From NCBI GenBank assembly GCA_033064195.1, contig JARBJD010000088.1, positions 1 through 64,000 on the forward strand: a stretch of DNA of 64,000 nucleotides, given 5' to 3'. Of this stretch, positions 1 through 64,000 are shown piece by piece. Made by a program: the position numbers and the translations under genes. The notes under the pieces are model-generated. The model was not told the origin of the DNA. It saw only the letters and a list, made by a program, of their open reading frames with translations, and made no database searches. This DNA comes from Blattamonas nauphoetae. Taxonomy: Eukaryota > Preaxostyla > Oxymonadida. Numbering within the stretch: position 1 is the stretch's first letter; each line of letters begins with the position of its first letter.

Positions 1-2740
1 ATCCGTGAATGAAGCGATCTTGGCTGTCGTCGAGCGAGTTCAACGAAGGACCAGACTTGATGGATCGGGAATTAGCCTTCCACCGCTCATTCAAACCGAC
101 CTCCCCTCTGAAGTCACCAGTACCCTTCTGAAAGTGGCCGAAAAAGACAGAAGAACATACACACAAACTTGTGTCAACGGCTATCCAATCATCTCTTACA
201 CCTCGACAGCATCCCGGAGAAATATGAATCGCTCTTCGTACCATCATCTGTTCCGGCCTGCAACGATCTATTTCGGTTCCTCCTGCACCTTTGGACCGTA
301 TTCGCTTCACTCTGTCGAAGGGGAACCCACAACAGTTCTTCGTTCGTGTCATTGCTGCTCAGATTTGTGTCTCTGCTTCCAAAATTGGCAACTGACCCTT
401 GACTGGAATCAAAGTCTTCTCGTCCACATCTTCACTCTCCATACAAAGGATCCCCTGCCTTTCACTCCTCTCCAGTTCTTGTCCTTCCGACGCCAACATC
501 AACCTGAAACTGAAGTGGTTTTTTGACCTCGTACACACTCTCCTCGACGAAAAGAAGGCGTTTCTGCACCCTCCCATCTTTTTAGACTCGCTGCTCACTG
601 CCAACTCTAGCTCTTCTGCCCTTCTCCACTCTTCTGCAATGGAGATTGGCGAACAAAGTGTGTGGGCGGGAGAGGTTGATTTGTGTTCTCACACTCTCTC
701 CCTCACCAACACCCACGGCTGTTACCCAGTTCAACCAGGAATCAGGTGAAGGCAGCAGTTGTCGACCAGAAAGCGACGAGAGATGTTAAAAGAGCGTAGA
801 GCTGTTAGAGAGATGGAAGCACAGAATCTAAAACCAGCCGCTGAACAAGACGAGCTCAAAAAGAAGTTGATGACGACAACGAACTATTCCAATCTCTTCA
901 TTCCTGACGGATGGAAATCCGGGCAGGATGGAAGGAACCGATGTGTTCATGGCTGAGGAGGGAGAATGGGAGGAGGAGAAGGAAGATGGAGAGGAAGAGG
1001 CAAGTGGAGAGGGGAGAGGAAGTGAAAGAAGAGCCACAACAACAAGAACAAGAAGGAGGGGATAATCGAAGAGTTTCAAACGAAGACTGAAGAGGAAACA
1101 GCGACAGGCAAAGGATAAGCGGAGAAAGATCCACACCCGCAGGAAGGAGGAAAAGAACAAAAGACAGATGGTGGCGAACCAGAAGCGAAGGAAGACGAAG
1201 ACGCAACTGCTCAACCAGACGAAATGGAACAGAATCAGGAATGTCCGTCTCTCCCAACACACTCCCTGGTCTTCGCGCCTCTCCATTAAACACCCTCTCT
1301 CCTCTCCTATTCATACAGACATCTCACACCACACTCCTTGTCACTCCAACCACAATGTCCAGTCTCCACCAGATTTCGATGCTGAGTGGCACTCGTATTC
1401 GCATGTTTGGGATTTGGTGGACACCATTGTGTTTTTGGGTGGGTGGATGGAGAATGAGAGGAAGGGAGGGAAGCAGAATGAGTTTGAGCTGATGACACAA
1501 CATATCGGACTTGTTATTGTGAACTCACTGGTTGGAATGAAGTCGGAGTGGAAAGAGTGATGAACGAGGAGAAAAGGAGAGGAAGAAGGTCGTTGTCAAA
1601 TTCATGATCGACAGTCTCCTCTCGTTCATCCGAAAAGAGATGAAGACAAGAACTATCAAGCTTGTCACTCTGAATCCCACTCGCATCGTCGACAACGCCC
1701 AATCCGAGCTGATCGTCGTCTTCTTCCCTCCTCTCTGCTCGACTGGCTTGGACGAGACTAAACGGGCACCAAACGCGTTCGAGATGTCAGTGGTTGGATT
1801 CGACGAGTTCAGCATCGAGCCGCTATTTGTCACAGCTGGCGAGAAATCAATGCTTTGAACAGTCATCTGAAAACAACACGGATGAGTGTGGGAGAAGAGG
1901 TGGAGGAAGGAAGAGAAGAAGAGGGAGGATCAACTTGAGTAACAGCTCAAGCATATCGTGCGAGCGAGGGCCTCAAGCGAGTAAGGAGCGAGAAGAAGCC
2001 AATCCATTCCCACCGAAACCAAAGGATCAAATCGAAAGGGCAAGGCGGGAGATTATGAAAGTGAAGAGAGAGCGAGAGGATAAGCAGATGCAGATGGAAG
2101 AAGAAGAAAAGGAGAGGAAGAGACAGGAAATAGAGAGAAAGCAGCTATCATATCTCCCCTCATGCACTGAATGACAATGCGACTCGCCAACTGCAGCAAC
2201 TGTGTCGCCTGCTCTGACGGACTCCCCATGCTGTTAAACTTCCTGGCAGCTCACCTTATCTCCTGTCCTCCACTCTTACTCTCCACCGCTCTTCATCGTC
2301 CTCAGAGCAGAAAGTGAAGAACAATGAACTCCTCATTTTTCATCAGCTGCAAGACGATAGCTTATCGTCAACAGTGAGCAGTCTTGTCTGCCATCGCTCC
2401 ACGCCGTCTTCCATCCCTCACGTTGATGAATATCTTCTACCGGCTGTTTATGTCATCTGTACTGCGCAACCTTACTGAAGAAGACCAGTTCTGGTGAAGG
2501 AAATGATCGTAGAGTTCTCCATCGAAGTAATTGTCTCAGTTTCCAGTTCGTTCGTTCCCAAGGATATGTCTGCTGATGGTTATTGGGAGGAGGATGGAAA
2601 GAACACTGCGAACGCGAACACCCCTGCTCTTTTCATCTCTCTCGTTCGCAGAATCCCTCCAAATCACATCATGCTCCTTCTCTTCTTCGATGAATGACTC
2701 GATCCTTCTGGATAAACTCAGAATCTGACGCTCTCTTCGT
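1..2740 (+). pseudogene. Decayed protein-coding region, unrecognised
   Basis: This stretch looks like an old gene, or several, read on the + strand and broken into many short frames of about 60-170 residues. Pieces with protein-like composition follow one another: a leucine/phenylalanine-rich helical segment (about 170-700), a charged segment with 'MLKERRAVREMEAQ' at 780-900, and a strongly charged coiled-coil-like segment rich in Glu, Arg and Lys at 1980-2160. No frame continues and no splice pattern I tried joins them. I do not recognise the family. The highly purine-rich stretch at 950-1200 may be low-complexity coding remnant. The alternative is that these are chance frames in noncoding DNA; the codon-like composition and consistent strand argue weakly against that. 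Confidence 0.3.
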
Positions 2741-3700
2741 TCTTTGCTCTAGCGCACATTCCTCTCCTCATAAAACTTCACCATCGATCTTTTTTTCTCT
2801 CGATAGTTTTCATAAAATTAAATCAATGACAAAATTGACGAAATGAGCTGAAATTACTTGATCTCGTTGGCAGGGCCGTAAAATGGATCTACAGATCAAG
2901 AGAACACCTTTCATGATCTATTGAGGGTCTGCGACATTTGGGCTTCATTTTCCGGTCGTTTAAAGGTGGATTGGATAACCCAGAGGGGAGAGAACGATCA
3001 GACACAATTTCAATGTGGTGAGGAGAATTTGTGATGATACCGCCCGTGAAAACCTTCCCGTAGCTTCTGCTTCATTTTCACGGAAATGGTAACCATCCGC
3101 CAACTGGAGGACAGAATTGGAATGAGGACTGATTGAACGAGCACGATCGTAATGTATCCGGGAATTTGCCGTACTTTCACTTCATTGCTGGTCATCTTGA
3201 TCACTTATTGGTCATTCCATATGAACGAATCATCCCAAGTTACGCTAAGTTGGATTCCAAATGAAAATGAAAAGTGTCGTTGTTCAGAACTCCCAAAGTG
3301 GTGAAACATGAAAGTAGCATTCTACCAAGCGATGTAAAAAGTGATCGTTGTGTGTTTATCTTCAGATGTTGTGGAGTTTGAGAAACGAAAGGAAGTGATG
3401 AGCCTGGCTGAACTCACAGCGACAGAAACGGTGAGGTTGGGAAAGAGGGACGTGAAGATGAGGAGGAGTGGTGTTTTGCCAATAAAAGAAGAATAGAGTT
3501 CACTTGACTTGAATCTCATTCGACGACTGGACAACACTTGTCTGCGATGGAGGCAAAGCAGAGAGTTTCCAGGGTTGTGTAAAGTGACTGGTGGGTGGAG
3601 ATAAGTTAGAAAGCGAGGAGGTGGGAGCGAGTGGGCGTCGATTGACAGCAATGATGGAGAAACTGTCTGAGTGGCAAAATCGTTGCTAAACGTAATCCGA
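2741..3700. other. No gene seen
   Basis: Only short frames on both strands, with no recognisable motif, repeat end or splice pattern. Confidence 0.5.
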
Positions 3701-3703
3701 AAC

Positions 3704-4330
3704 TCAGTTGAGGCCGAAGATGGAATTGAACACGTTTCGTCTGAGTGTTTGATTGTCTTTGCTGCAAAATACTCGCGTCAAGAAGAGCCGGTGGTTTTCA
3801 ACGAAGAAACAGTGAGAGATTGTGATTGAATGAGGAGGAATGAATAAATGTAGACCAGTGATGTCAGTCAGAGATGGGACTGCTTGAAGTGCGTAGGATT
3901 TCTTATTATCTTCTCCGTTTGCAATTTCAGCGGAAAGCATGGCGATGATCGGCTTGAACTCATCGTCCAGCAATTTCATTCTGTGAAGAACGCACAGCGT
4001 ATTCGCAGCTGTACGTTTACTGTCCTCAAAAGCCTTCCTCGTTCACGACTGTAAAATTCTTGGTAAATTTCCAGAATCTTCCTTTTTGTCAAAAACTGTG
4101 TGTGATTCGTTGTCCGGTATCATCAGGGCGCCAGCGAGGATAATATTATGCAACGTTGTGACGAATTCATGTGTGATGTCCATGTTAGGGTGTTCAAGCA
4201 AGCAGATGAGGACAGGGAGAGTGGGTGGTTTGACGAGGTGAATCTTTTCGTCAGTTGTTCCTTGAGACAAGTCACATATCGAAACGAATGTTTCCTCAAC
4301 AACACTATGCATGGACGTCTCCTATTTTTC
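3704..4330 (-). pseudogene. ARM/importin-alpha-like repeat relic
   Basis: Reading the minus strand, 4312-4043 encodes a helical stretch with 'LPVLICLLEHPNMDI' followed by 'EFVTTLHNIILAGAL', the alternating hydrophobic pattern of armadillo repeats, where a short helix is followed by a longer one and often a Pro-Asn/Asp turn. A second piece at about 4022-3704 contains 'TAANTLCVLHRMK' and 'FKPIIAMLSAEIANG'. The two pieces lie in different frames with no convincing intron between them, so this looks like a decayed ARM-repeat gene rather than a live one. ARM proteins are nuclear import adaptors or scaffolds; nothing here allows a more precise role. A nearby alanine/lysine-rich minus-strand frame (4705-4514) could be part of the same relic. 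Confidence 0.4.
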
Positions 4331-4816
4331 ATTGATTGGCAGCAACATTTGGAGAGTCTTGATGTTCGAACTCAACGGTGGCAGCGTCGATTGTGCTGAG
4401 AGAGCTTGTTTGACCTGGTCCGCTGGGCCAAGAGCATGACTTCGTTTCACTGAGACATTCGGGTGTGATGGAGTGCGATGTAGTGATGTGACTGGGGTGG
4501 ATCCTTGCGTCTTCTATTTTGTCTTCGGTGCCGTAGAAGTCTTTAGTTTAGCCTGATTAGCAGCAGCTACTTTGGCTTTCGCTTTGGTTGGAGGTATTAT
4601 CCATGAGTAGATGGAGGATGACACGGAGGATGAGAATGGATCGGCCCTCATGACGGAGGATAAGGATTCGATGACTCTGGATAGAATCAAGATACGTCTC
4701 TCCACAATAGTCTAGACACCATGTCGGTCCAGTATTTAGTAAAAAGCATGGAACTCTCTGTAAGTACAGAATGGTAAAGGCAGTAGGATAAAGGTGTGGT
4801 GAAAGAACATAGACGG

Positions 4817-6560
4817 CTAAAAAAAGTCGGGAGGGTTGAGTGAGTCATCATATTCCATTTCCTCGGCAGTTGCCTGGGCAATGATGTCCAAAATACGGGC
4901 AATGGGGACGGCATCTTGAAGAATGCCTATGTGGTCACAGCCACGGTATGTGTGGAACTAAACGAGCGAGGTGTCTCTCCACAAGTGGGGTGACTGCGAA
5001 GGACGAGAAAAGAGGGAGAATAAGGCGAGGGAAGGGAGAGCAAGAAGAATGGCAAGAAAGGGCACAGAGAGAGATGGAACGGGAAAGAGACACACTACTG
5101 AGTGAAACAGTCGGAACTGTGCCATCACCATCCATGTAGTAATCAGAATGCGTGTCTGACGTCCAGCGCTGTCTGGTTGCATTCAGAATCACACCGGCAG
5201 TGGCATTGATACCTAACGACGATGAAGAAGATCAGAAAAGAAGGAAACACGAATGATGGGCAGAAAAGGCAAGATAAACGGAGAATGATGGAGAGAGCAT
5301 GGGAATGGCAGAAACAGGAGGAATACAGACCAATCGAGTACATCACGTGTGTCATCACCTTCGGTAGGACGAGAGGCTGGTCGGTGTTGTTTCGTGTGCG
5401 TTGGACGGCTGTCTTCACACAGGCCTTGCCTGCCGGGTTGTCAGTCCACGTCATGTTCTTCATTAAGATTTTGCACACATTGTCACCTTTGCAAGATGGG
5501 AGAGATGGGAGAGTTAGAGAAGGAGAGAGTGGGGGAAGGGAGGAGATGACAGAGGAGAGACGGGGAGAGGATTGTGGGTGATTTGAAGATGTGAACGAAA
5601 ATGGTCAATAAGATGAAGGATGAAGTGGAAAGCACACTTTTGAGGCCGGACAACGACGCAGTCGTCGTCGAAGGTGTTCTTGTTGGGGATCATCCAGTGC
5701 AGACAGGCGCAATCTTGCGTCAGAGTAATTGATTGTGGATGCTCCTACCTGCGATGGAAAGAACGACAAAGAATGAACGAGTACAACAGAAAAATGGTGT
5801 GAATCATCAATAATACCTAAAGAAGGCTCAGCTCTCCCAGCATACCCATGAGAACAGTCACTTTCGTGGTGACGCTGAAAACCCATCCGCCATTGGAGCA
5901 CCACCGAAGGGAGCACCCGAAGTGATGACAGCAAAGATGTATGTGTCTATCCAGGATCATTCACGACGCTACTTGTCAGAAAGCGGTAGGTGATAATGTC
6001 ATCTGTACTTGTGCCCGCACAGCACGACCTTCTTGTTGTTGTTACTGTGAGGAATGGGGAAGAGGGGGACACACGCGCGGAAGGCGGGTTCGTCTCGCGT
6101 TTTGAGATCCTCGTAATACGCAGTGGCGACGTGACCGAAGACGTTGACGAGTCTCCAATCATACTAACCTAGACGAGAAAAGAAGTATGGAAGAAAAGAA
6201 AGAATGAGAGAGATTGAGGGACACACAGGGCAGCGTTCTGATACTTCCGCTCGACATAGCCTGCTTCGGAAAGAGCTCTCGTGAGTTTGTCCAGTCAGCT
6301 GTTGAGGAAATTGACGCCCGATAGGAACAGAAATGAGAGTGAAGGAGAAGTTGGGAGGAATGGAAGACAGTGATGGAGGATGAGGGGGATGAAAAGTGGG
6401 TAGAGGCACACAAACAATCTGCCGAAGTCTTTCACATGAACGTTGAAATGGGTACTGTCAGATTGGTCGCGGCTGTTGTGTTGAACGTTTGTCTGATGTT
6501 CTTCATCCATCCCGTGGAAATGACAACACAGGCGAAGTTTCCATCACGTGAAATGATCGA
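4817..6560 (-). pseudogene. LCAT/PLA2G15-like lipase pseudogene
   Basis: Minus-strand pieces match the lecithin:cholesterol acyltransferase / lysosomal phospholipase A2 family in the correct order: 'LTRALSEAGYVERK' (about 6300-6230), the family hallmark 'YDWRL' (exon 6163-6071), the nucleophile elbow region 'KVVLCGH' (about 6040), 'SGAPFGGAP' (about 5910), 'WMIPNKNTFDDDC' (5744-5636), then 'DGDGTVPTVSL' carrying the expected acid residue (5212-5094), and 'CDHIGILQDA' carrying the expected His (4957-4817, ending in TAG). The last four exons (5744-5636, 5486-5331, 5212-5094, 4957-4817) join with matching intron phases and no stop. The upstream half does not: the Gly-His-Ser elbow loses its frame, a second break lies between the elbow and 'GAPFGGAP', and a TGA precedes 'LDKLTRAL'. 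I therefore call it a broken gene, recently alive. Family enzymes act on phospholipid acyl groups in lysosomes or outside the cell. Confidence 0.7.
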
Positions 6561-7300
6561 ACGGAAAAGCTACAATGAGGGAAGGAAAAATGATGGAGAG
6601 GGAAAGATCGAACCTCTGATGGCAGGGGGAAGGCGAGGTTGGGCGAGAGAGGAGTGAAGACGTGTGGGAGGGGTGCTTGGTCAACGAGGATGCAGATATG
6701 CTGACTGAGAGATGTTCAAAGAGATGCAAAGATTAGAGGGCAGAGCACACCGAGTTTTATCTCACTTCTTTCTTCACAGCCTGTGATGGGGGGAAGCACT
6801 GAGCTTTTCTCAGCTGAGGGAAGGGACGTTGGAAGGAGAAAGTGTTGAGCACTGTGAGGATGTCTTGCTGGGAGAGAGAGATAGAAGAAAGAAAAAATGA
6901 GCATACAGGTGAGATAGAGGAGGAACAACGCGAAAAACGACGGAGAAGCCAACATGTTGATTGATGAGATGACAAAATAGAGAGAACATACTGTATCCAA
7001 AATACTGATGGCAATTTTATTCATGACAAAACTGCAGTAGACAGACAGCGAAATCGGAAAACGCCCTTTCAGAAAATCTCTGACAGAATATCACAATTAT
7101 GGTCTGATCACACCACATCGGAAAGTTGAGCAGTCTTGGAGATCAAAACTTCAAGAATCTCAATTAAAGAATACATATCATCTCAATTGGTGAAGGATGT
7201 ACGGATTTTGAGAAATTGTCCATTCTAGGTTTTGAACGATGATGTCAAAAATATTGTCCCAGCTATATCTCCAAAACACATTTTTTGTGACTCCACATAA
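6561..7300. other. No firm gene; possible 5' part of the lipase relic
   Basis: Minus-strand frames at 7024-6716 contain a hydrophobic leader-like segment, which could be the lost N-terminus of the lipase relic, but no splice path links them. Nothing else is supported. Confidence 0.3.
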
Positions 7301-7898
7301 TAGATGTGTCATTATCCCGGTTCTGTCACCAACCCGGAACATGGGGTTGAAAAAAACCATTTTGGTCAAACTAAGAAAAAAACAAAATTTGACAATTTTC
7401 TATCTTGGCGAATCAGAGAAAACCTCGAAAAAGCTCGTTTTAGGCCCTTTTGGTAGTGTGTCCAAATCATATCTCCACAACCTGTGGACCAATTTTGATG
7501 AAATTTTCCACAGAAACGTTTTTTTCGAGAAAAGATTTTTTTGAAAAAATTTCGAAAAAAAATGGTGGGTATTTGGTAAGTTGCGAAAAAACGTTATTTT
7601 TCTCGACAACATTTTTTTGGGAAACAAATTTGTATTATTTTTGAGAGTCTTTTTTCGATATATTCACGATAAAAATGCTTTTTATTTGGTTTAAAACGGA
7701 TATCTGGTTGTGGAGAAACGAGCTGACAAAGTGTGAAAAAATATGTATATTCCTGCTGTATACAGTATTTTGAGGTTTTCTCCGATTCGCCTCGATAGAA
7801 AATTCTCAAATTTTGTTTTTTTCTTAGTTTGACCAAAATGGTTGATTTCAACCCCATGTTCCGGGTTGGTGACACGGACCGGGTTAATGACACATCTA
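7301..7898. mobile_element. Foldback MITE, mariner/pogo type (copy 1)
   Basis: A 598-bp element flanked by TA at both ends (7301-7302 and 7897-7898). The termini read GATGTGTCATTATCCCGG at the left and GATGTGTCATTAACCCGG on the opposite strand at the right. The inverted arms continue for about 120 bp each, through the shared block GGTCAAACTAAG to about 7435 and about 7770, at roughly 90% match. A TA target and GTGTCA-type ends fit the Tc1/mariner/pogo superfamily. There is no transposase inside, so it is non-autonomous. Two related copies lie at 20432-22328 and 44735-45333. The centre is very rich in A and T runs. Confidence 0.85.
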
Positions 7899-8379
7899 TA
7901 CTTAGTTCATCATTTTGAATGGGGAGATTTTTGCGAAAAAACACTTTCGAAAAAAAAAGTTTGATCCGACCCACCATGATTTGATCGAATTTCTCCGCTT
8001 TTCAAAAAATGTGTGTGCGATTTCTCCAATATCATTTTTAGCTCAGCATTCGTCTCCGTATGATGTTTTTACACTTCATTCTTCTCGGAAATGCCTTTTG
8101 AGGAACATTCTCCTCATCGAATCAAAATAATGAAATAGACTTGTGAAATGAAGGCCAAACCTGAGTCATCTCCATCGTCGTAGATAACTCGTGTACTTGT
8201 TCTTGCCATTGATTGTTTTCGTTCAGAAACCTGTGTTGAGACCGTATCTTGAACGACATCTGACAGAACGATTTTAGAGAGAACTAAAGAGACATACCGA
8301 CGGGATCGTCTTCCCGAGACATGTTTTCCTCGACATCTTGAAAAGCAGCCGTTTCAGGAATGGATGAAAAACGGCTGAA

Positions 8380-9430
8380 TCGCATCAACCCATGCAAGAG
8401 ATCTGAATCGGGCAGTGATTGATTCAAGTGTGTTCAGACATGACAAACCTGAACCAAGCAGACGGTGGATTGAACTATTCTCATCTCGTTTTGCGGAAGA
8501 AAAAATCGATGAGGATCTCATCTACAATTTCGACGAATCCTCACTTCGAATTGATCATGATATAAGGACACGGTATGTATCCACTTCATCAACTGCCGTT
8601 AAAGTTGCCCTAGAAAATCCAAGGGATACCGACGCTACATTATGTGCATGTATCGGGTCTTCAGGATCCCATCTCGATCCGATTATTCTATAGCCGAGGA
8701 AATCAACTCAATTTCATTTTACCGCAGCTGGACCAACAGTGACGAAATCTGGGAAAGATGAGAACACGGGCATTATTGGTGTTAGATGGCCATTAAACAC
8801 GATACAATCCGGTGGTTCTTACAGAAGCCCAATGACTCAAGATAGAAATATTGTTGATCCCTCCTCACACATCACACGTCTACCAACCATTGCATCAATA
8901 TCCATCTACCACGAAAATGGGTCACCTCACGAAAACTTTCTGTCCACCATTAACTATCAATAGTTCCGAGGATAGAAAGGCATTGGCTGTGACACTTCCT
9001 GACGCGATCCGACTCGGTTTCCAAAAATCCCTGATTCTTGGTAGTTTTCGACGAACGGGGTTAAAACCAACAGCAATTGAACCTCTCTTGGAATCAATGA
9101 GCAAGCTGATGCGAAAAGCTGTTGAACAATCCGTTGAGTAAAAGAAACAGAATGTGCTCAAACTCACGCCCCAACCAACGAGATCTCCAGGAAATTAAAG
9201 CAGAAGACGATTGACGTGTTCGTCCAAACACGTCCAGGAGATAGGGCGAGCCTGGGGAGAAAAATTCCACCTCGAATCCGAAAACAGAAACGACTTCACT
9301 CAACATCATCAATCACTGATGAAAACCCAGTTCCGATCACTCCAACAAGCCCAAAGCGAACAATGATCAGAGACGATGAAGACCAATTTACACTTTGGAT
9401 ACGAATCAGTTTCAGATTTCAGTGACTAAA
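8380..9430 (+). pseudogene. Pogo-like (DDE_1) transposase relic
   Basis: Two separated frames carry hallmarks of pogo/Tigger-type transposases. The frame at 8415-8693 has 'DLIYNFDESS', matching the first catalytic Asp block. The frame at 8851-9141 has 'PPHTSHVYQPL', the conserved 'lPphTShllQPLD' block but with His in place of the usual Asp, then 'FRRTGLKP', the C-terminal block of the same family. The second catalytic Asp region is not readable, and stops and shifts separate the pieces, so the gene is dead. A weak tail continues in other frames to about 9430. A mariner/pogo-type MITE lies just upstream (7301-7898), but I see no matching terminal repeat around this relic, so a link between them is only a guess. 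Confidence 0.65.
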
Positions 9431-9868
9431 ACCATTCATTCAGATGTATGAATCCTTCAGTTTGAAGAGAACGATGAATTGTCTTCCATACAAGGAGAAA
9501 AGCAGAACTCAGAAAAACTCCAAACATGCCATCGAATAGAATCACAACGGGTATTTCCCGACCATACCTGTTTCATCGATGTACATACTTTTGTACCCTG
9601 TGCGCTGAAAGTCTAACCATTCCTGGACAAATTGGACTCGACGTTCTGTGTTTCAGATTGAAGGCAGCGGACCGAGTTGTGGCTGATCGGATGGCCTTGC
9701 TCTTTAATTTTTGCTGTGACCAGACGAAGTGGAGTTCTCGGTTGAACCCTCGGGAGGTGGGCACAGATATCGATTCCAGCATGGAGTTGTTGGATCAAAC
9801 GTTTGGTGGTCCTCTCCGTGAGGACACCTTCCCGGGGTCCCGAGTGTAGTCTTTTTCACGTCCATTCG

Positions 9869-10194
9869 CAGGGACCTGAGTACGGATGTAGATTACTGGA
9901 TGAGGTGTGATCATCGGATCAGACCTCACGAAACTGAGGGTCTGATCCGTTTCCCAATTAGGAGTATCGATACTCCTCTTTTTCCTTTTTCTCACTTCAT
10001 TTTCTTCATCGTATCGGTTCAATTCAAGCAATAAACTATCAATGATGACCAAATAGCCTCTCAAATGGTCGATGCGACTCGTTTCACTGTTTTATTCGAA
10101 AGGAAACTCTCTATTTTAGAATCAGTTTGTTAACAACAAATGATATGGTCTGATCAATGGACGTCTGATCGATCAGATCCGTCTCAGGTCCCTG
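9869..10194. mobile_element. hAT-type MITE with 8-bp target duplication
   Basis: A 326-bp element with ends CAGGGACCTGAG (left, 9869) and the same sequence inverted at the right (ending 10194), followed by an ACGGAT block on both sides. It is flanked by perfect 8-bp direct repeats TCCATTCG at 9861-9868 and 10195-10202. CAGGG ends and an 8-bp target duplication are diagnostic of the hAT superfamily. The interior has several GATCAGAC/GTCTGATC motifs and no coding capacity. Confidence 0.88.
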
Positions 10195-10202
10195 TCCATT
10201 CG

Positions 10203-12460
10203 CCTCGTGTCAACGGGAATCTTTGATGAAAATGAATAACATTCAGGGCTTCCTGTGTTGTGGCAGGAACAGGGTACGGAGCAGGAGGACCTTGATCTCA
10301 CCATATTCCTAAAAAATCATTTCATTTCTCATTCCACCAAATACTGTAATACGACACAATCCCAAATGAATTTCACTGAAAAAATGAACTGTCCTATCAG
10401 AGTCGAGTTGGAATGACTGACTCTTGTTGTGGTTAAACTTTGCTTCTTTTCCAAATCAACGGTAGTTGTGTGGATTGTGAGGAGAACACGAACCAGAGGT
10501 CGAATTGTGGACAATGGAAGAAAGAGTGGATTATTCATGATTTCGTGTAGAAATTGTGCTTGAGATAGATGTCTCTCAGCAAAGTTGAGCTGATGCGTAG
10601 ATTTAAGTTGGTGGAAGTGGGCGAGTGTATGGCGTCGGATCAACTTCAGGACAAACTGCGAGTAAGGATGGCGGTCGGAGAGGCTTGAGGAGGTTGGAAA
10701 GAGTCCTTAAGTGCAAGTTGAATTTTGTCCTCAAATTGATATTACCTTTCTTGAGGCCGAAACAATTCATGACGGATTATGATGGGTTGGTCGGGCTGGC
10801 TGGAACACATGTATACTGGCGTGACCGAGCCAAAAGGCTCGATCAGTGTCACCGACCTTTTATTCTAAGGGTCAGATCAACTGTGTTTTGAGACTTTATT
10901 TCCAAGACCGAACTATAATGTCTTGATTTTCATCAGAACAAGTATTGAAAATATCAAAGATGAAAAACCATACTGTGCCATTGATCAACCCGTTTACGTC
11001 TTTCACACTGATCTGACATTTCTATCACTACTCTTATCTTCAAGTCAAGGTTTGTTTCCCCAGTCTTATCATCTTTTTCATTTTTCCGTCATAGCATGAG
11101 TATTCGTTGTTCTCTCTCTCCACTTTGTTCAACTCGATCTCCTTTCTCATCCCCTCCTGATTCACTTGTTTTATATACAGGCCCGATACTCTGTCTGCAC
11201 CTCGTTCTGTTTAAATACAGTGTGTGTCGAGATGATAGATGATTCGACTATCATATTTAAGGATGAATGGTTCAACATCATTGTGACTTCTCTTCACTTT
11301 TTTTCATTGTCTTCACCATCTTCCACATTCTCAGCAGATGCTAACATCCATACACAGCCTATCGCACAGCTCTTGACTCAGGAAGGGGATTTCATCTTTC
11401 AAAGTCACCTCCCCATTCACACTTTTCGATTTCCCTATTTGTTATCCCAGTTGTCGGCAAGGACGGCAAGGAACGCTCTATTTGGAGAGTGATATCTGAG
11501 GTGGAGGGTATGATCTGAGGCGGAGGGCGAAATCTGGGGATGAAAGCGACATCTCACTTTTAAAGCATTTTTAGGATCTCTGACATTTTTTTGGATATAA
11601 TGAAGGGAATAATGACTATATACTGTATGATATGTCAAATTGAATGAAATAAACTTGAATATACCTCTTTTTCTCGCATTTCCTTTCTACTCACTCATGA
11701 ATCCATCCTATCCCATACCGATCGCTCTGACTGAAGTATGGTTCCCTTCCTGATTCCGTCCTCAATCCAATCTGATTGGTGTTGATCTCATATTTCGTCA
11801 TTTCTGAACGATCACACTCCTGAACAACGCTTTGATGAAATGTGCGCTTTTTGTCGACAGTTTCATCAGACGATTACAGCATACGCTGGATTCATTGAAT
11901 AAACTGACAGTGCACAATTGAGTGTACTGGATTGTGGAGTTTGAGAGTGCGTGAACCGATCAGATTTGATGTGAAGAGATAACTGTTCCAGAGGATTCGC
12001 AATACGTTCAAGATGGAGCTTTGTTCTCAGTGACGATACTTAATCTGACAAATGAGGTTCTGAGCTCCAGTGAGATGAGCATTCTATTGAGACGAGTGGA
12101 AAAAAAAGTATGAGTCAAATGCGTAAGAATCTAACTTTGGCACAGTTCTGACAAGTATTCTGTTTTTTAACATGGACCGAACTCCATGTCTGGTCGTTTT
12201 GCGAGACACATCGACTGAAGTGGCAACGGACGAGAGTGAGGGCTTCTTCGCTTCTTTTTTCATTGCTGAGGTCGGTAAATGAAACAGAAGTAACAGGGAG
12301 AGTGTTGTGTACGCGGAGAAATAGCTAGTGTAATGTTGTTCGTGCTTCAACAGGGATAGAGTGTATCATCACAAAATGAATGGACTACGATCATGAACGA
12401 AAAGGGCTGAAAAGCTAGACATGCAAAGAAAAAGAATGTAAGCAGAAATTGGATAAGTCG
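10203..12460. other. No gene recognised
   Basis: Short frames only (for example minus 10643-10329 and plus 10625-10891). A GTGACCGAGCC-AAAA-GGCTC stem-loop lies near 10825. None of the frames shows a motif I can name. The 10203-10300 flank continues the sequence into which the hAT MITE inserted. Confidence 0.4.
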
Positions 12461-12800
12461 TGTGGCTTTCACACTGTCAGTCACAGTGATTGATTCCCCC
12501 ATCCCATCACTCGTCCTTTCTCAATCCTTCAAAACACTCTCGTCTTTCTCCGAACTCTTGTCGTACATTTCACACATCAACAATACAGATAAAAACTCTA
12601 CTATCAATTCCAATCACTCGAACGACTCTTCGGACTTCCTCGCCTGGATGTCCCCATTCAATGTCAACTCCCTTTGCAACCGACACTGAAAACGAGATGT
12701 CTTCCATCTCTATCACATCCTCATCCTCCTCCACAACAGCGACGACAGACGCACAACTCATTCTGAGAATTCAACTGCAAAGATGAAGTGAGGTGTCAGA

Positions 12801-13238
12801 GTGACGCAAATCCAACTCGACTCCCATTCGCAACAACCATGTTCTGAGCATGACTATTTGAAGCGAAAACGGACATGGGAGATGGTCAACCTCAAACTGC
12901 AATCAACCAGCTCTACTTCTAACGCCTCACACTCTCCCACACAGCTCCCTCCCTTTGCCCTCCAAGCATCCCAACAACCTTCTCAAACTCTTTTATCATC
13001 AGACGGTCCTTCTCCAGCAGCATCCAGCTCTTCACTCCGCTCACAACATGATCTTCATACACCATCCTCCCAACCACCTTCACTGCTTCAGACAACGGAA
13101 AGTACGCCGACTCCGTCATTCCTCGCTCTCTCACTTCCTCAGCCGCGTAAGAAAACACACGTAGCTCCTATGCGTCGACCTCCATCTCACACGACCGTCA
13201 CTCCAGCGTCTCCAAACCCCATTGCCGCCCCCCGATGA
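12801..13238 (+). CDS. Low-complexity Ser/Pro/Gln-rich ORF, doubtful
   Basis: A 145-residue frame rich in Ser, Pro, Gln and Thr, with 'QPRKKTHVAPMRR' near its end. It does not start with a convincing ATG context and could be the last exon of a gene whose earlier part lies at 12462-12786, where an overlapping Ser/Thr-rich frame is open. No domain is visible. The opposite strand also has an open frame (13158-12919), so this could equally be a compositional accident of pyrimidine-rich DNA. Confidence 0.2.
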   Translation: MTQIQLDSHSQQPCSEHDYLKRKRTWEMVNLKLQSTSSTSNASHSPTQLPPFALQASQQPSQTLLSSDGPSPAASSSSLRSQHDLHTPSSQPPSLLQTTESTPTPSFLALSLPQPRKKTHVAPMRRPPSHTTVTPASPNPIAAPR

Positions 13239-13579
13239 CATTCCAGTGTTACCAATTCCTTTTTTACATGCCTTTTTGTCAATAAGACAGGACAAATATC
13301 CGCAAAGTACATGTGTTAGTTCGTCATCACATCGTCATGAAATATTACCGCGTTCACCCTCATCTCAATGGCTTTGACCAAAGATGGAGATCGCCTCAAT
13401 TAGAGTGCTGTATTCACCGTCTCAAAAAGCGGTATTCATGGATGATCCATCCTTTCCATGACTTGGTTGTTTGTTTCGACCGAGAACACCAGATTTGTTC
13501 AATTCACCTTGGAGGATATGGGCGATTCTTTTTGAAATGTCGCCTGCGTTTTATCTCGAGATATATCCACTTTCTCACT

Positions 13580-15640
13580 TCAAAAATGATTGAACAAACG
13601 ATAATTACATTTTTCCTTCGCTAATCCCCGAAATGTATTCACTAAAATCGATAGTCGTCCTCTTCTTTCCATGGTTTGATTTTGTCCGCTTTTTCTTCTG
13701 AATTTTGTGATCATCCTCATCGTCAAGAGAAAATTCTTCACCTTCAACATAGTCATCATCGACTTTTCGATTTGAAAAGCGTCTGTGCTTTCGTGGCGAC
13801 GGTTGGGGAGCTTTGTCATCACAAATGTGAACTCGCCTTTCAACCGGATGGAGGAGCCCAGATTTATCATTCTCCTGACACTGAAAACGATAAAAGGGAA
13901 AATGAACAAACTTTCTCGACTTTTCCGTCTCTGGAGCCTTCCTGACACGATCCTTTCTCGATCATTCGCATTCTCTGGAGAAATCGCGTCTGTTTATCCT
14001 TCGATGTTGCAGTTCGATTTGAAACTATGATTTCGTGCCATTGCTTGATATCGAAGTCGTTGATGACCCTCTGATATCGAAAGGGAACAGAGCACCAAAG
14101 GTCAGCTGAGATTGATGCTGAAGGACTACACATCAGTTGTTGGTTCAGAATTGTGAAACAGAGGAACTTCGTAATGCCATCGAAGTCGATCTCAGGCGAC
14201 TCGGCTGGAAAGGTGGGAGAGAAACAATTGTATTTCACTTGTCGCCCTGTGGAAGCTTCCTCTATTCTAGAAAAGTAGTCAGTGAATTGTGTGCAGGTGG
14301 AAATAGTCTGCTGAGGAGGATGTTTTTTTCAATAGGGTCGTCATAGTTCCGAATTCAGAATCGCATACATTTTTACCGTGGTGTTCGAAGTAAAACATGA
14401 TCCAAGTTGATAAGGAGTGATTGAGTGATGGAATATCGGAGAGAAAGTAGCACAGAAGTTGCTTATTACGGAAATGCGGTCCGCAATCCGAGACGAAGAA
14501 TAAAGTCTGGGCTTGATCAAAGAGTTTATCTTCCAATAGGGCCTCCAACGCTTCAACCACGAACGATCCGTTGTGATTAAGGTTCTCGCTAATCAAATGA
14601 AAGATTTGTTTGTTCAGCTCTCCCATTAAATTCCTATAGAAGACAACGAAAGCAAGATCTGTTAGCTGCTGTTTCTGAAAGAAATCTAGTTGAGATTCTT
14701 CGACAGTAATTGGAATCTTCCAATTTTCCTTAAAATCGGCAACAATCATGAATTGATTCGGTTTGAGATTTTGTCTTATTCTGTTTATCCCTCTTCGCTG
14801 ATCCTCCGCCTCAAAAAGATGATAATCGAGGGCTTGTATTTCTTTTTTCGAGTTGCTCTATCTTGTCTTCATCAGATTCTTGAAGAGTCGCAAGCTCACG
14901 GGAAGCCTCCTTTCGGCGAAGACAGTCAGGACAGACGTCTGTCCTTCTTCTTGATTCACGCAGATCCACTGTTAGACGGCAGAAGGTACTATACCCCATT
15001 TTTATTCCAGTTTCTTTCTCTAATTCTTGCCAGATCGCTCCTTTTGGCCTGCATATTGACCTAAATCTCATCCATTTGGACGGATCCGCTTTGACAAGGC
15101 GTTGTTCCTTGGAACTTTCCTCCGAGTGATTCATTATGAAATCACGGAAAAGGTCCATTTCTCTCTCATTTAGCGAAGTCCGGGATGGTGGTGGGTGTGT
15201 GGCCTTGTCTCTTTTGTGTCGTCCTTTTCTGAAGTGCCTTCGTGCTGAATCAAAACGACTTTTTGAGTTCTGAAACCCACAAGATGCTAAAAAAGGCAAC
15301 GAAAAGTGATTTGCGAGTACAGATTCAATATCAAGTGGTATGATTCTCTGTTTTTGGCCAATTGACAGTAAGTCTCGCACAAGGTTTTTCATCATTTCTG
15401 GAAATGTTTAGAAACAATCATGACTCAAAGAAGGAATCGATACTATTGTGATTCTCCTCAATGGATTCTAACACAGCCGGACATTTCAGACTGGAACAGA
15501 CGAGATGGATCATCAGATCATCCGGGTTGGACGACCAGAATGAAGAGATGGCGTCCCACGCAAGTTTGGTAATTTCGCCACGTTTATGACGCGATAACAA
15601 CCGAAATGGGGTTTGCTCATCAACACTCATCGAAGAAAGG
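13580..15640 (-). pseudogene. RNase H-fold (DDE) transposase-like relic
   Basis: Three successive minus-strand frames look like one protein. 15630-15418 is an N-terminal helical part. 15395-14811 (194 residues) contains a basic segment, 'MGYSTFCRL' and then 'CPDCLRRKEASREL'. 14749-14279 contains 'ADFKENW', then 'FVSDCGPHFRN', then 'EHHGKNVCDSEFG'. The order 'ADFxENxx ... SDGxxxxFxN ... HGKxxxD' is that of a widespread, poorly named eukaryotic family with an RNase H-like fold; the three acidic residues Asp, Asp and Asp/Glu are all present. A C-terminal part continues at 14238-13867. Gaps with stops between the frames suggest a decayed gene, though short introns cannot be excluded. No terminal repeats were found by eye. 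Confidence 0.5.
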
Positions 15641-16150
15641 ACCTATCACCTAAAGCTGTCCAGATCCTACTGTAGAATTGTCCATTCGCACAGACTTGGC
15701 TGTAACGTCTCAACAACAATGGCATTGGGTGATTTACTTGTACAAATGCAATAAAAAGAACATTTCACTCGTTGAACTCTCATTCTGTCTTTTTCACAAA
15801 GAACGGTGTAAACTTTCGACATGACACGCGATCATCACCAAAACCGATGTCATTGAGTGTGATATGCTCTACAGAAAATTGCTGGTGATTTATGAAAGAA
15901 TTTTTTTTTTGGGACGCACCATAGTGTTTTGCGACCTTTCAATGAGAATTGCCCATATGACAGAAGTCTGCCAACACACTCATGACCACATTGAAATCTT
16001 CTGTGTTTCAGTTGCTTTTATAGATCGCTCTCATTCTATAGTCTTACTCATTTCATGTGATTCAAACAGTAAAAACTTTCTTTGATGAGATGAGATACAC
16101 AATTAATGAAGGCAAAAAACCAGAACTTGTTCTCAATATGTTGAAAAGAC
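15641..16150. other. No gene seen
   Basis: AT-rich spacer between two transposase relics; only one short plus-strand frame (15864-16085), without a motif. Confidence 0.5.
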
Positions 16151-16152
16151 TT

Positions 16153-18704
16153 CTATTCGCGACTGTCCAATGTGGTGTGAAAGGCAACCGATAGTTCAGC
16201 GAGTACTTGTTCTCGATGAAGATTGCGTCTGGATTTGGAATATATCTTCCCAAGGTGTGAGAAATAGCGCTCACACTCAATCTCCGACACTGCTACTGTT
16301 CCAATTGACAATGCAAAGTCTCCAAGTTCTGATGCGTTTGCACGGTCTTTGTATTGCCTCCAAAACTGCCTGTAGCTCAAGTCTGATATTTCGAATGAGA
16401 TGGTCTCCTCCCGGTTGATCCATACATCGAATTGTTGCTCGAGAGATGGATGTGTGTGACCAAGTAGCAAGGTCGAATATTGTCTGAATCCAGCAGCGAT
16501 TTCATGATGAATGGTGTGTAAGCAAGAAAGAACCAAAAATGCTGGAGCTCTTGGAAAGTCTTCAGATTGCACGTCCTGATTCTGACCCTGTGTTTCATTT
16601 GCGATTTTGTGGACGATTGATGGCAACTCGATTCCAGTTCGCATTTGGTGGAGATGACGGTGAGGGGGAGTATATTCAATCTGTGATACGATTCCTGGGA
16701 AAAGGGGCTGAGTTTGTTGATGACGAGGTCGATGATCGAGACTTGTATCTTGTGGTGTCTGGTGACTGTTTGTTGGAGAACTTATCAATCCATTGGCTTG
16801 GTTGGCCTTGTTACTCGTCAAACGTTCTAAGCTCCTGATCTAATCACGATCAAAATATCAACTCGCTTCAATCTCCTTGTCCTTGAGATTCTTCCCCTCT
16901 GGCCGGTTTTTTTCCCCTCCCACTGAGTTTTTCCCCTCCTACTGAGTTTTTCCCCTCTGAGCGAGTTTTTCCCCTCTGACTTAGTTTTTCCCCTCCCATC
17001 GAGATTTTCCCCTCTCACCCACTTTTTCCCCTCACAATTGAGGTACCCTTGGTAAATGATGGTGGATTCAACAGAATCGAGATTGGTAGAAGTGGAGGAA
17101 AATTCCGGCGAGGTCTGATACTTATAGTGGGGTCATCTTTCTCTTCGGAGTCTTGACTGTGGGATTCGATAGTAGACATGGTTGTTGGAAATTGTCGTTT
17201 TTGGGCCACGATTGGTGGGCATACATTCACAGGAACGATTGGTTTCTGAAGATGATGATTGAAAGTTTGAGTGTGTTTTGGTTGTTCGATGCCATTCGGT
17301 TTTTTTCCTTTGCTCCTTCGAATTCTCTCTCGTCTCTCTACTTCAGAAAGATCATCTGAAGTGTCGGATATCTCAATCGGATCCACAGGAACACGGTCGT
17401 CTTCATCAAGGACAATTGGGACAAAGTTGAGATCGATGTCTTCTGGCTTGGGGAGAATTGACACTTGTTCATGGTAAGAATCCCTGCCTTGTTTTGTGAG
17501 GGCGAATGCCACTAGCATTAGTGACGATGAGGTGTAACAGAAAAAACGAACGAAGAGACAATCAATGATGATGGATCCCATATCTTTCCATCGAGTTGGG
17601 GAATGCAAGAGATTCTGTAAAATTGTGGATATAGTTTGCGTCAGGAGTGGGAAGACATGAGTTATATTGCATGTCCTTGATCCAAGTTGGTTTTTGAGAT
17701 GGAACAGCGGCTGGAGGATTTTTAGAAGTTCAACGAGTTCCAGGAAGAATTGCTCCTCCTCGACCGAGAATGTGTTGAATCGAGGGTAGTTTCGTACAAA
17801 CCAGGAAACTTGGTACGTCTCGTCCAGCCAACGAGTTGGTGAAAATGAGGGAGGTTTGGATCCCAATTCGTCAGAGAGAGCAACAGGAAAAGTGGCAGCA
17901 CGGCGTCGGAGTGTCTCCAGAAGAATGGATATGTGAGGAGCATACTTTTTGGAATCATTCCAAGCCAAATCAAGTAGATGATTGTGGCATCTTCCCACAA
18001 TTGGATGAGGAGAAACTGGAAGAAGAGGTTGGAGGAGCGGGTCGATATTGTCACTGTCCCTGGGTTGATTGTGGATGGAGTTTAAGCCATTCTGAAGTGG
18101 TACAGCATTATCTGCCACAAATGCAATCGGTTGAATTCGATGATTCCTGCAGATTTGAAGACATTCATCAGCGAATGATGAATAGAACTGAGTGTTGAGT
18201 TCTGTTTCCTGAAAAGATGCATTGATCAACAACGGTTCGAATCCCACATGCGGTGAAACAAAAATTGCTAGAAAGATGTGCATATCTTTCGAAAGAAGTG
18301 AATTGAGCCGTGGAATGCAATTCCGTTTGGAGAGACCGAGGGGTAGATTTGAAAATATGCGTGTGGAGAGGGTCCCAAACAGAACGACGAGAAAAATGGG
18401 CACATCTTCCTTTTACAGGATCATGATGTGAGCAGAGGAGGAAGAGTCGTTTTGGCTGGAATAACTGCTTTGAATTCTGAAATCTGACTTTTACGACTTC
18501 TGTCTCAAAGATAGCATTGGTTTTTTCGACTTTGAGTTGAAATTCAAACTTTTCTTCTCCAGGAATCCCTGATAAGTGAAATCGAATCGAAAACATACTA
18601 AACCATTTTCCATTTGTGGCTAAACTCAATTGAAGTGAGAGCCCTGTCTCTTGATCACTCTGAGGAATCATACTTCGAGTAGTCAAAATTGAATCTTCCC
18701 ACAA
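16153..18704 (-). pseudogene. hAT transposase relic
   Basis: Minus-strand frames of 462 residues (18403-17015) and 222 residues (16821-16153). The first has 'IQPIAFVADNAVPLQNG' followed about 45 residues later by 'GRCHNHLLDLAWND', matching the second-Asp block and the following Cys/His-rich helix of hAT transposases. The second ends with 'FALSIGTVAVSEIECERYFS' and 'SRRNLHREQVLAEL', the classic C-terminal hAT dimerisation domain. Between them the reading frame is interrupted by a 182-bp GGGGAAAA-type repeat (16867-17048). An overlapping frame (18704-18168) probably carries the N-terminal part shifted by one. The first catalytic Asp block is not clear. It cuts and pastes DNA in the living family; this copy looks dead. 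Confidence 0.72.
16867..17048 (-). repeat. GGGGAAAA subterminal array, MULE-terminus relic
   Basis: On the minus strand the block begins GGGTACCTCAATTGTGAGG and runs through about eight copies of a roughly 19-bp unit with the core AGGGGAAAAA, ending in CTCAAGGACAAGG and GATTGAAG. The same start, repeat style and end occur at both termini of the Mutator-like element at 53029-56699, but the unit sequences differ. Here only the outermost ~180 bp is present, inserted inside the hAT transposase relic. Confidence 0.75.
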
Positions 18705-18714
18705 TAAAACTTCC

Positions 18715-19609
18715 TCATGCTAGACAAGATAAAGTTGATTTGTGTGACGTAATTTCAACGTTGGATGGAGGAAGAAATGAAAATATGCTTCGAGGTGAAA
18801 ACAGACAATCTTCCTCATCACTTCTCGGGAAGAAATGACAACTGCCCTCGATCTGAGATTGCCCATATTTTTGCCTCTCCCGGTCACTGACCGTCACCAC
18901 TTTTCGGCAAAAAGTGACCCGGTCACCCCGGTCCCTCCAGTACAAACACATGTTCGTAACTTGATGGCAGGAGAGATCGATGGTGTCTGGAACAAATTCT
19001 GCTTCTTCTGCCATTTCCTTGAAGATCGAAAACGGATTGATCGTCCACGAACACGAATTCTTTTCTGGTTGTCCACTTCATGAATTTCTTCATCTTTTTC
19101 ATTTCGATGAAATTATCATCAAGTATCTGTGGTGTTCCTTCATTTGTGAGATGCAGTGAATCCTGTTGTTCTTGCTCCTCGTCTCCAACGAACTCGTCAT
19201 CGAGAACGTCATCGTTGATATTGTGGGAATTGTGCGGCCTGTGGTTCCGTCTGACTGCAGAAAAACTGAATTGACTCAATGTGGGTTGAATCATTCTAAG
19301 GATCCTATTTTAGAGGATCGATTTGAATCCCATTCCTAACTGCCTCGGAAAGGGGAGAAAACACTTCTCCCAAAAAAACTTGCATTGATTGTCTGTCCCT
19401 CTTTTCTGATTGCTTTTTGTCAGCAGATGCCATTCTGAAGTACGTGGCAATGGGTCGATCACCTGGACAGGTTTTTCTGGCAACGTCACGAATAAGTAAT
19501 GATGATTGAAGTGATGAAGAAGATATTTTTTTTGTTGGAGGATGATGAGTGTTGTTTGAATCTGGGAACATGATTCGGATCGTACTTTCCCATGGAGCAT
19601 CTCGGCCAT
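18715..19609 (-). pseudogene. Putative N-terminal fragments of a transposase gene
   Basis: Minus-strand frames 19571-19305, 19294-18923 and 19014-18715 follow each other directly upstream of the hAT relic and may be its 5' part: a Ser-rich start, a Lys/Arg/Gln-rich segment 'MASADKKQSEKRDRQS', then an acidic segment 'DDEFVGDEEQEQQD'. The frames shift between pieces. No zinc finger is visible. A second, inverted copy of the first ~115 bp lies at 19723-19887, so the 5' end of this gene exists twice, head to head. Confidence 0.35.
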
Positions 19610-19887
19610 AAAAGAGACGAAAAAGGCGAAGAGTGTTTAGTTCGTCAATTTCTCATCGATAACAATGCTCGATGAGAGCACGATCACGAATGTTGAGTGT
19701 CCTCGAAACCGTCCGTGGGAATGTACGATCCGAATCATGTTCCCAGATTCAAACAACACCCATCATCCTCCAACAAAAAAATAATGTCTTCTTCATCACT
19801 TCAATCTCATCAAACGCTATTGGAAGTGGGTACTTCCCACCCTCACCAATCATCATTCCTTATTCGTGAAGTAACCAGAAAAACCAA
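19471..19887. repeat. Head-to-head inverted repeat
   Basis: Arms 19471-19586 and 19723-19887 are inverted copies of each other, starting at GTACGATCCGAATCATG on both sides of a 136-bp spacer. The right arm carries about 50 bp of extra sequence near 19806-19850. It duplicates the predicted 5' part of the transposase-like gene. Confidence 0.75.
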
Positions 19888-20410
19888 ACCAGGTATTGAT
19901 TGTCATCGATGGTTGAATCAAGTACTTGATTGTATTCCACTACGCCGAGTGCCTTCCGTTTTGAATGAGATTTAGCAATTGAATGAATGAGCTGAATTGT
20001 ATTCTTGATCAGGATGTGCGTGATGGCATGCGATAAAGCCTTTCTAAAGGCCGACCATCGAAAGGTCACCATCACTTGTCACGCGAACAATATGTGAAAG
20101 TTGGATTCCGGCGTCTTCAATCACTTTTTGAAATACAGTGTATAATTGGACGTTTGTCACCCCATCTTTCAAGTCACTCAAGCCGGCGAGTAGAGTATCA
20201 ATGTTTGTGCTGTTCAAAAACCGAACATTCACACAAAGGACAGTCACAGACAACTGGTCAGTTGACGTAGAACAGATGTTTTCCAGAAAAGTCGATTGTT
20301 CGATGTTTTGCGTTTTGTGCTGATATACCGCCTTGTGATCGAGTTCAATTGATCAGTTAGGCTGTTACATTTGCTAAATGATAGATGATGATGAACGATT
20401 TTGTTGATGG
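19860..20410 (-). pseudogene. Second hAT-like transposase fragment
   Basis: Minus frame 20253-20044 reads 'TLLAGLSDLKDGVTNVQLY' and then 'LSHIVRVTSDGDLSMVGL', which is the second catalytic Asp block ('..sDGa.sM.Gl..gl') of another hAT-like group; after a frame shift, 20075-19860 continues with 'ALSHAITHILIKN'. It differs from the relic at 16153-18704, so at least two hAT lineages have left debris here. Confidence 0.5.
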
Positions 20411-20431
20411 CTCGAACCTGATTTTGTTGAA

Positions 20432-22328
20432 TAGTTGTGTCACCAATATGTCCCATGTCAACAATCCGGCCTTTGTTCTGGAAAAATCAATATTGGTCAA
20501 ACTAAGAAAACTTTATTGATAAAGAATTAAACTCCAACGGAATCCCAAGAAAACCTCAAAATACCCCCTTTTGCCCGAAGAGAAAAATGTTTCCGCAATA
20601 TCTCAACAACCAGTGAATCGATTTCGATGAAATTTTTCATAAAAACGTTGTTTTTTTTGGGAAAGAACATTTTGAAAAAAAATCGAGAAAAAAATCTAGA
20701 TATTTAGGAAAAATCAAAACAAACCCTTTTTTTTCTCGACAAAACCTTCTTTGGAGAAAAATGTGTGCAATCGTAATGTTAAACGTATTTTGGGGTTTTC
20801 TCGGGATTTTGTAGGAGTATAATTCGAAAATTTTACATTTTTCTTAGTTTGACCGAAATGGTCCGGGTTCTGAGACTGATCTCACAGATCTCAGCTTTTT
20901 TTGATCTCAACTCATTTCTACCATATCAATTCGTTTTATTTTTTCTAAACATGCTAGAAATCAAAAAATAGCCAATGAGAATGATTTGTTTCAATAATTA
21001 CTAAATCGGTGATGAGAAAATGGACACAAATTATGCTCGCTCACAATTCACCACAGAAACGTAGATGAACAAGGATTCGACATTCTGATGACCGTACGGG
21101 TGAAGAAAGTGGTATAGGAAGCGAAAATAACGCGGAATAGGTGGTTGATGTTTTATACACTTGATTTGAAGATGATCGATCAGAACGGCATTGTGTGCTT
21201 CGATTGTCATTGATGTCTTGAATGATGGAGATTGCACACAATAATAGAGAGTCTCCAACCACTTGTGTAATTTAAGTCGATACCACCGAAAAATAGTGAA
21301 GAAGAATGGTGTGTATTCTTCGGGGATGATTGTCGAAGTGAGGACGGATCTGTGGGTGTTCTGAGAACGTTAATGTCGATGTACGATTCTGGCTCGATGT
21401 TTGAAGTCCATATTTTCTCTGATTGTCTGCTTTATCTCTAGGATGAGACGTCCAAGGAAGAAGAGTGCGCTGACGGAAGCGGATAATCTCAGGGAGGATC
21501 ACGCGCGAATATGGGATATGAGCAGTCTCTGATTCAGAGAAATGCTAGAAGGAAGAGTTTGAAGGAAATTTATGGCCAAACGGAATGTTGAAGATCGATT
21601 GTGTGAATATCACGTATATGGAGGCGAATCTCGAGGATCATTTCTTTAGTCTTTCAATACAATCACAGGCATCATCTTCTGGAGATGGAAGATAATCTGA
21701 TAGTTGCCAGATCTTGGAGTTAGGTGAAGGTTGAAATCATTGACGTCGATCAGCACAATCTTTGGCTTTTATCTGTCCACAGATCCCTTCATTTGTTAGA
21801 ATCTATCTGATGATATGTATCAGAAGGTGAGATTGAAAATAAGGATGAATAAACAGACTGGACAGGTTGAGAATTGGACTTGGCATATGTGTAGATGGAA
21901 TTGGTTGATAGCGTTTAAAATCTAAGAGATCACAAGAACAGATATCAGGAAGAGATCGTGAAAACCATACGCTTGTGATTTCATTGTGTGATTCGTAAAC
22001 CATTCAGATTTGATGGTTTAGATGGTGATCTTGAGGAGAATGATTCTATCAGACATTTTAGAAAAACCATTACATGCAGATGTCAAGGAACTTCACAAAA
22101 GCGGGTTGAAAAGGATTTTGACGACATATGAAGTTCTGGAGAAATCAGTCAAAATGGGTCTCAACATCCTCTGATCACCAAATATTTGATCTCAGGCCCA
22201 AATCTCCCTCCTGAGGTCAATTGATCTCGCGTTACCACTAAATTGATCTGAGCTGTAAGAACCCTGGAAATGGTCCTTCACAGAAAAATGCCGGATTAGT
22301 GACACCGGACGGTTTGGTGACACAACTA
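20432..22328. mobile_element. Foldback MITE, mariner/pogo type (copy 2), split by a hAT element
   Basis: TA-flanked ends GTTGTGTCACCAATATGTCC (from 20434) and, inverted at the right, GTTGTGTCACCAAACCGTCC (ending 22326). Inside the left end come the family blocks AATCCGG and GGTCAAACTAAG, a body with AATATCTCAACAACCAGTG, and the inverted GGTCAAACTAAG block ending about 20853. The right ~60 bp sits at 22267-22328. A 1404-bp hAT-type element (20863-22266) is inserted in the right arm; without it this copy is about 490 bp. Confidence 0.85.
20863..22266. mobile_element. hAT-type non-autonomous element nested in the MITE
   Basis: A 1404-bp element flanked by the 8-bp duplication GAAATGGT (20855-20862 and 22267-22274). 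Ends are CCGGGTTCTGAGA and, inverted, CAGGGTTCTTACA. Subterminal GATCTCA motifs are clustered at the left (20874-20920) and again at the right (22195-22255), as is usual for hAT transposase-binding sites. The interior has one minus-strand frame of about 110 residues (stop at 21031) with 'WYRLKLHKWLETLYYCVQS', which looks like real protein but is not transposase. Confidence 0.85.
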
Positions 22329-22856
22329 TAACAAAAAGACTTTTTTGCATGAATGTTGATCAGTGTGATTGCTTGCGTATGTATTTCGGTCTTGACCTGG
22401 GAAGAAGACTGTTCACATGTGTCAGATATGAACATTCGGCGACGTCTGTATCGCACCTATTCGATAACCGCGAATGAAACTGGCTGCGAAAGCGGCAAAA
22501 AATGCCATCATGAGTTTGGATGAAGAATGAATTGGAGGGGGGTATCCGTGGTTCCTTTTTCTGGAGTTTTATCGTCGCCATCTTGTTTAGGAGTCTTGGT
22601 AATGTTTCTTTTTTATGATAAAACTTGATTTTGTTTCGAATGACTTATCCAATATGAGTGAAGCTTGATGAGATGATTGAAATGAAATCAAAGGGTTCGC
22701 TGAATAGAAACTTATTTTTCATCATTCATTTTCAAGTAGCGATCCTTTTTTGGACAGTGGTTTGATCGATTCTCTCATTCTTGAAGATAGAGCGATTCGA
22801 CTCCATTCTCTTTTTCTACCACTTTTTACATCATCCATTCTTCCCTTCAGTGACTG
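22329..22856. other. Spacer upstream of the pseudophosphatase gene
   Basis: No gene recognised. A short open stretch just before the ATG at 22857 ends in a pyrimidine run plus CAG (about 22845-22850), so a 5' untranslated exon junction there is possible. Confidence 0.4.
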
Positions 22857-25023
22857 ATGATCTCCTCACGGCAATGCTTCAGTTGCAAATCCAACGATCA
22901 TCTCAATCTCTGCATTTTCACCATTCCGTGCGAACTCATTTCCTTTCTCGAGAAAGAAGCATCTTTGACGGAGTACAGAGAAAGAATGAATCATTTTCCG
23001 AACAGACGAACCCAAACGATTCTCTCTCCTGAGTCGTCTGAAATTGTGTTATTGTGTGGGTTATGTGTGTCATCACTTCAACGAGATCGTAGTATGTCCC
23101 CATTCAATACTTTTCTTCTCGTAGCATCGATAAAAGGGCTACTTCCACCACCAGCGACAGTTGCATTGATCATACCTGTTGACACAGTCACCCCTGACTA
23201 TTTTCTCTCAGTATACCTTCTTCATTGATGAATTTCTTGTGTTTAGTTGTATGAAAACGGTCGGATCATCCATACAAAGCCTTATAAAGCTTATGAATTG
23301 ATCACTGGAAAAGATGACATTCACTCATCGCTCCTTCTGAAAGCCGAAACTGCATTTCGGAATAAACAAAAGTAATTATTTGTTTCTTTTCAATTTAGTT
23401 GTGTTTAGCCGATTTCAACAGATATATCAAGATTTCAAGACCGGATCAAACCGTGACACTCTCACTGAGATTGCCCAGCTTTCATCCTTCGACGAAGCTC
23501 CTAAAGCTCTCAGTTCAACATCTGTCTCATTCACCAAATTTTACCAACCCCCTACATCCAAGATTCAGCCTAATTCATCTCAACAAAACCAACAATTTGA
23601 AAATCGAACCATCCCTTCATCGATACAGGCGTCATTTCGCGCTTCCTCTGTTGCTAAACGTGATATTGATGCACAGACAGAGATTGAGCCAATCGAAAAC
23701 CCGTGTTTAGCAAACAGGTTCCATCCATCATTTCGTTCCACATTTCGTGGTCCAACACCAACAAGCAATTGGATTATCCCAGGAAGACTGCTCATGAGTT
23801 CCTATCCCGCGAGTTCCGACGATATTGAGCGTCAACTACTCGCTGGAGTGACTGTGTGGGTTGATCTGACTCAAAATGGCGAAGGAGGAAGATTTGGGGA
23901 AGAAATCTCTCATTTTGAATATTTTGATCGTGCCGTAAAGACTGTTCGCATGGAACAGTTACTCAGAATTCGCGCACTCATGGAGAAAGACAAACTCGAA
24001 GAAATTGAGCTCAATGCCCATCAAAAGCACCAAGCCAAGCTTCAATCACAAGAAAGAGCTCTTATTGTGAAACGAATCAGCGAACCAATGCGAACAAAAG
24101 AACTGAAGAAGCTGCGAAAGAGGGAAGAACGGTACCAGCATCGACTCCATCCTACACCCTCAGAGAAGATCCTTGTCCCTCCAATTCGATTTCATCAACA
24201 CCTTGACTCGTTGTTACGAATTCGATTTCCCATTCCACGTGGATTTGTCGGCCGGGAGGATGAAACACTCATGCTCGTCGATTATCTGGCTGGACTGATT
24301 CATCTTGGTCTGTTCTTCCGCTCTATCACTGCTATTCTCATGTTTTGTGTCTTTTGATAGATAAATCAGATCGACAGGTCATCTGTGTTCATTCTTGGGA
24401 TGGAAAGGATCGAGCGGCTCTCATTTCAAGTCTAGTTGTTGGTATGCCCCATTTCTTCGAGTTTCCGTTTCCTTTCTTTTTCTTTCGACTTATTCATCCA
24501 TCTTTTCTCTTTTATTACTTCTTCAATCACAGCGCGACTTTTCAGGTTGAGCGGGATGTCCATTCTCGACTCAATTCAACATTTTTATCAAACTCGCCCT
24601 CAATTCTCGTCAAACACACCGCCTTTATCCCAGTCATTTTATTCAAATTCCCATACTCCTCCAACCTCTCATCACATTCCATCGATCCCATCATCCCATC
24701 ACCAAAAGGCGCAGATCTATGCCTTGACGAAGAAATGGTCGGAAGAGAATCCAGTATTTGATTATACTGCCAGTCAGCAGTTTTGTCTTCGTTTTGTTGA
24801 GCGTACTGGCGTTGATCTCCTCCGTCACTTCTCACTCTCCAAGGTTGATGATATATCTCCGATCATCTCAAATTCATCAACAAAAGCACCGGAAAAGAAG
24901 GATAATACCCTCACGAAAACGAAATATCTCCCAAAAACATCACCAACGATCAAGAAACAGCGTTCTAGATCAGAGAACTCCAAGTCCAACAGGATAAAAC
25001 GCAAGCCCACTACATCGAAGTGA
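22857..25023 (+). CDS. Dual-specificity-phosphatase-like protein, predicted pseudophosphatase
   Basis: Five exons with matching phases (22857-23210, 23247-23371, 23409-24307, 24361-24441, 24533-25023) give 649 residues; introns are 36, 37, 53 and 91 nt. The middle part has 'IIPGRLLMSSYPAS' and 'LAGVTVWVDLTQNGEG', the start of the compact protist/plant dual-specificity phosphatase fold. A charged helical insert (about residues 330-410, many Lys/Arg/Glu) follows. The active-site loop reads 'VICVHSWDGKDRAALIS', where active enzymes have His-Cys-x5-Arg: the Arg is kept but the nucleophilic Cys is Ser, as in STYX-type pseudophosphatases. The loop lies on its own small exon (24361-24441). After it come 'YTASQQFCLRFVE', the usual 'Q..fv..f' helix, and a basic Lys/Arg/Ser tail. 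Likely role: phospho-protein binding or scaffolding rather than hydrolysis. Start chosen at the first ATG giving a continuous phase-consistent model; an upstream exon is possible. Confidence 0.75.
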
Positions 25024-25177
25024 GTCCCAGGCTTCAAAAATGGTTCTTTCCTGATTCATTTCGTCTTCTTTTGTTGAAAATATGTTCAAAATTAGAATGT
25101 GCCGTTTGGATCAAACCATTTCTCTTTTCTGGTTGTGGCAGTTTTAACTCGCCATCCCCTCCGACCCCTTCCCAGAC

Positions 25178-25867
25178 ATGATCCCACTTCTATTGTTCTG
25201 GACATGTGCTTGTCAGGAAAAAGAACCTGATCCATACAAAGTTTTAGGGATCCCCGAAACAGCCAACGATTATGAGATCAAACAGCGTTTTCGAGAGTTA
25301 TCAAAGAAATATCATCCAGACAGAAATAAAGATGGTGAAAATACTGATGCACTGTTCAAAAAAATTACCCACGGTATGCAAACTCACTTCTCTTTATATT
25401 CTAAATAGCATATGAGACGATTGCCACACAGGAGAAGAGAGATGCATACCAACGTCAAAAGCAATATGGATTCTCTCCTTACAACCCCGGACAGACACGT
25501 TATTCCACTCAACCTTTTGATCCTTTTGAGTTTTTCACGCAATTGTTTGAAATTCCATCAATTACCTTTCTTCAGCCAACAACAAAATCCTAAACACCGT
25601 CAGAACACATTCCACTTTGGAGGGAAAACTCCGATATTCATGGCAGTTGTCATGCTCGCTTTCATCGTCTTGTTTATTCTCGCCTTCTCGTGCATGTGCA
25701 ATAAGATCCTAAGTGAGCTATTTCAGCTTGAAGCTCAAAATCAGGAGAATGACGTTGAACTTCAGCAACGCTTCATGCGGGAAATGATGCGAAGACAGCA
25801 GATGCTGAATCCACAACAGAACAGACACTATCAACCGAATGCCGCCCCAAGGGCGCATCAGACCTAA
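25178..25867 (+). CDS. Membrane DnaJ (Hsp40) protein, ER type
   Basis: Exons 25178-25373, 25409-25544 and 25576-25867 join in phase to 207 residues; the introns are only 35 and 31 nt. The N-terminus 'MIPLLLFWTCACQ' is a short signal peptide or anchor. A J-domain follows directly at about residues 17-80: 'DPYKVLGIPETANDYEIKQ', then the obligatory 'HPD' loop in 'KKYHPDRNKDG', then 'AYETIATQEKRDAYQ' (helix IV). There is no Gly/Phe region or zinc domain. One hydrophobic span 'MAVVMLAFIVLFILAFSC' (about residues 127-145) forms a transmembrane segment, followed by a Gln/Arg-rich tail. This resembles ER-membrane J proteins that stimulate BiP-type Hsp70, with the J-domain placed before the membrane span. 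The second intron is inferred: without it the frame stops before the membrane segment. Confidence 0.8.
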
Positions 25868-26157
25868 ACCTTCGCGTTTTTCTCCCATTTTTATTCATCT
25901 TCTTTGTCTGAATAACTCATTTTCTTCTGTTTCGAACACTTCACCTACTCTTCTTGCTTTGGCTGAACAAGCGAGCCATGTGCCACACAGCCATCTTCTT
26001 TCCATTTGCAGCCTCTCAGAAAGATCATATTTCGATTGTGTCGCGTTTATAATGTGAATTGAGTCCAGGCCTTGCTTGACCCTTTGTCGGTTTTCATCAC
26101 CACAACTTTCATTTATCGTTGGACCTGCCTGCGGCGAACGAGCGTTCACAGCTGCCG

Positions 26158-27338
26158 ATGACCCAGAACCAATCATCGGACGCTTCGTCGCTCAAAAATA
26201 CGGGAGACCCGGACCGTGATCAACAACTTCCCTTCCATCTCACTCTCTCAACTCAAACGACCGGTATCTATTTATCCTCCTCACTTTTCCAGACAATGAT
26301 CACTCTCCCAAGCAAACTTCCTCTCTTTCTACTCCGATTTCTCCAAATATTTCCTTTCACTCCCCTCATATCTCGTCCGAATATCCTAGTACATCCTCAT
26401 CGCAACCCGTGTCACGGGGTTCTCTTCATTCTCCTTGGAGCCCTTTGTTCTCATCTGTCCCAAATGAACAGTATCTTCACCCCCAAAACTTCGGCACTAT
26501 TGTTGTGAAGAATCTCCCAGCAGGCACGCACAACTCTCACATCCAACGACACTTCTCACAGTTTGGAAAAATCAAGGAAATACGTGCCACACCTCACCGC
26601 GATTCTCATCGCTTTATTGAATACGAACAACTGTCCGATGCTGCCAAGGCCCAGGAATTTAGTCACAAGACACTATTCATGGGTCACTCAATTACGGTCG
26701 AATTTTCTCGGCCAGGCGGATGGAGAAAAAAAGCACTCGCAGCCCAAATGAAAAATATGCCTTCATCTGGCCTGAACCCGGACTTGGCGAGCAACCATAC
26801 TCCAAACCCTTCAAAGCACAAAGGTGGAATGAGAGGACGAAAACCTAAAGCTACGACTCATACGGAGCCTAACCTTACGTCACCTTACGTTCTTTCCGTT
26901 GATTATCGGCATGTTGAGCCCGGAGCCAAGAGTGGGGCATCTCAACCTCAACTCACGCTCCCATCTCTTTCTCCGCCTTCTGCGTCGTTTGCGACTGACC
27001 TGTCATTGCCACTTCCCTTCTTGGACTGTCTATTTTCTCATTCGGATACTTCTCCCTTATTTCGAGACATTCCCCTCATCAACTCATCAGCCCAGTTTTC
27101 CCGCGATGCTGACGATCATGGGCAAGTCTTGATGCTGTTTGACACAAATAACGATCTCTCCTTTACGCCTCAACAAGATCGCTTGCTAAAGGTGGTTCTG
27201 GACACCACAGAGTTTTTGTATTCCCCCCAATGCGCGTCTGACTTGGAGAGCGTTCGTTCGTCCGTCTCATCCCTTAATTTCTCGTATCTACTCTATTCAG
27301 GTTGTATTCTTCGTCGTATGATGATAGCTCCTTCATAA
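26158..27338 (+). CDS. Mei2-like RNA-binding protein (single RRM)
   Basis: Exons 26158-26263 and 26293-27338 join in phase to 383 residues through a 29-nt intron. After a Ser/Pro/Gln-rich start, an RRM spans about residues 110-190: 'GTIVVKNLPAGT' is RNP2, 'FGKIKEIRATPH' and 'HRFIEYEQLSDA' follow (RNP1 strand), then 'GHSITVEFSRPGGWRKK'. The 'IKEIR.TPH' and 'SRPGG.R' signatures are characteristic of the second RRM of Mei2-like proteins, known regulators of meiosis and RNA fate in yeast, plants and protists. The unusual C-terminal Mei2 RRM3 is not seen; the rest is Ser/Pro/Leu-rich. The ATG at 26158 is the first in frame; a longer open frame upstream lacks ATG. It lies 199 bp before the dynein gene on the same strand. 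Confidence 0.72.
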
Positions 27339-27537
27339 ACCATTTTCTTTACCTGTTTTGTTGCTTTCATTCGTAAGTCCATTTCTTCATTTAGGGTTTC
27401 AAATTTTTACATGTTTGTTTGTATATTGGCCTTTTTCAATGAGAGCCAACTTGTTCTCAGAGAAAATTGTCCGAGAATGTTTGTGTTCAAGATGATCTGA
27501 ATGTGACCCCATTATATTTTAATTTCGGAACAGACAC

Positions 27538-30500
27538 ATGGATTTACAGCAACAAAAGCTGACGATTGAGGAACGTCTAGCTTTATCGCAGTCTGTCGAT
27601 TCGTCCACACTCAAGAATCGGCTCTACTCAGTCAATCCTGGAGCACGCCGTGGCCATTCTCCTCAACCTCTCTTCACACCGATGCAATCTCAGGTATCAT
27701 CATCAATTTTTTCCGAGCCTTTTAAATTGAATCTATTTTGTCATTTCCCAAAATTTTGATGATTTCTCTTCTATTTCATGATTTATCACATGATCCAACT
27801 CTTAGCCAATCCCTCTCAATGGAAATACAGCAAAACAACGACTAAATCAAACTTCATCTCGTTCAACCCCTCTTTCCACAACTCCTTCCTCGTTCACTGT
27901 TGTTCCAAAAGATCAGACTGTCTCTCTACGTCGATCGTTCTCTCCGACACCTCAAGCTCCGACTCCTGCAACATTTCAAGCACCATCTCGTCTCCCACCG
28001 ATGAACAAAGAGCAACAGACTATCAGAGAGGACAAAGCAACAGATCGAGTTCGTCACAGGCAGGAACAATCGATCAACTTACAGAATCAGTCGACTCCAT
28101 CAAACAGTCAGGTTCAACAAAGAAAGAAAACGTCCAAAAATGTCGACCCTTCACATCACACCAGACCCAGGAAAACCAAATCCGACAATATTCCTTCCAT
28201 CACGTCAAACCAGCTGGGACAATCACACACACATCCACACTTCACAACTATCGACTCATTCATTTCATACACTCAAGACCATCCAGACTCTCGGACTTTT
28301 ATCTACTGTTCACTTCCATCGTCCTCACTTCCACCGTGGTTACTGTCAAATCGATCTCCAAATCACTCCGACCTCCAGCATCAGTCCAACCCCTCAAATC
28401 ACCTCCCCTTAAAGAATTTCTTCTTCAATCCGTTTGCGCTCACCGTTACACCGCATGAAAAAGTGAGAGATGGTGAATTTGCAACCATATCGTCACTTGG
28501 CCTCACTTTCTATTCATCACCCAACGAGCTCGAGACAACTTCAGGTTCTTCTGAATTTGTTCCTCTCAAAGACTGGATAACTGAACGGACATTCTTCCAT
28601 CAGCTCTCTAAAGTCCCTTTCTTTGCTTCTTTTCGATTAACCAGATGCTTCTCGTTGTGGTCATCATTTGCCAGACGGGAGCGAATTGCAGCGAACCATG
28701 CCTCTTTATTATCCACAATCACCCCATCATTCCCACCACTTTATTCAGCTTTCGCTCATATACGACAGTTATGTTCTTCTTTCACATCCAAACCACAACT
28801 TTTCCTCTCACCAACCCACACCTTCTCACTACCATCATTCTATGCATCTCTTCCAATCCACTCATCATCTTTTCTCGAAAAATATTCAAAACTTGAACGA
28901 CAAATCACAAAAATCGTCCAATCTGCCGCAATCGACCACTTCAAATCAGTCGGGATCGTCGATCGAAAGGAAGAAGTCCGCGACATTATGGAGTTCATTG
29001 AACCCCAGGATTTGCCTGTTAGTTCGAATACTGCCAATTTATTCACTCCAACCCCGTCAAATCAGAGTCTTCAGACGCATCCGTTCTCCCCCAAGCCTAC
29101 CCTCACCCCGCCACCCGAACCACTCTCTCAGCAGACCCAACATTCATCCGATAGTTCAGTCGCACCTCCTGCTCCAGTTTCAGATGAATCACAATTCGCT
29201 ATGATGACATTGCGAGTGAAGGAATCGAAGGTTTGCCGATCAGGACCAACATTTTCATCAGCTTTCTATTCACTTTTTCCATCTTTTTTAACATCTATAT
29301 TCGTCATTTTCGAACTTTTCGTCCTTATTACCTCCATACACAGCGCGTGGCACAATTCATTCGCACAATTGACTATCTCCTCATTACAACTCGACTCCAA
29401 ATCCTCTCTCGACTCTCACTGGAACTGATGACCCAAATAAGCGAACGTGATGGTCGAAAAAAGCGTCGAATTCCTCTCCCCACAAAACAAACAAAAAACA
29501 ACTCGGAAGACTTCGAAAATGATCGAAATCCCGAAATTCTCGACCCACAGATTGATGAAGAGCCGGAAAGTGCTCGCAATGTTTTGTTTGTCCCTTCTCC
29601 ACCCGAATGCACGAATGTGAAGGCATGGGAGATGAATCAAAGACAACGAAGAGCCATGACGACACAGGAAGAGCCCGAAATCCAGCCAAAAAGACGAAAG
29701 TCCAAAGGAGGAGGTATGTGGATGGTTTTAGGGCATATATTGTTAATTTTTGGAGGTTTTTAGTATTTGTTGATCTCATCTCTTTTTCACCCTCGTTTTC
29801 GAAATCACGAAATCTCCTTTCCTCCCCCAGCCTCTTCCACTGACCTCCTCGCCTCGCCCTCCGAACTGACATTCACAGCTCCCACAATCTCCCCAGCCAC
29901 ACCTCCAAATCGCCCAAAACTCAGCGAAACGACCCATCTCGAAGTCCAAACTGACGAAAACGACAACACTTCAACAGGCCCAATCGAACTCCGTGCTGTC
30001 TCCATCACAAAAGATATGTTGGATCAGTACTTTTCACCAGACTCGCCCTCATTCGAGTTCAACGAGCCACTTTCTGCGTCTCCATCGACACAGAAATCGA
30101 ACGCGTTCACGACAGATCCTTCGATGTCGCTTATTTTGGAGCCTCGAGATTTCCGTTCACAGCTTCCACCCCTCTTCCACTCTCCCCTCCTCTTCCAACC
30201 AGACGAAAATACGTCCAACAAAATCACACACCAACTCACAATCTGCGTCGAAAACGATTTCTCATCGTACGAAGCAGCTTTGGAGAATTATTTCACTCAA
30301 TTTATGTTTGATGTGCTCACTTTCGACAACCTGACCGAGTCACCGCTTTTTTCGGATTATTTGCGAACACTCCAGGCGAACTCACAGACATCGCTGAAGA
30401 AGGTTGGAGGAACAGGAATGGGTCAGCTTTTGAAGGAAGTTATGAAAACGAAACAGAAGCAGAAGGATTCTTTGGAGGAGATGGAAGAACAGAGGCAAGC

Positions 30501-33500
30501 CAAGCTGAAGGGGATTCCATACGAACCATCCAAAAAGAAAAAGAAGAAAGATCAGTCGAAAAGCGAGTCGGATGTCATTTCTGTATTTGAACCGCTGTCT
30601 GTCACACTCAGACATTCGCTGGACAACGACGAAGAGTTCGATGGAGTCAGGAAGGAGGCGTTGGGGATCGTGAATGCATCGTTCTCGTCGCTGGTGCAGT
30701 ACTCCTTCGGGTTCCTCCCTTTTCTCAAGTTTCATCTCTTCAATTTGAAGTTTGCTGAAAAGAACTTTGTCGGTGTGCGATGATTTCATCAAACTTCGTT
30801 CTGTTGTTCTTCTATCTCGACTCTTTTTCTCTCTCACCATCTTTCTCCCCTTATTCTCTCTCCCATCTCCACGTCATTGATCTCTCCCTCTCATCACTCT
30901 CTCCATCTTCCATCATTCTCAACTTCCTCTTTCTCTCCGCTCCCCTTCTCCTCACTCTTCCCTTCTCATCTCTCCCCATCTCAGCCGAAGACCACACCGC
31001 TGAATGGTACAGCTCCCATCTCGACCGTCTCTCCGCCGAGCTCTCCGACATCTCCAACATCCCCGACTCGACCCAAATCGGAGTCTTCCTGCTTGAATTT
31101 CAAACAATCAAACTCGAAATGCAGAAGAAATGTGAAAAATGTTCGAAAAACATCTCAATCTCTCTTCCTGTCATCGCCACCCACAAACGCGAGACACTTG
31201 CATCCAGAATCCGCGCCAAGATTCAAACAGTCATCACGAAACCAACAGACATCGAAGATTATGCTGTGTATGTCAAAGAAATCCAGCGAATCCAAAACGA
31301 ACAGTCGGACGAGAGGATTCAGCTGAATGTGATCGAATCTTATTATCAGACGATGCGCGAACACAACATTGAAATCGCTGGAGCGGATCAGGCAAATCTC
31401 CAACTGATGGAGAAGTCCATGTCACAACTTCAGAGCGGACTGATTGTTGCAGAAGGGTCGTTGGAGGAACAAAAACGTGATTTCACGGAGGAACTGAAAC
31501 AGAACATCGAAGAACTGAAGAATCGAATCATGCAAACAGCCACACAACTGGACGACAGCAAGTTCTTATCCAATCCTCAGGATGTCGATGCGACACTTTC
31601 TGATCTCAAACAGCTCTCCACCACAGTCGGCGATCTGGAAGAGGAAGCGAAACGGACACATCGATATCAGAAACTATTTGCTCTCCAACCTGAGCCGTTC
31701 GAGAAGTTGGAGCCAGCTCGACAGACCCTCAATCAGAAAACGACTCTTTGGAAGACTTTGTACGACTGGAACACGAAGCAGTTTGGATGGAAACATTCGA
31801 GCCTGAAGGATTTGAATCGAGACGGGATATTCACTGACTACACATCCACGTTGAAACAATGCACGATTCTGGAAAGACAACTTCCTGAGAACCAAGTTCT
31901 ACACGCTCTCAGATCTGACCTGACGGAATTCGGGACTTTGATGCCGATTCTCGACTCGCTGTTGAATCCAAACCTGAAAGAGCATCACTGGACGAAGATC
32001 TGGCTTCTCTTGACTGGCTCGCCGGAGCAGAGTGAGGAAGGGGATTCGTTTGGCTGGCTTTTGGAACACAATGTTAAGGCGAAGGCTCAGCTCCTCGCAA
32101 CGATTTCGGATGAAGCCACACAAGAAGCAGTGCTCAGTGAAATGTTGAAGAAGATCCAAGCCGACTGGGAATCGATGGAGTTGCACATGAGAGAGTTCAA
32201 GAACGATACCTACCTCTTAGTCGAAGTGGACGAGCTTCTTCGTGAATATGACGACGCGTTCGTTCAACTCAGCACAATCCGAGGATCTCGCTCGATTTCG
32301 AAGATCAAGACGGAAGTGGAGTCGCTGAACAATCAGTTCAACACTTTCAACGATGTTATCAATCTTTGGATTCAATTGCAGAAGAAGTGGGTGTATCTGG
32401 AGCCCGTGTTTGAGTCTGAGGATCTTCTCAAAGACCACGCCAAGTCATTCAGCGACACCGATCGATTCTGGCGTGATCTTATGAACAAAGCGAGGATGAC
32501 ACCGAAAGTGACTCAATCGACACAACAGCCAGGTTTGTCAGCTCAACTGAAGAATCACAACGCAGCGCTGGACAAGATCCAACTCGCTTTGGATGGATTG
32601 TTGAATGAGAAGAGGAATGCCTTTGCAAGATTCTTCTTTCTTCCAAACGACGATCTGTTGGAGATTCTGAAAGAAGGGAAGAATCCACTGAAAGTCATGC
32701 CACACATGAACAAACTCTTCGACAACATCAAAACACTCGACTTCTCAAACAAAGACAATCTCCGTCGCATGGAGATCGTCGGAATGATTTCCTCAGAAAA
32801 CGAAATCGTCGCATTTGGAGAGGAAAAGGTGAATCCGAGATCGAAACCAGTCGAGGCGTGGATGAAGAATGTGGAGATGTCGATGGAGAAGACCATCCAC
32901 TCCGAGCTGTTCAACTCGATGCACAGTTTGTTGAAACTCAATCCTGTTTCAGCCAAAACTCTCGACAAACAAGCGTATGGCAATTGGATCCGATCGACCA
33001 AAGCACAAGTTGTCATCGCTGCGTCGCAAATCCATTGGACGATGCAGGTCGAGTCAGTTCTTCGAAATGAACGAGTCAATCTTGAAATGACGAAGCAGAT
33101 GAAGAAAATGGGAGATGTTCTGGACGCACTGACAGAGCTTGTCAGATTTGATCTCTCTCCACTCGAAAGAACAAGTGTTGGTGCGCTCATTGTGATTCAA
33201 GTCCACGCCCGTGATATTGTCGAAGAACTTCAAACATCCGCGATCAGTTCGCTCTCTGATTTCGAGTGGCAGAAGCGACTGAGATATTATTGGGATCCAC
33301 TTCAAGACGAATGTGTGATCAGACAGACGAAATCATCGTTTCGATATGGATGTGAGTATTTGGGGTGCACGCCTCGTCTTGTCATCACTCCGCTGACTGA
33401 CCAATGCTACATCACACTCACCTCTGCTCTTCACTTGAAGATGGGAGGAGCACCGGCAGGACCAGCAGGAACGGGAAAGACGGAGACGACGAAGGATCTG

Positions 33501-36500
33501 GCGAAGGCGGTGGCGAGACAGTGTGTTGTGTTCAACTGTTCGGATGGACTGAATGTGGAGACGATGGAACAGATGTTCAGCGGGATGTGTCAAGCTGGTG
33601 CGTGGTTCTGCTTCGATGAGTTCAATCGAATCGACATCGAAGTGTTGTCTGTCGTTGCTCAACAAATTCGAGAAATCCAGGACGCACAACAAGCCAACCA
33701 AAAGACTTTCATTTTCCAAGGCAATCAAATCCCACTCAACACGAATTGTGCTGTGTTCATCACAATGAACCCCGGATACGCTGGGCGAACAGAGCTTCCA
33801 GACAACCTGAAAGCTCTCTTCCGTCCAGTTTCGATGATGATTCCTGACTATGCACTCATCGCTGAGATCATGTTGTATTCGGAAGGGTTCAAGACAGCCA
33901 AACCACTCTCAATCAAAATGACTCAACTTTACAAACTGTCATCCGAGCAGCTCTCCCAGCAATCACATTACGATTTTGGAATGCGAGCTGTGAAGTCAGT
34001 GTTGGTGATGGCAGGTCAGCTTCGACGATCCAACCCGAATCTGGAGGAAGACATTGTGTTGATTAGAGCGATGAAGGAATCCAACATCCCAAAATTCCTC
34101 GCCGACGACGTTCCGCTCTTCAACGCGATTGTCGGCGATCTCTTTCCGTCAGCTGAAGTCCCCGAGAACGATGTTGGCGAGCTCACAATGATGCTGCAAC
34201 AAGTGTTGGAAGAAAGGCATTTCCAGGTCATCCCGACACAACTCCACAAAACAGTTGAATTATTCGACACATTTGGAGTGCGACATGGAGTGATGCTTGT
34301 TGGACCGACACAGGGAGGGAAAACAGTGATTCGCGACACACTCGCTGAGGCTTTGACGCGTCTACGAACAGAAATCGAGTCAGCGGATGATCGTTTCCAG
34401 ATTGTGGAGCAATCGGAGATGAACCCAAAGTCAATCACTGTCGATGACATGTTCGGCTCGTTCAATCAGCTCACCCAAGAATGGAAGGAAGGACTTCTCT
34501 CATTTTTCGTTCAAAATGTTGTTCTGGACGACTCGGCGAAGAAAAAATGGATCATTTTCGATGGACCAGTCGACACTTTGTGGGTTGAGTCACTAAACAC
34601 TGTTCTCGACGACTCCAAAACTCTCTGTCTCCCAAACAGGAAGCGAATAAAGCTGACCAACACTGTGTCACTGCTGTTTGAAGTGGCAGATCTGAAGCAG
34701 GCATCTCCTGCCACGGTGTCTCGTTGTGGAATGGTTTATGTGGACGATTCGTATCTGAGCTGGGGAAGCGTTGTTTCACGATGGCTGAACAAGCTCGACA
34801 CTCAACTCTGGCCAGAGTGGTTGCGAGAAAAAACACAAGTTGTTTTTGAGGAAGCACTGCCTCCTATTTTGGAAAGGATTCGGGACGAGTTCGTACCAGA
34901 CATTCCACAGCCGATGATCGCACAAGTTCAGAATGTGTTGAGAATTATCGATGCAATCCTCACCAAAGAGAACGGGTTCAATCCTGAAGACCAAAACCCT
35001 GACGAGGAAGACGATGGAGGTCACAGAAAAGGTGGGATGAGTGGGAATGCGAAGGGAGGGAAGCAGAATGTGGACTGGGCTGCGTGGGTACATTCTGTTA
35101 TCTTCTACGCTGTTCTCTGGGGAATCGGAGGGAATTTGAAAGAAAAAGATTGGCCACAGTTTGACATCATTCTGAGAGATTCGTTCGGTCAGGTTTTCAT
35201 TCCCGTCGACGATTCTTCTTTCGGCGTTGGAATCGACATCAAAGGAAGGTTTTTGTGTCGTCTGGACGTTCCGGAGTATGTCCACAACAGCGAACTCCAG
35301 TTCAACTCCATCCTCGTCCCAACAATCGATACAGTTCGGTACGGATTTCTTGTGAAACTGATGATCGATGCGAAGGTGCCTGTTCTGGTCACTGGGGAGA
35401 CAGGAGTTGGGAAGACAGTGATTGTCAACGACGTCATCGCCCAGGCACAACCAGCCTCAGACGAGATTGGGAAACACTCCATCCAATCCATCCCGATCGG
35501 TTTCAGCGCCCAAACAAGCTCCCACCGAACCCAGTTGATGATCGAACAAAAACTCCAAAACCGACGAGATCACTTCTCCGCTCCTCCAAACACAACAGTC
35601 GTTCTTGTCCTCGACGACTTCAATCTCCCAGCACCCGATCAATACGGCTCCCAACCCCCTCTCGAGCTCATCCGACAGCTGCTCGGGAAAGGTGGGTGGT
35701 ACGATCGGAATGAACTGGAATTTCGGGCAATCAAAGACACGACTGTTGTTGCTGTGTGTGGGCCGCCGGGCGGAGGGAGGAATCAGATCTCGCCCAGGTT
35801 GACATCACAGTTTGTTCAACTCAGAGTTCCGCAGCCGTCTGACGCCACTCTTTTCAGCATTTTCAACCAGATTCTGGATGGTTTCGTCACAAAACTTGGT
35901 TTCCCAACAAACATCAAAGACATTGTTGGGCCAATTGTCAGAACATCCATCGAACTGTACAACTTCGCTCTGAACGAACTGAAACCCACTCCATCTCGCT
36001 CGCACTATTTGTTCAACCTTCGCGATCTCAGTAAAGTCTTCCAAGGTCTGATGTCAGTCGCTCCTGACGCCGTCGAAGAAGACCAAGCGTTCCAACGGCT
36101 CTGGGCACATGAGGAGCATCGAGTGTTCGCTGATCGATTGATTGACACGCAAGATCGCCTGATCTTTACAGAGAAATTGTGTTCACTCGCCAAAACCCCA
36201 CTCCGAGTCAGCTGGACACCAGAAATGTTCTCTAATCGCACTCTCCCGCTTTGGGTTGATTTTCAGTCGCTCGGAGAAGAGCCACCTCGTCCTTACGTCG
36301 AAGTGAAAAGCGAGGAGAAGTTGGGGAACCTCCTCGAAACTGCGTTGGAAGAGTTCAACATGCACCGAATCACGAAAAAGCAGAAACAGATCGATTTGGT
36401 GTTTTTCAAAGACGCGATTGATCACATCGCCAGAATCACTCGTGTTCTTCGTCAGGAACGGGGAAACGCTCTTCTCGTTGGAGTTGGCGGTTGTGGAAAA

Positions 36501-39500
36501 CAGAGTTTGACTCGAATCGCTGCTTATCTGTCGAACTGCGCTTGTTTTGAGATCTCGCTCACGTCTCGCTATGGGCAGGCGGAGTTCAGAGATGATCTGA
36601 AGAAGCTGTACACACTGTCAGGCGCTGAAGGGAAGCCGACAGTTTTCCTTCTTTCTGACAATCAGATTGTGAATGAGTCGTTTTTGGAGGACATCAACTG
36701 CATTCTCAATTCGGGGGACGTGCCTGGTCTGTTCGACATTGCGGAACGAGAGCTCCTTCTCCAAACACTTCGAGACAACGCGAAAACAGGCGAACACATT
36801 CCTGAAAACCCAGACCAGGCCATGCAACACCTCATTCTGCGTGTCAGAAACAATCTCCACATCGTTCTTTGCATGTCACCAATCGGAGATGCCTTCAGAG
36901 TTCGTTGCCGCATGTTCCCGTCGCTGGTGAACTGCTGCACGATTGATTGGGTGGACAACTGGCCGAACGAAGCGTTGTATTCTGTCGCTCTGAAATTCTT
37001 CAGCAGCGAACATCTCGGCTCTGATCCAGCTGAGCGGATGAAGGAGAAGAAAGTGGATGAATCGGAGGAAGTGAAGAATGAAGCAAAGTCGGCACCGAAT
37101 TCTGAAACTGTCTCAAAATCAAAACTCCCCGCTGGTGTGAAGTCTCTCGCAGAACGAATTGCGGAGATGTGTGTGTTCATCCACGATTCAGTCGAACGAG
37201 CAGCAGACCGATTCTTTGTCGACGAGAAACGACGTGTCTACATCACACCCGCACTGTTTCTGGAAATGGTTGGGTTATTCTTCTCCATCTTTCAAAACGC
37301 CACAGCGCATCACGAAGAGGAAGTGAAGAAATACAGCAACGGAATCACAACACTCGTCGAGACGCAGAAATCTGTTGATTCGATGAAAGCTGAATTGAAG
37401 CAGATGGAGCCACTGTTGATCAAACTCAGCGACGATCTCAAAACTCTCGTCACGAAAATCGCGACAGACACAGCGAAAACTGAAGAATTGAAATATTCTG
37501 TCGGAGCAGAGGAGACGATGGTGAGAGAGGAAGCTGAAAAGGCGAAGGGACTGGCAGACGATGCCCAAGCGGAGCTCGACAAGATTATGCCAGTTTTCGA
37601 GGAAGCTAATCGGGCTCTCGAATCGCTCTCGAAAGCTGCTGTGACGGAAGTCAAGTCATTCGCGAATCCGCCTGAAATGGTGAAGCGAGTGATGAGTGCA
37701 GTGTGCACGCTTTTCAACAAGAAACCAGACTGGGACAACGCTCGAGGCCTTCTCAGCCAAACCAACTTCATCCAACTTTTGATCAACTTCAATGTCGATG
37801 AGATTGATGCGTCGATGGACAAGAAGATGCGGCCATACATCAACGACCCAGATTTCAAACCAGACAAGATCGAGAACGTGTCGAAGGCAGCTGCAAACAT
37901 CTGCCAGTGGGTTGTCGCTGTTGTGGAGTTTGCGAGAGTGAACAAGATCATCGAACCGAAGAAACAGATTGCTGCGGAAGCCCAAGCGACTCTGAAAGGA
38001 CTGACAGAGAAGCTGGAGGTGAAGATGAATGAATTGAAGCAGTTGGAGGATGCTCTGCAAGATTTGAACAATCAACTCGCCACGAAAAAGAAAGAAGCGT
38101 CACAAACAGAAGCCGACCTCTCACAAACTCGCACTCGTTTTCAGAACGCTGAAAAGCTGGTGTCAGCGTTGGGAGATGAAGGGGAGCGATGGAGAGAGAA
38201 ACTGGGAGAACTGAACAACAACTCCATCTTCCTTCAAGGCTCCTCGCTCCTCTCTGCCGCCACTCTTGCCTATCTCGGACCCTTCAGTGCCGATTTCCGT
38301 CGACAGATCACTCTTGAATGGACAGACCGATGCCGCTCTCTTCTTCTTCCATCCGTCGCCGAAGGAAAATGCTTCGAACTCCAATCTGCACTCTCATCGG
38401 AAGTTGAGACTCGAGATTGGGCGATTCAAGGCCTGCCGTCAGACAAACTGTCGTTGGACAACGCTGTTGTCGTCACCAGATCGAGAAAATGGCCGCTCAT
38501 GGTTGACCCGCAAGGACAGGCGAATCGGTGGATTCGAGCGAAGGAGAACAACAACAAATTGAAAGTGATGCGAATTGGGGAACCGTCGTTCATCAGAAAT
38601 CTGTCGAATTCCATCCGTTTTGGCCAGCCGGTGCTTCTGGAAGACGTTGGGGAGCAACTGGATCCACAATTGGAGCCAATTCTGAACCAGCAGATCATCA
38701 AACAAGCGGGCCGAACGATCATCCACCTGAACGACCAAGATGTGGATTACAACTCGAATTTCAAGTTGTACATCACAACCAAACTACCAAATCCGAAATA
38801 TCTTCCTGAAATGTTCATCAAGACAACAGTGATCAATTTCACGGTCACTTCGATGGGATTGGAGGAACAGCTGCTGGCTGAAGTTGTGTTGAACGAGAAG
38901 AAGGAAATCGAGGATGCGAAAGACAAGCTTGTCCGCGGAATGGCAGCTGACAAGCGACAACTAGTCGAAATGGAAGCTCGGATTCTCCAACTCATGAAAT
39001 CGAAAACTGTCACCGAATTGCTCGACGACACCTCTCTCATCGCCACTCTCGACCAATCCAAACGAACCTCCATCGAAATCAACACGCGAGTGAAGGAAGC
39101 CATCGTCACAGAGGCATCACTGATGGCAGCTCGCGCAGAATACAATCCGATGGCTGTGCGTGGAGCTCTGCTGTATTTCTCGATTGTCGATCTGGCATCG
39201 CTCGATCCGATGTATCAATACTCACTTCGATACTTCCAATCCATCTTCAAACTTGCTCTGACGCAGACGGAACAGAAACCGACGCTGGAGGAACGGTTGA
39301 ATAGTCTGATTGAGAATTTGACAGAAATGGTGTCTTCGAATGTCTGTCGAGGGTTGTTTGAGAGACACAGGATCATCTTCTCGCTTCTGATGACGATGAG
39401 AATTAAAGTTCGGGACGGGACGATCAAACAGAGCGAACTGGATGTTCTGTTGAAATCACCAGACGTGCTCGATGGATCAGACAGGGTGGAGTTCGAAAAA

Positions 39501-42212
39501 AGAATGAAAGAGAAGGAAACACAGGAAGGTGAACAGCAATCTCCTCCACAAGTTGATCCATCCACAATCCACAACCCATCAATCGAGACGATTTCAGGGA
39601 AGTCGTGGAGTGAGACTCAAATGCTCGATCATAACTGGCCGACTGTGTTTGGGGGAATCTGTGCAAGCATCGCCCAGAAAGACTTAGAAACCGAAGCGCT
39701 TATTTGGGATCCGATCCTGAACTCGACTCTCCCCCTCCAATCCATGCTTCCAGAACCGTTTCTATCTCGCCTCTCTCCTTTCCAATTCCTCATTCTCGTT
39801 AAAACACTCGTTCCTCAGAAACTCTCCCCATCGATTTCGTTCTACGTTCGGAATCAACTCGGAGAAGTGTTCGCTGAATCTCCACCGCTTGATTTGAAGC
39901 AAGCACTCGCCGATTCGTCTCCAGGGACTCCAATCATCTTCATTCTGAGCACAGGTGCCGACCCAGCTGCTCATCTCTTGCGTCACGCTCAAAACGTGAA
40001 CTATACGGACAAACTGAAGCTTCTCTCGCTCGGCCAAGGACAAGGTCCAGCCGCCCTGAAACTGATCCGAGACGGGATGAAGAATGGATCATGGGTGTTC
40101 CTTCAGAACTGTCATCTCGCCGCGTCATGGATGCCAGATCTCGAACGTGTCTGTCTCCAACTCCAGCTGAGTTCTTCCGATTCCATCAACCCATCCTTCC
40201 GACTCTGGCTGAGCGCCATGCCGACCCCAGCCTTTCCCGTCTCTGTCCTCCAAAATGGAATCAAACTGACGACAGAAGCACCCGCTGGCGTTCGCGCAAA
40301 CCTTCTTCGAACAATCCGGTCTCTTTCCGATCAGGAATATCAAAATGGGTGCGCCGGAAAAGTGAATTTCGCGTGGAGAAGACTCGTTGTGGGGTTAGCG
40401 TTCTTCCACGCGATTGTTCAGGAACGTCGACGATTCGGAGCGCTCGGATGGAATATTCCATACGAGTTCACCGAATCTGATTTTGAGATCAGCAAGAGTC
40501 ATCTAAAACTGTATCTGAATGAGAAGAAAGACGACGAAGAGATTCCGTGGGCAGCACTTCGTTATCTGACGGGGGAAGTGAATTATGGAGGGAGAGTGAC
40601 CGACGAATGGGACAAAAGGATTCTGTCAGCACTTCTGATTCGCTTCTATGTCGATCGGATAGTTGTCCCGGGAAAGAGTTTTGTTCTGATGAGGGAATCA
40701 AAACCGAGAATGAAGGATCTTCGGAGACAAAGTGGACTTTTCACGCAATCGCCCTACTCCCCCTCTTCTCTGAGGTCTCCTCCTTCCTTCCCATCTCCTC
40801 AATTCCAAAGTCCTCTTCTGATGCCGTTCTCTCCCACCGCTCGCACTCCCAACACTCAATCACAATCATCATCCTCATCATCTTCATACATCCTCCCTCC
40901 AGACCTCCCGACACTCGCGTCCGTGTTGGAGTTGGTTGAAGGCCTGCCACTGCAAGACGAACCAGAGCTGTTCGGAATGAACGAGAATGTGGAAAGGTTG
41001 TATCAAATGAACGAGGGTGCGAGAATGCTGGGAGCGCTGCTCACAATGAACAGAAACGTTGGAACAGTGAAGCCCAAACAGGAGCTGGCGAGCGAATCAG
41101 CAGAATCTGAGGAAAACGACGATTTTGTCGCTACCAGTCCGGGTGATGTGGTTGTGATGGGACAGGTCAAAGCCCTTCTGAAAGGATTGCCTGAACTCCT
41201 TCCAGTTCGGGCGAAACAAAAGCCAGTGCAACCATCTCATGAAGCGTCAGCGACTGTTCTCCCTCTGTCACACTCTCTCACCTCCCTCGCTCCATCACTC
41301 TCCCAACACCCTCCCACACAGCCTCTCTCTTCCCTCCAAGTCGTCCTGTCGCAAGAAACTGAACGATTCAACAATCTCCTCACTGTCATGTCCTCATCTC
41401 TCATCGAACTCAACAAAGCGATGCGAGGCCTTGCGGTGATGTCGTCCCAACTCGACGCCCTCTACTCATCCATCCTCACCTCTTCCGTCCCGTCGATGTG
41501 GGCATCCGCTGCATATATCTCCAACAGGTCACTTGGCGACTGGATTGACGATCTTCGGGCAAGAGTGGATTTTTTCAGAAAATGGATTGAAAATGGGGAG
41601 CCGGACGTATTCTGGCTACCTGGGTTATTCTTCCAACAGGGCTTCCTCACAGCGATCCTCCAAACGATGGCCAGAAAGCACAAATACCCAATCGACTCTC
41701 TTTCTTTCGAATTTTCGTTCTACACCACTCTCGATGAAGCCAAAATGGGATACGCTGAGAAGCTCCGAGGAGCAGAAGCCCGAGATCCGCAAAGTTCGTT
41801 TGAAGAGACAATTGGGTCACGTGAGGGTGGCTTGACTTTAAAAGGACTCGACGTGAAAGAAGTTGAGATGGAGGGAGTGTTAGTGTCTGGTCTGTATATC
41901 GAAGGAGCGGAGTGGGATCAAACGAACAAGACTCTGATCGAATCACGTCGTGGCCGAATCTGTTCACCTCTCCCGCTCATCCATTTCCTCCCTCAAATGA
42001 ACTATTCCCCTCCCCCTTCGTCCTATTCTGCTCCTCTCTACAAAACACCTTCACGTTATGGCGTGCTGTCCACAACTGGACATTCAACGAACTTCATCAC
42101 AGCGATCTCAATGCCGTCCGTTCAGAGTGAGGCACATTGGACTTTGAGGGGTGTTGCATTGTTGTGTGAACCGAGTGAGAAGGTAGATAATGAAAATTCT
42201 GTTGCCTCTTAA
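27538..42212 (+). CDS. Axonemal dynein heavy chain, probably single-headed inner-arm type
   Basis: Five exons (27538-27693, 27806-29230, 29344-29713, 29831-30772, 30985-42212) join in phase to 4706 residues; introns are 112, 113, 117 and 212 nt. The first ~900 residues form a Ser/Pro/Gln-rich head and tail. The motor follows: AAA1 'GPAGTGKTE' near residue 1790 with 'CFDEFNRID' as Walker B; AAA2 'GPTQGGKT' near 2070; AAA3 'GETGVGKT' near 2433; AAA4 'GVGGCGKQSLTR' near 2796. The stalk coiled coils and microtubule-binding domain lie at about 3070-3375. AAA5/6 and the C-terminal domain follow with 'GWNIPYEFTESDFEIS', 'ALRYLTGEVNYGGRVTDEWD' and 'VFWLPGLFFQQGFLTAIL'. The last motif is closer to the DNAH3/7/12 inner-arm group than to outer-arm chains; this class call is tentative. 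Two low-complexity Ser/Pro inserts (about residues 4215-4275 and 4375-4415) are unusual. All four P-loops look intact. It drives flagellar beating. Confidence 0.93.
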
Positions 42213-42410
42213 TTTCAATTGAATAGTTTTATTTTTGTATTGATTCTCATTTCACTCCAGATTTCAGAAAAAAAACATGACAATCCGCTGAATTCGTGAG
42301 TCATCATTCTTCACACACGTTCATACAGAATCCAAGAAGGATCACTCGATCTATCGAATGCGAGTGAGGTGTGAAAGAGCCATTGTACGTTGACTGTTTC
42401 TGATACGATT

Positions 42411-42429
42411 TCTTGTGGTTTCGATCAGA
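42411..42429 (+). promoter_or_regulatory. Conserved block upstream of helical-family gene A
   Basis: TCTTGTGGTTTCGATCAGA ends 26 nt before the ATG at 42455. The same 19-mer with one change sits at the identical distance before the neighbouring paralogue (43850-43868). It may be a promoter or 5'UTR element, or simply tandem-duplication homology. Confidence 0.45.
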
Positions 42430-42454
42430 TTGAGATCACTTCTTTCCTTGCTCA

Positions 42455-43489
42455 ATGCGCAACAATTCATCCATGAACAAACACCGTTCCACCAGACCCG
42501 TCAACCGAGATGCACTCCGTGATGTCACTCCCTTGTTTCTGAGAACTGAACCCGCCAACATCAACCAAGTCGCCGAAGCATCTCAGCCGTTCCTTTCCCT
42601 TGTTAACTTCATCAAGAAAGGAAAAAATCTAAATGAGAAAGCATGCAGACACGCTTGTTCTCTTCTGAAGACTATCGCACCTCGAAACTCTATTTTCCTC
42701 TCAGCGACACAGATTCTCTTCGAACTCGTCCCAAAACCCAATGGATCTTGTTGTGGTTTCACAGAGTCAATTGTGCCGCTCCTTATTTCCTCAAATGAGG
42801 AGATTCGGAGGGCGTCATTAAGACTTATGGATGATCTTGTGAACGACATCAAATCGATCCACCGCTTTGATATGCTGGAGACAGGGTTTTTTCTTCTGCT
42901 CCCAAAATCATTCTACGAACAGGAACTGCATTTATTGGCCCAAAATAGGTTGTTTCTGATGAATATCGTTACCTGGTTCTTTTACTGTTCATCTCCAACA
43001 TCAACTCGAGAAATATGCCACCTAAGACCACATTCGATGGAAACCTTCGAACTATCTTTCATGGACAAGTTTATCCATCCCATCGAACCATTTCTGAAGA
43101 ACATTTACAAGAACAGACGCAAACTCGCAGATTCTGGAGATTCTCTGTATTTCTCCGTGCTCCTTGGAAGAATAATCGAATCCTCACCCTTTCTGGAAAA
43201 GCTGACCCATTTCACGTTGTCTTCTCCAGTCGCTCTGGCCTGCACCGATCTTCTCATCTTCTTCGAAACAGATGGCCTCGCATTCACGTTCCTTCTGAGT
43301 GTAGTGGATGGACGAAGACAATGGACGAGGGATGGTCCAGCTGTTCGAAAGAGAGGACACCAGATAATGGACAAACTGCAGGAAGAAGGGTTTTTCGATG
43401 AGATCGAGCTCCGAAATGTCAATCTGGGAGCACAGATGATTGATCAGTTGGGTGGAAATGCACCGATTATTTTATTCAGGAGGAGCTAA
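42455..43489 (+). CDS. Lineage-expanded helical-repeat protein A
   Basis: A complete 344-residue single-exon frame starting ATGCGC and ending TAA. I recognise it as a member of a large family of proteins of unknown function expanded in the oxymonad Blattamonas; the opening pattern 'PLFLRTEPANINQVAEASQPF...LVNFIKKGKNLNEKA' and the ending '..RKRGHQIMDKLQEEGFFDEIE' are typical. The sequence is nearly all amphipathic helix in ARM/HEAT-like repeats with 'SSNEEIRRASLRLMDDLV'. No signal peptide, membrane segment or catalytic motif is seen. The neighbour at 43894 is a tandem paralogue, and the gene at 47443-49699 is a distant relative. Function unknown; a protein-binding solenoid is a reasonable inference. 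Confidence 0.8.
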   Translation: MRNNSSMNKHRSTRPVNRDALRDVTPLFLRTEPANINQVAEASQPFLSLVNFIKKGKNLNEKACRHACSLLKTIAPRNSIFLSATQILFELVPKPNGSCCGFTESIVPLLISSNEEIRRASLRLMDDLVNDIKSIHRFDMLETGFFLLLPKSFYEQELHLLAQNRLFLMNIVTWFFYCSSPTSTREICHLRPHSMETFELSFMDKFIHPIEPFLKNIYKNRRKLADSGDSLYFSVLLGRIIESSPFLEKLTHFTLSSPVALACTDLLIFFETDGLAFTFLLSVVDGRRQWTRDGPAVRKRGHQIMDKLQEEGFFDEIELRNVNLGAQMIDQLGGNAPIILFRRS

Positions 43490-43893
43490 AGCTGGTTTCT
43501 GAAAAGACTCCGTAAGGACATTCGATTTGATCTGATATCAGTTGAATCATCTTTGGGACTGCTTGGCATACTCGTTGTGCTATCAATTCGGATGGAATGG
43601 CTCCACTTCTTCATAGGCACTCCACAATCCAGCATTCTCAAACACGAGCTGTTCACATTTCTCCTCGTTGACCCGTGGAGCTCATCTCACATCATTATTT
43701 GTATTCTTCCTTTCTCATGTTTTGAGGTTCTTATTTTGCCTACCACACATCTGATTTGTTGTGAATACACCATTTTTATAGAGTTAAACCCTGACTCTAT
43801 CGTAGCAGTGGTCCGGCAAATCTCAACATTCTGAGTGGTGAAATCAATATCTTGTGGTTTGGATCAGAAAACCCTCACTTCATTCGTTAATCA
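43490..43893. other. Spacer between tandem paralogues
   Basis: 404 bp without a supported gene. A 93-residue frame (43553-43834) has hydrophobic composition but no motif. The conserved upstream block lies at 43850-43868. Confidence 0.5.
43850..43868 (+). promoter_or_regulatory. Conserved block upstream of helical-family gene B
   Basis: TCTTGTGGTTTGGATCAGA ends 26 nt before the ATG at 43894, the same spacing as the matching block before gene A. Confidence 0.45.
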
Positions 43894-44555
43894 ATGGGAA
43901 ACAATTCAACCTCAGGCCCACCCGTATCCATTAGGTCCTACTTCCGTGCTAAATCTCCCATATTTCTGAGAACTAATCCCTATACCATCACCACAATCGA
44001 ACAAGCGTCGCAGGTGTTCCTATCGCTTAGCGGCTTCATCAAGGAAGGAAATCATCTAAGCAAGAAAGCCAGCAGACAGGCTTGCACCCTTCTGGAGGAA
44101 ATCGCACGAATATTCTCAGCAGACCAGATTATCATCCAACTTTCTCCAACCAGCGATGGGTCTTGTTCAGGTTTCACTGAGTCAATTGTTCCACTGCTTT
44201 CATCGTCCAACGAACCTATTGTTCAATCATCCTTGTGGTTTCTGTTACTAGTTGCGGAAAAAGCGAGTTATTGCTCACGCTTCGACATGTTCGAGACAGG
44301 ACTCTTCCAAATCCTCCCACAATCTTTCTACGAACAGGAAATCCATATTTTGGCTCGACCCAAATTGTATTTGATAAATATCGTGAACCAATTCATAAAC
44401 TGTGCATCGAAATCATCAACAGAAAAGATCTGCCAAAAACGATCCCTTTCCAAAGAGGCTTTCCATCAAACCTTCATTGACCGTTTCTTTCATCCCATCC
44501 AACCATTTTTGGTGTACATCTGCAAACACAGACGCAGAATCGAAGATCCCACCAT

Positions 44556-45515
44556 CAGTCAGCGAGGTAATTGGTAATAAGTGCTTGAGTTGTTGTCAAA
44601 GGGTCAGATCACACCATTTTCACCGAATCATGTTAGATTAGTCTAGTGAATACAGTGAAGTTCAATAAACGATGGAGTGATATTGTATGCGTAAATTTAA
44701 TGTCGAAAGAATCACACAACGGAAATCGACATCATAGATGTTTCAATAAACCGAACTTTTCATAAATCCGTAACATGGGGCTTGAAAAATATATATTGGT
44801 CAAACTAAGAAAAATAAAATTTGGTTCCGCGCCGAAACCCCTGTGTCGGGAGAAAACCTCAAAATACCCCCTTTTGCCCGAAAAATAAAATTGTTTCGGC
44901 AATATCTCAACAACCAGTGAACCGATTTTGATGAAGTTTTTCACAAAAACGTTTTTTTGGCGAAATGAACATTTTGAAAAAAATTTGGAGAAAAAAATCT
45001 GGATATTTGGGATAATGGAAAAAAACCCATATTTTTCTCGACAAAAAATTCCTAGAAAAAAATATCTTTTATTTTTTGAGCAGCTTTTGTCGAGATCTTT
45101 ACGATCACAATGGATTTTATTTGATTCAAAACGGATGGCTGGTTGTGGAGAAATGAGGGCAAAAAGTTGAGAAAAATATGTGGATGCCAAAAGGAAACAG
45201 TATTTTGAGGTTTTCTCCCGACACAGGGGTTTCGGCGCGGAACCAAATTTTATTTTTCTTAGTTTGACCCATCTAAATTTTTCAATCACCATTGTACGGA
45301 TTTTTGAATATGTACGGATTATTGACACTACTATCAATCGCTTGAATCCGATCGATTGAAAAAATGTTCATTTAAACAAGCTGATTTGTGAAGTGAAGTG
45401 GTCATAATGTGAAAACTTCGATAAAAAAAGCTAATATTCATGCCATGGTGAAATGAGCATGATCTGACCCTTTGAAAAACCAGTTAGCACTTATTACCAA
45501 TTACCTCGCTGACTG
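44556..45515. mobile_element. MITE inserted in the helical-family gene, itself split
   Basis: Ends CAGTCAGCGAGGTAATTGGT and the same inverted at the right, with about 30 bp perfect and about 60 bp recognisable (including CAAAGGGTCAGATCA). It is flanked by AT (44554-44555 and 45516-45517), which could be a 2-bp target duplication. A second element (44735-45333) is nested inside, so the original MITE was about 360 bp. No coding capacity; superfamily not assigned. Confidence 0.85.
44735..45333. mobile_element. Foldback MITE, mariner/pogo type (copy 3), nested
   Basis: A 599-bp element with TA at both ends and termini GATGTTTCAATAAACC and, inverted, GTAGTGTCAATAATCC. The inner arms, starting at GGTCAAACTAAG (left about 44798, right ending about 45269), are perfect inverted repeats over about 70 bp. 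The centre matches the other copies (AATATCTCAACAACCAGTG). It is nested in the MITE at 44556-45515. Confidence 0.87.
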
Positions 45516-45884
45516 ATTCCATCAGATTTAACAAGACTTTTTCACACAATCCTTGACCATTCACCCTTCCTGGAAGACATGACCCAGTTCATGTTGTCTT
45601 CTTCGTTCACTCTCATCTTCACTGACTCCCTTCATCTCATCGAACTGAACTCTTTGATGATCGAACAACATTATCGTATTCTGAATGAAATCGATGCGTG
45701 GAAGAAGGCGAGTCCAGCTGTTTTCAAGAGAGGACAGCAGATTCTGACCCAAATCTGCAAAGATGGGCTTTCAGACTTGATCGAGCTCCACGCACACTTC
45801 AGCGGGTATAATGAGTTCGGATTCCTTGTCGACTCTTTGGGAATCCTTGCACTTCATCAGTTTGGAGGGAATCCATCAGGATGA

Positions 45885-47442
45885 GCAGAAAAAGAGGACT
45901 GAACTCTCTTATTCATTTGCCACGTCTTGTTTTGTGTTTTTGAGTGTGTTTCGCCTTTAGATTCTCATTCATCAATCTTTGAAACAAAAGCCGATACCAA
46001 TGACAGTTGAAAAGTTGGGAAACAATGGTTGTTTGATACGGCACCTCTCAACCTGTTTCAGAGTGTGTTCGAAACGGATTCTATTCTCCTCAAGCCAGGC
46101 CTTTTGGAGGTCAGATCAAAAGAAAAAACATGTGAGCCAAACAAGAAATACATAGCAATATTTGCTCTATAAAAAAAAGTGGAAAAAGTAATTCCAAAAC
46201 TTAGTGATAGGGCAATTTTGAGAGAGATTAGGGTCTAGAATCTGACACAATTCGTCTTCGAAAATCGCCCATTTTTTCCAAAAGTCAAATTTTGTCTTTT
46301 CGCGTCATGACCATACCGTCTAACGATGAAAATTGCGTGGACCAATCAAAGACAACTGATGAATCTGTCCCTGATTTTGAACTGCGGAAAACCTTCCACA
46401 TCATCCCAATTGGAGCGCTTTTTACAACAAACTTCCATTCGTGTATCGATTGTCTTACGGTTCCAGGTGGTCCAGAAATCCTGAAAATGCCCAAATATGC
46501 CATCAAACAACATGCTTGAGGTTTGACTTATTTCATTTCTTCATGATCGCACGATTTTCTTCCAACAACAGGTTCAGATGACTCTTTCACAATCACACTT
46601 TCTTTTTGTGTCACACACCTGGCAGTACCGATCTCACACAATGCATTGATGCGCCACAGATCAATCAAGATATACGGAAAAAGGTCTGATAAATCACAGA
46701 ACCGGATGCATTCGATTGTTTTTGCTTCCATTCTTCTGTGTTCACAGATTTTTAGTGTCGTCTACTCCACCAATCAACGCTCCTTTTTCGATCATCCTCC
46801 ATCTGCTGTATTTCCCCTGAACAGCACTTTTCATTTCACGAATTCCCACAATGCGTCTCACTCGGATGCTTTCTGTCCTTTTCAGGTCAAAATATCTGTA
46901 TTTGAAAGATGATGTCTTTTTCACCTTTTTCCATCTTTTTCTTCAATGGATGTATTTATCACGGTTCGTTCACATAGAATTAGCTTTTTAACATCATTTT
47001 ACAGCACGAATCAATTTTTGGATATCTTCTGATGCGATTCGTAGGAAAAAAACTCCAGAACAAATCACGGCGTTTTTTGAGCGAGATCTCACTGAAAATC
47101 CAGAAATTCACCTCTTGTCTGTTTATTGAATAGCTGAACGGTAATTAGACAGAAATACATTTTTTTGAACTCATAGTGGTCATTTTTTGCTCTTGATCTG
47201 AACTCCAGAAGGCCTGCCTCAAGCACACTCTGAATGGTTTCGAATGGACTTGTACTGGATTCCACATGTCTCATTATATTCTACTCTTCAAAACACGATA
47301 GAAATTATTGAACAATGGTTGAATAATGAAATCTGACGGATGGAGAAATGAAAGTGAGGCGAGGAGTGTTCGGTCAGATCAGATGCAGCTTGACACAAGT
47401 GGAATGGCGAAGGAGGTGGGTTCCACAGACGACCAAACTTCA
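45885..47442. other. Intergenic; two small unproven frames
   Basis: A plus-strand frame from the ATG at 46307 to 46519 and one from the ATG at 46706 to 46912 are open. The second begins 'MHSIVFASILLCSQIFSVVYS', which looks like a signal peptide, followed by 'TNQRSFFDH'; it might be the first exon of a surface protein, but no continuation was found. The rest is AT-rich, with nothing recognised. Confidence 0.3.
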
Positions 47443-49699
47443 TCAGAGCTCGTCCGTATTCAATGCCAGCTTGATTCGGAAGTGTTTTGCTACGTCCTGA
47501 ACGGTCCGATTGGTGTCCACTTCGATCCCCACAGCTCGCAGTTCAAAAGTATCGTCCCACCCTTCTTCTCTCAAAAGCGCTTCTCGTCTCTTCTGTCGCT
47601 CTCGTTGGTCTCGCTTCCATTCCCATGTTCTGTTCAGCATGCTCTCGAAGACAAACTGAAAATGCTCTTCGTTCTCCATCTCGACCATCTGCCGGACTTC
47701 CCATTTCACCATTTCTGACACAAAGTCGGCGTCGTGTTCGTCCGATCGAAGTTCCATGTTTTTGATGTGGCGGTGGATCCAACAGAGTTGATTCTCGGAT
47801 TGAGTTTGGCTTTGTGCATTCAGAATGAGTTTGTCCGAATTGTGGAAGATGAATTTGATGAATTGTTTGGCTGGTTCGAACACAGAAACACGAATGAGAG
47901 GATAATGTTCGAAGTGTGTTTCTTCCTCGTCTCCAATCGGATTCAACACGATGAAGATGAATCTGGTGAGTTCAAAAAGAGTTCTGGACTCCGAGAGAGG
48001 AAGAGAAACAAAATCGATAGTTTCAAACATCCTCCCAACAAGATTTGTGGTCATGAACAGGTACTTCATTTCTTCAGACACTGTATTGGCGTTTGAAATA
48101 GTGTGGATGGAGTGTTTTCTGATGTCTTTGTGGTAGAGTTTGAGAAAGTGGAGAATAAAGTCAGGGAAGGATGGATCGTGAAGGATAATTGTATCGAAGG
48201 AAAATTTTTGGGGATCTGCAATTCGTAACGTCACACAGGCGATGAAACTCCATGCATAGTTCATTGAGTCTTCACATACATTTCGAAGTCGTTCGAGATA
48301 ATACGTCATTTTTTTGTCAACTCCAGAAACCGATGGAGTGGCTGGAGAAGAGTTGGAGGGAAGAGAAGCGATTAGAGTGTCGATGGTTGAAATGTTGGTG
48401 AGAATCGTTGGGAGAGAGTCTTTCACAAAGAGAATCAATTCTCGAATGATTTCTGAATCAACCTGAAATGACGAGAAATGAGGAAAAGAGGCAAAACACA
48501 CTTTAGTAGGAGGAGTGGCTCGCAGAAGAAAAGAAGGGAGAAAAAACGCGTCTGAACAGAAGTCAAGTGAATTGTCAATGAGATAGGGATCACTTTTCAT
48601 GAGCTGGATGTATTTTGGGAGGTGTGAATGATCAGTTGGGAGATTCTGTTGGAATTCGGAGAAAATGGGTCGGAGTTTCTTTGTCAGAGCAGACAGGAAC
48701 GAGAGACCAGAATTTTGTTGGTGTGGTGAAGATGGAGGGAAGATGGGTGAGGGAAGTTGTGTGAAAGCATGTCGATCTCGTTGGACGATACATAAAAGGG
48801 CATCGAGAGACTCTTTGGCAATTCTGAAATTTTGGAAAAGAGAAATCCGAGCCAAAGTGGTGACAATTGCATATGGAGGCGATGCATCACTGATTCTGTT
48901 GAATGTGAATTGAACAAAGTCTAGATCGCGAAGAAAAAGCGCGTCGACGATTTCAGTGTCGAAAAAGAGTGATTCCATGCAAGAACAACACTGAAAACAA
49001 ATGAAGAAGAAGAAAGAATGAAACACACTGATTCCAATGCAGGACACGAAGACCAATGACCAAATTGCCTGATCACGAAAGAAGGGATTTCAGAGGAAAG
49101 CGACGAGCGAACGAACGAGGGCGATTTCGAATCTGAAAGAAAGCAAGAAAGCAAGAAATGAAGACATCCATCATCACAACCAAGACAACCACAAACAAAG
49201 AATCTCAAACAGTTTCATCAGTTCAGCCTGAAATCAAAGCGAGAATGAACAAAAGAGAAAACGAGAGACCACAACTCCAGATGAACGTGCTCGACACAAT
49301 GGAGAGAGAAATGGACACCAATCATCGAAACTGTCATCTATCTCACTTTCTGAAACACATCCAAAAGATCCAAAATAGTCAACAAGTAATCCACGAAGAC
49401 AGCAACAATACACACCAGATGCCACTTTCTGCAATTCTTGAAGTGTGTCTACAATAATATCTTCGTCTTTACATTGCAACCTTTCGAGAAGTGAAGAGAT
49501 GTTGGACTGAAAATGAGAGTGATGAAAAACGAAAACGAAAAACCAGATTCTTACTGGGTGGACTGCTCACAGCACTCGGCGAGAGATCCCCATTTACACC
49601 AGACAGCTCTGCAGTCATCGAGGAGTCACCTGATCCATTTGTCGGGCTTGTCATTCGATCCCAATGAAGTATGGGTGTGCTTTTCAGAAAGTTTCTCAT
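47443..49699 (-). CDS. Lineage-expanded helical-repeat protein C
   Basis: Three minus-strand exons join in phase: 49699-49571, 49506-49414 and 48990-47443, giving 589 residues (introns 64 and 423 nt). Exon 2 reads 'ISSLLERLQCKDEDIIVDTL', the opening helix pair typical of this Blattamonas-expanded family ('..L.s.dedIi.dtL.eL'). Exon 3 is a long run of amphipathic helices, and the end '..REALLREEGWDDTFELRAV' is the family's usual tail. No membrane, signal or catalytic motif is visible. The first exon is Ser/Thr/Gly-rich. Start chosen at the ATG opening exon 1; a shorter product could start at 48978 within exon 3. The second intron is the least certain part. Confidence 0.72.
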
Positions 49700-50343
49700 C
49701 TCTTCCGAATTAGTAATTACTCTTAAGACCAGTTGAACAAGACAAATCACTGGATAGTGTCAAAATCCGAGTGAATGTGGGGAAAACAATCGTGAGTGAT
49801 GCCTGAACAAGACGAAAGAACGGATCAAAGCAAAACGGCGAGGCAGTCTCCACAATTCTGATATTTGTGTGTGGAATGTGCAGTCAAGCCAAACGAGGAA
49901 GAACAGAATCATGATTCGGGAACAGAATGTCAAAGCAAAAGAGATCAAAGAAGACTGAAAAAAGAGAAAAAAAAAGATGCGACGAGTGAAAGGAACGTCT
50001 CGAAATGAGAAGAGTTAAGTATTTGGGAAGAAAGAGCGAGGCAGTTCTTGTTCTCATTGTTGTAGTGACGGAAAAAGATGATTTCTTGCGGGGCGAGGAA
50101 TGAAGAATGAAAGGGTGAGTGAACTGAACGTGCGGGCATGATCGGGATGATGAACAAGAGACGAGGTGACATGAGTCACATTGATATCTGATAACAAAGT
50201 GTAGTGAGGGGAACGAAGAAGTGAATTCGTAAGGAAAGAAAGAATTTAGAGGCGGAGTGAATGGAAAATGAAATGATCAGATGTAGTGAATAGAAAATGA
50301 ATGTGGTGATGATGTGAATGTTCTCTGAATACAGAATCTGGTT
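49700..50343. other. No gene seen
   Basis: Purine-rich upstream flank of helical-family gene C; no motif or repeat end recognised. Confidence 0.5.
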
Positions 50344-50678
50344 TTTAAACAAACCGAGGTTCCTTCCGGCGAGATATGGTCAAATATGGGTTTGGTCCAA
50401 ATTGTGAACCGAATGGAAAGATAAACACTTCAATGAGAAACATTTAACTCCCATTTTATTCCAATCACAGGGATAAACCTCAGTGATGGAGACTGTCAAC
50501 GAACGACGAAGGAAGGAAACAAAAAACTTTGTGCTCGAACACAGAAAATCCTCAACGAGGAGCAAAAAACTGTGTCAAGTCTTGAAAGAAGAGTTCCAAA
50601 GGGAACGAGAGAGAGTGGCCATCTGCTTCCTCGCGGCTTGTGGAAGCAGGTTAACGAAGGAACCTCGGTTTGTTTAAA
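50344..50678. mobile_element. Possible piggyBac-type MITE with TTAA ends
   Basis: Perfect 23-bp inverted ends: TTTAAACAAACCGAGGTTCC (plus TTC) at the left and its complement at the right, with TTAA at both boundaries, as in piggyBac target duplications. About 335 bp, no coding capacity. The TTAA could be part of the inverted repeat rather than a duplication, so the assignment is tentative. Confidence 0.5.
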
Positions 50679-50728
50679 GCACCGCCCCTCCGGTAGGTGC
50701 ATCCCAAACCTCGGTTCCTTCCGGCGAG
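50679..50728 (+). repeat. 50-bp GC-rich dispersed repeat, copy 1
   Basis: GCACCGCCCCTCCGGTAGGT and onward to CCTTCCGGCGAG. A perfect inverted copy lies at 61518-61567. It directly abuts the TTAA-flanked element. Confidence 0.8.
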
Positions 50729-53019
50729 CCTTGAAAAGATTCAATAAGAAAGAAAGAATGAAGTGACAATTAAGAGACATCCTTTTATTGGCTTTGCCAT
50801 GTTTGACCCTCCTCGAGAGAGTGACCGTGATTCCCTTTTTCAAAGGGCTGCCATCAAGCCGCGGAACGATTCAGACTCTTCGAAGTCGTGAAGAGGAGAC
50901 CAACTGTGAAATGCGTCAAGCGCGAATAATGAAAGTGCGCAGTGTTCCCTTTGAGTTCAATTTAGATGGTCTCATCTCATCATCATGGCATGTTGCATCT
51001 TAGCGAGCTGATTCTGGACGGACAGTCGGTGGAGTTTTAGTGTCTGCTGTCTCTGAATCGTTTCTTCCTTTCTTTGATGTCCATCATCCCTCTCCTTTCC
51101 GACTTGCTTTCTCTTGTGCCCAAATGCCCAATTTGTTTTCCTGATCGAGTCTGCTTTGTTCGGCTTGTGACAGATTCCGCATCTTTGCCTTCATCGCATT
51201 CAGCTTTTACTTGGATCTGTTCCCAATAAGTCCAAAATACAACTCCCGCTCGAGAAACTTTCTTTGAAGCTCATCATTTTTTCAATCTGCTTCCGACCGA
51301 CGTTTTTCTGCTTCTTCTGCAATCTGCTCATACATATGTTTGTTCTGTTGTAAATCCCGAGTTCGGCCCTTGCCAACCACTGTTTTTCTTCGTCAGCCCA
51401 GCTCTGAAGGAGTGATCGATGTCTCTGACATCCTTAGTCCAGTCTCACATTCAGAACCGGTGGTCAACGAATAGTTGTGGGGTCTGAGGCCCCTCCCTCA
51501 GGCTGGATCGCTTCCGCAGATACTCCCTATTTCCATGACAACGAGAGCCACCGACACAATCAATCCAACTGAGGATTGGGCAGCGTGAGTCTTCTGCTGG
51601 CGGCTGACCTAGTCGTCTCTGTGACACGATTCTGAGTCTGATCTTCCACTTTCCCATGACAACGAGAACCGCTGACACAATCAATCCAACTGAGGATTGG
51701 GCATCATGAGCCCTTGTGTGAGCGGCTGACCCAGTTGTCGCTGTGACTCGATTTTGTGTCTGCCTTCGCTCCTTCTGTGAAGGTGTCATCGCAGTGTTAT
51801 ATGCTTCGCAAAATTCGTTCGACAGAAGCAGCGCCAGTTTAGTCTCACGGTTCGACGTGGACTTCAAACTCAAATAAGTTCTTTGGAGTAAACATCTTTC
51901 CTGTCGTTCCAGCTAAGCCTACACTGTGGTACTGTTCCAACGGCCGAAGTGTGCTCGTCGGATGAACAGTTGTTTCCGCTAGAGTTCCACAAGAGAAGGG
52001 ACAGAAGAGTATCAGGACTCAATACAGGAGGGGGTGTTGCACTTTCGCCGGTTGTAGATAAAAGCAGGATCCTGTCACGATGGGAATGCTTCTCACTTTG
52101 TAGAGACGATGACCAACTTGTCCGTTCTTGTCTGCGTCGTTGTGAAAGTTAAACCTTTCCTTCTATTGGAAGTTGATGGATGAATTTAAACTGTGGATGT
52201 GAATGCATCATTCTCTGTTCCTGTCGAACCCTCTCGCTATCTTTCTGAATTCCAACGTCGACTGAATTGTCGTTGACGTTCTTGTGATATCTATGTATCG
52301 AAGTTTTGTCCCCTGTCGGAGTGAGGTGACTTTTGTTCAGATGCCGGAATTACATAACTGCTGTAGCATGACTGAATGAAAATTGCCGCATTGACGATAA
52401 TTGATGCCATTGTCGTCTCCGTGCTGTCATGAAAGATGACGAGGCTCACTGATTGAGTTTCATGACGGAGAGGCTGAAGGAGGGCTACATTTCCGTGCGC
52501 TCCATCTTTGAACCCAGCCGATAGTCAGATCGGCCGCAACTGGAACTTGAAATGCGTGGAGAACAGTTTCCAGATCAGTCTGACCTTGTCTGCTTCAGCG
52601 TGACATCTTTTGAATTGCTTTGTCGAATCCATCCGTCTTCGGTTGGAATCAAATCAACAGCCAACTTGTAACAAGTGAAACAGCGTTGCCTGGAGCTGGG
52701 TCAGCTGTAGGTTGTTGAGATGAAGACCGTGGAGGCTTGGTTTCAAGGGGAGAAAACTCTCCAGATTCGATTGAGTCTGCCAATCCGACTGCTACGAAAG
52801 TTCTTGACATCCAAGCCAGCACCGAAGAAGGATGGAACGGAGCTCGTGGTAGAATACATTCATCCCAAGGAGACATTTCGATTCGTTATTTCGTAGAGTG
52901 AACTGCCATTGGTCGATGTACACTGCTATCGAACTCCACCACCTTGGACGATTGAATATGCAGATGCGGAGTCAACATAGTTGTGTAGGAAAATGATGCG
53001 ATGAAAGAGTACTGAATGA
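50729..53019. other. Mostly unrecognised DNA with a coiled-coil relic
   Basis: The minus strand at 51400-51080 reads as a broken coiled coil, with 'YEQIAEEAEKRRSEAD', 'LQRKFLERELYFGLIGN' and 'LDQENKLGIWAQEKA' in one frame interrupted by TGA and TAA codons. It is probably a decayed cytoskeletal-type gene piece. The rest (51880-53019) shows only short frames. Confidence 0.35.
51531..51773. repeat. Tandem duplication, about 121-bp unit
   Basis: Two adjacent units starting at CCATGACAACGAGA (about 51532 and 51654) share CACAATCAATCCAACTGAGG and are about 80-85% alike. The offset of about 121 bp is not a multiple of three. Confidence 0.75.
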
Positions 53020-53028
53020 GAACTACAC

Positions 53029-53562
53029 GGGTACCTCAATTTTCAGGGGAAAAACTCGAGCTCAGGGGAAAAACTCGATCACAGGGGAAGATCTCAATCA
53101 CAGGGGAGAATCTCAATCACAGGGGAAAATCTCAATCACAGGGGAAAATCTCGGGCCACAGGGGAAGAATCTCAAGGACAAGGGGATTGAAGGTGGATCA
53201 ATTTTTGAACATGTGTGGATTAGGGAGTTAGAACGCGGGACTTTCAACCCTCGGTCCCGGGATCGAGGTTGGTCATCGGCACTTTTTCTCGTTTTTGAAA
53301 CATTTTTGTCAACGATCACAGATTCTCTCTCTTTTCAATCCGATTTTTTGTTTAAACTTTTCAGAAAGGCTCTGCGATGAACAGAATGTTGCTGATGAGC
53401 GGGCAATCACGATCCTGCTTTTTTCTCAAATTCAGACATTATTCTCCAAAATAACTTAACATACAACATAATAATGACATGTTTGATGCTTCTTCTTCAT
53501 CTTTTCTCATTGTCCATTCACCCATTCTCAAAACTTTCGCATTCGTTTTCCCACTCTCGATC
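53029..53562 (+). repeat. Left TIR of the Mutator-like element
   Basis: Begins GGGTACCTCAATTTTCAGG. The first ~160 bp is a minisatellite of about eight 19-bp units (CAGGGGAAAA core followed by CTCAATCA or variants). The rest is unique sequence, ending CCACTCTCGATC. Confidence 0.9.
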
Positions 53563-54249
53563 TGTTATGAACCAACGAAAGAACTTTCTCATCTCTCTCA
53601 TATTCTCGATCACACACATCCCGATCTCTTTTCGCCGAAATGTATATATCTGTTGGGTGGTTCTCGTCCTGTATGAACTCTTTTTTCATGTCTCTACCCT
53701 GTTGTTCTCTTCCGTCCAAATCTCAAGTATTTGATCCACTTCCACCCTTCATCATCGAATCTTCTTTTGCTTTATGTGTGTCGTGCCAGAGCAGGACGAA
53801 TGCATTGACGCTTTCAGGCTGATCGGTTGCATGCAGAGATCTCTTCAAGATTGGAGAAGTTCATTTTGAAATGCTGACCTACCCATCATCATGTATGTTT
53901 GACAGTTTATACTTCATTATTTGAAGCTGATTTGCATGTCGAATGCAGCTAAGTCACAGACACAATCCGACTTTAATAACATGTGAAATGAACACTGAAA
54001 AGCCAGTACCAACCTTCGACAACAATCCTGAAAAGTGAATTGTATGCTTCTCGTTGCTAATGTCTGCCAGATCAAGAACCGGCCAGTCGTCGCAGATCTC
54101 CTCAGAGTGATGTTCAATGCTTTAATTCACACCTTCTGTGAAAGAATCTGAAAGACCACCGCCAAAATTCTCTGAGTTGCTCCCGGAAAAGGCAACCACA
54201 AAGGTTGAGGAGGAAATTCCAGCAGAAGGTGGTGATTTGAGAGAGGGAG

Positions 54250-54790
54250 CGACTGTGGAGTGAATGCGGTGAGGAGGGCGAGCTGCAGAAGGAATATCAA
54301 CACCAGTCCAAACCTTCAACACTCTGAGATCGATGACAGCACTGGAGAATGTGGAGCTGCCGACTGACGCACTACCCGTTGATGCTGTCCTGCGGCGAGC
54401 AGCAGCGAGTGTATATACACTGTTTGACTTTCCCACCCTCTCTCTTTCACACCTTCCGGTTTCTTTTCCTTTTCATTCACCTCTTCCCTTCTCTTCACTC
54501 CTCTCAGCACCATCGCACGAGCATTGGCCAACAGCCCCGGTCTGCTTCTGCTGGACGAGCCGACAAGCGACCTGGTTGCGTATACATCGTGGTATGTGTT
54601 TGTGCGGGACGTGATGGTGGCATCCGAGAAGAGGATGAAAGAGGAGGACATAAGGAATACGCTTCTGATGAAAAAGGCGCTGGCCGGTTTGCACAGTGTG
54701 AAGACATGGAAGAAGAAGGACGGACAAGCGGGAGGGATGTTGGGGAGGAGGGCAAGGGGAGGGAGGGGAGTGTATGCACAGTGATTGGAT
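54250..54790 (+). pseudogene. ABC-transporter ATPase fragment inside the MULE
   Basis: The MacB/LolD-type ABC ATPase is recognisable in pieces on the plus strand: 'TFNTLRSMTALENVELP' (Q-loop and the helix after it, about 54315-54365), 'LSCGEQQRV' (the LSGGQ signature with Cys for the first Gly, about 54384-54410), and 'TIARALANSPGLLLLDEPTS' (signature helix and Walker B with the catalytic Glu, 54508-54570). A 97-nt GT-AG intron (54411-54507) separates signature and Walker B in correct phase. The Walker A part is absent, about 40 residues are missing between 'ENVELP' and the signature, and the frame shifts there. The H-loop is not seen. The retained intron indicates DNA-level capture, not retrocopying. 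Confidence 0.7.
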
Positions 54791-55028
54791 GATTCCAGTG
54801 TGCTCTTCTGTGCACGAACCGTGGGACAACGATCATGTTGCGTTCTGCAGTAGGGAGGACGAGGAAGGGATGGCGTGTGTGTTTGAGATTATGGTGGAAG
54901 AGCAGGGCGACACAAAGACTCTCTTTCGCCAATTTTCACTCAACGCGAATCCATTCTCGAACCAGCGGATGGGAACGATTCGGATTGATATACAGGAGAG
55001 AGTGGGAGAGATGCTCAGATGAAGTGAA

Positions 55029-55745
55029 GTGGAGCGGAAAAGAGAGGATACAGTCCAGATTTTGGTGGAAGCACGAACACAGACACTTTATTCTCCTCCT
55101 CATTCGTCTTCCACATCGAACGTCCAATCAGTCCTCAGCCTCCAACAGACGCCATCCACATCATCAAAGCCACAGTTCATCTCGCAAACTTGCATCTCGG
55201 CTGTCCTGCTCAACTCTTCGCCTCTCACCGACTTGGCTAGCATTGTTGCCGAAGTCGATGCCAACGAAGTGTTCATGCTTCACAAGACGAACATGCTGGA
55301 AGAGATCGGAGCAGAGAACGAGCTGATGGAAAGGTCGTGTGCCGGAATGATGGACTGGATTGGGATGGGCGGGCTGCCAGATGTGGACGAGGAAGAAGAA
55401 GAGAGGCGGAAGGAGACAGAGGCGAAGGAAGAGGAGGAGCGGCTGAGAGAGGAGAGGAAGGAGCAAGAATTGAACAAAGTGGCAGAGGAGACAAACGAAC
55501 AGGAGAAAAGAGCGAAAGAGGCACAACCCCCAACTTCGGACGAACACCCATCTCACATCCCACTCCACTACCGTCTGTGTCGCCGCCCGTCCTCCATCAT
55601 TCCTCTCTCCCCTCCACACGGCCCTTCTCCACCTTACCCCCTCCACATCCTCCCTCGTCCAATACAGCTCGTACTTGTCTCCCTCCCGCCCCATCTCAAC
55701 CAACTCCCTCGCTCCATCAGCGCTGGGGTAATGAGGAGTTACTGA
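55029..55745 (+). pseudogene. Charged coiled-coil frame inside the MULE
   Basis: A 238-residue frame: a Ser/Gln-rich part, then 'NEVFMLHKTNMLEEIGAENE', then a Glu/Arg/Lys coiled coil (55390-55530) and a Pro-rich tail with little structure. Whether it is a captured host exon or a low-complexity accident is unclear; the overlapping minus strand is also open because of the skewed base composition. Confidence 0.35.
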
Positions 55746-56164
55746 TGATCCGAAGCGATGTGCAGGCCACACACAACGAGGATAACAGAGACGAGCTGGA
55801 TCAATACAGCTACAGTCTGCTCGGAGACTATGAGTGATGCGTGGGAGGGTGTGTGGGGAACAAGGAGAAGCGGAAAGAGCTGGACGAGCTTTGGGGAGTG
55901 ATCCGACAAGCGAAGAAGATCACGATTCGTCTCTGATCGCATTGGTCACTCTTCCCGACCAAACACTCAACATTCACATCAATACATGAAAAGACAAAGA
56001 GGAATCTGAAAGCGATGGAAGAAGGAGATGCACAGAGCAGTGTCGCAACAGGCCAGTCGGAAGTGGCTGTGTCAGTGGAGCAGGCGAAGAAGGCACGTGA
56101 GGAGCTGGAGAAGTAGATTGAGTCGACAATGTCTCTTCCATGTGCGATGATCTGAAAGATGATT

Positions 56165-56699
56165 GATCGAGAGTGGGAAAACGAATGCGAAAGTTTTGAG
56201 AATGGGTGAATGGACAATGAGAAAAGATGAAGAAGAAGCATCAAACATGTCATTATTATGTTGTATGTTAAGTTATTTTGGAGAATAATGTCTGAATTTG
56301 AGAAAAAAAGCAGGATCGTGATTGCCCGCTCATCAGCAACATTCTGTTCATCGCAGAGCCTTTCTGAAAAGTTTAAACAAAAAATCGGATTGAAAAGAGA
56401 GAGAATCTGTGATCGTTGACAAAAATGTTTCAAAAACGAGAAAAAGTGCCGATGACCAACCTCGATCCCGGGACCGAGGGTTGAAAGTCCCGCGTTCTAA
56501 CTCCCTAATCCACACATGTTCAAAAATTGATCCACCTTCAATCCCCTTGTCCTTGAGATTCTTCCCCTGTGGCCCGAGATTTTCCCCTGTGATTGAGATT
56601 TTCCCCTGTGATTGAGATTCTCCCCTGTGATTGAGATCTTCCCCTGTGATCGAGTTTTTCCCCTGAGCTCGAGTTTTTCCCCTGAAAATTGAGACACCC
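56165..56699 (-). repeat. Right TIR of the Mutator-like element
   Basis: Inverted copy of 53029-53562, ending at the 9-bp duplication GAACTACAC (56700-56708). Confidence 0.9.
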
Positions 56700-57359
56700 G
56701 AACTACACTCTGAGTCTGATTGGTAGGAAGTGTTCTTCGTGATGGCGGACAAGATGACCGAACTTTGAACTTGAAGCGATTGATGTCTGGTTGAAACCGG
56801 GTTCATCAACAGGGGTTACAACTTCTGTTTTGCACTCCCTGACAACAAAGGATGTCAGATTTGCCATATCTTGTCGAATTGAGGAAATTTGCCTCATCGA
56901 GGTGCGGCTCGAGCGCGTGAAATGAAGAAATATGTAACTCGGTTGATCTGGATGTTTTGCACTGAAAGATGGTTCGGGTAGGAAAAGATTGTGCCGAAGA
57001 TGTGGGATTGGACATTAGGAGGTTCCTACGTGACCGTAACGTGAGTGTAGAGAATCCCCTTCCTGTCGAAAATGACTTTGTCGTCCCACAAGTATCACTC
57101 CCAATTTCCGATATAATCATCAATGCTTTGCTAATTCTTTCTATTACCGAGGAGATTGTCTATTTACATGATAGTTCAGGTCACGTTGTTGTTAAATCAT
57201 GTATGAGCAGACCTTTGACACGGATCTCATCGATCTCAGCTTTTTTGATCTCAGAAAATAACTAGTGTTCAAATTGTTATAAAACTCAAAATAACGAAGT
57301 AAAAGACCCACTATCCGTGTTGAATTATGTTTGCAAGAACTTTCATTGAAATCTTGAGT

Positions 57360-58310
57360 TGAATCGTCCCACAATAACTCTTCTAACCGATCCGGTTGAA
57401 GAACTGGATGAATCACGCTTGTTCTTCGAAAAATTTCTTAATTCCTCCACGAATGATCTCCTTTACCATTTCTCGACGATTGTTTCTCTCTTAGAGTGCT
57501 TTATTCCGCAGGTTTGCATTCGTTGTTCAATTGTTCATTAGTCTTCGAGATTTCTTCTCTTTATCTCGATCTTCAGTCCTATTTTGACTTGGTTAATCTG
57601 TCACTTCCATTATTTCCATCTCTCCCAGATAATCTGTCAGTGACGTGTGAGATCTCAATTGACACGTCGACCCCGCCTCTCTCGAATGACTCCCCATTCA
57701 TTTCTGCGGACTCTCCTCGGATGCCGCTCTTTCTTTGATTGCTGGTACCGATGAACAGATTCTCCGATCGCCTCCAATCGTCCAGAAATGGTTTCTTCTT
57801 TTGGGTTGGTCGTTCTCAACACTGCTGTCTTTAACTGTCACATCGTCAACCGTCCTCTCTCCACACTATTCCTTACGTCCCTGAACGATGCACTGTGACC
57901 AGATTGTCTTTCCCAATCTCGACTTTTTGGCATCTCTGAAACAATTCTCGTTTATTTCGTCGAAATGGGATGTGCACCGCATTTCAGCCGTTCGGAGTCA
58001 TCCACGATTTGATTCAGGATCATCATGCCAGTTGGCTATCCTCTGAATCTTTATTTTCGTTCTTGGAACTGCCCACCAAACAACCCTCCGAAATCGAAGC
58101 ATCCAAACACTCTTGACGACTCTGTTGATAATCACAGGATTTACTTTGCATGGTCCATCGTCAGAAATGGAGCAACTCATTCCGCAACTGATTACGGCAG
58201 TTCAACTGCGAGCTCACATTCCGAAGCGAAACGGAGAGTCAACAGGTCTCGCAAATACCGATCTGATGTTGATTCTTGAAAATTTCCAAGTTGTCTAGTC
58301 AATAGCCGGA
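57360..58310 (+). pseudogene. Unrecognised broken coding pieces inside the hAT element
   Basis: Plus-strand frames such as 57496-57738 ('SSLYLDLQSYFDLVNLSLPL', 'EISIDTSTPPLSNDSPF') have protein-like composition but are short and shifted. No family recognised. Confidence 0.25.
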
Positions 58311-58319
58311 AGAGAAGGA

Positions 58320-60040
58320 ATGACAAAACCCACGAGGCGCTGTTCAGATGTCCCTTTTGGAAGACTCAATGATCACACGATTTCTCGCTCTTTTGGACTG
58401 TGCATGCGTTCAATCGCTTTTCAGACGTTTCAGAACTTCATCACACCAACACTCCTCCAAACGAGCTCTCTTCTCGACAGCACAATCACAGCTCAGACAA
58501 AGACAAGAAAACTGCATCGTGCAGATGGCGAGAACTTGGAGCAGAACAATATCGCACCGAAGGGAATTGACGGACGACTCATCGTCATCAAGAACGGGAA
58601 GAAGGACTGATCGAAGGTGAGTACATCCCGTTCATTCCTGGCGAGGTGAGGTTCAACGAAGGGGAGGAACACCACGTCTTCATCCCTCCAAGCTATATCG
58701 AGACAGCTGATGCTTTCGGAGGATTTGGTGGACTGACCGACCAGATGATGGACAACGAAGAGCCAGAGAAGAGACTCGTGCTGATCCACAACGGGAAGAA
58801 GATGCTGAAGAGGCGAGACAAGGATCCGAAACGATCGTTGGGGGAGGAGGAGGATGAGTTTGAGGGTGAACTTTAGGGGTATCTGTTCGGAGAAGAGAAG
58901 ATAACGGAAGGGAAGGAATATTCCATTCTGCTGAGTCCTTCATACGTCGAAACAAAAGGACCAGGAGGACAGACGATCCTGCGAGGACTGATTGGGCAGA
59001 CAGTGAACGAGGAGGAAGAACAGGAAAGGAAGGAGATGGAAGAGCTGGAGGCTCAGATCGCAGCAGAAGAGGAGAGGATGCAGGAAGAGGAAGCGGCTGC
59101 ATTGGTGTTGGCTGCGTCAACCAAAAAGAAGAGGAAGATTGAACCGGAACGAACGAGATCTTCAGTGTCGCTTCGCCCAGCAAGCAAGAAAGCGAAGAAG
59201 AAAGGAGATCATGACGACGATGCGGACGCGAATAGGATGAAGATGGCGATGGGAGGACATGAAAATCGGAAGCTTACACGAAAAGGACAACCTGACGACA
59301 AGAAGAAGGAGGAGGAGGAAGAGAGACTCGCCAGAGAAGAGACTGAGCGACTGGCGAAGCTGGAGGCAGACAGGTTGGCAAAAGAAGAAGCAGAAAGACT
59401 TGCGAAGGAAGAGGAAGAGAGACTGAGAAAGGAAGCAGTAGAATCTGAGAGAAAACGTAGATAAGAGGAAGATCGAAAGAGAGCGGAAGAAGATGAGAGA
59501 AGACGACATGAAGAGATTGCACGAAAACAGGAAGAGGAGGAGAGACTGAAGAAGCTGAAAGGGAAGAAGAAGAAGGAAGTGGAGGAACGAAAACGTCGCG
59601 AAGAAGAGGAGAGAAAGCGCAAAGAAAAATGCAGACGCTGAAACAGCCGAAGCAGCTGCCAAGAAAAAAGAGGAAGAAGAGGACGACTACGACCAAGGGA
59701 TCAACGGGAAGATCGGAGGAGCAGGAAACAGTCACCTGGGAAAGAATTCACCACACCACACAACACGCACTTCACACCCCTCTCCGCCCACTCACTCTGA
59801 TTCTGTGTTGTTGCATCGACCGAATACTGTTGCGTGTCTTCTTACCGAATCGACGCCTTCTCCATCTGATGGATGGACAGCGAGAGGTGGAATGAGCAAC
59901 ACGTCGCGATCGCATGGACGGAATGATTATGATACGAAAGCAACATCGAGAAGAGTGCGAAAAGGAGAGAGGAGGAGGGAGCGAGAGCGAGGCGAAAGGG
60001 ACGAAAAGAAGAGAAGACGACATCGATTGTCAATCTGAAG
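58320..60040 (+). pseudogene. Broken coiled-coil protein gene inside the hAT element
   Basis: Plus-strand pieces form one decayed gene. Two copies of a globular repeat come first: 'DGRLIVIKNGKK' ... 'FNEGEEHHVFIPPSYIETAD', then 'KRLVLIHNGKKML' ... 'ITEGKEYSILLSPSYVETKG'. A long Glu/Lys/Arg coiled coil follows (59003-59640, repeated 'ERLAKEEAERLAKEE'), then a basic tail ending at 60038. In-frame TAG (58874-58876) and TAA (59462-59464) codons and at least two frame shifts (near 58615 and 59630) break it. The two in-frame stops are TAG and TAA, but the shifts show decay rather than recoding. Role of the parent gene unknown; a cytoskeletal protein is a guess. Confidence 0.5.
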
Positions 60041-60303
60041 TCGTTTGACCCTCTTTTCAGTGTTCATTCTATCACACTACAACCATTTCGCTTTTCAAGA
60101 TTCTTATTTTGACCATTTGATACAACATTGAGACAAATATAGATACGCTTAATTAGGTCATTGATCTCAGTCCCAAAAACTGGAACTGAGATCGATCGAT
60201 CTCAGTTTCTGCTTGATTGATCTCATGTATCAAAGGTCTGTGTATGAGAGATGTAGTCATTCCAGAAGTCCTCGCCAATCGAATTCTTGAACGTAAGTGG
60301 TGA

Positions 60304-61493
60304 TAAGTAGTTTTGGGATCGGAACGTTGATCGCCGCCGTGGAATTGTATGCTAGTCATTGACTTTTCTCCTTTGTTCAGATGACATCCCTCGACGTGCG
60401 CCCTGGCTGCCAACGTCTCTGCTTCATTGCGGGATTAATGGAGCGCGACCACTAGTCACAGTTTTCTTGTTGTACTCAGCAAATCCCTCCAAAGGTTGAG
60501 TCGTCATGTGTCGGGTGTTTTGATTGGCATAACCCAATGTCATTCATGCCGGAGTGTGTCAAGGAACCCAGCAGGTGTTCTTGGATTCCTCGAGATTTGT
60601 CGGAGATATGATGTGAATGAAAACGAGAGTTTGGAAACTGCGGGCGGTTGAAAAGTTGAGTTGCGCAGAGGTCGCGATCAGCGCCATCCTATTGTGCGCT
60701 TTCGTCTTTCATTGAAGATATGGTGCCGCCTGTCAGGTTTTAAGTTGCTTTGAGTTGGATTTTCCGTGTGTCTGACCTCATCGGAATCGGTCGTCGTGTC
60801 CGACAAATAAGGGAACTCCGAATGGCCGGAGTTGGATGATAATTCGTTGTTCTTTTGATATCAACAATCCTTCCTCCTTCGAAAATAATCTGAACGCCTT
60901 TGAGACAGATTGGACTGTCATATTTGTCCTTGTTGTTTTTTCCCTGTCAACCCGCGAATGGAGAAAAATATCGCCCAGAAGGGAAAACGATGATGGTGTT
61001 TGATGGCAACAACTTCGTCAGAAAGGAGATTTGTCGATTCTGAGGCGTTAGTCTGCCATGCCTTGCATTGACACCAGGTAAGTTGGCGCCCCGATTAGGA
61101 ACCAACTGGTTTGAAATAGGAGATGTATCATGAGTACGAGATCTTTGGTGAGCGTGTGAAAACTGGCGAAGTCGACTGATTTTAGGATAAAAGTTCAATT
61201 TGTTCGTGGACAAAGAGAGAGCTTGGCCTTTGCATTGCATCCCTTTAGCGATTGTATCTCCCTAAAGGAAACGGAGTAGGGAATCTGTGTTGTCTCAGAT
61301 GTAGAGGCTTGGGGTGAAATAGGCTGAACAGTCTGAACGACGCGAAGGTTGTTCACAGAAAGAAGATCCCACTGCGTGCTGCAAAGGCTGCTAATTATTG
61401 GTGAAACGAGATCTCGTTGAATTCGGGACAAAGGCGATTGCGAAGGAGGAAGTTAAAACTCTGAAGTGTTTGAATTTCAGAAGTTTCAATTTT
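60304..61493. other. No gene recognised
   Basis: Short minus-strand frames (61240-60947 and 61431-61195) are Ser/Arg/Gln-rich, without a motif. Nothing further is supported. Confidence 0.4.
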
Positions 61494-61567
61494 GACCAAA
61501 CCCATATTTGACCATATCTCGCCGGAAGGAACCGAGGTTTGGGATGCACCTACCGGAGGGGCGGTGC
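61494..61567 (-). repeat. GC-rich dispersed repeat, copy 2
   Basis: On the minus strand the 50-bp repeat (perfect to 50679-50728) is followed by ATATGGTCAAATATGGG and TTTGGTC, a continuation that instead matches 50358-50398. So this copy joins two pieces that are separate at 50.4 kb. It lies 23 bp beyond the stop codon of the pseudokinase gene. Confidence 0.8.
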
Positions 61568-61590
61568 AAAAAAGCGTCGTTGAGTGTTAA

Positions 61591-64000
61591 TCAGCCATCA
61601 ATCGATGGTTTCGGCTGTTCCTCAGAAGCGTCTTCGATCGCATTCAGTGACGTCTCAATGTCGGCCAGTTGCGGTCGGTCTTTCGGATTGAGAGCGAGGC
61701 ACATTTCGATCAGTTCTTTCATTTCAGTGTTTTTCACTTGCGACAGGTCGGGTGGAACTCCAGCGGCAATCTGGCGAGCAGCGTTGGCTCCGTCTTGCTC
61801 GCCGTAAGGCACTTGACCAGTCTCGATTTCCCACAAGATCAGGCCAAGACTAAAAACTGACGCTTGGCTTCCAACGACGTTTGGTTTCTTCCCCGCCACT
61901 TCTGGTGCCAGCCAGCGCTGACTCTCTGTCGCCGGATCTTTTTTTCGATCATTATTCAAGTGTTCTTGTTCGTTCACTTCGGGGTTGTCACCTTCCACTT
62001 TCATGTTGGGAAGAGAGGCATTTTGAAGTTGAGATTGGTTCGCAGAGGGTTTCACAATATCGGTGTTCGTTTTGAAGCACACACGCTCACATTCATCCAA
62101 CCGAATGTTGCGAGAGGGGAGTGCTGTCAGAATCGCTGCTTCATGTGTCTTCTGAGCGATCGTCTTCAGTCCAGTCACGATCTGTCTCTGAATCACTCGC
62201 TTCATCACTTCCTGTCTGTCCTTCGAATGGAGTCGGTTGTACAGCGTGTCCTTCTTCTTCGCAAGAATCAGTTTCACCCCATCCACACACAACAATGCTT
62301 CAATCGTTTCCTCTCCATCAATCTTGCTCTCAAGAACAACTGCCATGTTCGTCACAATATCGCTTGGATGGCTCTCGAGCGAATTGTTCGGATTCGCACT
62401 CAATTGATGATCAGACACAACAACATCCATTTTGTCGTCTTCCAATGATGCTTCCTGTTCCTTCAGTTCATTCTGTTGTTCCATCTTTTCCTTCTGCTTT
62501 CGGCGTCTCAAAAGAACGACAACGATGATGACGAGGAGAGACAAGACGACGAGCGAGACAATCAGAGGAACAAGCCATGGGACGATCTTGTCTGCCCCAA
62601 GAGCCATCTTCTCTTTCGCACTCATCTTCACTGTGAACGATTGTGTTGCTTGCTCATCTCCAAAAATGATGCGGCCATCCCAACGAGACGATTTCTCAAG
62701 TTGAGTCGATGATTCCAGAACTGAAATCAACACTTCAGTTTCCGAGGCAGAGCTGACAGACGGATCAGTGAGAGATACACGATAAGGTGTAGCTGTGTTG
62801 AGTTTGGAGTTTGATTTCGATTTCGAGTCAGCTGTTTCGAATATCTCGAATGACAATCCACACGGAATCAACTTCGTCCCCACAATCCGAATTGTAAGGG
62901 GGTCTTTCGACTTTTTCTGAGACACCGAACAATCAGACACTGACAGTGTGGGAACCACGAATGGAGAGAGCGATTTCTGTCCATTCACCGACACTGAGCA
63001 TTCCGACGTCGAGATCCAGTGTGATTCTTGTTGTGACGTTTCGCTGTTCTCGGTCTCCAAAATCACTTCGCCACTCCCAACACAACGAACGTTCCATTGG
63101 AGAGATGGAAAGAGTGATGGACGAGGTGTGTTTGCCGATTGCTTGCAGAAACTGAGAGTCACATTCGATCCATCCACACTGAACACTCCCTGTCTGATTT
63201 GAGAGAAATGGCACTCTGATGCTGTGATCACACCTCCCTTCGCTTTCAGAAGTCCAGTCTGCCAACGGCTCATATCGTCAATCTCTTCGTTGATAGTTGA
63301 TGTCGTTGGAAGTGTTGGGCCTGTCATTTGGACATTCTCCAGTTCGATCTTTGTGTTCGTCGAAGAGATGAGGCAGAACGACGGGGACGTGTGTTCGAAT
63401 GCAAACGAAAGAGGGTCCAATTTCAAGCGACCTCCAGTCAAAGTGAGGAGAGGAGAGGACGAGTCAGACGAGGACGGAATCCTCACACTCTCTGCAAACT
63501 CTCCCGCCTTCTTCACAATCAGTGTTATTCCATTCTGCATTTCGAACGATTGCGAGAGAACAGGCGCTCGAGTGACGAGAATGCTCACATCAACAAACAA
63601 GGCTGCTTTGGTGATTCGGAGTGCTCTGTCCACTGTTTGGCATGGTGTTGCTGGTGTTCGACAATCACTGTCATCCGATGCCACCTCTCCATCCACATAG
63701 AGAATCGGGAGACCGTGAGTCGAAGGTGTGGTGAGAGTGGGAGGAGTCGAGGCTGCCAGCGATGAATCAGAAAAGAGATGGAGTTTGACGATCGGGTATG
63801 TTGTGCCGAACTGGAGTGAGTCTTCCTTTCCCAGCTCGATTGTCGCTGACTCTCCTTCTGTCGAGCTCGACATCACAATTTCAAATTCGAGAGTGACTGG
63901 GTCTGCATTCGATTCGCTCGATTCCGCCAGAACGAGGATGTAGTGTTCGCCTTCGATGAATCCAGTTCCAGTGACCAAAAATATGCATTCTATCCCGTTC
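61591..64000 (-). CDS. Receptor-like pseudokinase, 5' end beyond the window
   Basis: The minus-strand frame is open from the right edge (beginning 'NGIECIFLVTGTGF') to the stop at 61591, about 802 residues, and lacks its start. I recognise a large Blattamonas surface-protein family: an extracellular beta-rich part with 'TGTGFIEGEHYILVL', 'SSTEGESATIELGK' and a right-handed beta-helix-like section, then one membrane span ('PWLVPLIVSLVVLSLLVIIV', about 62590-62520) with a basic RRRKQK stop-transfer. The cytoplasmic part is kinase-like only in its C-lobe: 'RWLAPEV' (the APE motif), 'SVFSLGLILWEIETGQVPYG' (the helix F Asp is Ser here) and 'NPKDRPQLADIE'. The Gly-rich loop, the HRD catalytic loop and DFG are not found ('TALPSRNIRLDE' sits where HRD should be). 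Predicted to bind rather than phosphorylate. The family is probably involved in sensing or adhesion at the cell surface. Confidence 0.85.
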   Translation of the reverse strand, partial: NGIECIFLVTGTGFIEGEHYILVLAESSESNADPVTLEFEIVMSSSTEGESATIELGKEDSLQFGTTYPIVKLHLFSDSSLAASTPPTLTTPSTHGLPILYVDGEVASDDSDCRTPATPCQTVDRALRITKAALFVDVSILVTRAPVLSQSFEMQNGITLIVKKAGEFAESVRIPSSSDSSSPLLTLTGGRLKLDPLSFAFEHTSPSFCLISSTNTKIELENVQMTGPTLPTTSTINEEIDDMSRWQTGLLKAKGGVITASECHFSQIRQGVFSVDGSNVTLSFCKQSANTPRPSLFPSLQWNVRCVGSGEVILETENSETSQQESHWISTSECSVSVNGQKSLSPFVVPTLSVSDCSVSQKKSKDPLTIRIVGTKLIPCGLSFEIFETADSKSKSNSKLNTATPYRVSLTDPSVSSASETEVLISVLESSTQLEKSSRWDGRIIFGDEQATQSFTVKMSAKEKMALGADKIVPWLVPLIVSLVVLSLLVIIVVVLLRRRKQKEKMEQQNELKEQEASLEDDKMDVVVSDHQLSANPNNSLESHPSDIVTNMAVVLESKIDGEETIEALLCVDGVKLILAKKKDTLYNRLHSKDRQEVMKRVIQRQIVTGLKTIAQKTHEAAILTALPSRNIRLDECERVCFKTNTDIVKPSANQSQLQNASLPNMKVEGDNPEVNEQEHLNNDRKKDPATESQRWLAPEVAGKKPNVVGSQASVFSLGLILWEIETGQVPYGEQDGANAARQIAAGVPPDLSQVKNTEMKELIEMCLALNPKDRPQLADIETSLNAIEDASEEQPKPSIDG

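Follow-up and report, generated by a model that had tools for sequence, protein, structure and literature searches.

What is the element with long inverted ends and a gene-like interior that lies in this stretch of the Blattamonas nauphoetae genome, and how did it come to be there? We analysed a window of 64,000 nucleotides, the whole stretch of DNA under study, from a contig (C825 in a genome search that covered 88,311,006 bases on 837 contigs) of this oxymonad, a single-celled gut protist; an initial annotation had proposed a Pack-MULE-like element in it. Our analysis makes it very probable that the element is indeed a Pack-MULE, that is, a non-autonomous Mutator-like DNA transposon with an interior of at least two host gene fragments. 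Its features are collected in Table 1.

The near-identical inverted ends that had first drawn attention to the locus were borne out. Aligned with each other over 534 bp, they gave 531 matches, two mismatches and two gap runs, with positions 53028-53424 pairing with 56304-56700 at 99% and 53419-53562 pairing with 56165-56308 at 100%. Terminal inverted repeats longer than 100 bp, a feature of Mutator elements, are thus present, and the element is flanked on both sides by a perfect 9-bp duplication, GAACTACAC, as claimed. A 20-base terminal word, searched with up to two mismatches, occurred at 79 + 76 sites genome-wide, as against 0 + 0 for the reversed control; since the same pairing of ends also recurs genome-wide, the paired ends of the window element are not a product of chance. 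The interior had been described as free of a transposase, and this holds for the PF10551 family: no match is listed anywhere on this contig, so that the Mutator feature of an own transposase is absent, as expected of a non-autonomous member.

Table 1. Features of the element in the window (positions are those of the window).
Feature	Position	Strand	Remarks
Whole non-autonomous MULE element	53029..56699	+	3671 bp; left end GGGTACCTC, right end GGGTGTCTC on other strand
Target-site duplication, left copy, GAACTACAC	53020..53028	.	single copy at uninterrupted C257 site
Target-site duplication, right copy, GAACTACAC	56700..56708	.	
Left terminal inverted repeat, 534 bp	53029..53562	+	
Right terminal inverted repeat, 535 bp	56165..56699	-	
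19-bp tandem array (CAGGGGAAAATCTCAATCA type) in left inverted repeat	53044..53171	+	spacing 19
19-bp tandem array in right inverted repeat	56557..56684	-	
Hsp70/110-like gene, first fragment	54218..54311	+	85% to C434
ABC-ATPase gene fragment	54307..55011	+	signature region and LLLLDEP run kept; internal deletions
Spliceosomal-type intron (GTATAT...CAG)	54411..54507	+	homologous to C412 gene intron
Hsp70/110-like gene, second larger fragment, charged coiled-coil region	54973..56128	+	71-89% to C434

Searches of the whole genome found the ends as pairs elsewhere, with 9-bp duplications, which speaks against the notion, raised with the original proposal, of two independent repeats that are not paired at other sites. 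Ends and interior are both common to at least 19 loci (C825, C101, C378, C778, C483, C572, C135, C83, C190 with two, C111, C699, C197, C439, C267, C65, C13, C272 and C236), a count that is a lower bound; the left-end search gave at least 43 matches with 40 of 182 candidates scored, and the interior search gave 49. Both ends could be read at 15 family loci, a count of duplications that leaves out C699 (contig edge inside the element), C65 (left tip truncated), and C439 and C236 (one terminus each). At 13 of these 15 loci the 9-bp duplication is perfect, and at the remaining two 8 duplication bases match: L024 (C13) has 8, or 9 with one terminal G lost, and L025 (C272) matches at 8 of 9 positions. 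The 8-10 bp target duplication of Mutator elements is therefore present, whereas the 8-bp duplication of hAT elements is not what the family makes.

The two tips of a copy differ consistently, one reading GGGTAC and the other GGGTGT, with one of each kind at all 15 readable loci. Mismatches between the two ends of a copy ranged from 2 to 19 across these copies. The 12 complete copies that lack large inserts were compared in pairs over about 3.6 kb, and differed by 1 to 38 mismatches and by 3 to 77 gap runs, with C272 highest. Judged by substitutions (about 1% or less), the family copies represent a recent spread. Two inserts of 4.67 kb are present, in the copies on C778 and C83; that both were one element was ruled out, since they showed no match to each other.

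A site that resembles the target before insertion was found on contig C257. The joined window flanks matched C257:286296-286896 at 600 of 600 query bases over 601 (100% as rounded), and a run of 121 bases at this site is identical to the joined flanks and contains a single GAACTACAC. With both flanks searched, C257 matched the window at 99-100% only within 50344-61567, apart from two inserted elements, and on another contig, C212, the outer flanks meet at 84445/84450 without the C257-type unit; window positions 52001-52728 lay outside the flank queries. We considered C257 as the other allele without the insert, and dropped this reading in view of the confinement of near-identity to that interval and of the outer flanks being joined on C212. 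For the same reasons, we take C257 as a paralogous repeat copy that lacks the element. As read from these alignments, it is good evidence for precise insertion, not for an allele. The original proposal had also named, as a case that would refute it, interior pieces at the same locus in relatives without the ends; a comparison confined to this genome yielded a target copy from which the entire element is missing. Occurrence at 19 loci together with this uninterrupted target indicates that the element moves as a unit, as Pack-MULEs do.

We then turned to the interior. The broken ABC-ATPase fragment with an intron in place was confirmed, the intron having a homologue in a gene on C412. Interior positions 54307-55011 are 80-86% identical to the ABC-ATPase gene on C412 and C29 and 82-91% to stretches on C220 and C158; taken together, the ABC piece and its intron are 80-91% identical to the matching gene stretches, depending on the stretch. 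The C412 stretch is an ABC ATPase by sequence, with MJ0796 and LolD among its best solved relatives, and the C29 copy matches PF00005 above the cut-off; in the window element PF00005 is a weak match below it. The captured piece does not include the upstream exon that carries the KSTLLNIIG run, and internal stretches have been lost, so that a working ATPase is not expected from it. Because the intron is kept, the gene pieces appear to have been copied at the DNA level.

The charged coiled-coil frame reported in the same interior also stood, and can now be identified as a fragment of an Hsp70/110-like gene, so that the interior draws on a second source where one had been recognised. The gene on C434 is Hsp70/110-like by its PF00012 match and its matches to BiP and SSE1, and the ABC piece sits between two pieces of this one gene; 94 bp of the Hsp part were also matched on C35, a locus without the ends, at 85%. 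The leftmost interior, window 53563-54217 (about 650 bp), had no match listed outside the family. The search for parent genes thus recovered both an ABC and an Hsp-like source, as longer versions on separate contigs (C412/C29 and C434). In the 6-6.5 kb read around each of these parents no element terminus was found, and the C412 and C29 stretches did not match the C434 stretch. Host gene fragments with parents elsewhere that lack the ends, a Pack-MULE feature, are therefore present, with the caveat of an ABC-Hsp join on C220.

On that contig, an ABC stretch (90% to C412) is joined to Hsp stretches (79-91% to C434), at a point that differs from the join in the element and with some Hsp stretches beyond the element's content; no terminus was found within its 6 kb. 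The related join at a different point suggests that the ABC-Hsp fusion may predate the element. Two histories would account for this: the fusion came before the element and was captured in one piece, or C220 is an earlier relative from which the ends have been lost. We abandoned the simpler account, in which this element made two separate captures, because of the join that C220 itself carries. In addition, a 343-bp piece of the interior that crosses the ABC-Hsp junction is present on C447 and C535 (97-98% identical). It lies in about 4 kb that the two contigs share, and no terminus was found around it in the stretches read. Pieces of the chimera thus appear to travel without ends as well.

Short shared runs were seen at two gene-gene junctions (TCCAA, and about CGAT); they fit template switching, and are too short as proof of it. 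Synonymous differences from the parents amount to 0.13-0.23 per site, far above those between copies, which makes the capture look earlier than the spread; the assembly may lack a closer donor. Compared with the parents, pN/pS was about 0.44 for the Hsp piece (172 codons) and 0.41 for the longer ABC piece (110 codons), and it was 0.19 between the two host ABC genes. A third ABC stretch, of 23 codons only, had 4 synonymous and 2 non-synonymous differences, a number too small to be informative. The pN/pS values are suggestive of relaxed constraint on the captured pieces, and are not decisive.

The best surviving alternative is that the element is a degraded autonomous one, with the ABC-ATPase- and Hsp70-like genes as its native cargo rather than captured. 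Accessory genes do occur in some large DNA transposons (PMC6431247, PMC12477816), and the interior shared by 19 loci, like the join on C220 where the terminus was not found, would suit such a history. This reading is nonetheless very improbable, given that both genes occur in longer form on separate contigs, where the stretches read contain no terminus, that the ABC piece lacks its upstream exon and is placed between two Hsp pieces, and that the three frames scanned besides the transposase in a larger related element on C393 (described below) had no Pfam match. Capture of host gene fragments by a Pack-MULE remains the preferred reading.

The suggestion that an active transposase might exist elsewhere in the genome found a counterpart in MULE transposase-bearing elements with a closely similar terminus. 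PF10551 has 100 matches in the genome, 4 of them below the curated cut-off, and we compared 12 of these loci, each with 1.5-kb flanks, with the window end. Five (L046-L050) carry it, at 82-88% over the outer 85-165 bp and with the same 19-bp array, and four of them (L046, L048, L049 and L050) start with GGGTGACTCAATTTTCAGGGG. Likeness to the window end was weak at L041-L044, and at L040, L045 and L051 there was none that counts within the stretch compared. On C212, which carries L051, a search with the C393 element located the window end outside that stretch. In this search, with 40 of 531 candidates scored, inverted end matches lay about 10-14 kb from left ends on at least five contigs: C393, C151, C21, C288 and C212. 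For the last four, the spans are deduced from where the matches lie. On C393 both boundaries of the element were located, so that it runs from 15401 to 26038 (10.6 kb) with its own 9-bp duplication, ATCCTTTCA, and with ends alike at 92% over 250 bp. It has a 646-aa open frame that matches PF10551 at 82.3 bits; in its three other scanned frames there was no Pfam match. By eye, and among 100 of 155 terminus sites listed, none of the 100 PF10551 matches lay between paired termini.

Because carriers of PF10551 have nearly the same terminus and array, the window ends are tied to the Mutator superfamily by sequence. With elements that encode a MULE transposase, the window element shares about 165 bp at the outside of the end; the similarity does not extend to the inner part or to the full 534 bp, and so the exact autonomous partner may be unseen. 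This tie bears on a second alternative, in which the element would be a non-autonomous member of a different superfamily that has GG ends and makes duplications of 8-9 bp, with Merlin as the foremost candidate. Merlin elements, known from an oxymonad, have 8- or 9-bp duplications, GG termini and inverted repeats of up to 462 bp, and Monocercomonoides has more than 100 Merlin copies (PMC8101967). The Monocercomonoides families described in that paper, however, make 8-bp duplications and mostly have ends of 23-29 bp, whereas the window family makes 9-bp duplications, and it is the MULE domain that is carried by elements with nearly the same terminus and array; Merlin is therefore a very improbable source. 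Segmental duplication, with copies ending in inverted repeats by chance, has next to no probability: C378, C699 and C272 do have the same or a similar flank in common, and hence are probably one insertion event copied with its surroundings, but at the other sites both the flanks and the 9-bp duplications differ, and the precise uninterrupted target already refutes it for the window copy.

Paired ends, 9-bp duplications, captured pieces, source genes elsewhere and MULE relatives together uphold the original Pack-MULE assignment, and the elements are best filed as a family of Pack-MULEs in a eukaryotic branch that is new for them. We propose that the transposase of larger elements of the C393 type would recognise the shared end sequences and move the family in trans. 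Template switching or gap repair may have brought the gene pieces into an older MULE, in succession or already fused, and a later burst would have produced the near-identical copies.

The window terminus is also shared by two further families that hold other interiors, represented by C335 and C601 and their kin. The C335 family has at least 10 loci (40 of 121 candidates scored), and its interior holds pieces of a high-copy sequence that are 75-94% identical, mostly 87-91%, to copies elsewhere. The C601 family has an interior with pieces matching C445 (95%) and C510/C508 (77-90%). Duplications of 9 bp were perfect in all seven relatives inspected (L027, L028, L037, L038, L039, L052 and L053). 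With at least three families that have the same termini and different interiors from other loci, it is quite possible, at somewhat less than even odds, that one MULE lineage acts as a recurrent gene-capturing engine in this oxymonad.

In plants, Pack-MULEs can retain introns and combine fragments from several genes. They are reportedly the subject of Jiang et al. 2004. As in the present family, they have MULE ends, duplications of the 9-bp type and multiple copies, and carry host gene fragments without a transposase between their ends (PMC6446971, PMC5225508, PMC6431247, PMC3310237). Unlike them, the present family has an oxymonad host and long ends with a 19-bp tandem array. Animal Pack-TIRs likewise hold non-transposon sequence between TIR ends, and their multicopy cases have been explained by template switching followed by transposition; in contrast to the present family they are mostly hAT and Tc/mariner, and the survey of 100 animal reference genomes reports no identified Pack-MULE (PMC8277862). 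The TvMULEs of Trichomonas vaginalis are Mutator-like elements in a metamonad, but have short imperfect ends and 10-14 bp duplications, and no gene capture was noted in the paper on them, whose main text lacks the word 'capture' (PMC2725143). In the fungus Pyrenophora, transduplication offers a case of a DNA transposon multiplying gene pieces outside plants, although with hAT and Tc1/mariner elements and not MULE ends (PMC3538342). For oxymonads, we found no description of Pack-MULEs or Mutator elements in the open-licence literature: 'Mutator' and 'MULE' are absent from the main text of two oxymonad genome papers, and Monocercomonoides together with Mutator led to the Merlin paper only.

Gene capture by MULEs has been documented mainly in plants. 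A multicopy, chimeric and intron-keeping case in a metamonad, with transposase-bearing relatives in the same genome, suggests that capture is a property of the Mutator mechanism rather than something peculiar to plants. The element family offers a compact system for the study of gene capture, and it carries a warning that oxymonad gene counts may include mobile gene pieces. Were one MULE lineage indeed a recurrent capturing engine here, and were some of its chimeras expressed, it would amount to a means of gene shuffling comparable to the one in plants, in a eukaryotic lineage far removed from them.

The host sequence surrounding the Pack-MULE is itself a repeat unit, which spans about 4.5 kb once its two inserts are subtracted and carries inverted runs of ~34 bases close to each end. 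A probably paralogous copy on contig C257, 99-100% identical over the queried parts, lacks both the Pack-MULE and a second inserted element, and on contig C212 matching flanks are present with the repeat unit missing between them. The second insertion is hAT-like in its ends and its 8-bp duplication, encloses a highly charged coiled-coil frame, and has 97-100% matches on 9 other contigs, some of them incomplete.

Coordinates of the repeat unit, the second insertion and features of related loci
Feature	Location	Strand	Details
Host repeat unit	window 50344-61567		
Second inserted element	window 57208-60240		3.03 kb; ends CAGACCTTTG...CAAAGGTCTG
8-bp duplication flanking it	window 57200-57207 and 60241-60248		TGTATGAG
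MULE with transposase (L054 and L055)	C393:15401-26038		10.6 kb
DDE_1 transposase frame	L038:2949-4367	-	within Pack-MULE relative on C826
ABC-Hsp join (L032)	C220:39500-40350		

Among copies of the element's family, one GGGTAC and one GGGTGT tip were found wherever both ends were readable (15/15), whereas in each of two relatives, L027 and L028, both tips are alike in kind. Two family copies, L011 and L015, each contain an insert of ~4.67 kb, and comparison of these inserts revealed no match between them.

The transposase-bearing MULE on C393 is far longer than its transposase frame requires, and a Pfam scan of three further frames returned no match. The DDE_1 frame in the C826 relative is perhaps a nested insertion.

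A 343-bp piece of the chimera recurs at 97-98% identity on C447 (L034) and C535 (L035), where it lacks the Pack-MULE ends and is embedded in ~4 kb that both contigs have in common. At the C220 locus, where no terminus was found within the 6 kb searched, ABC sequence is joined to Hsp sequence at a junction point different from that of the Pack-MULE. This join may represent an old relative, or else the fused source.
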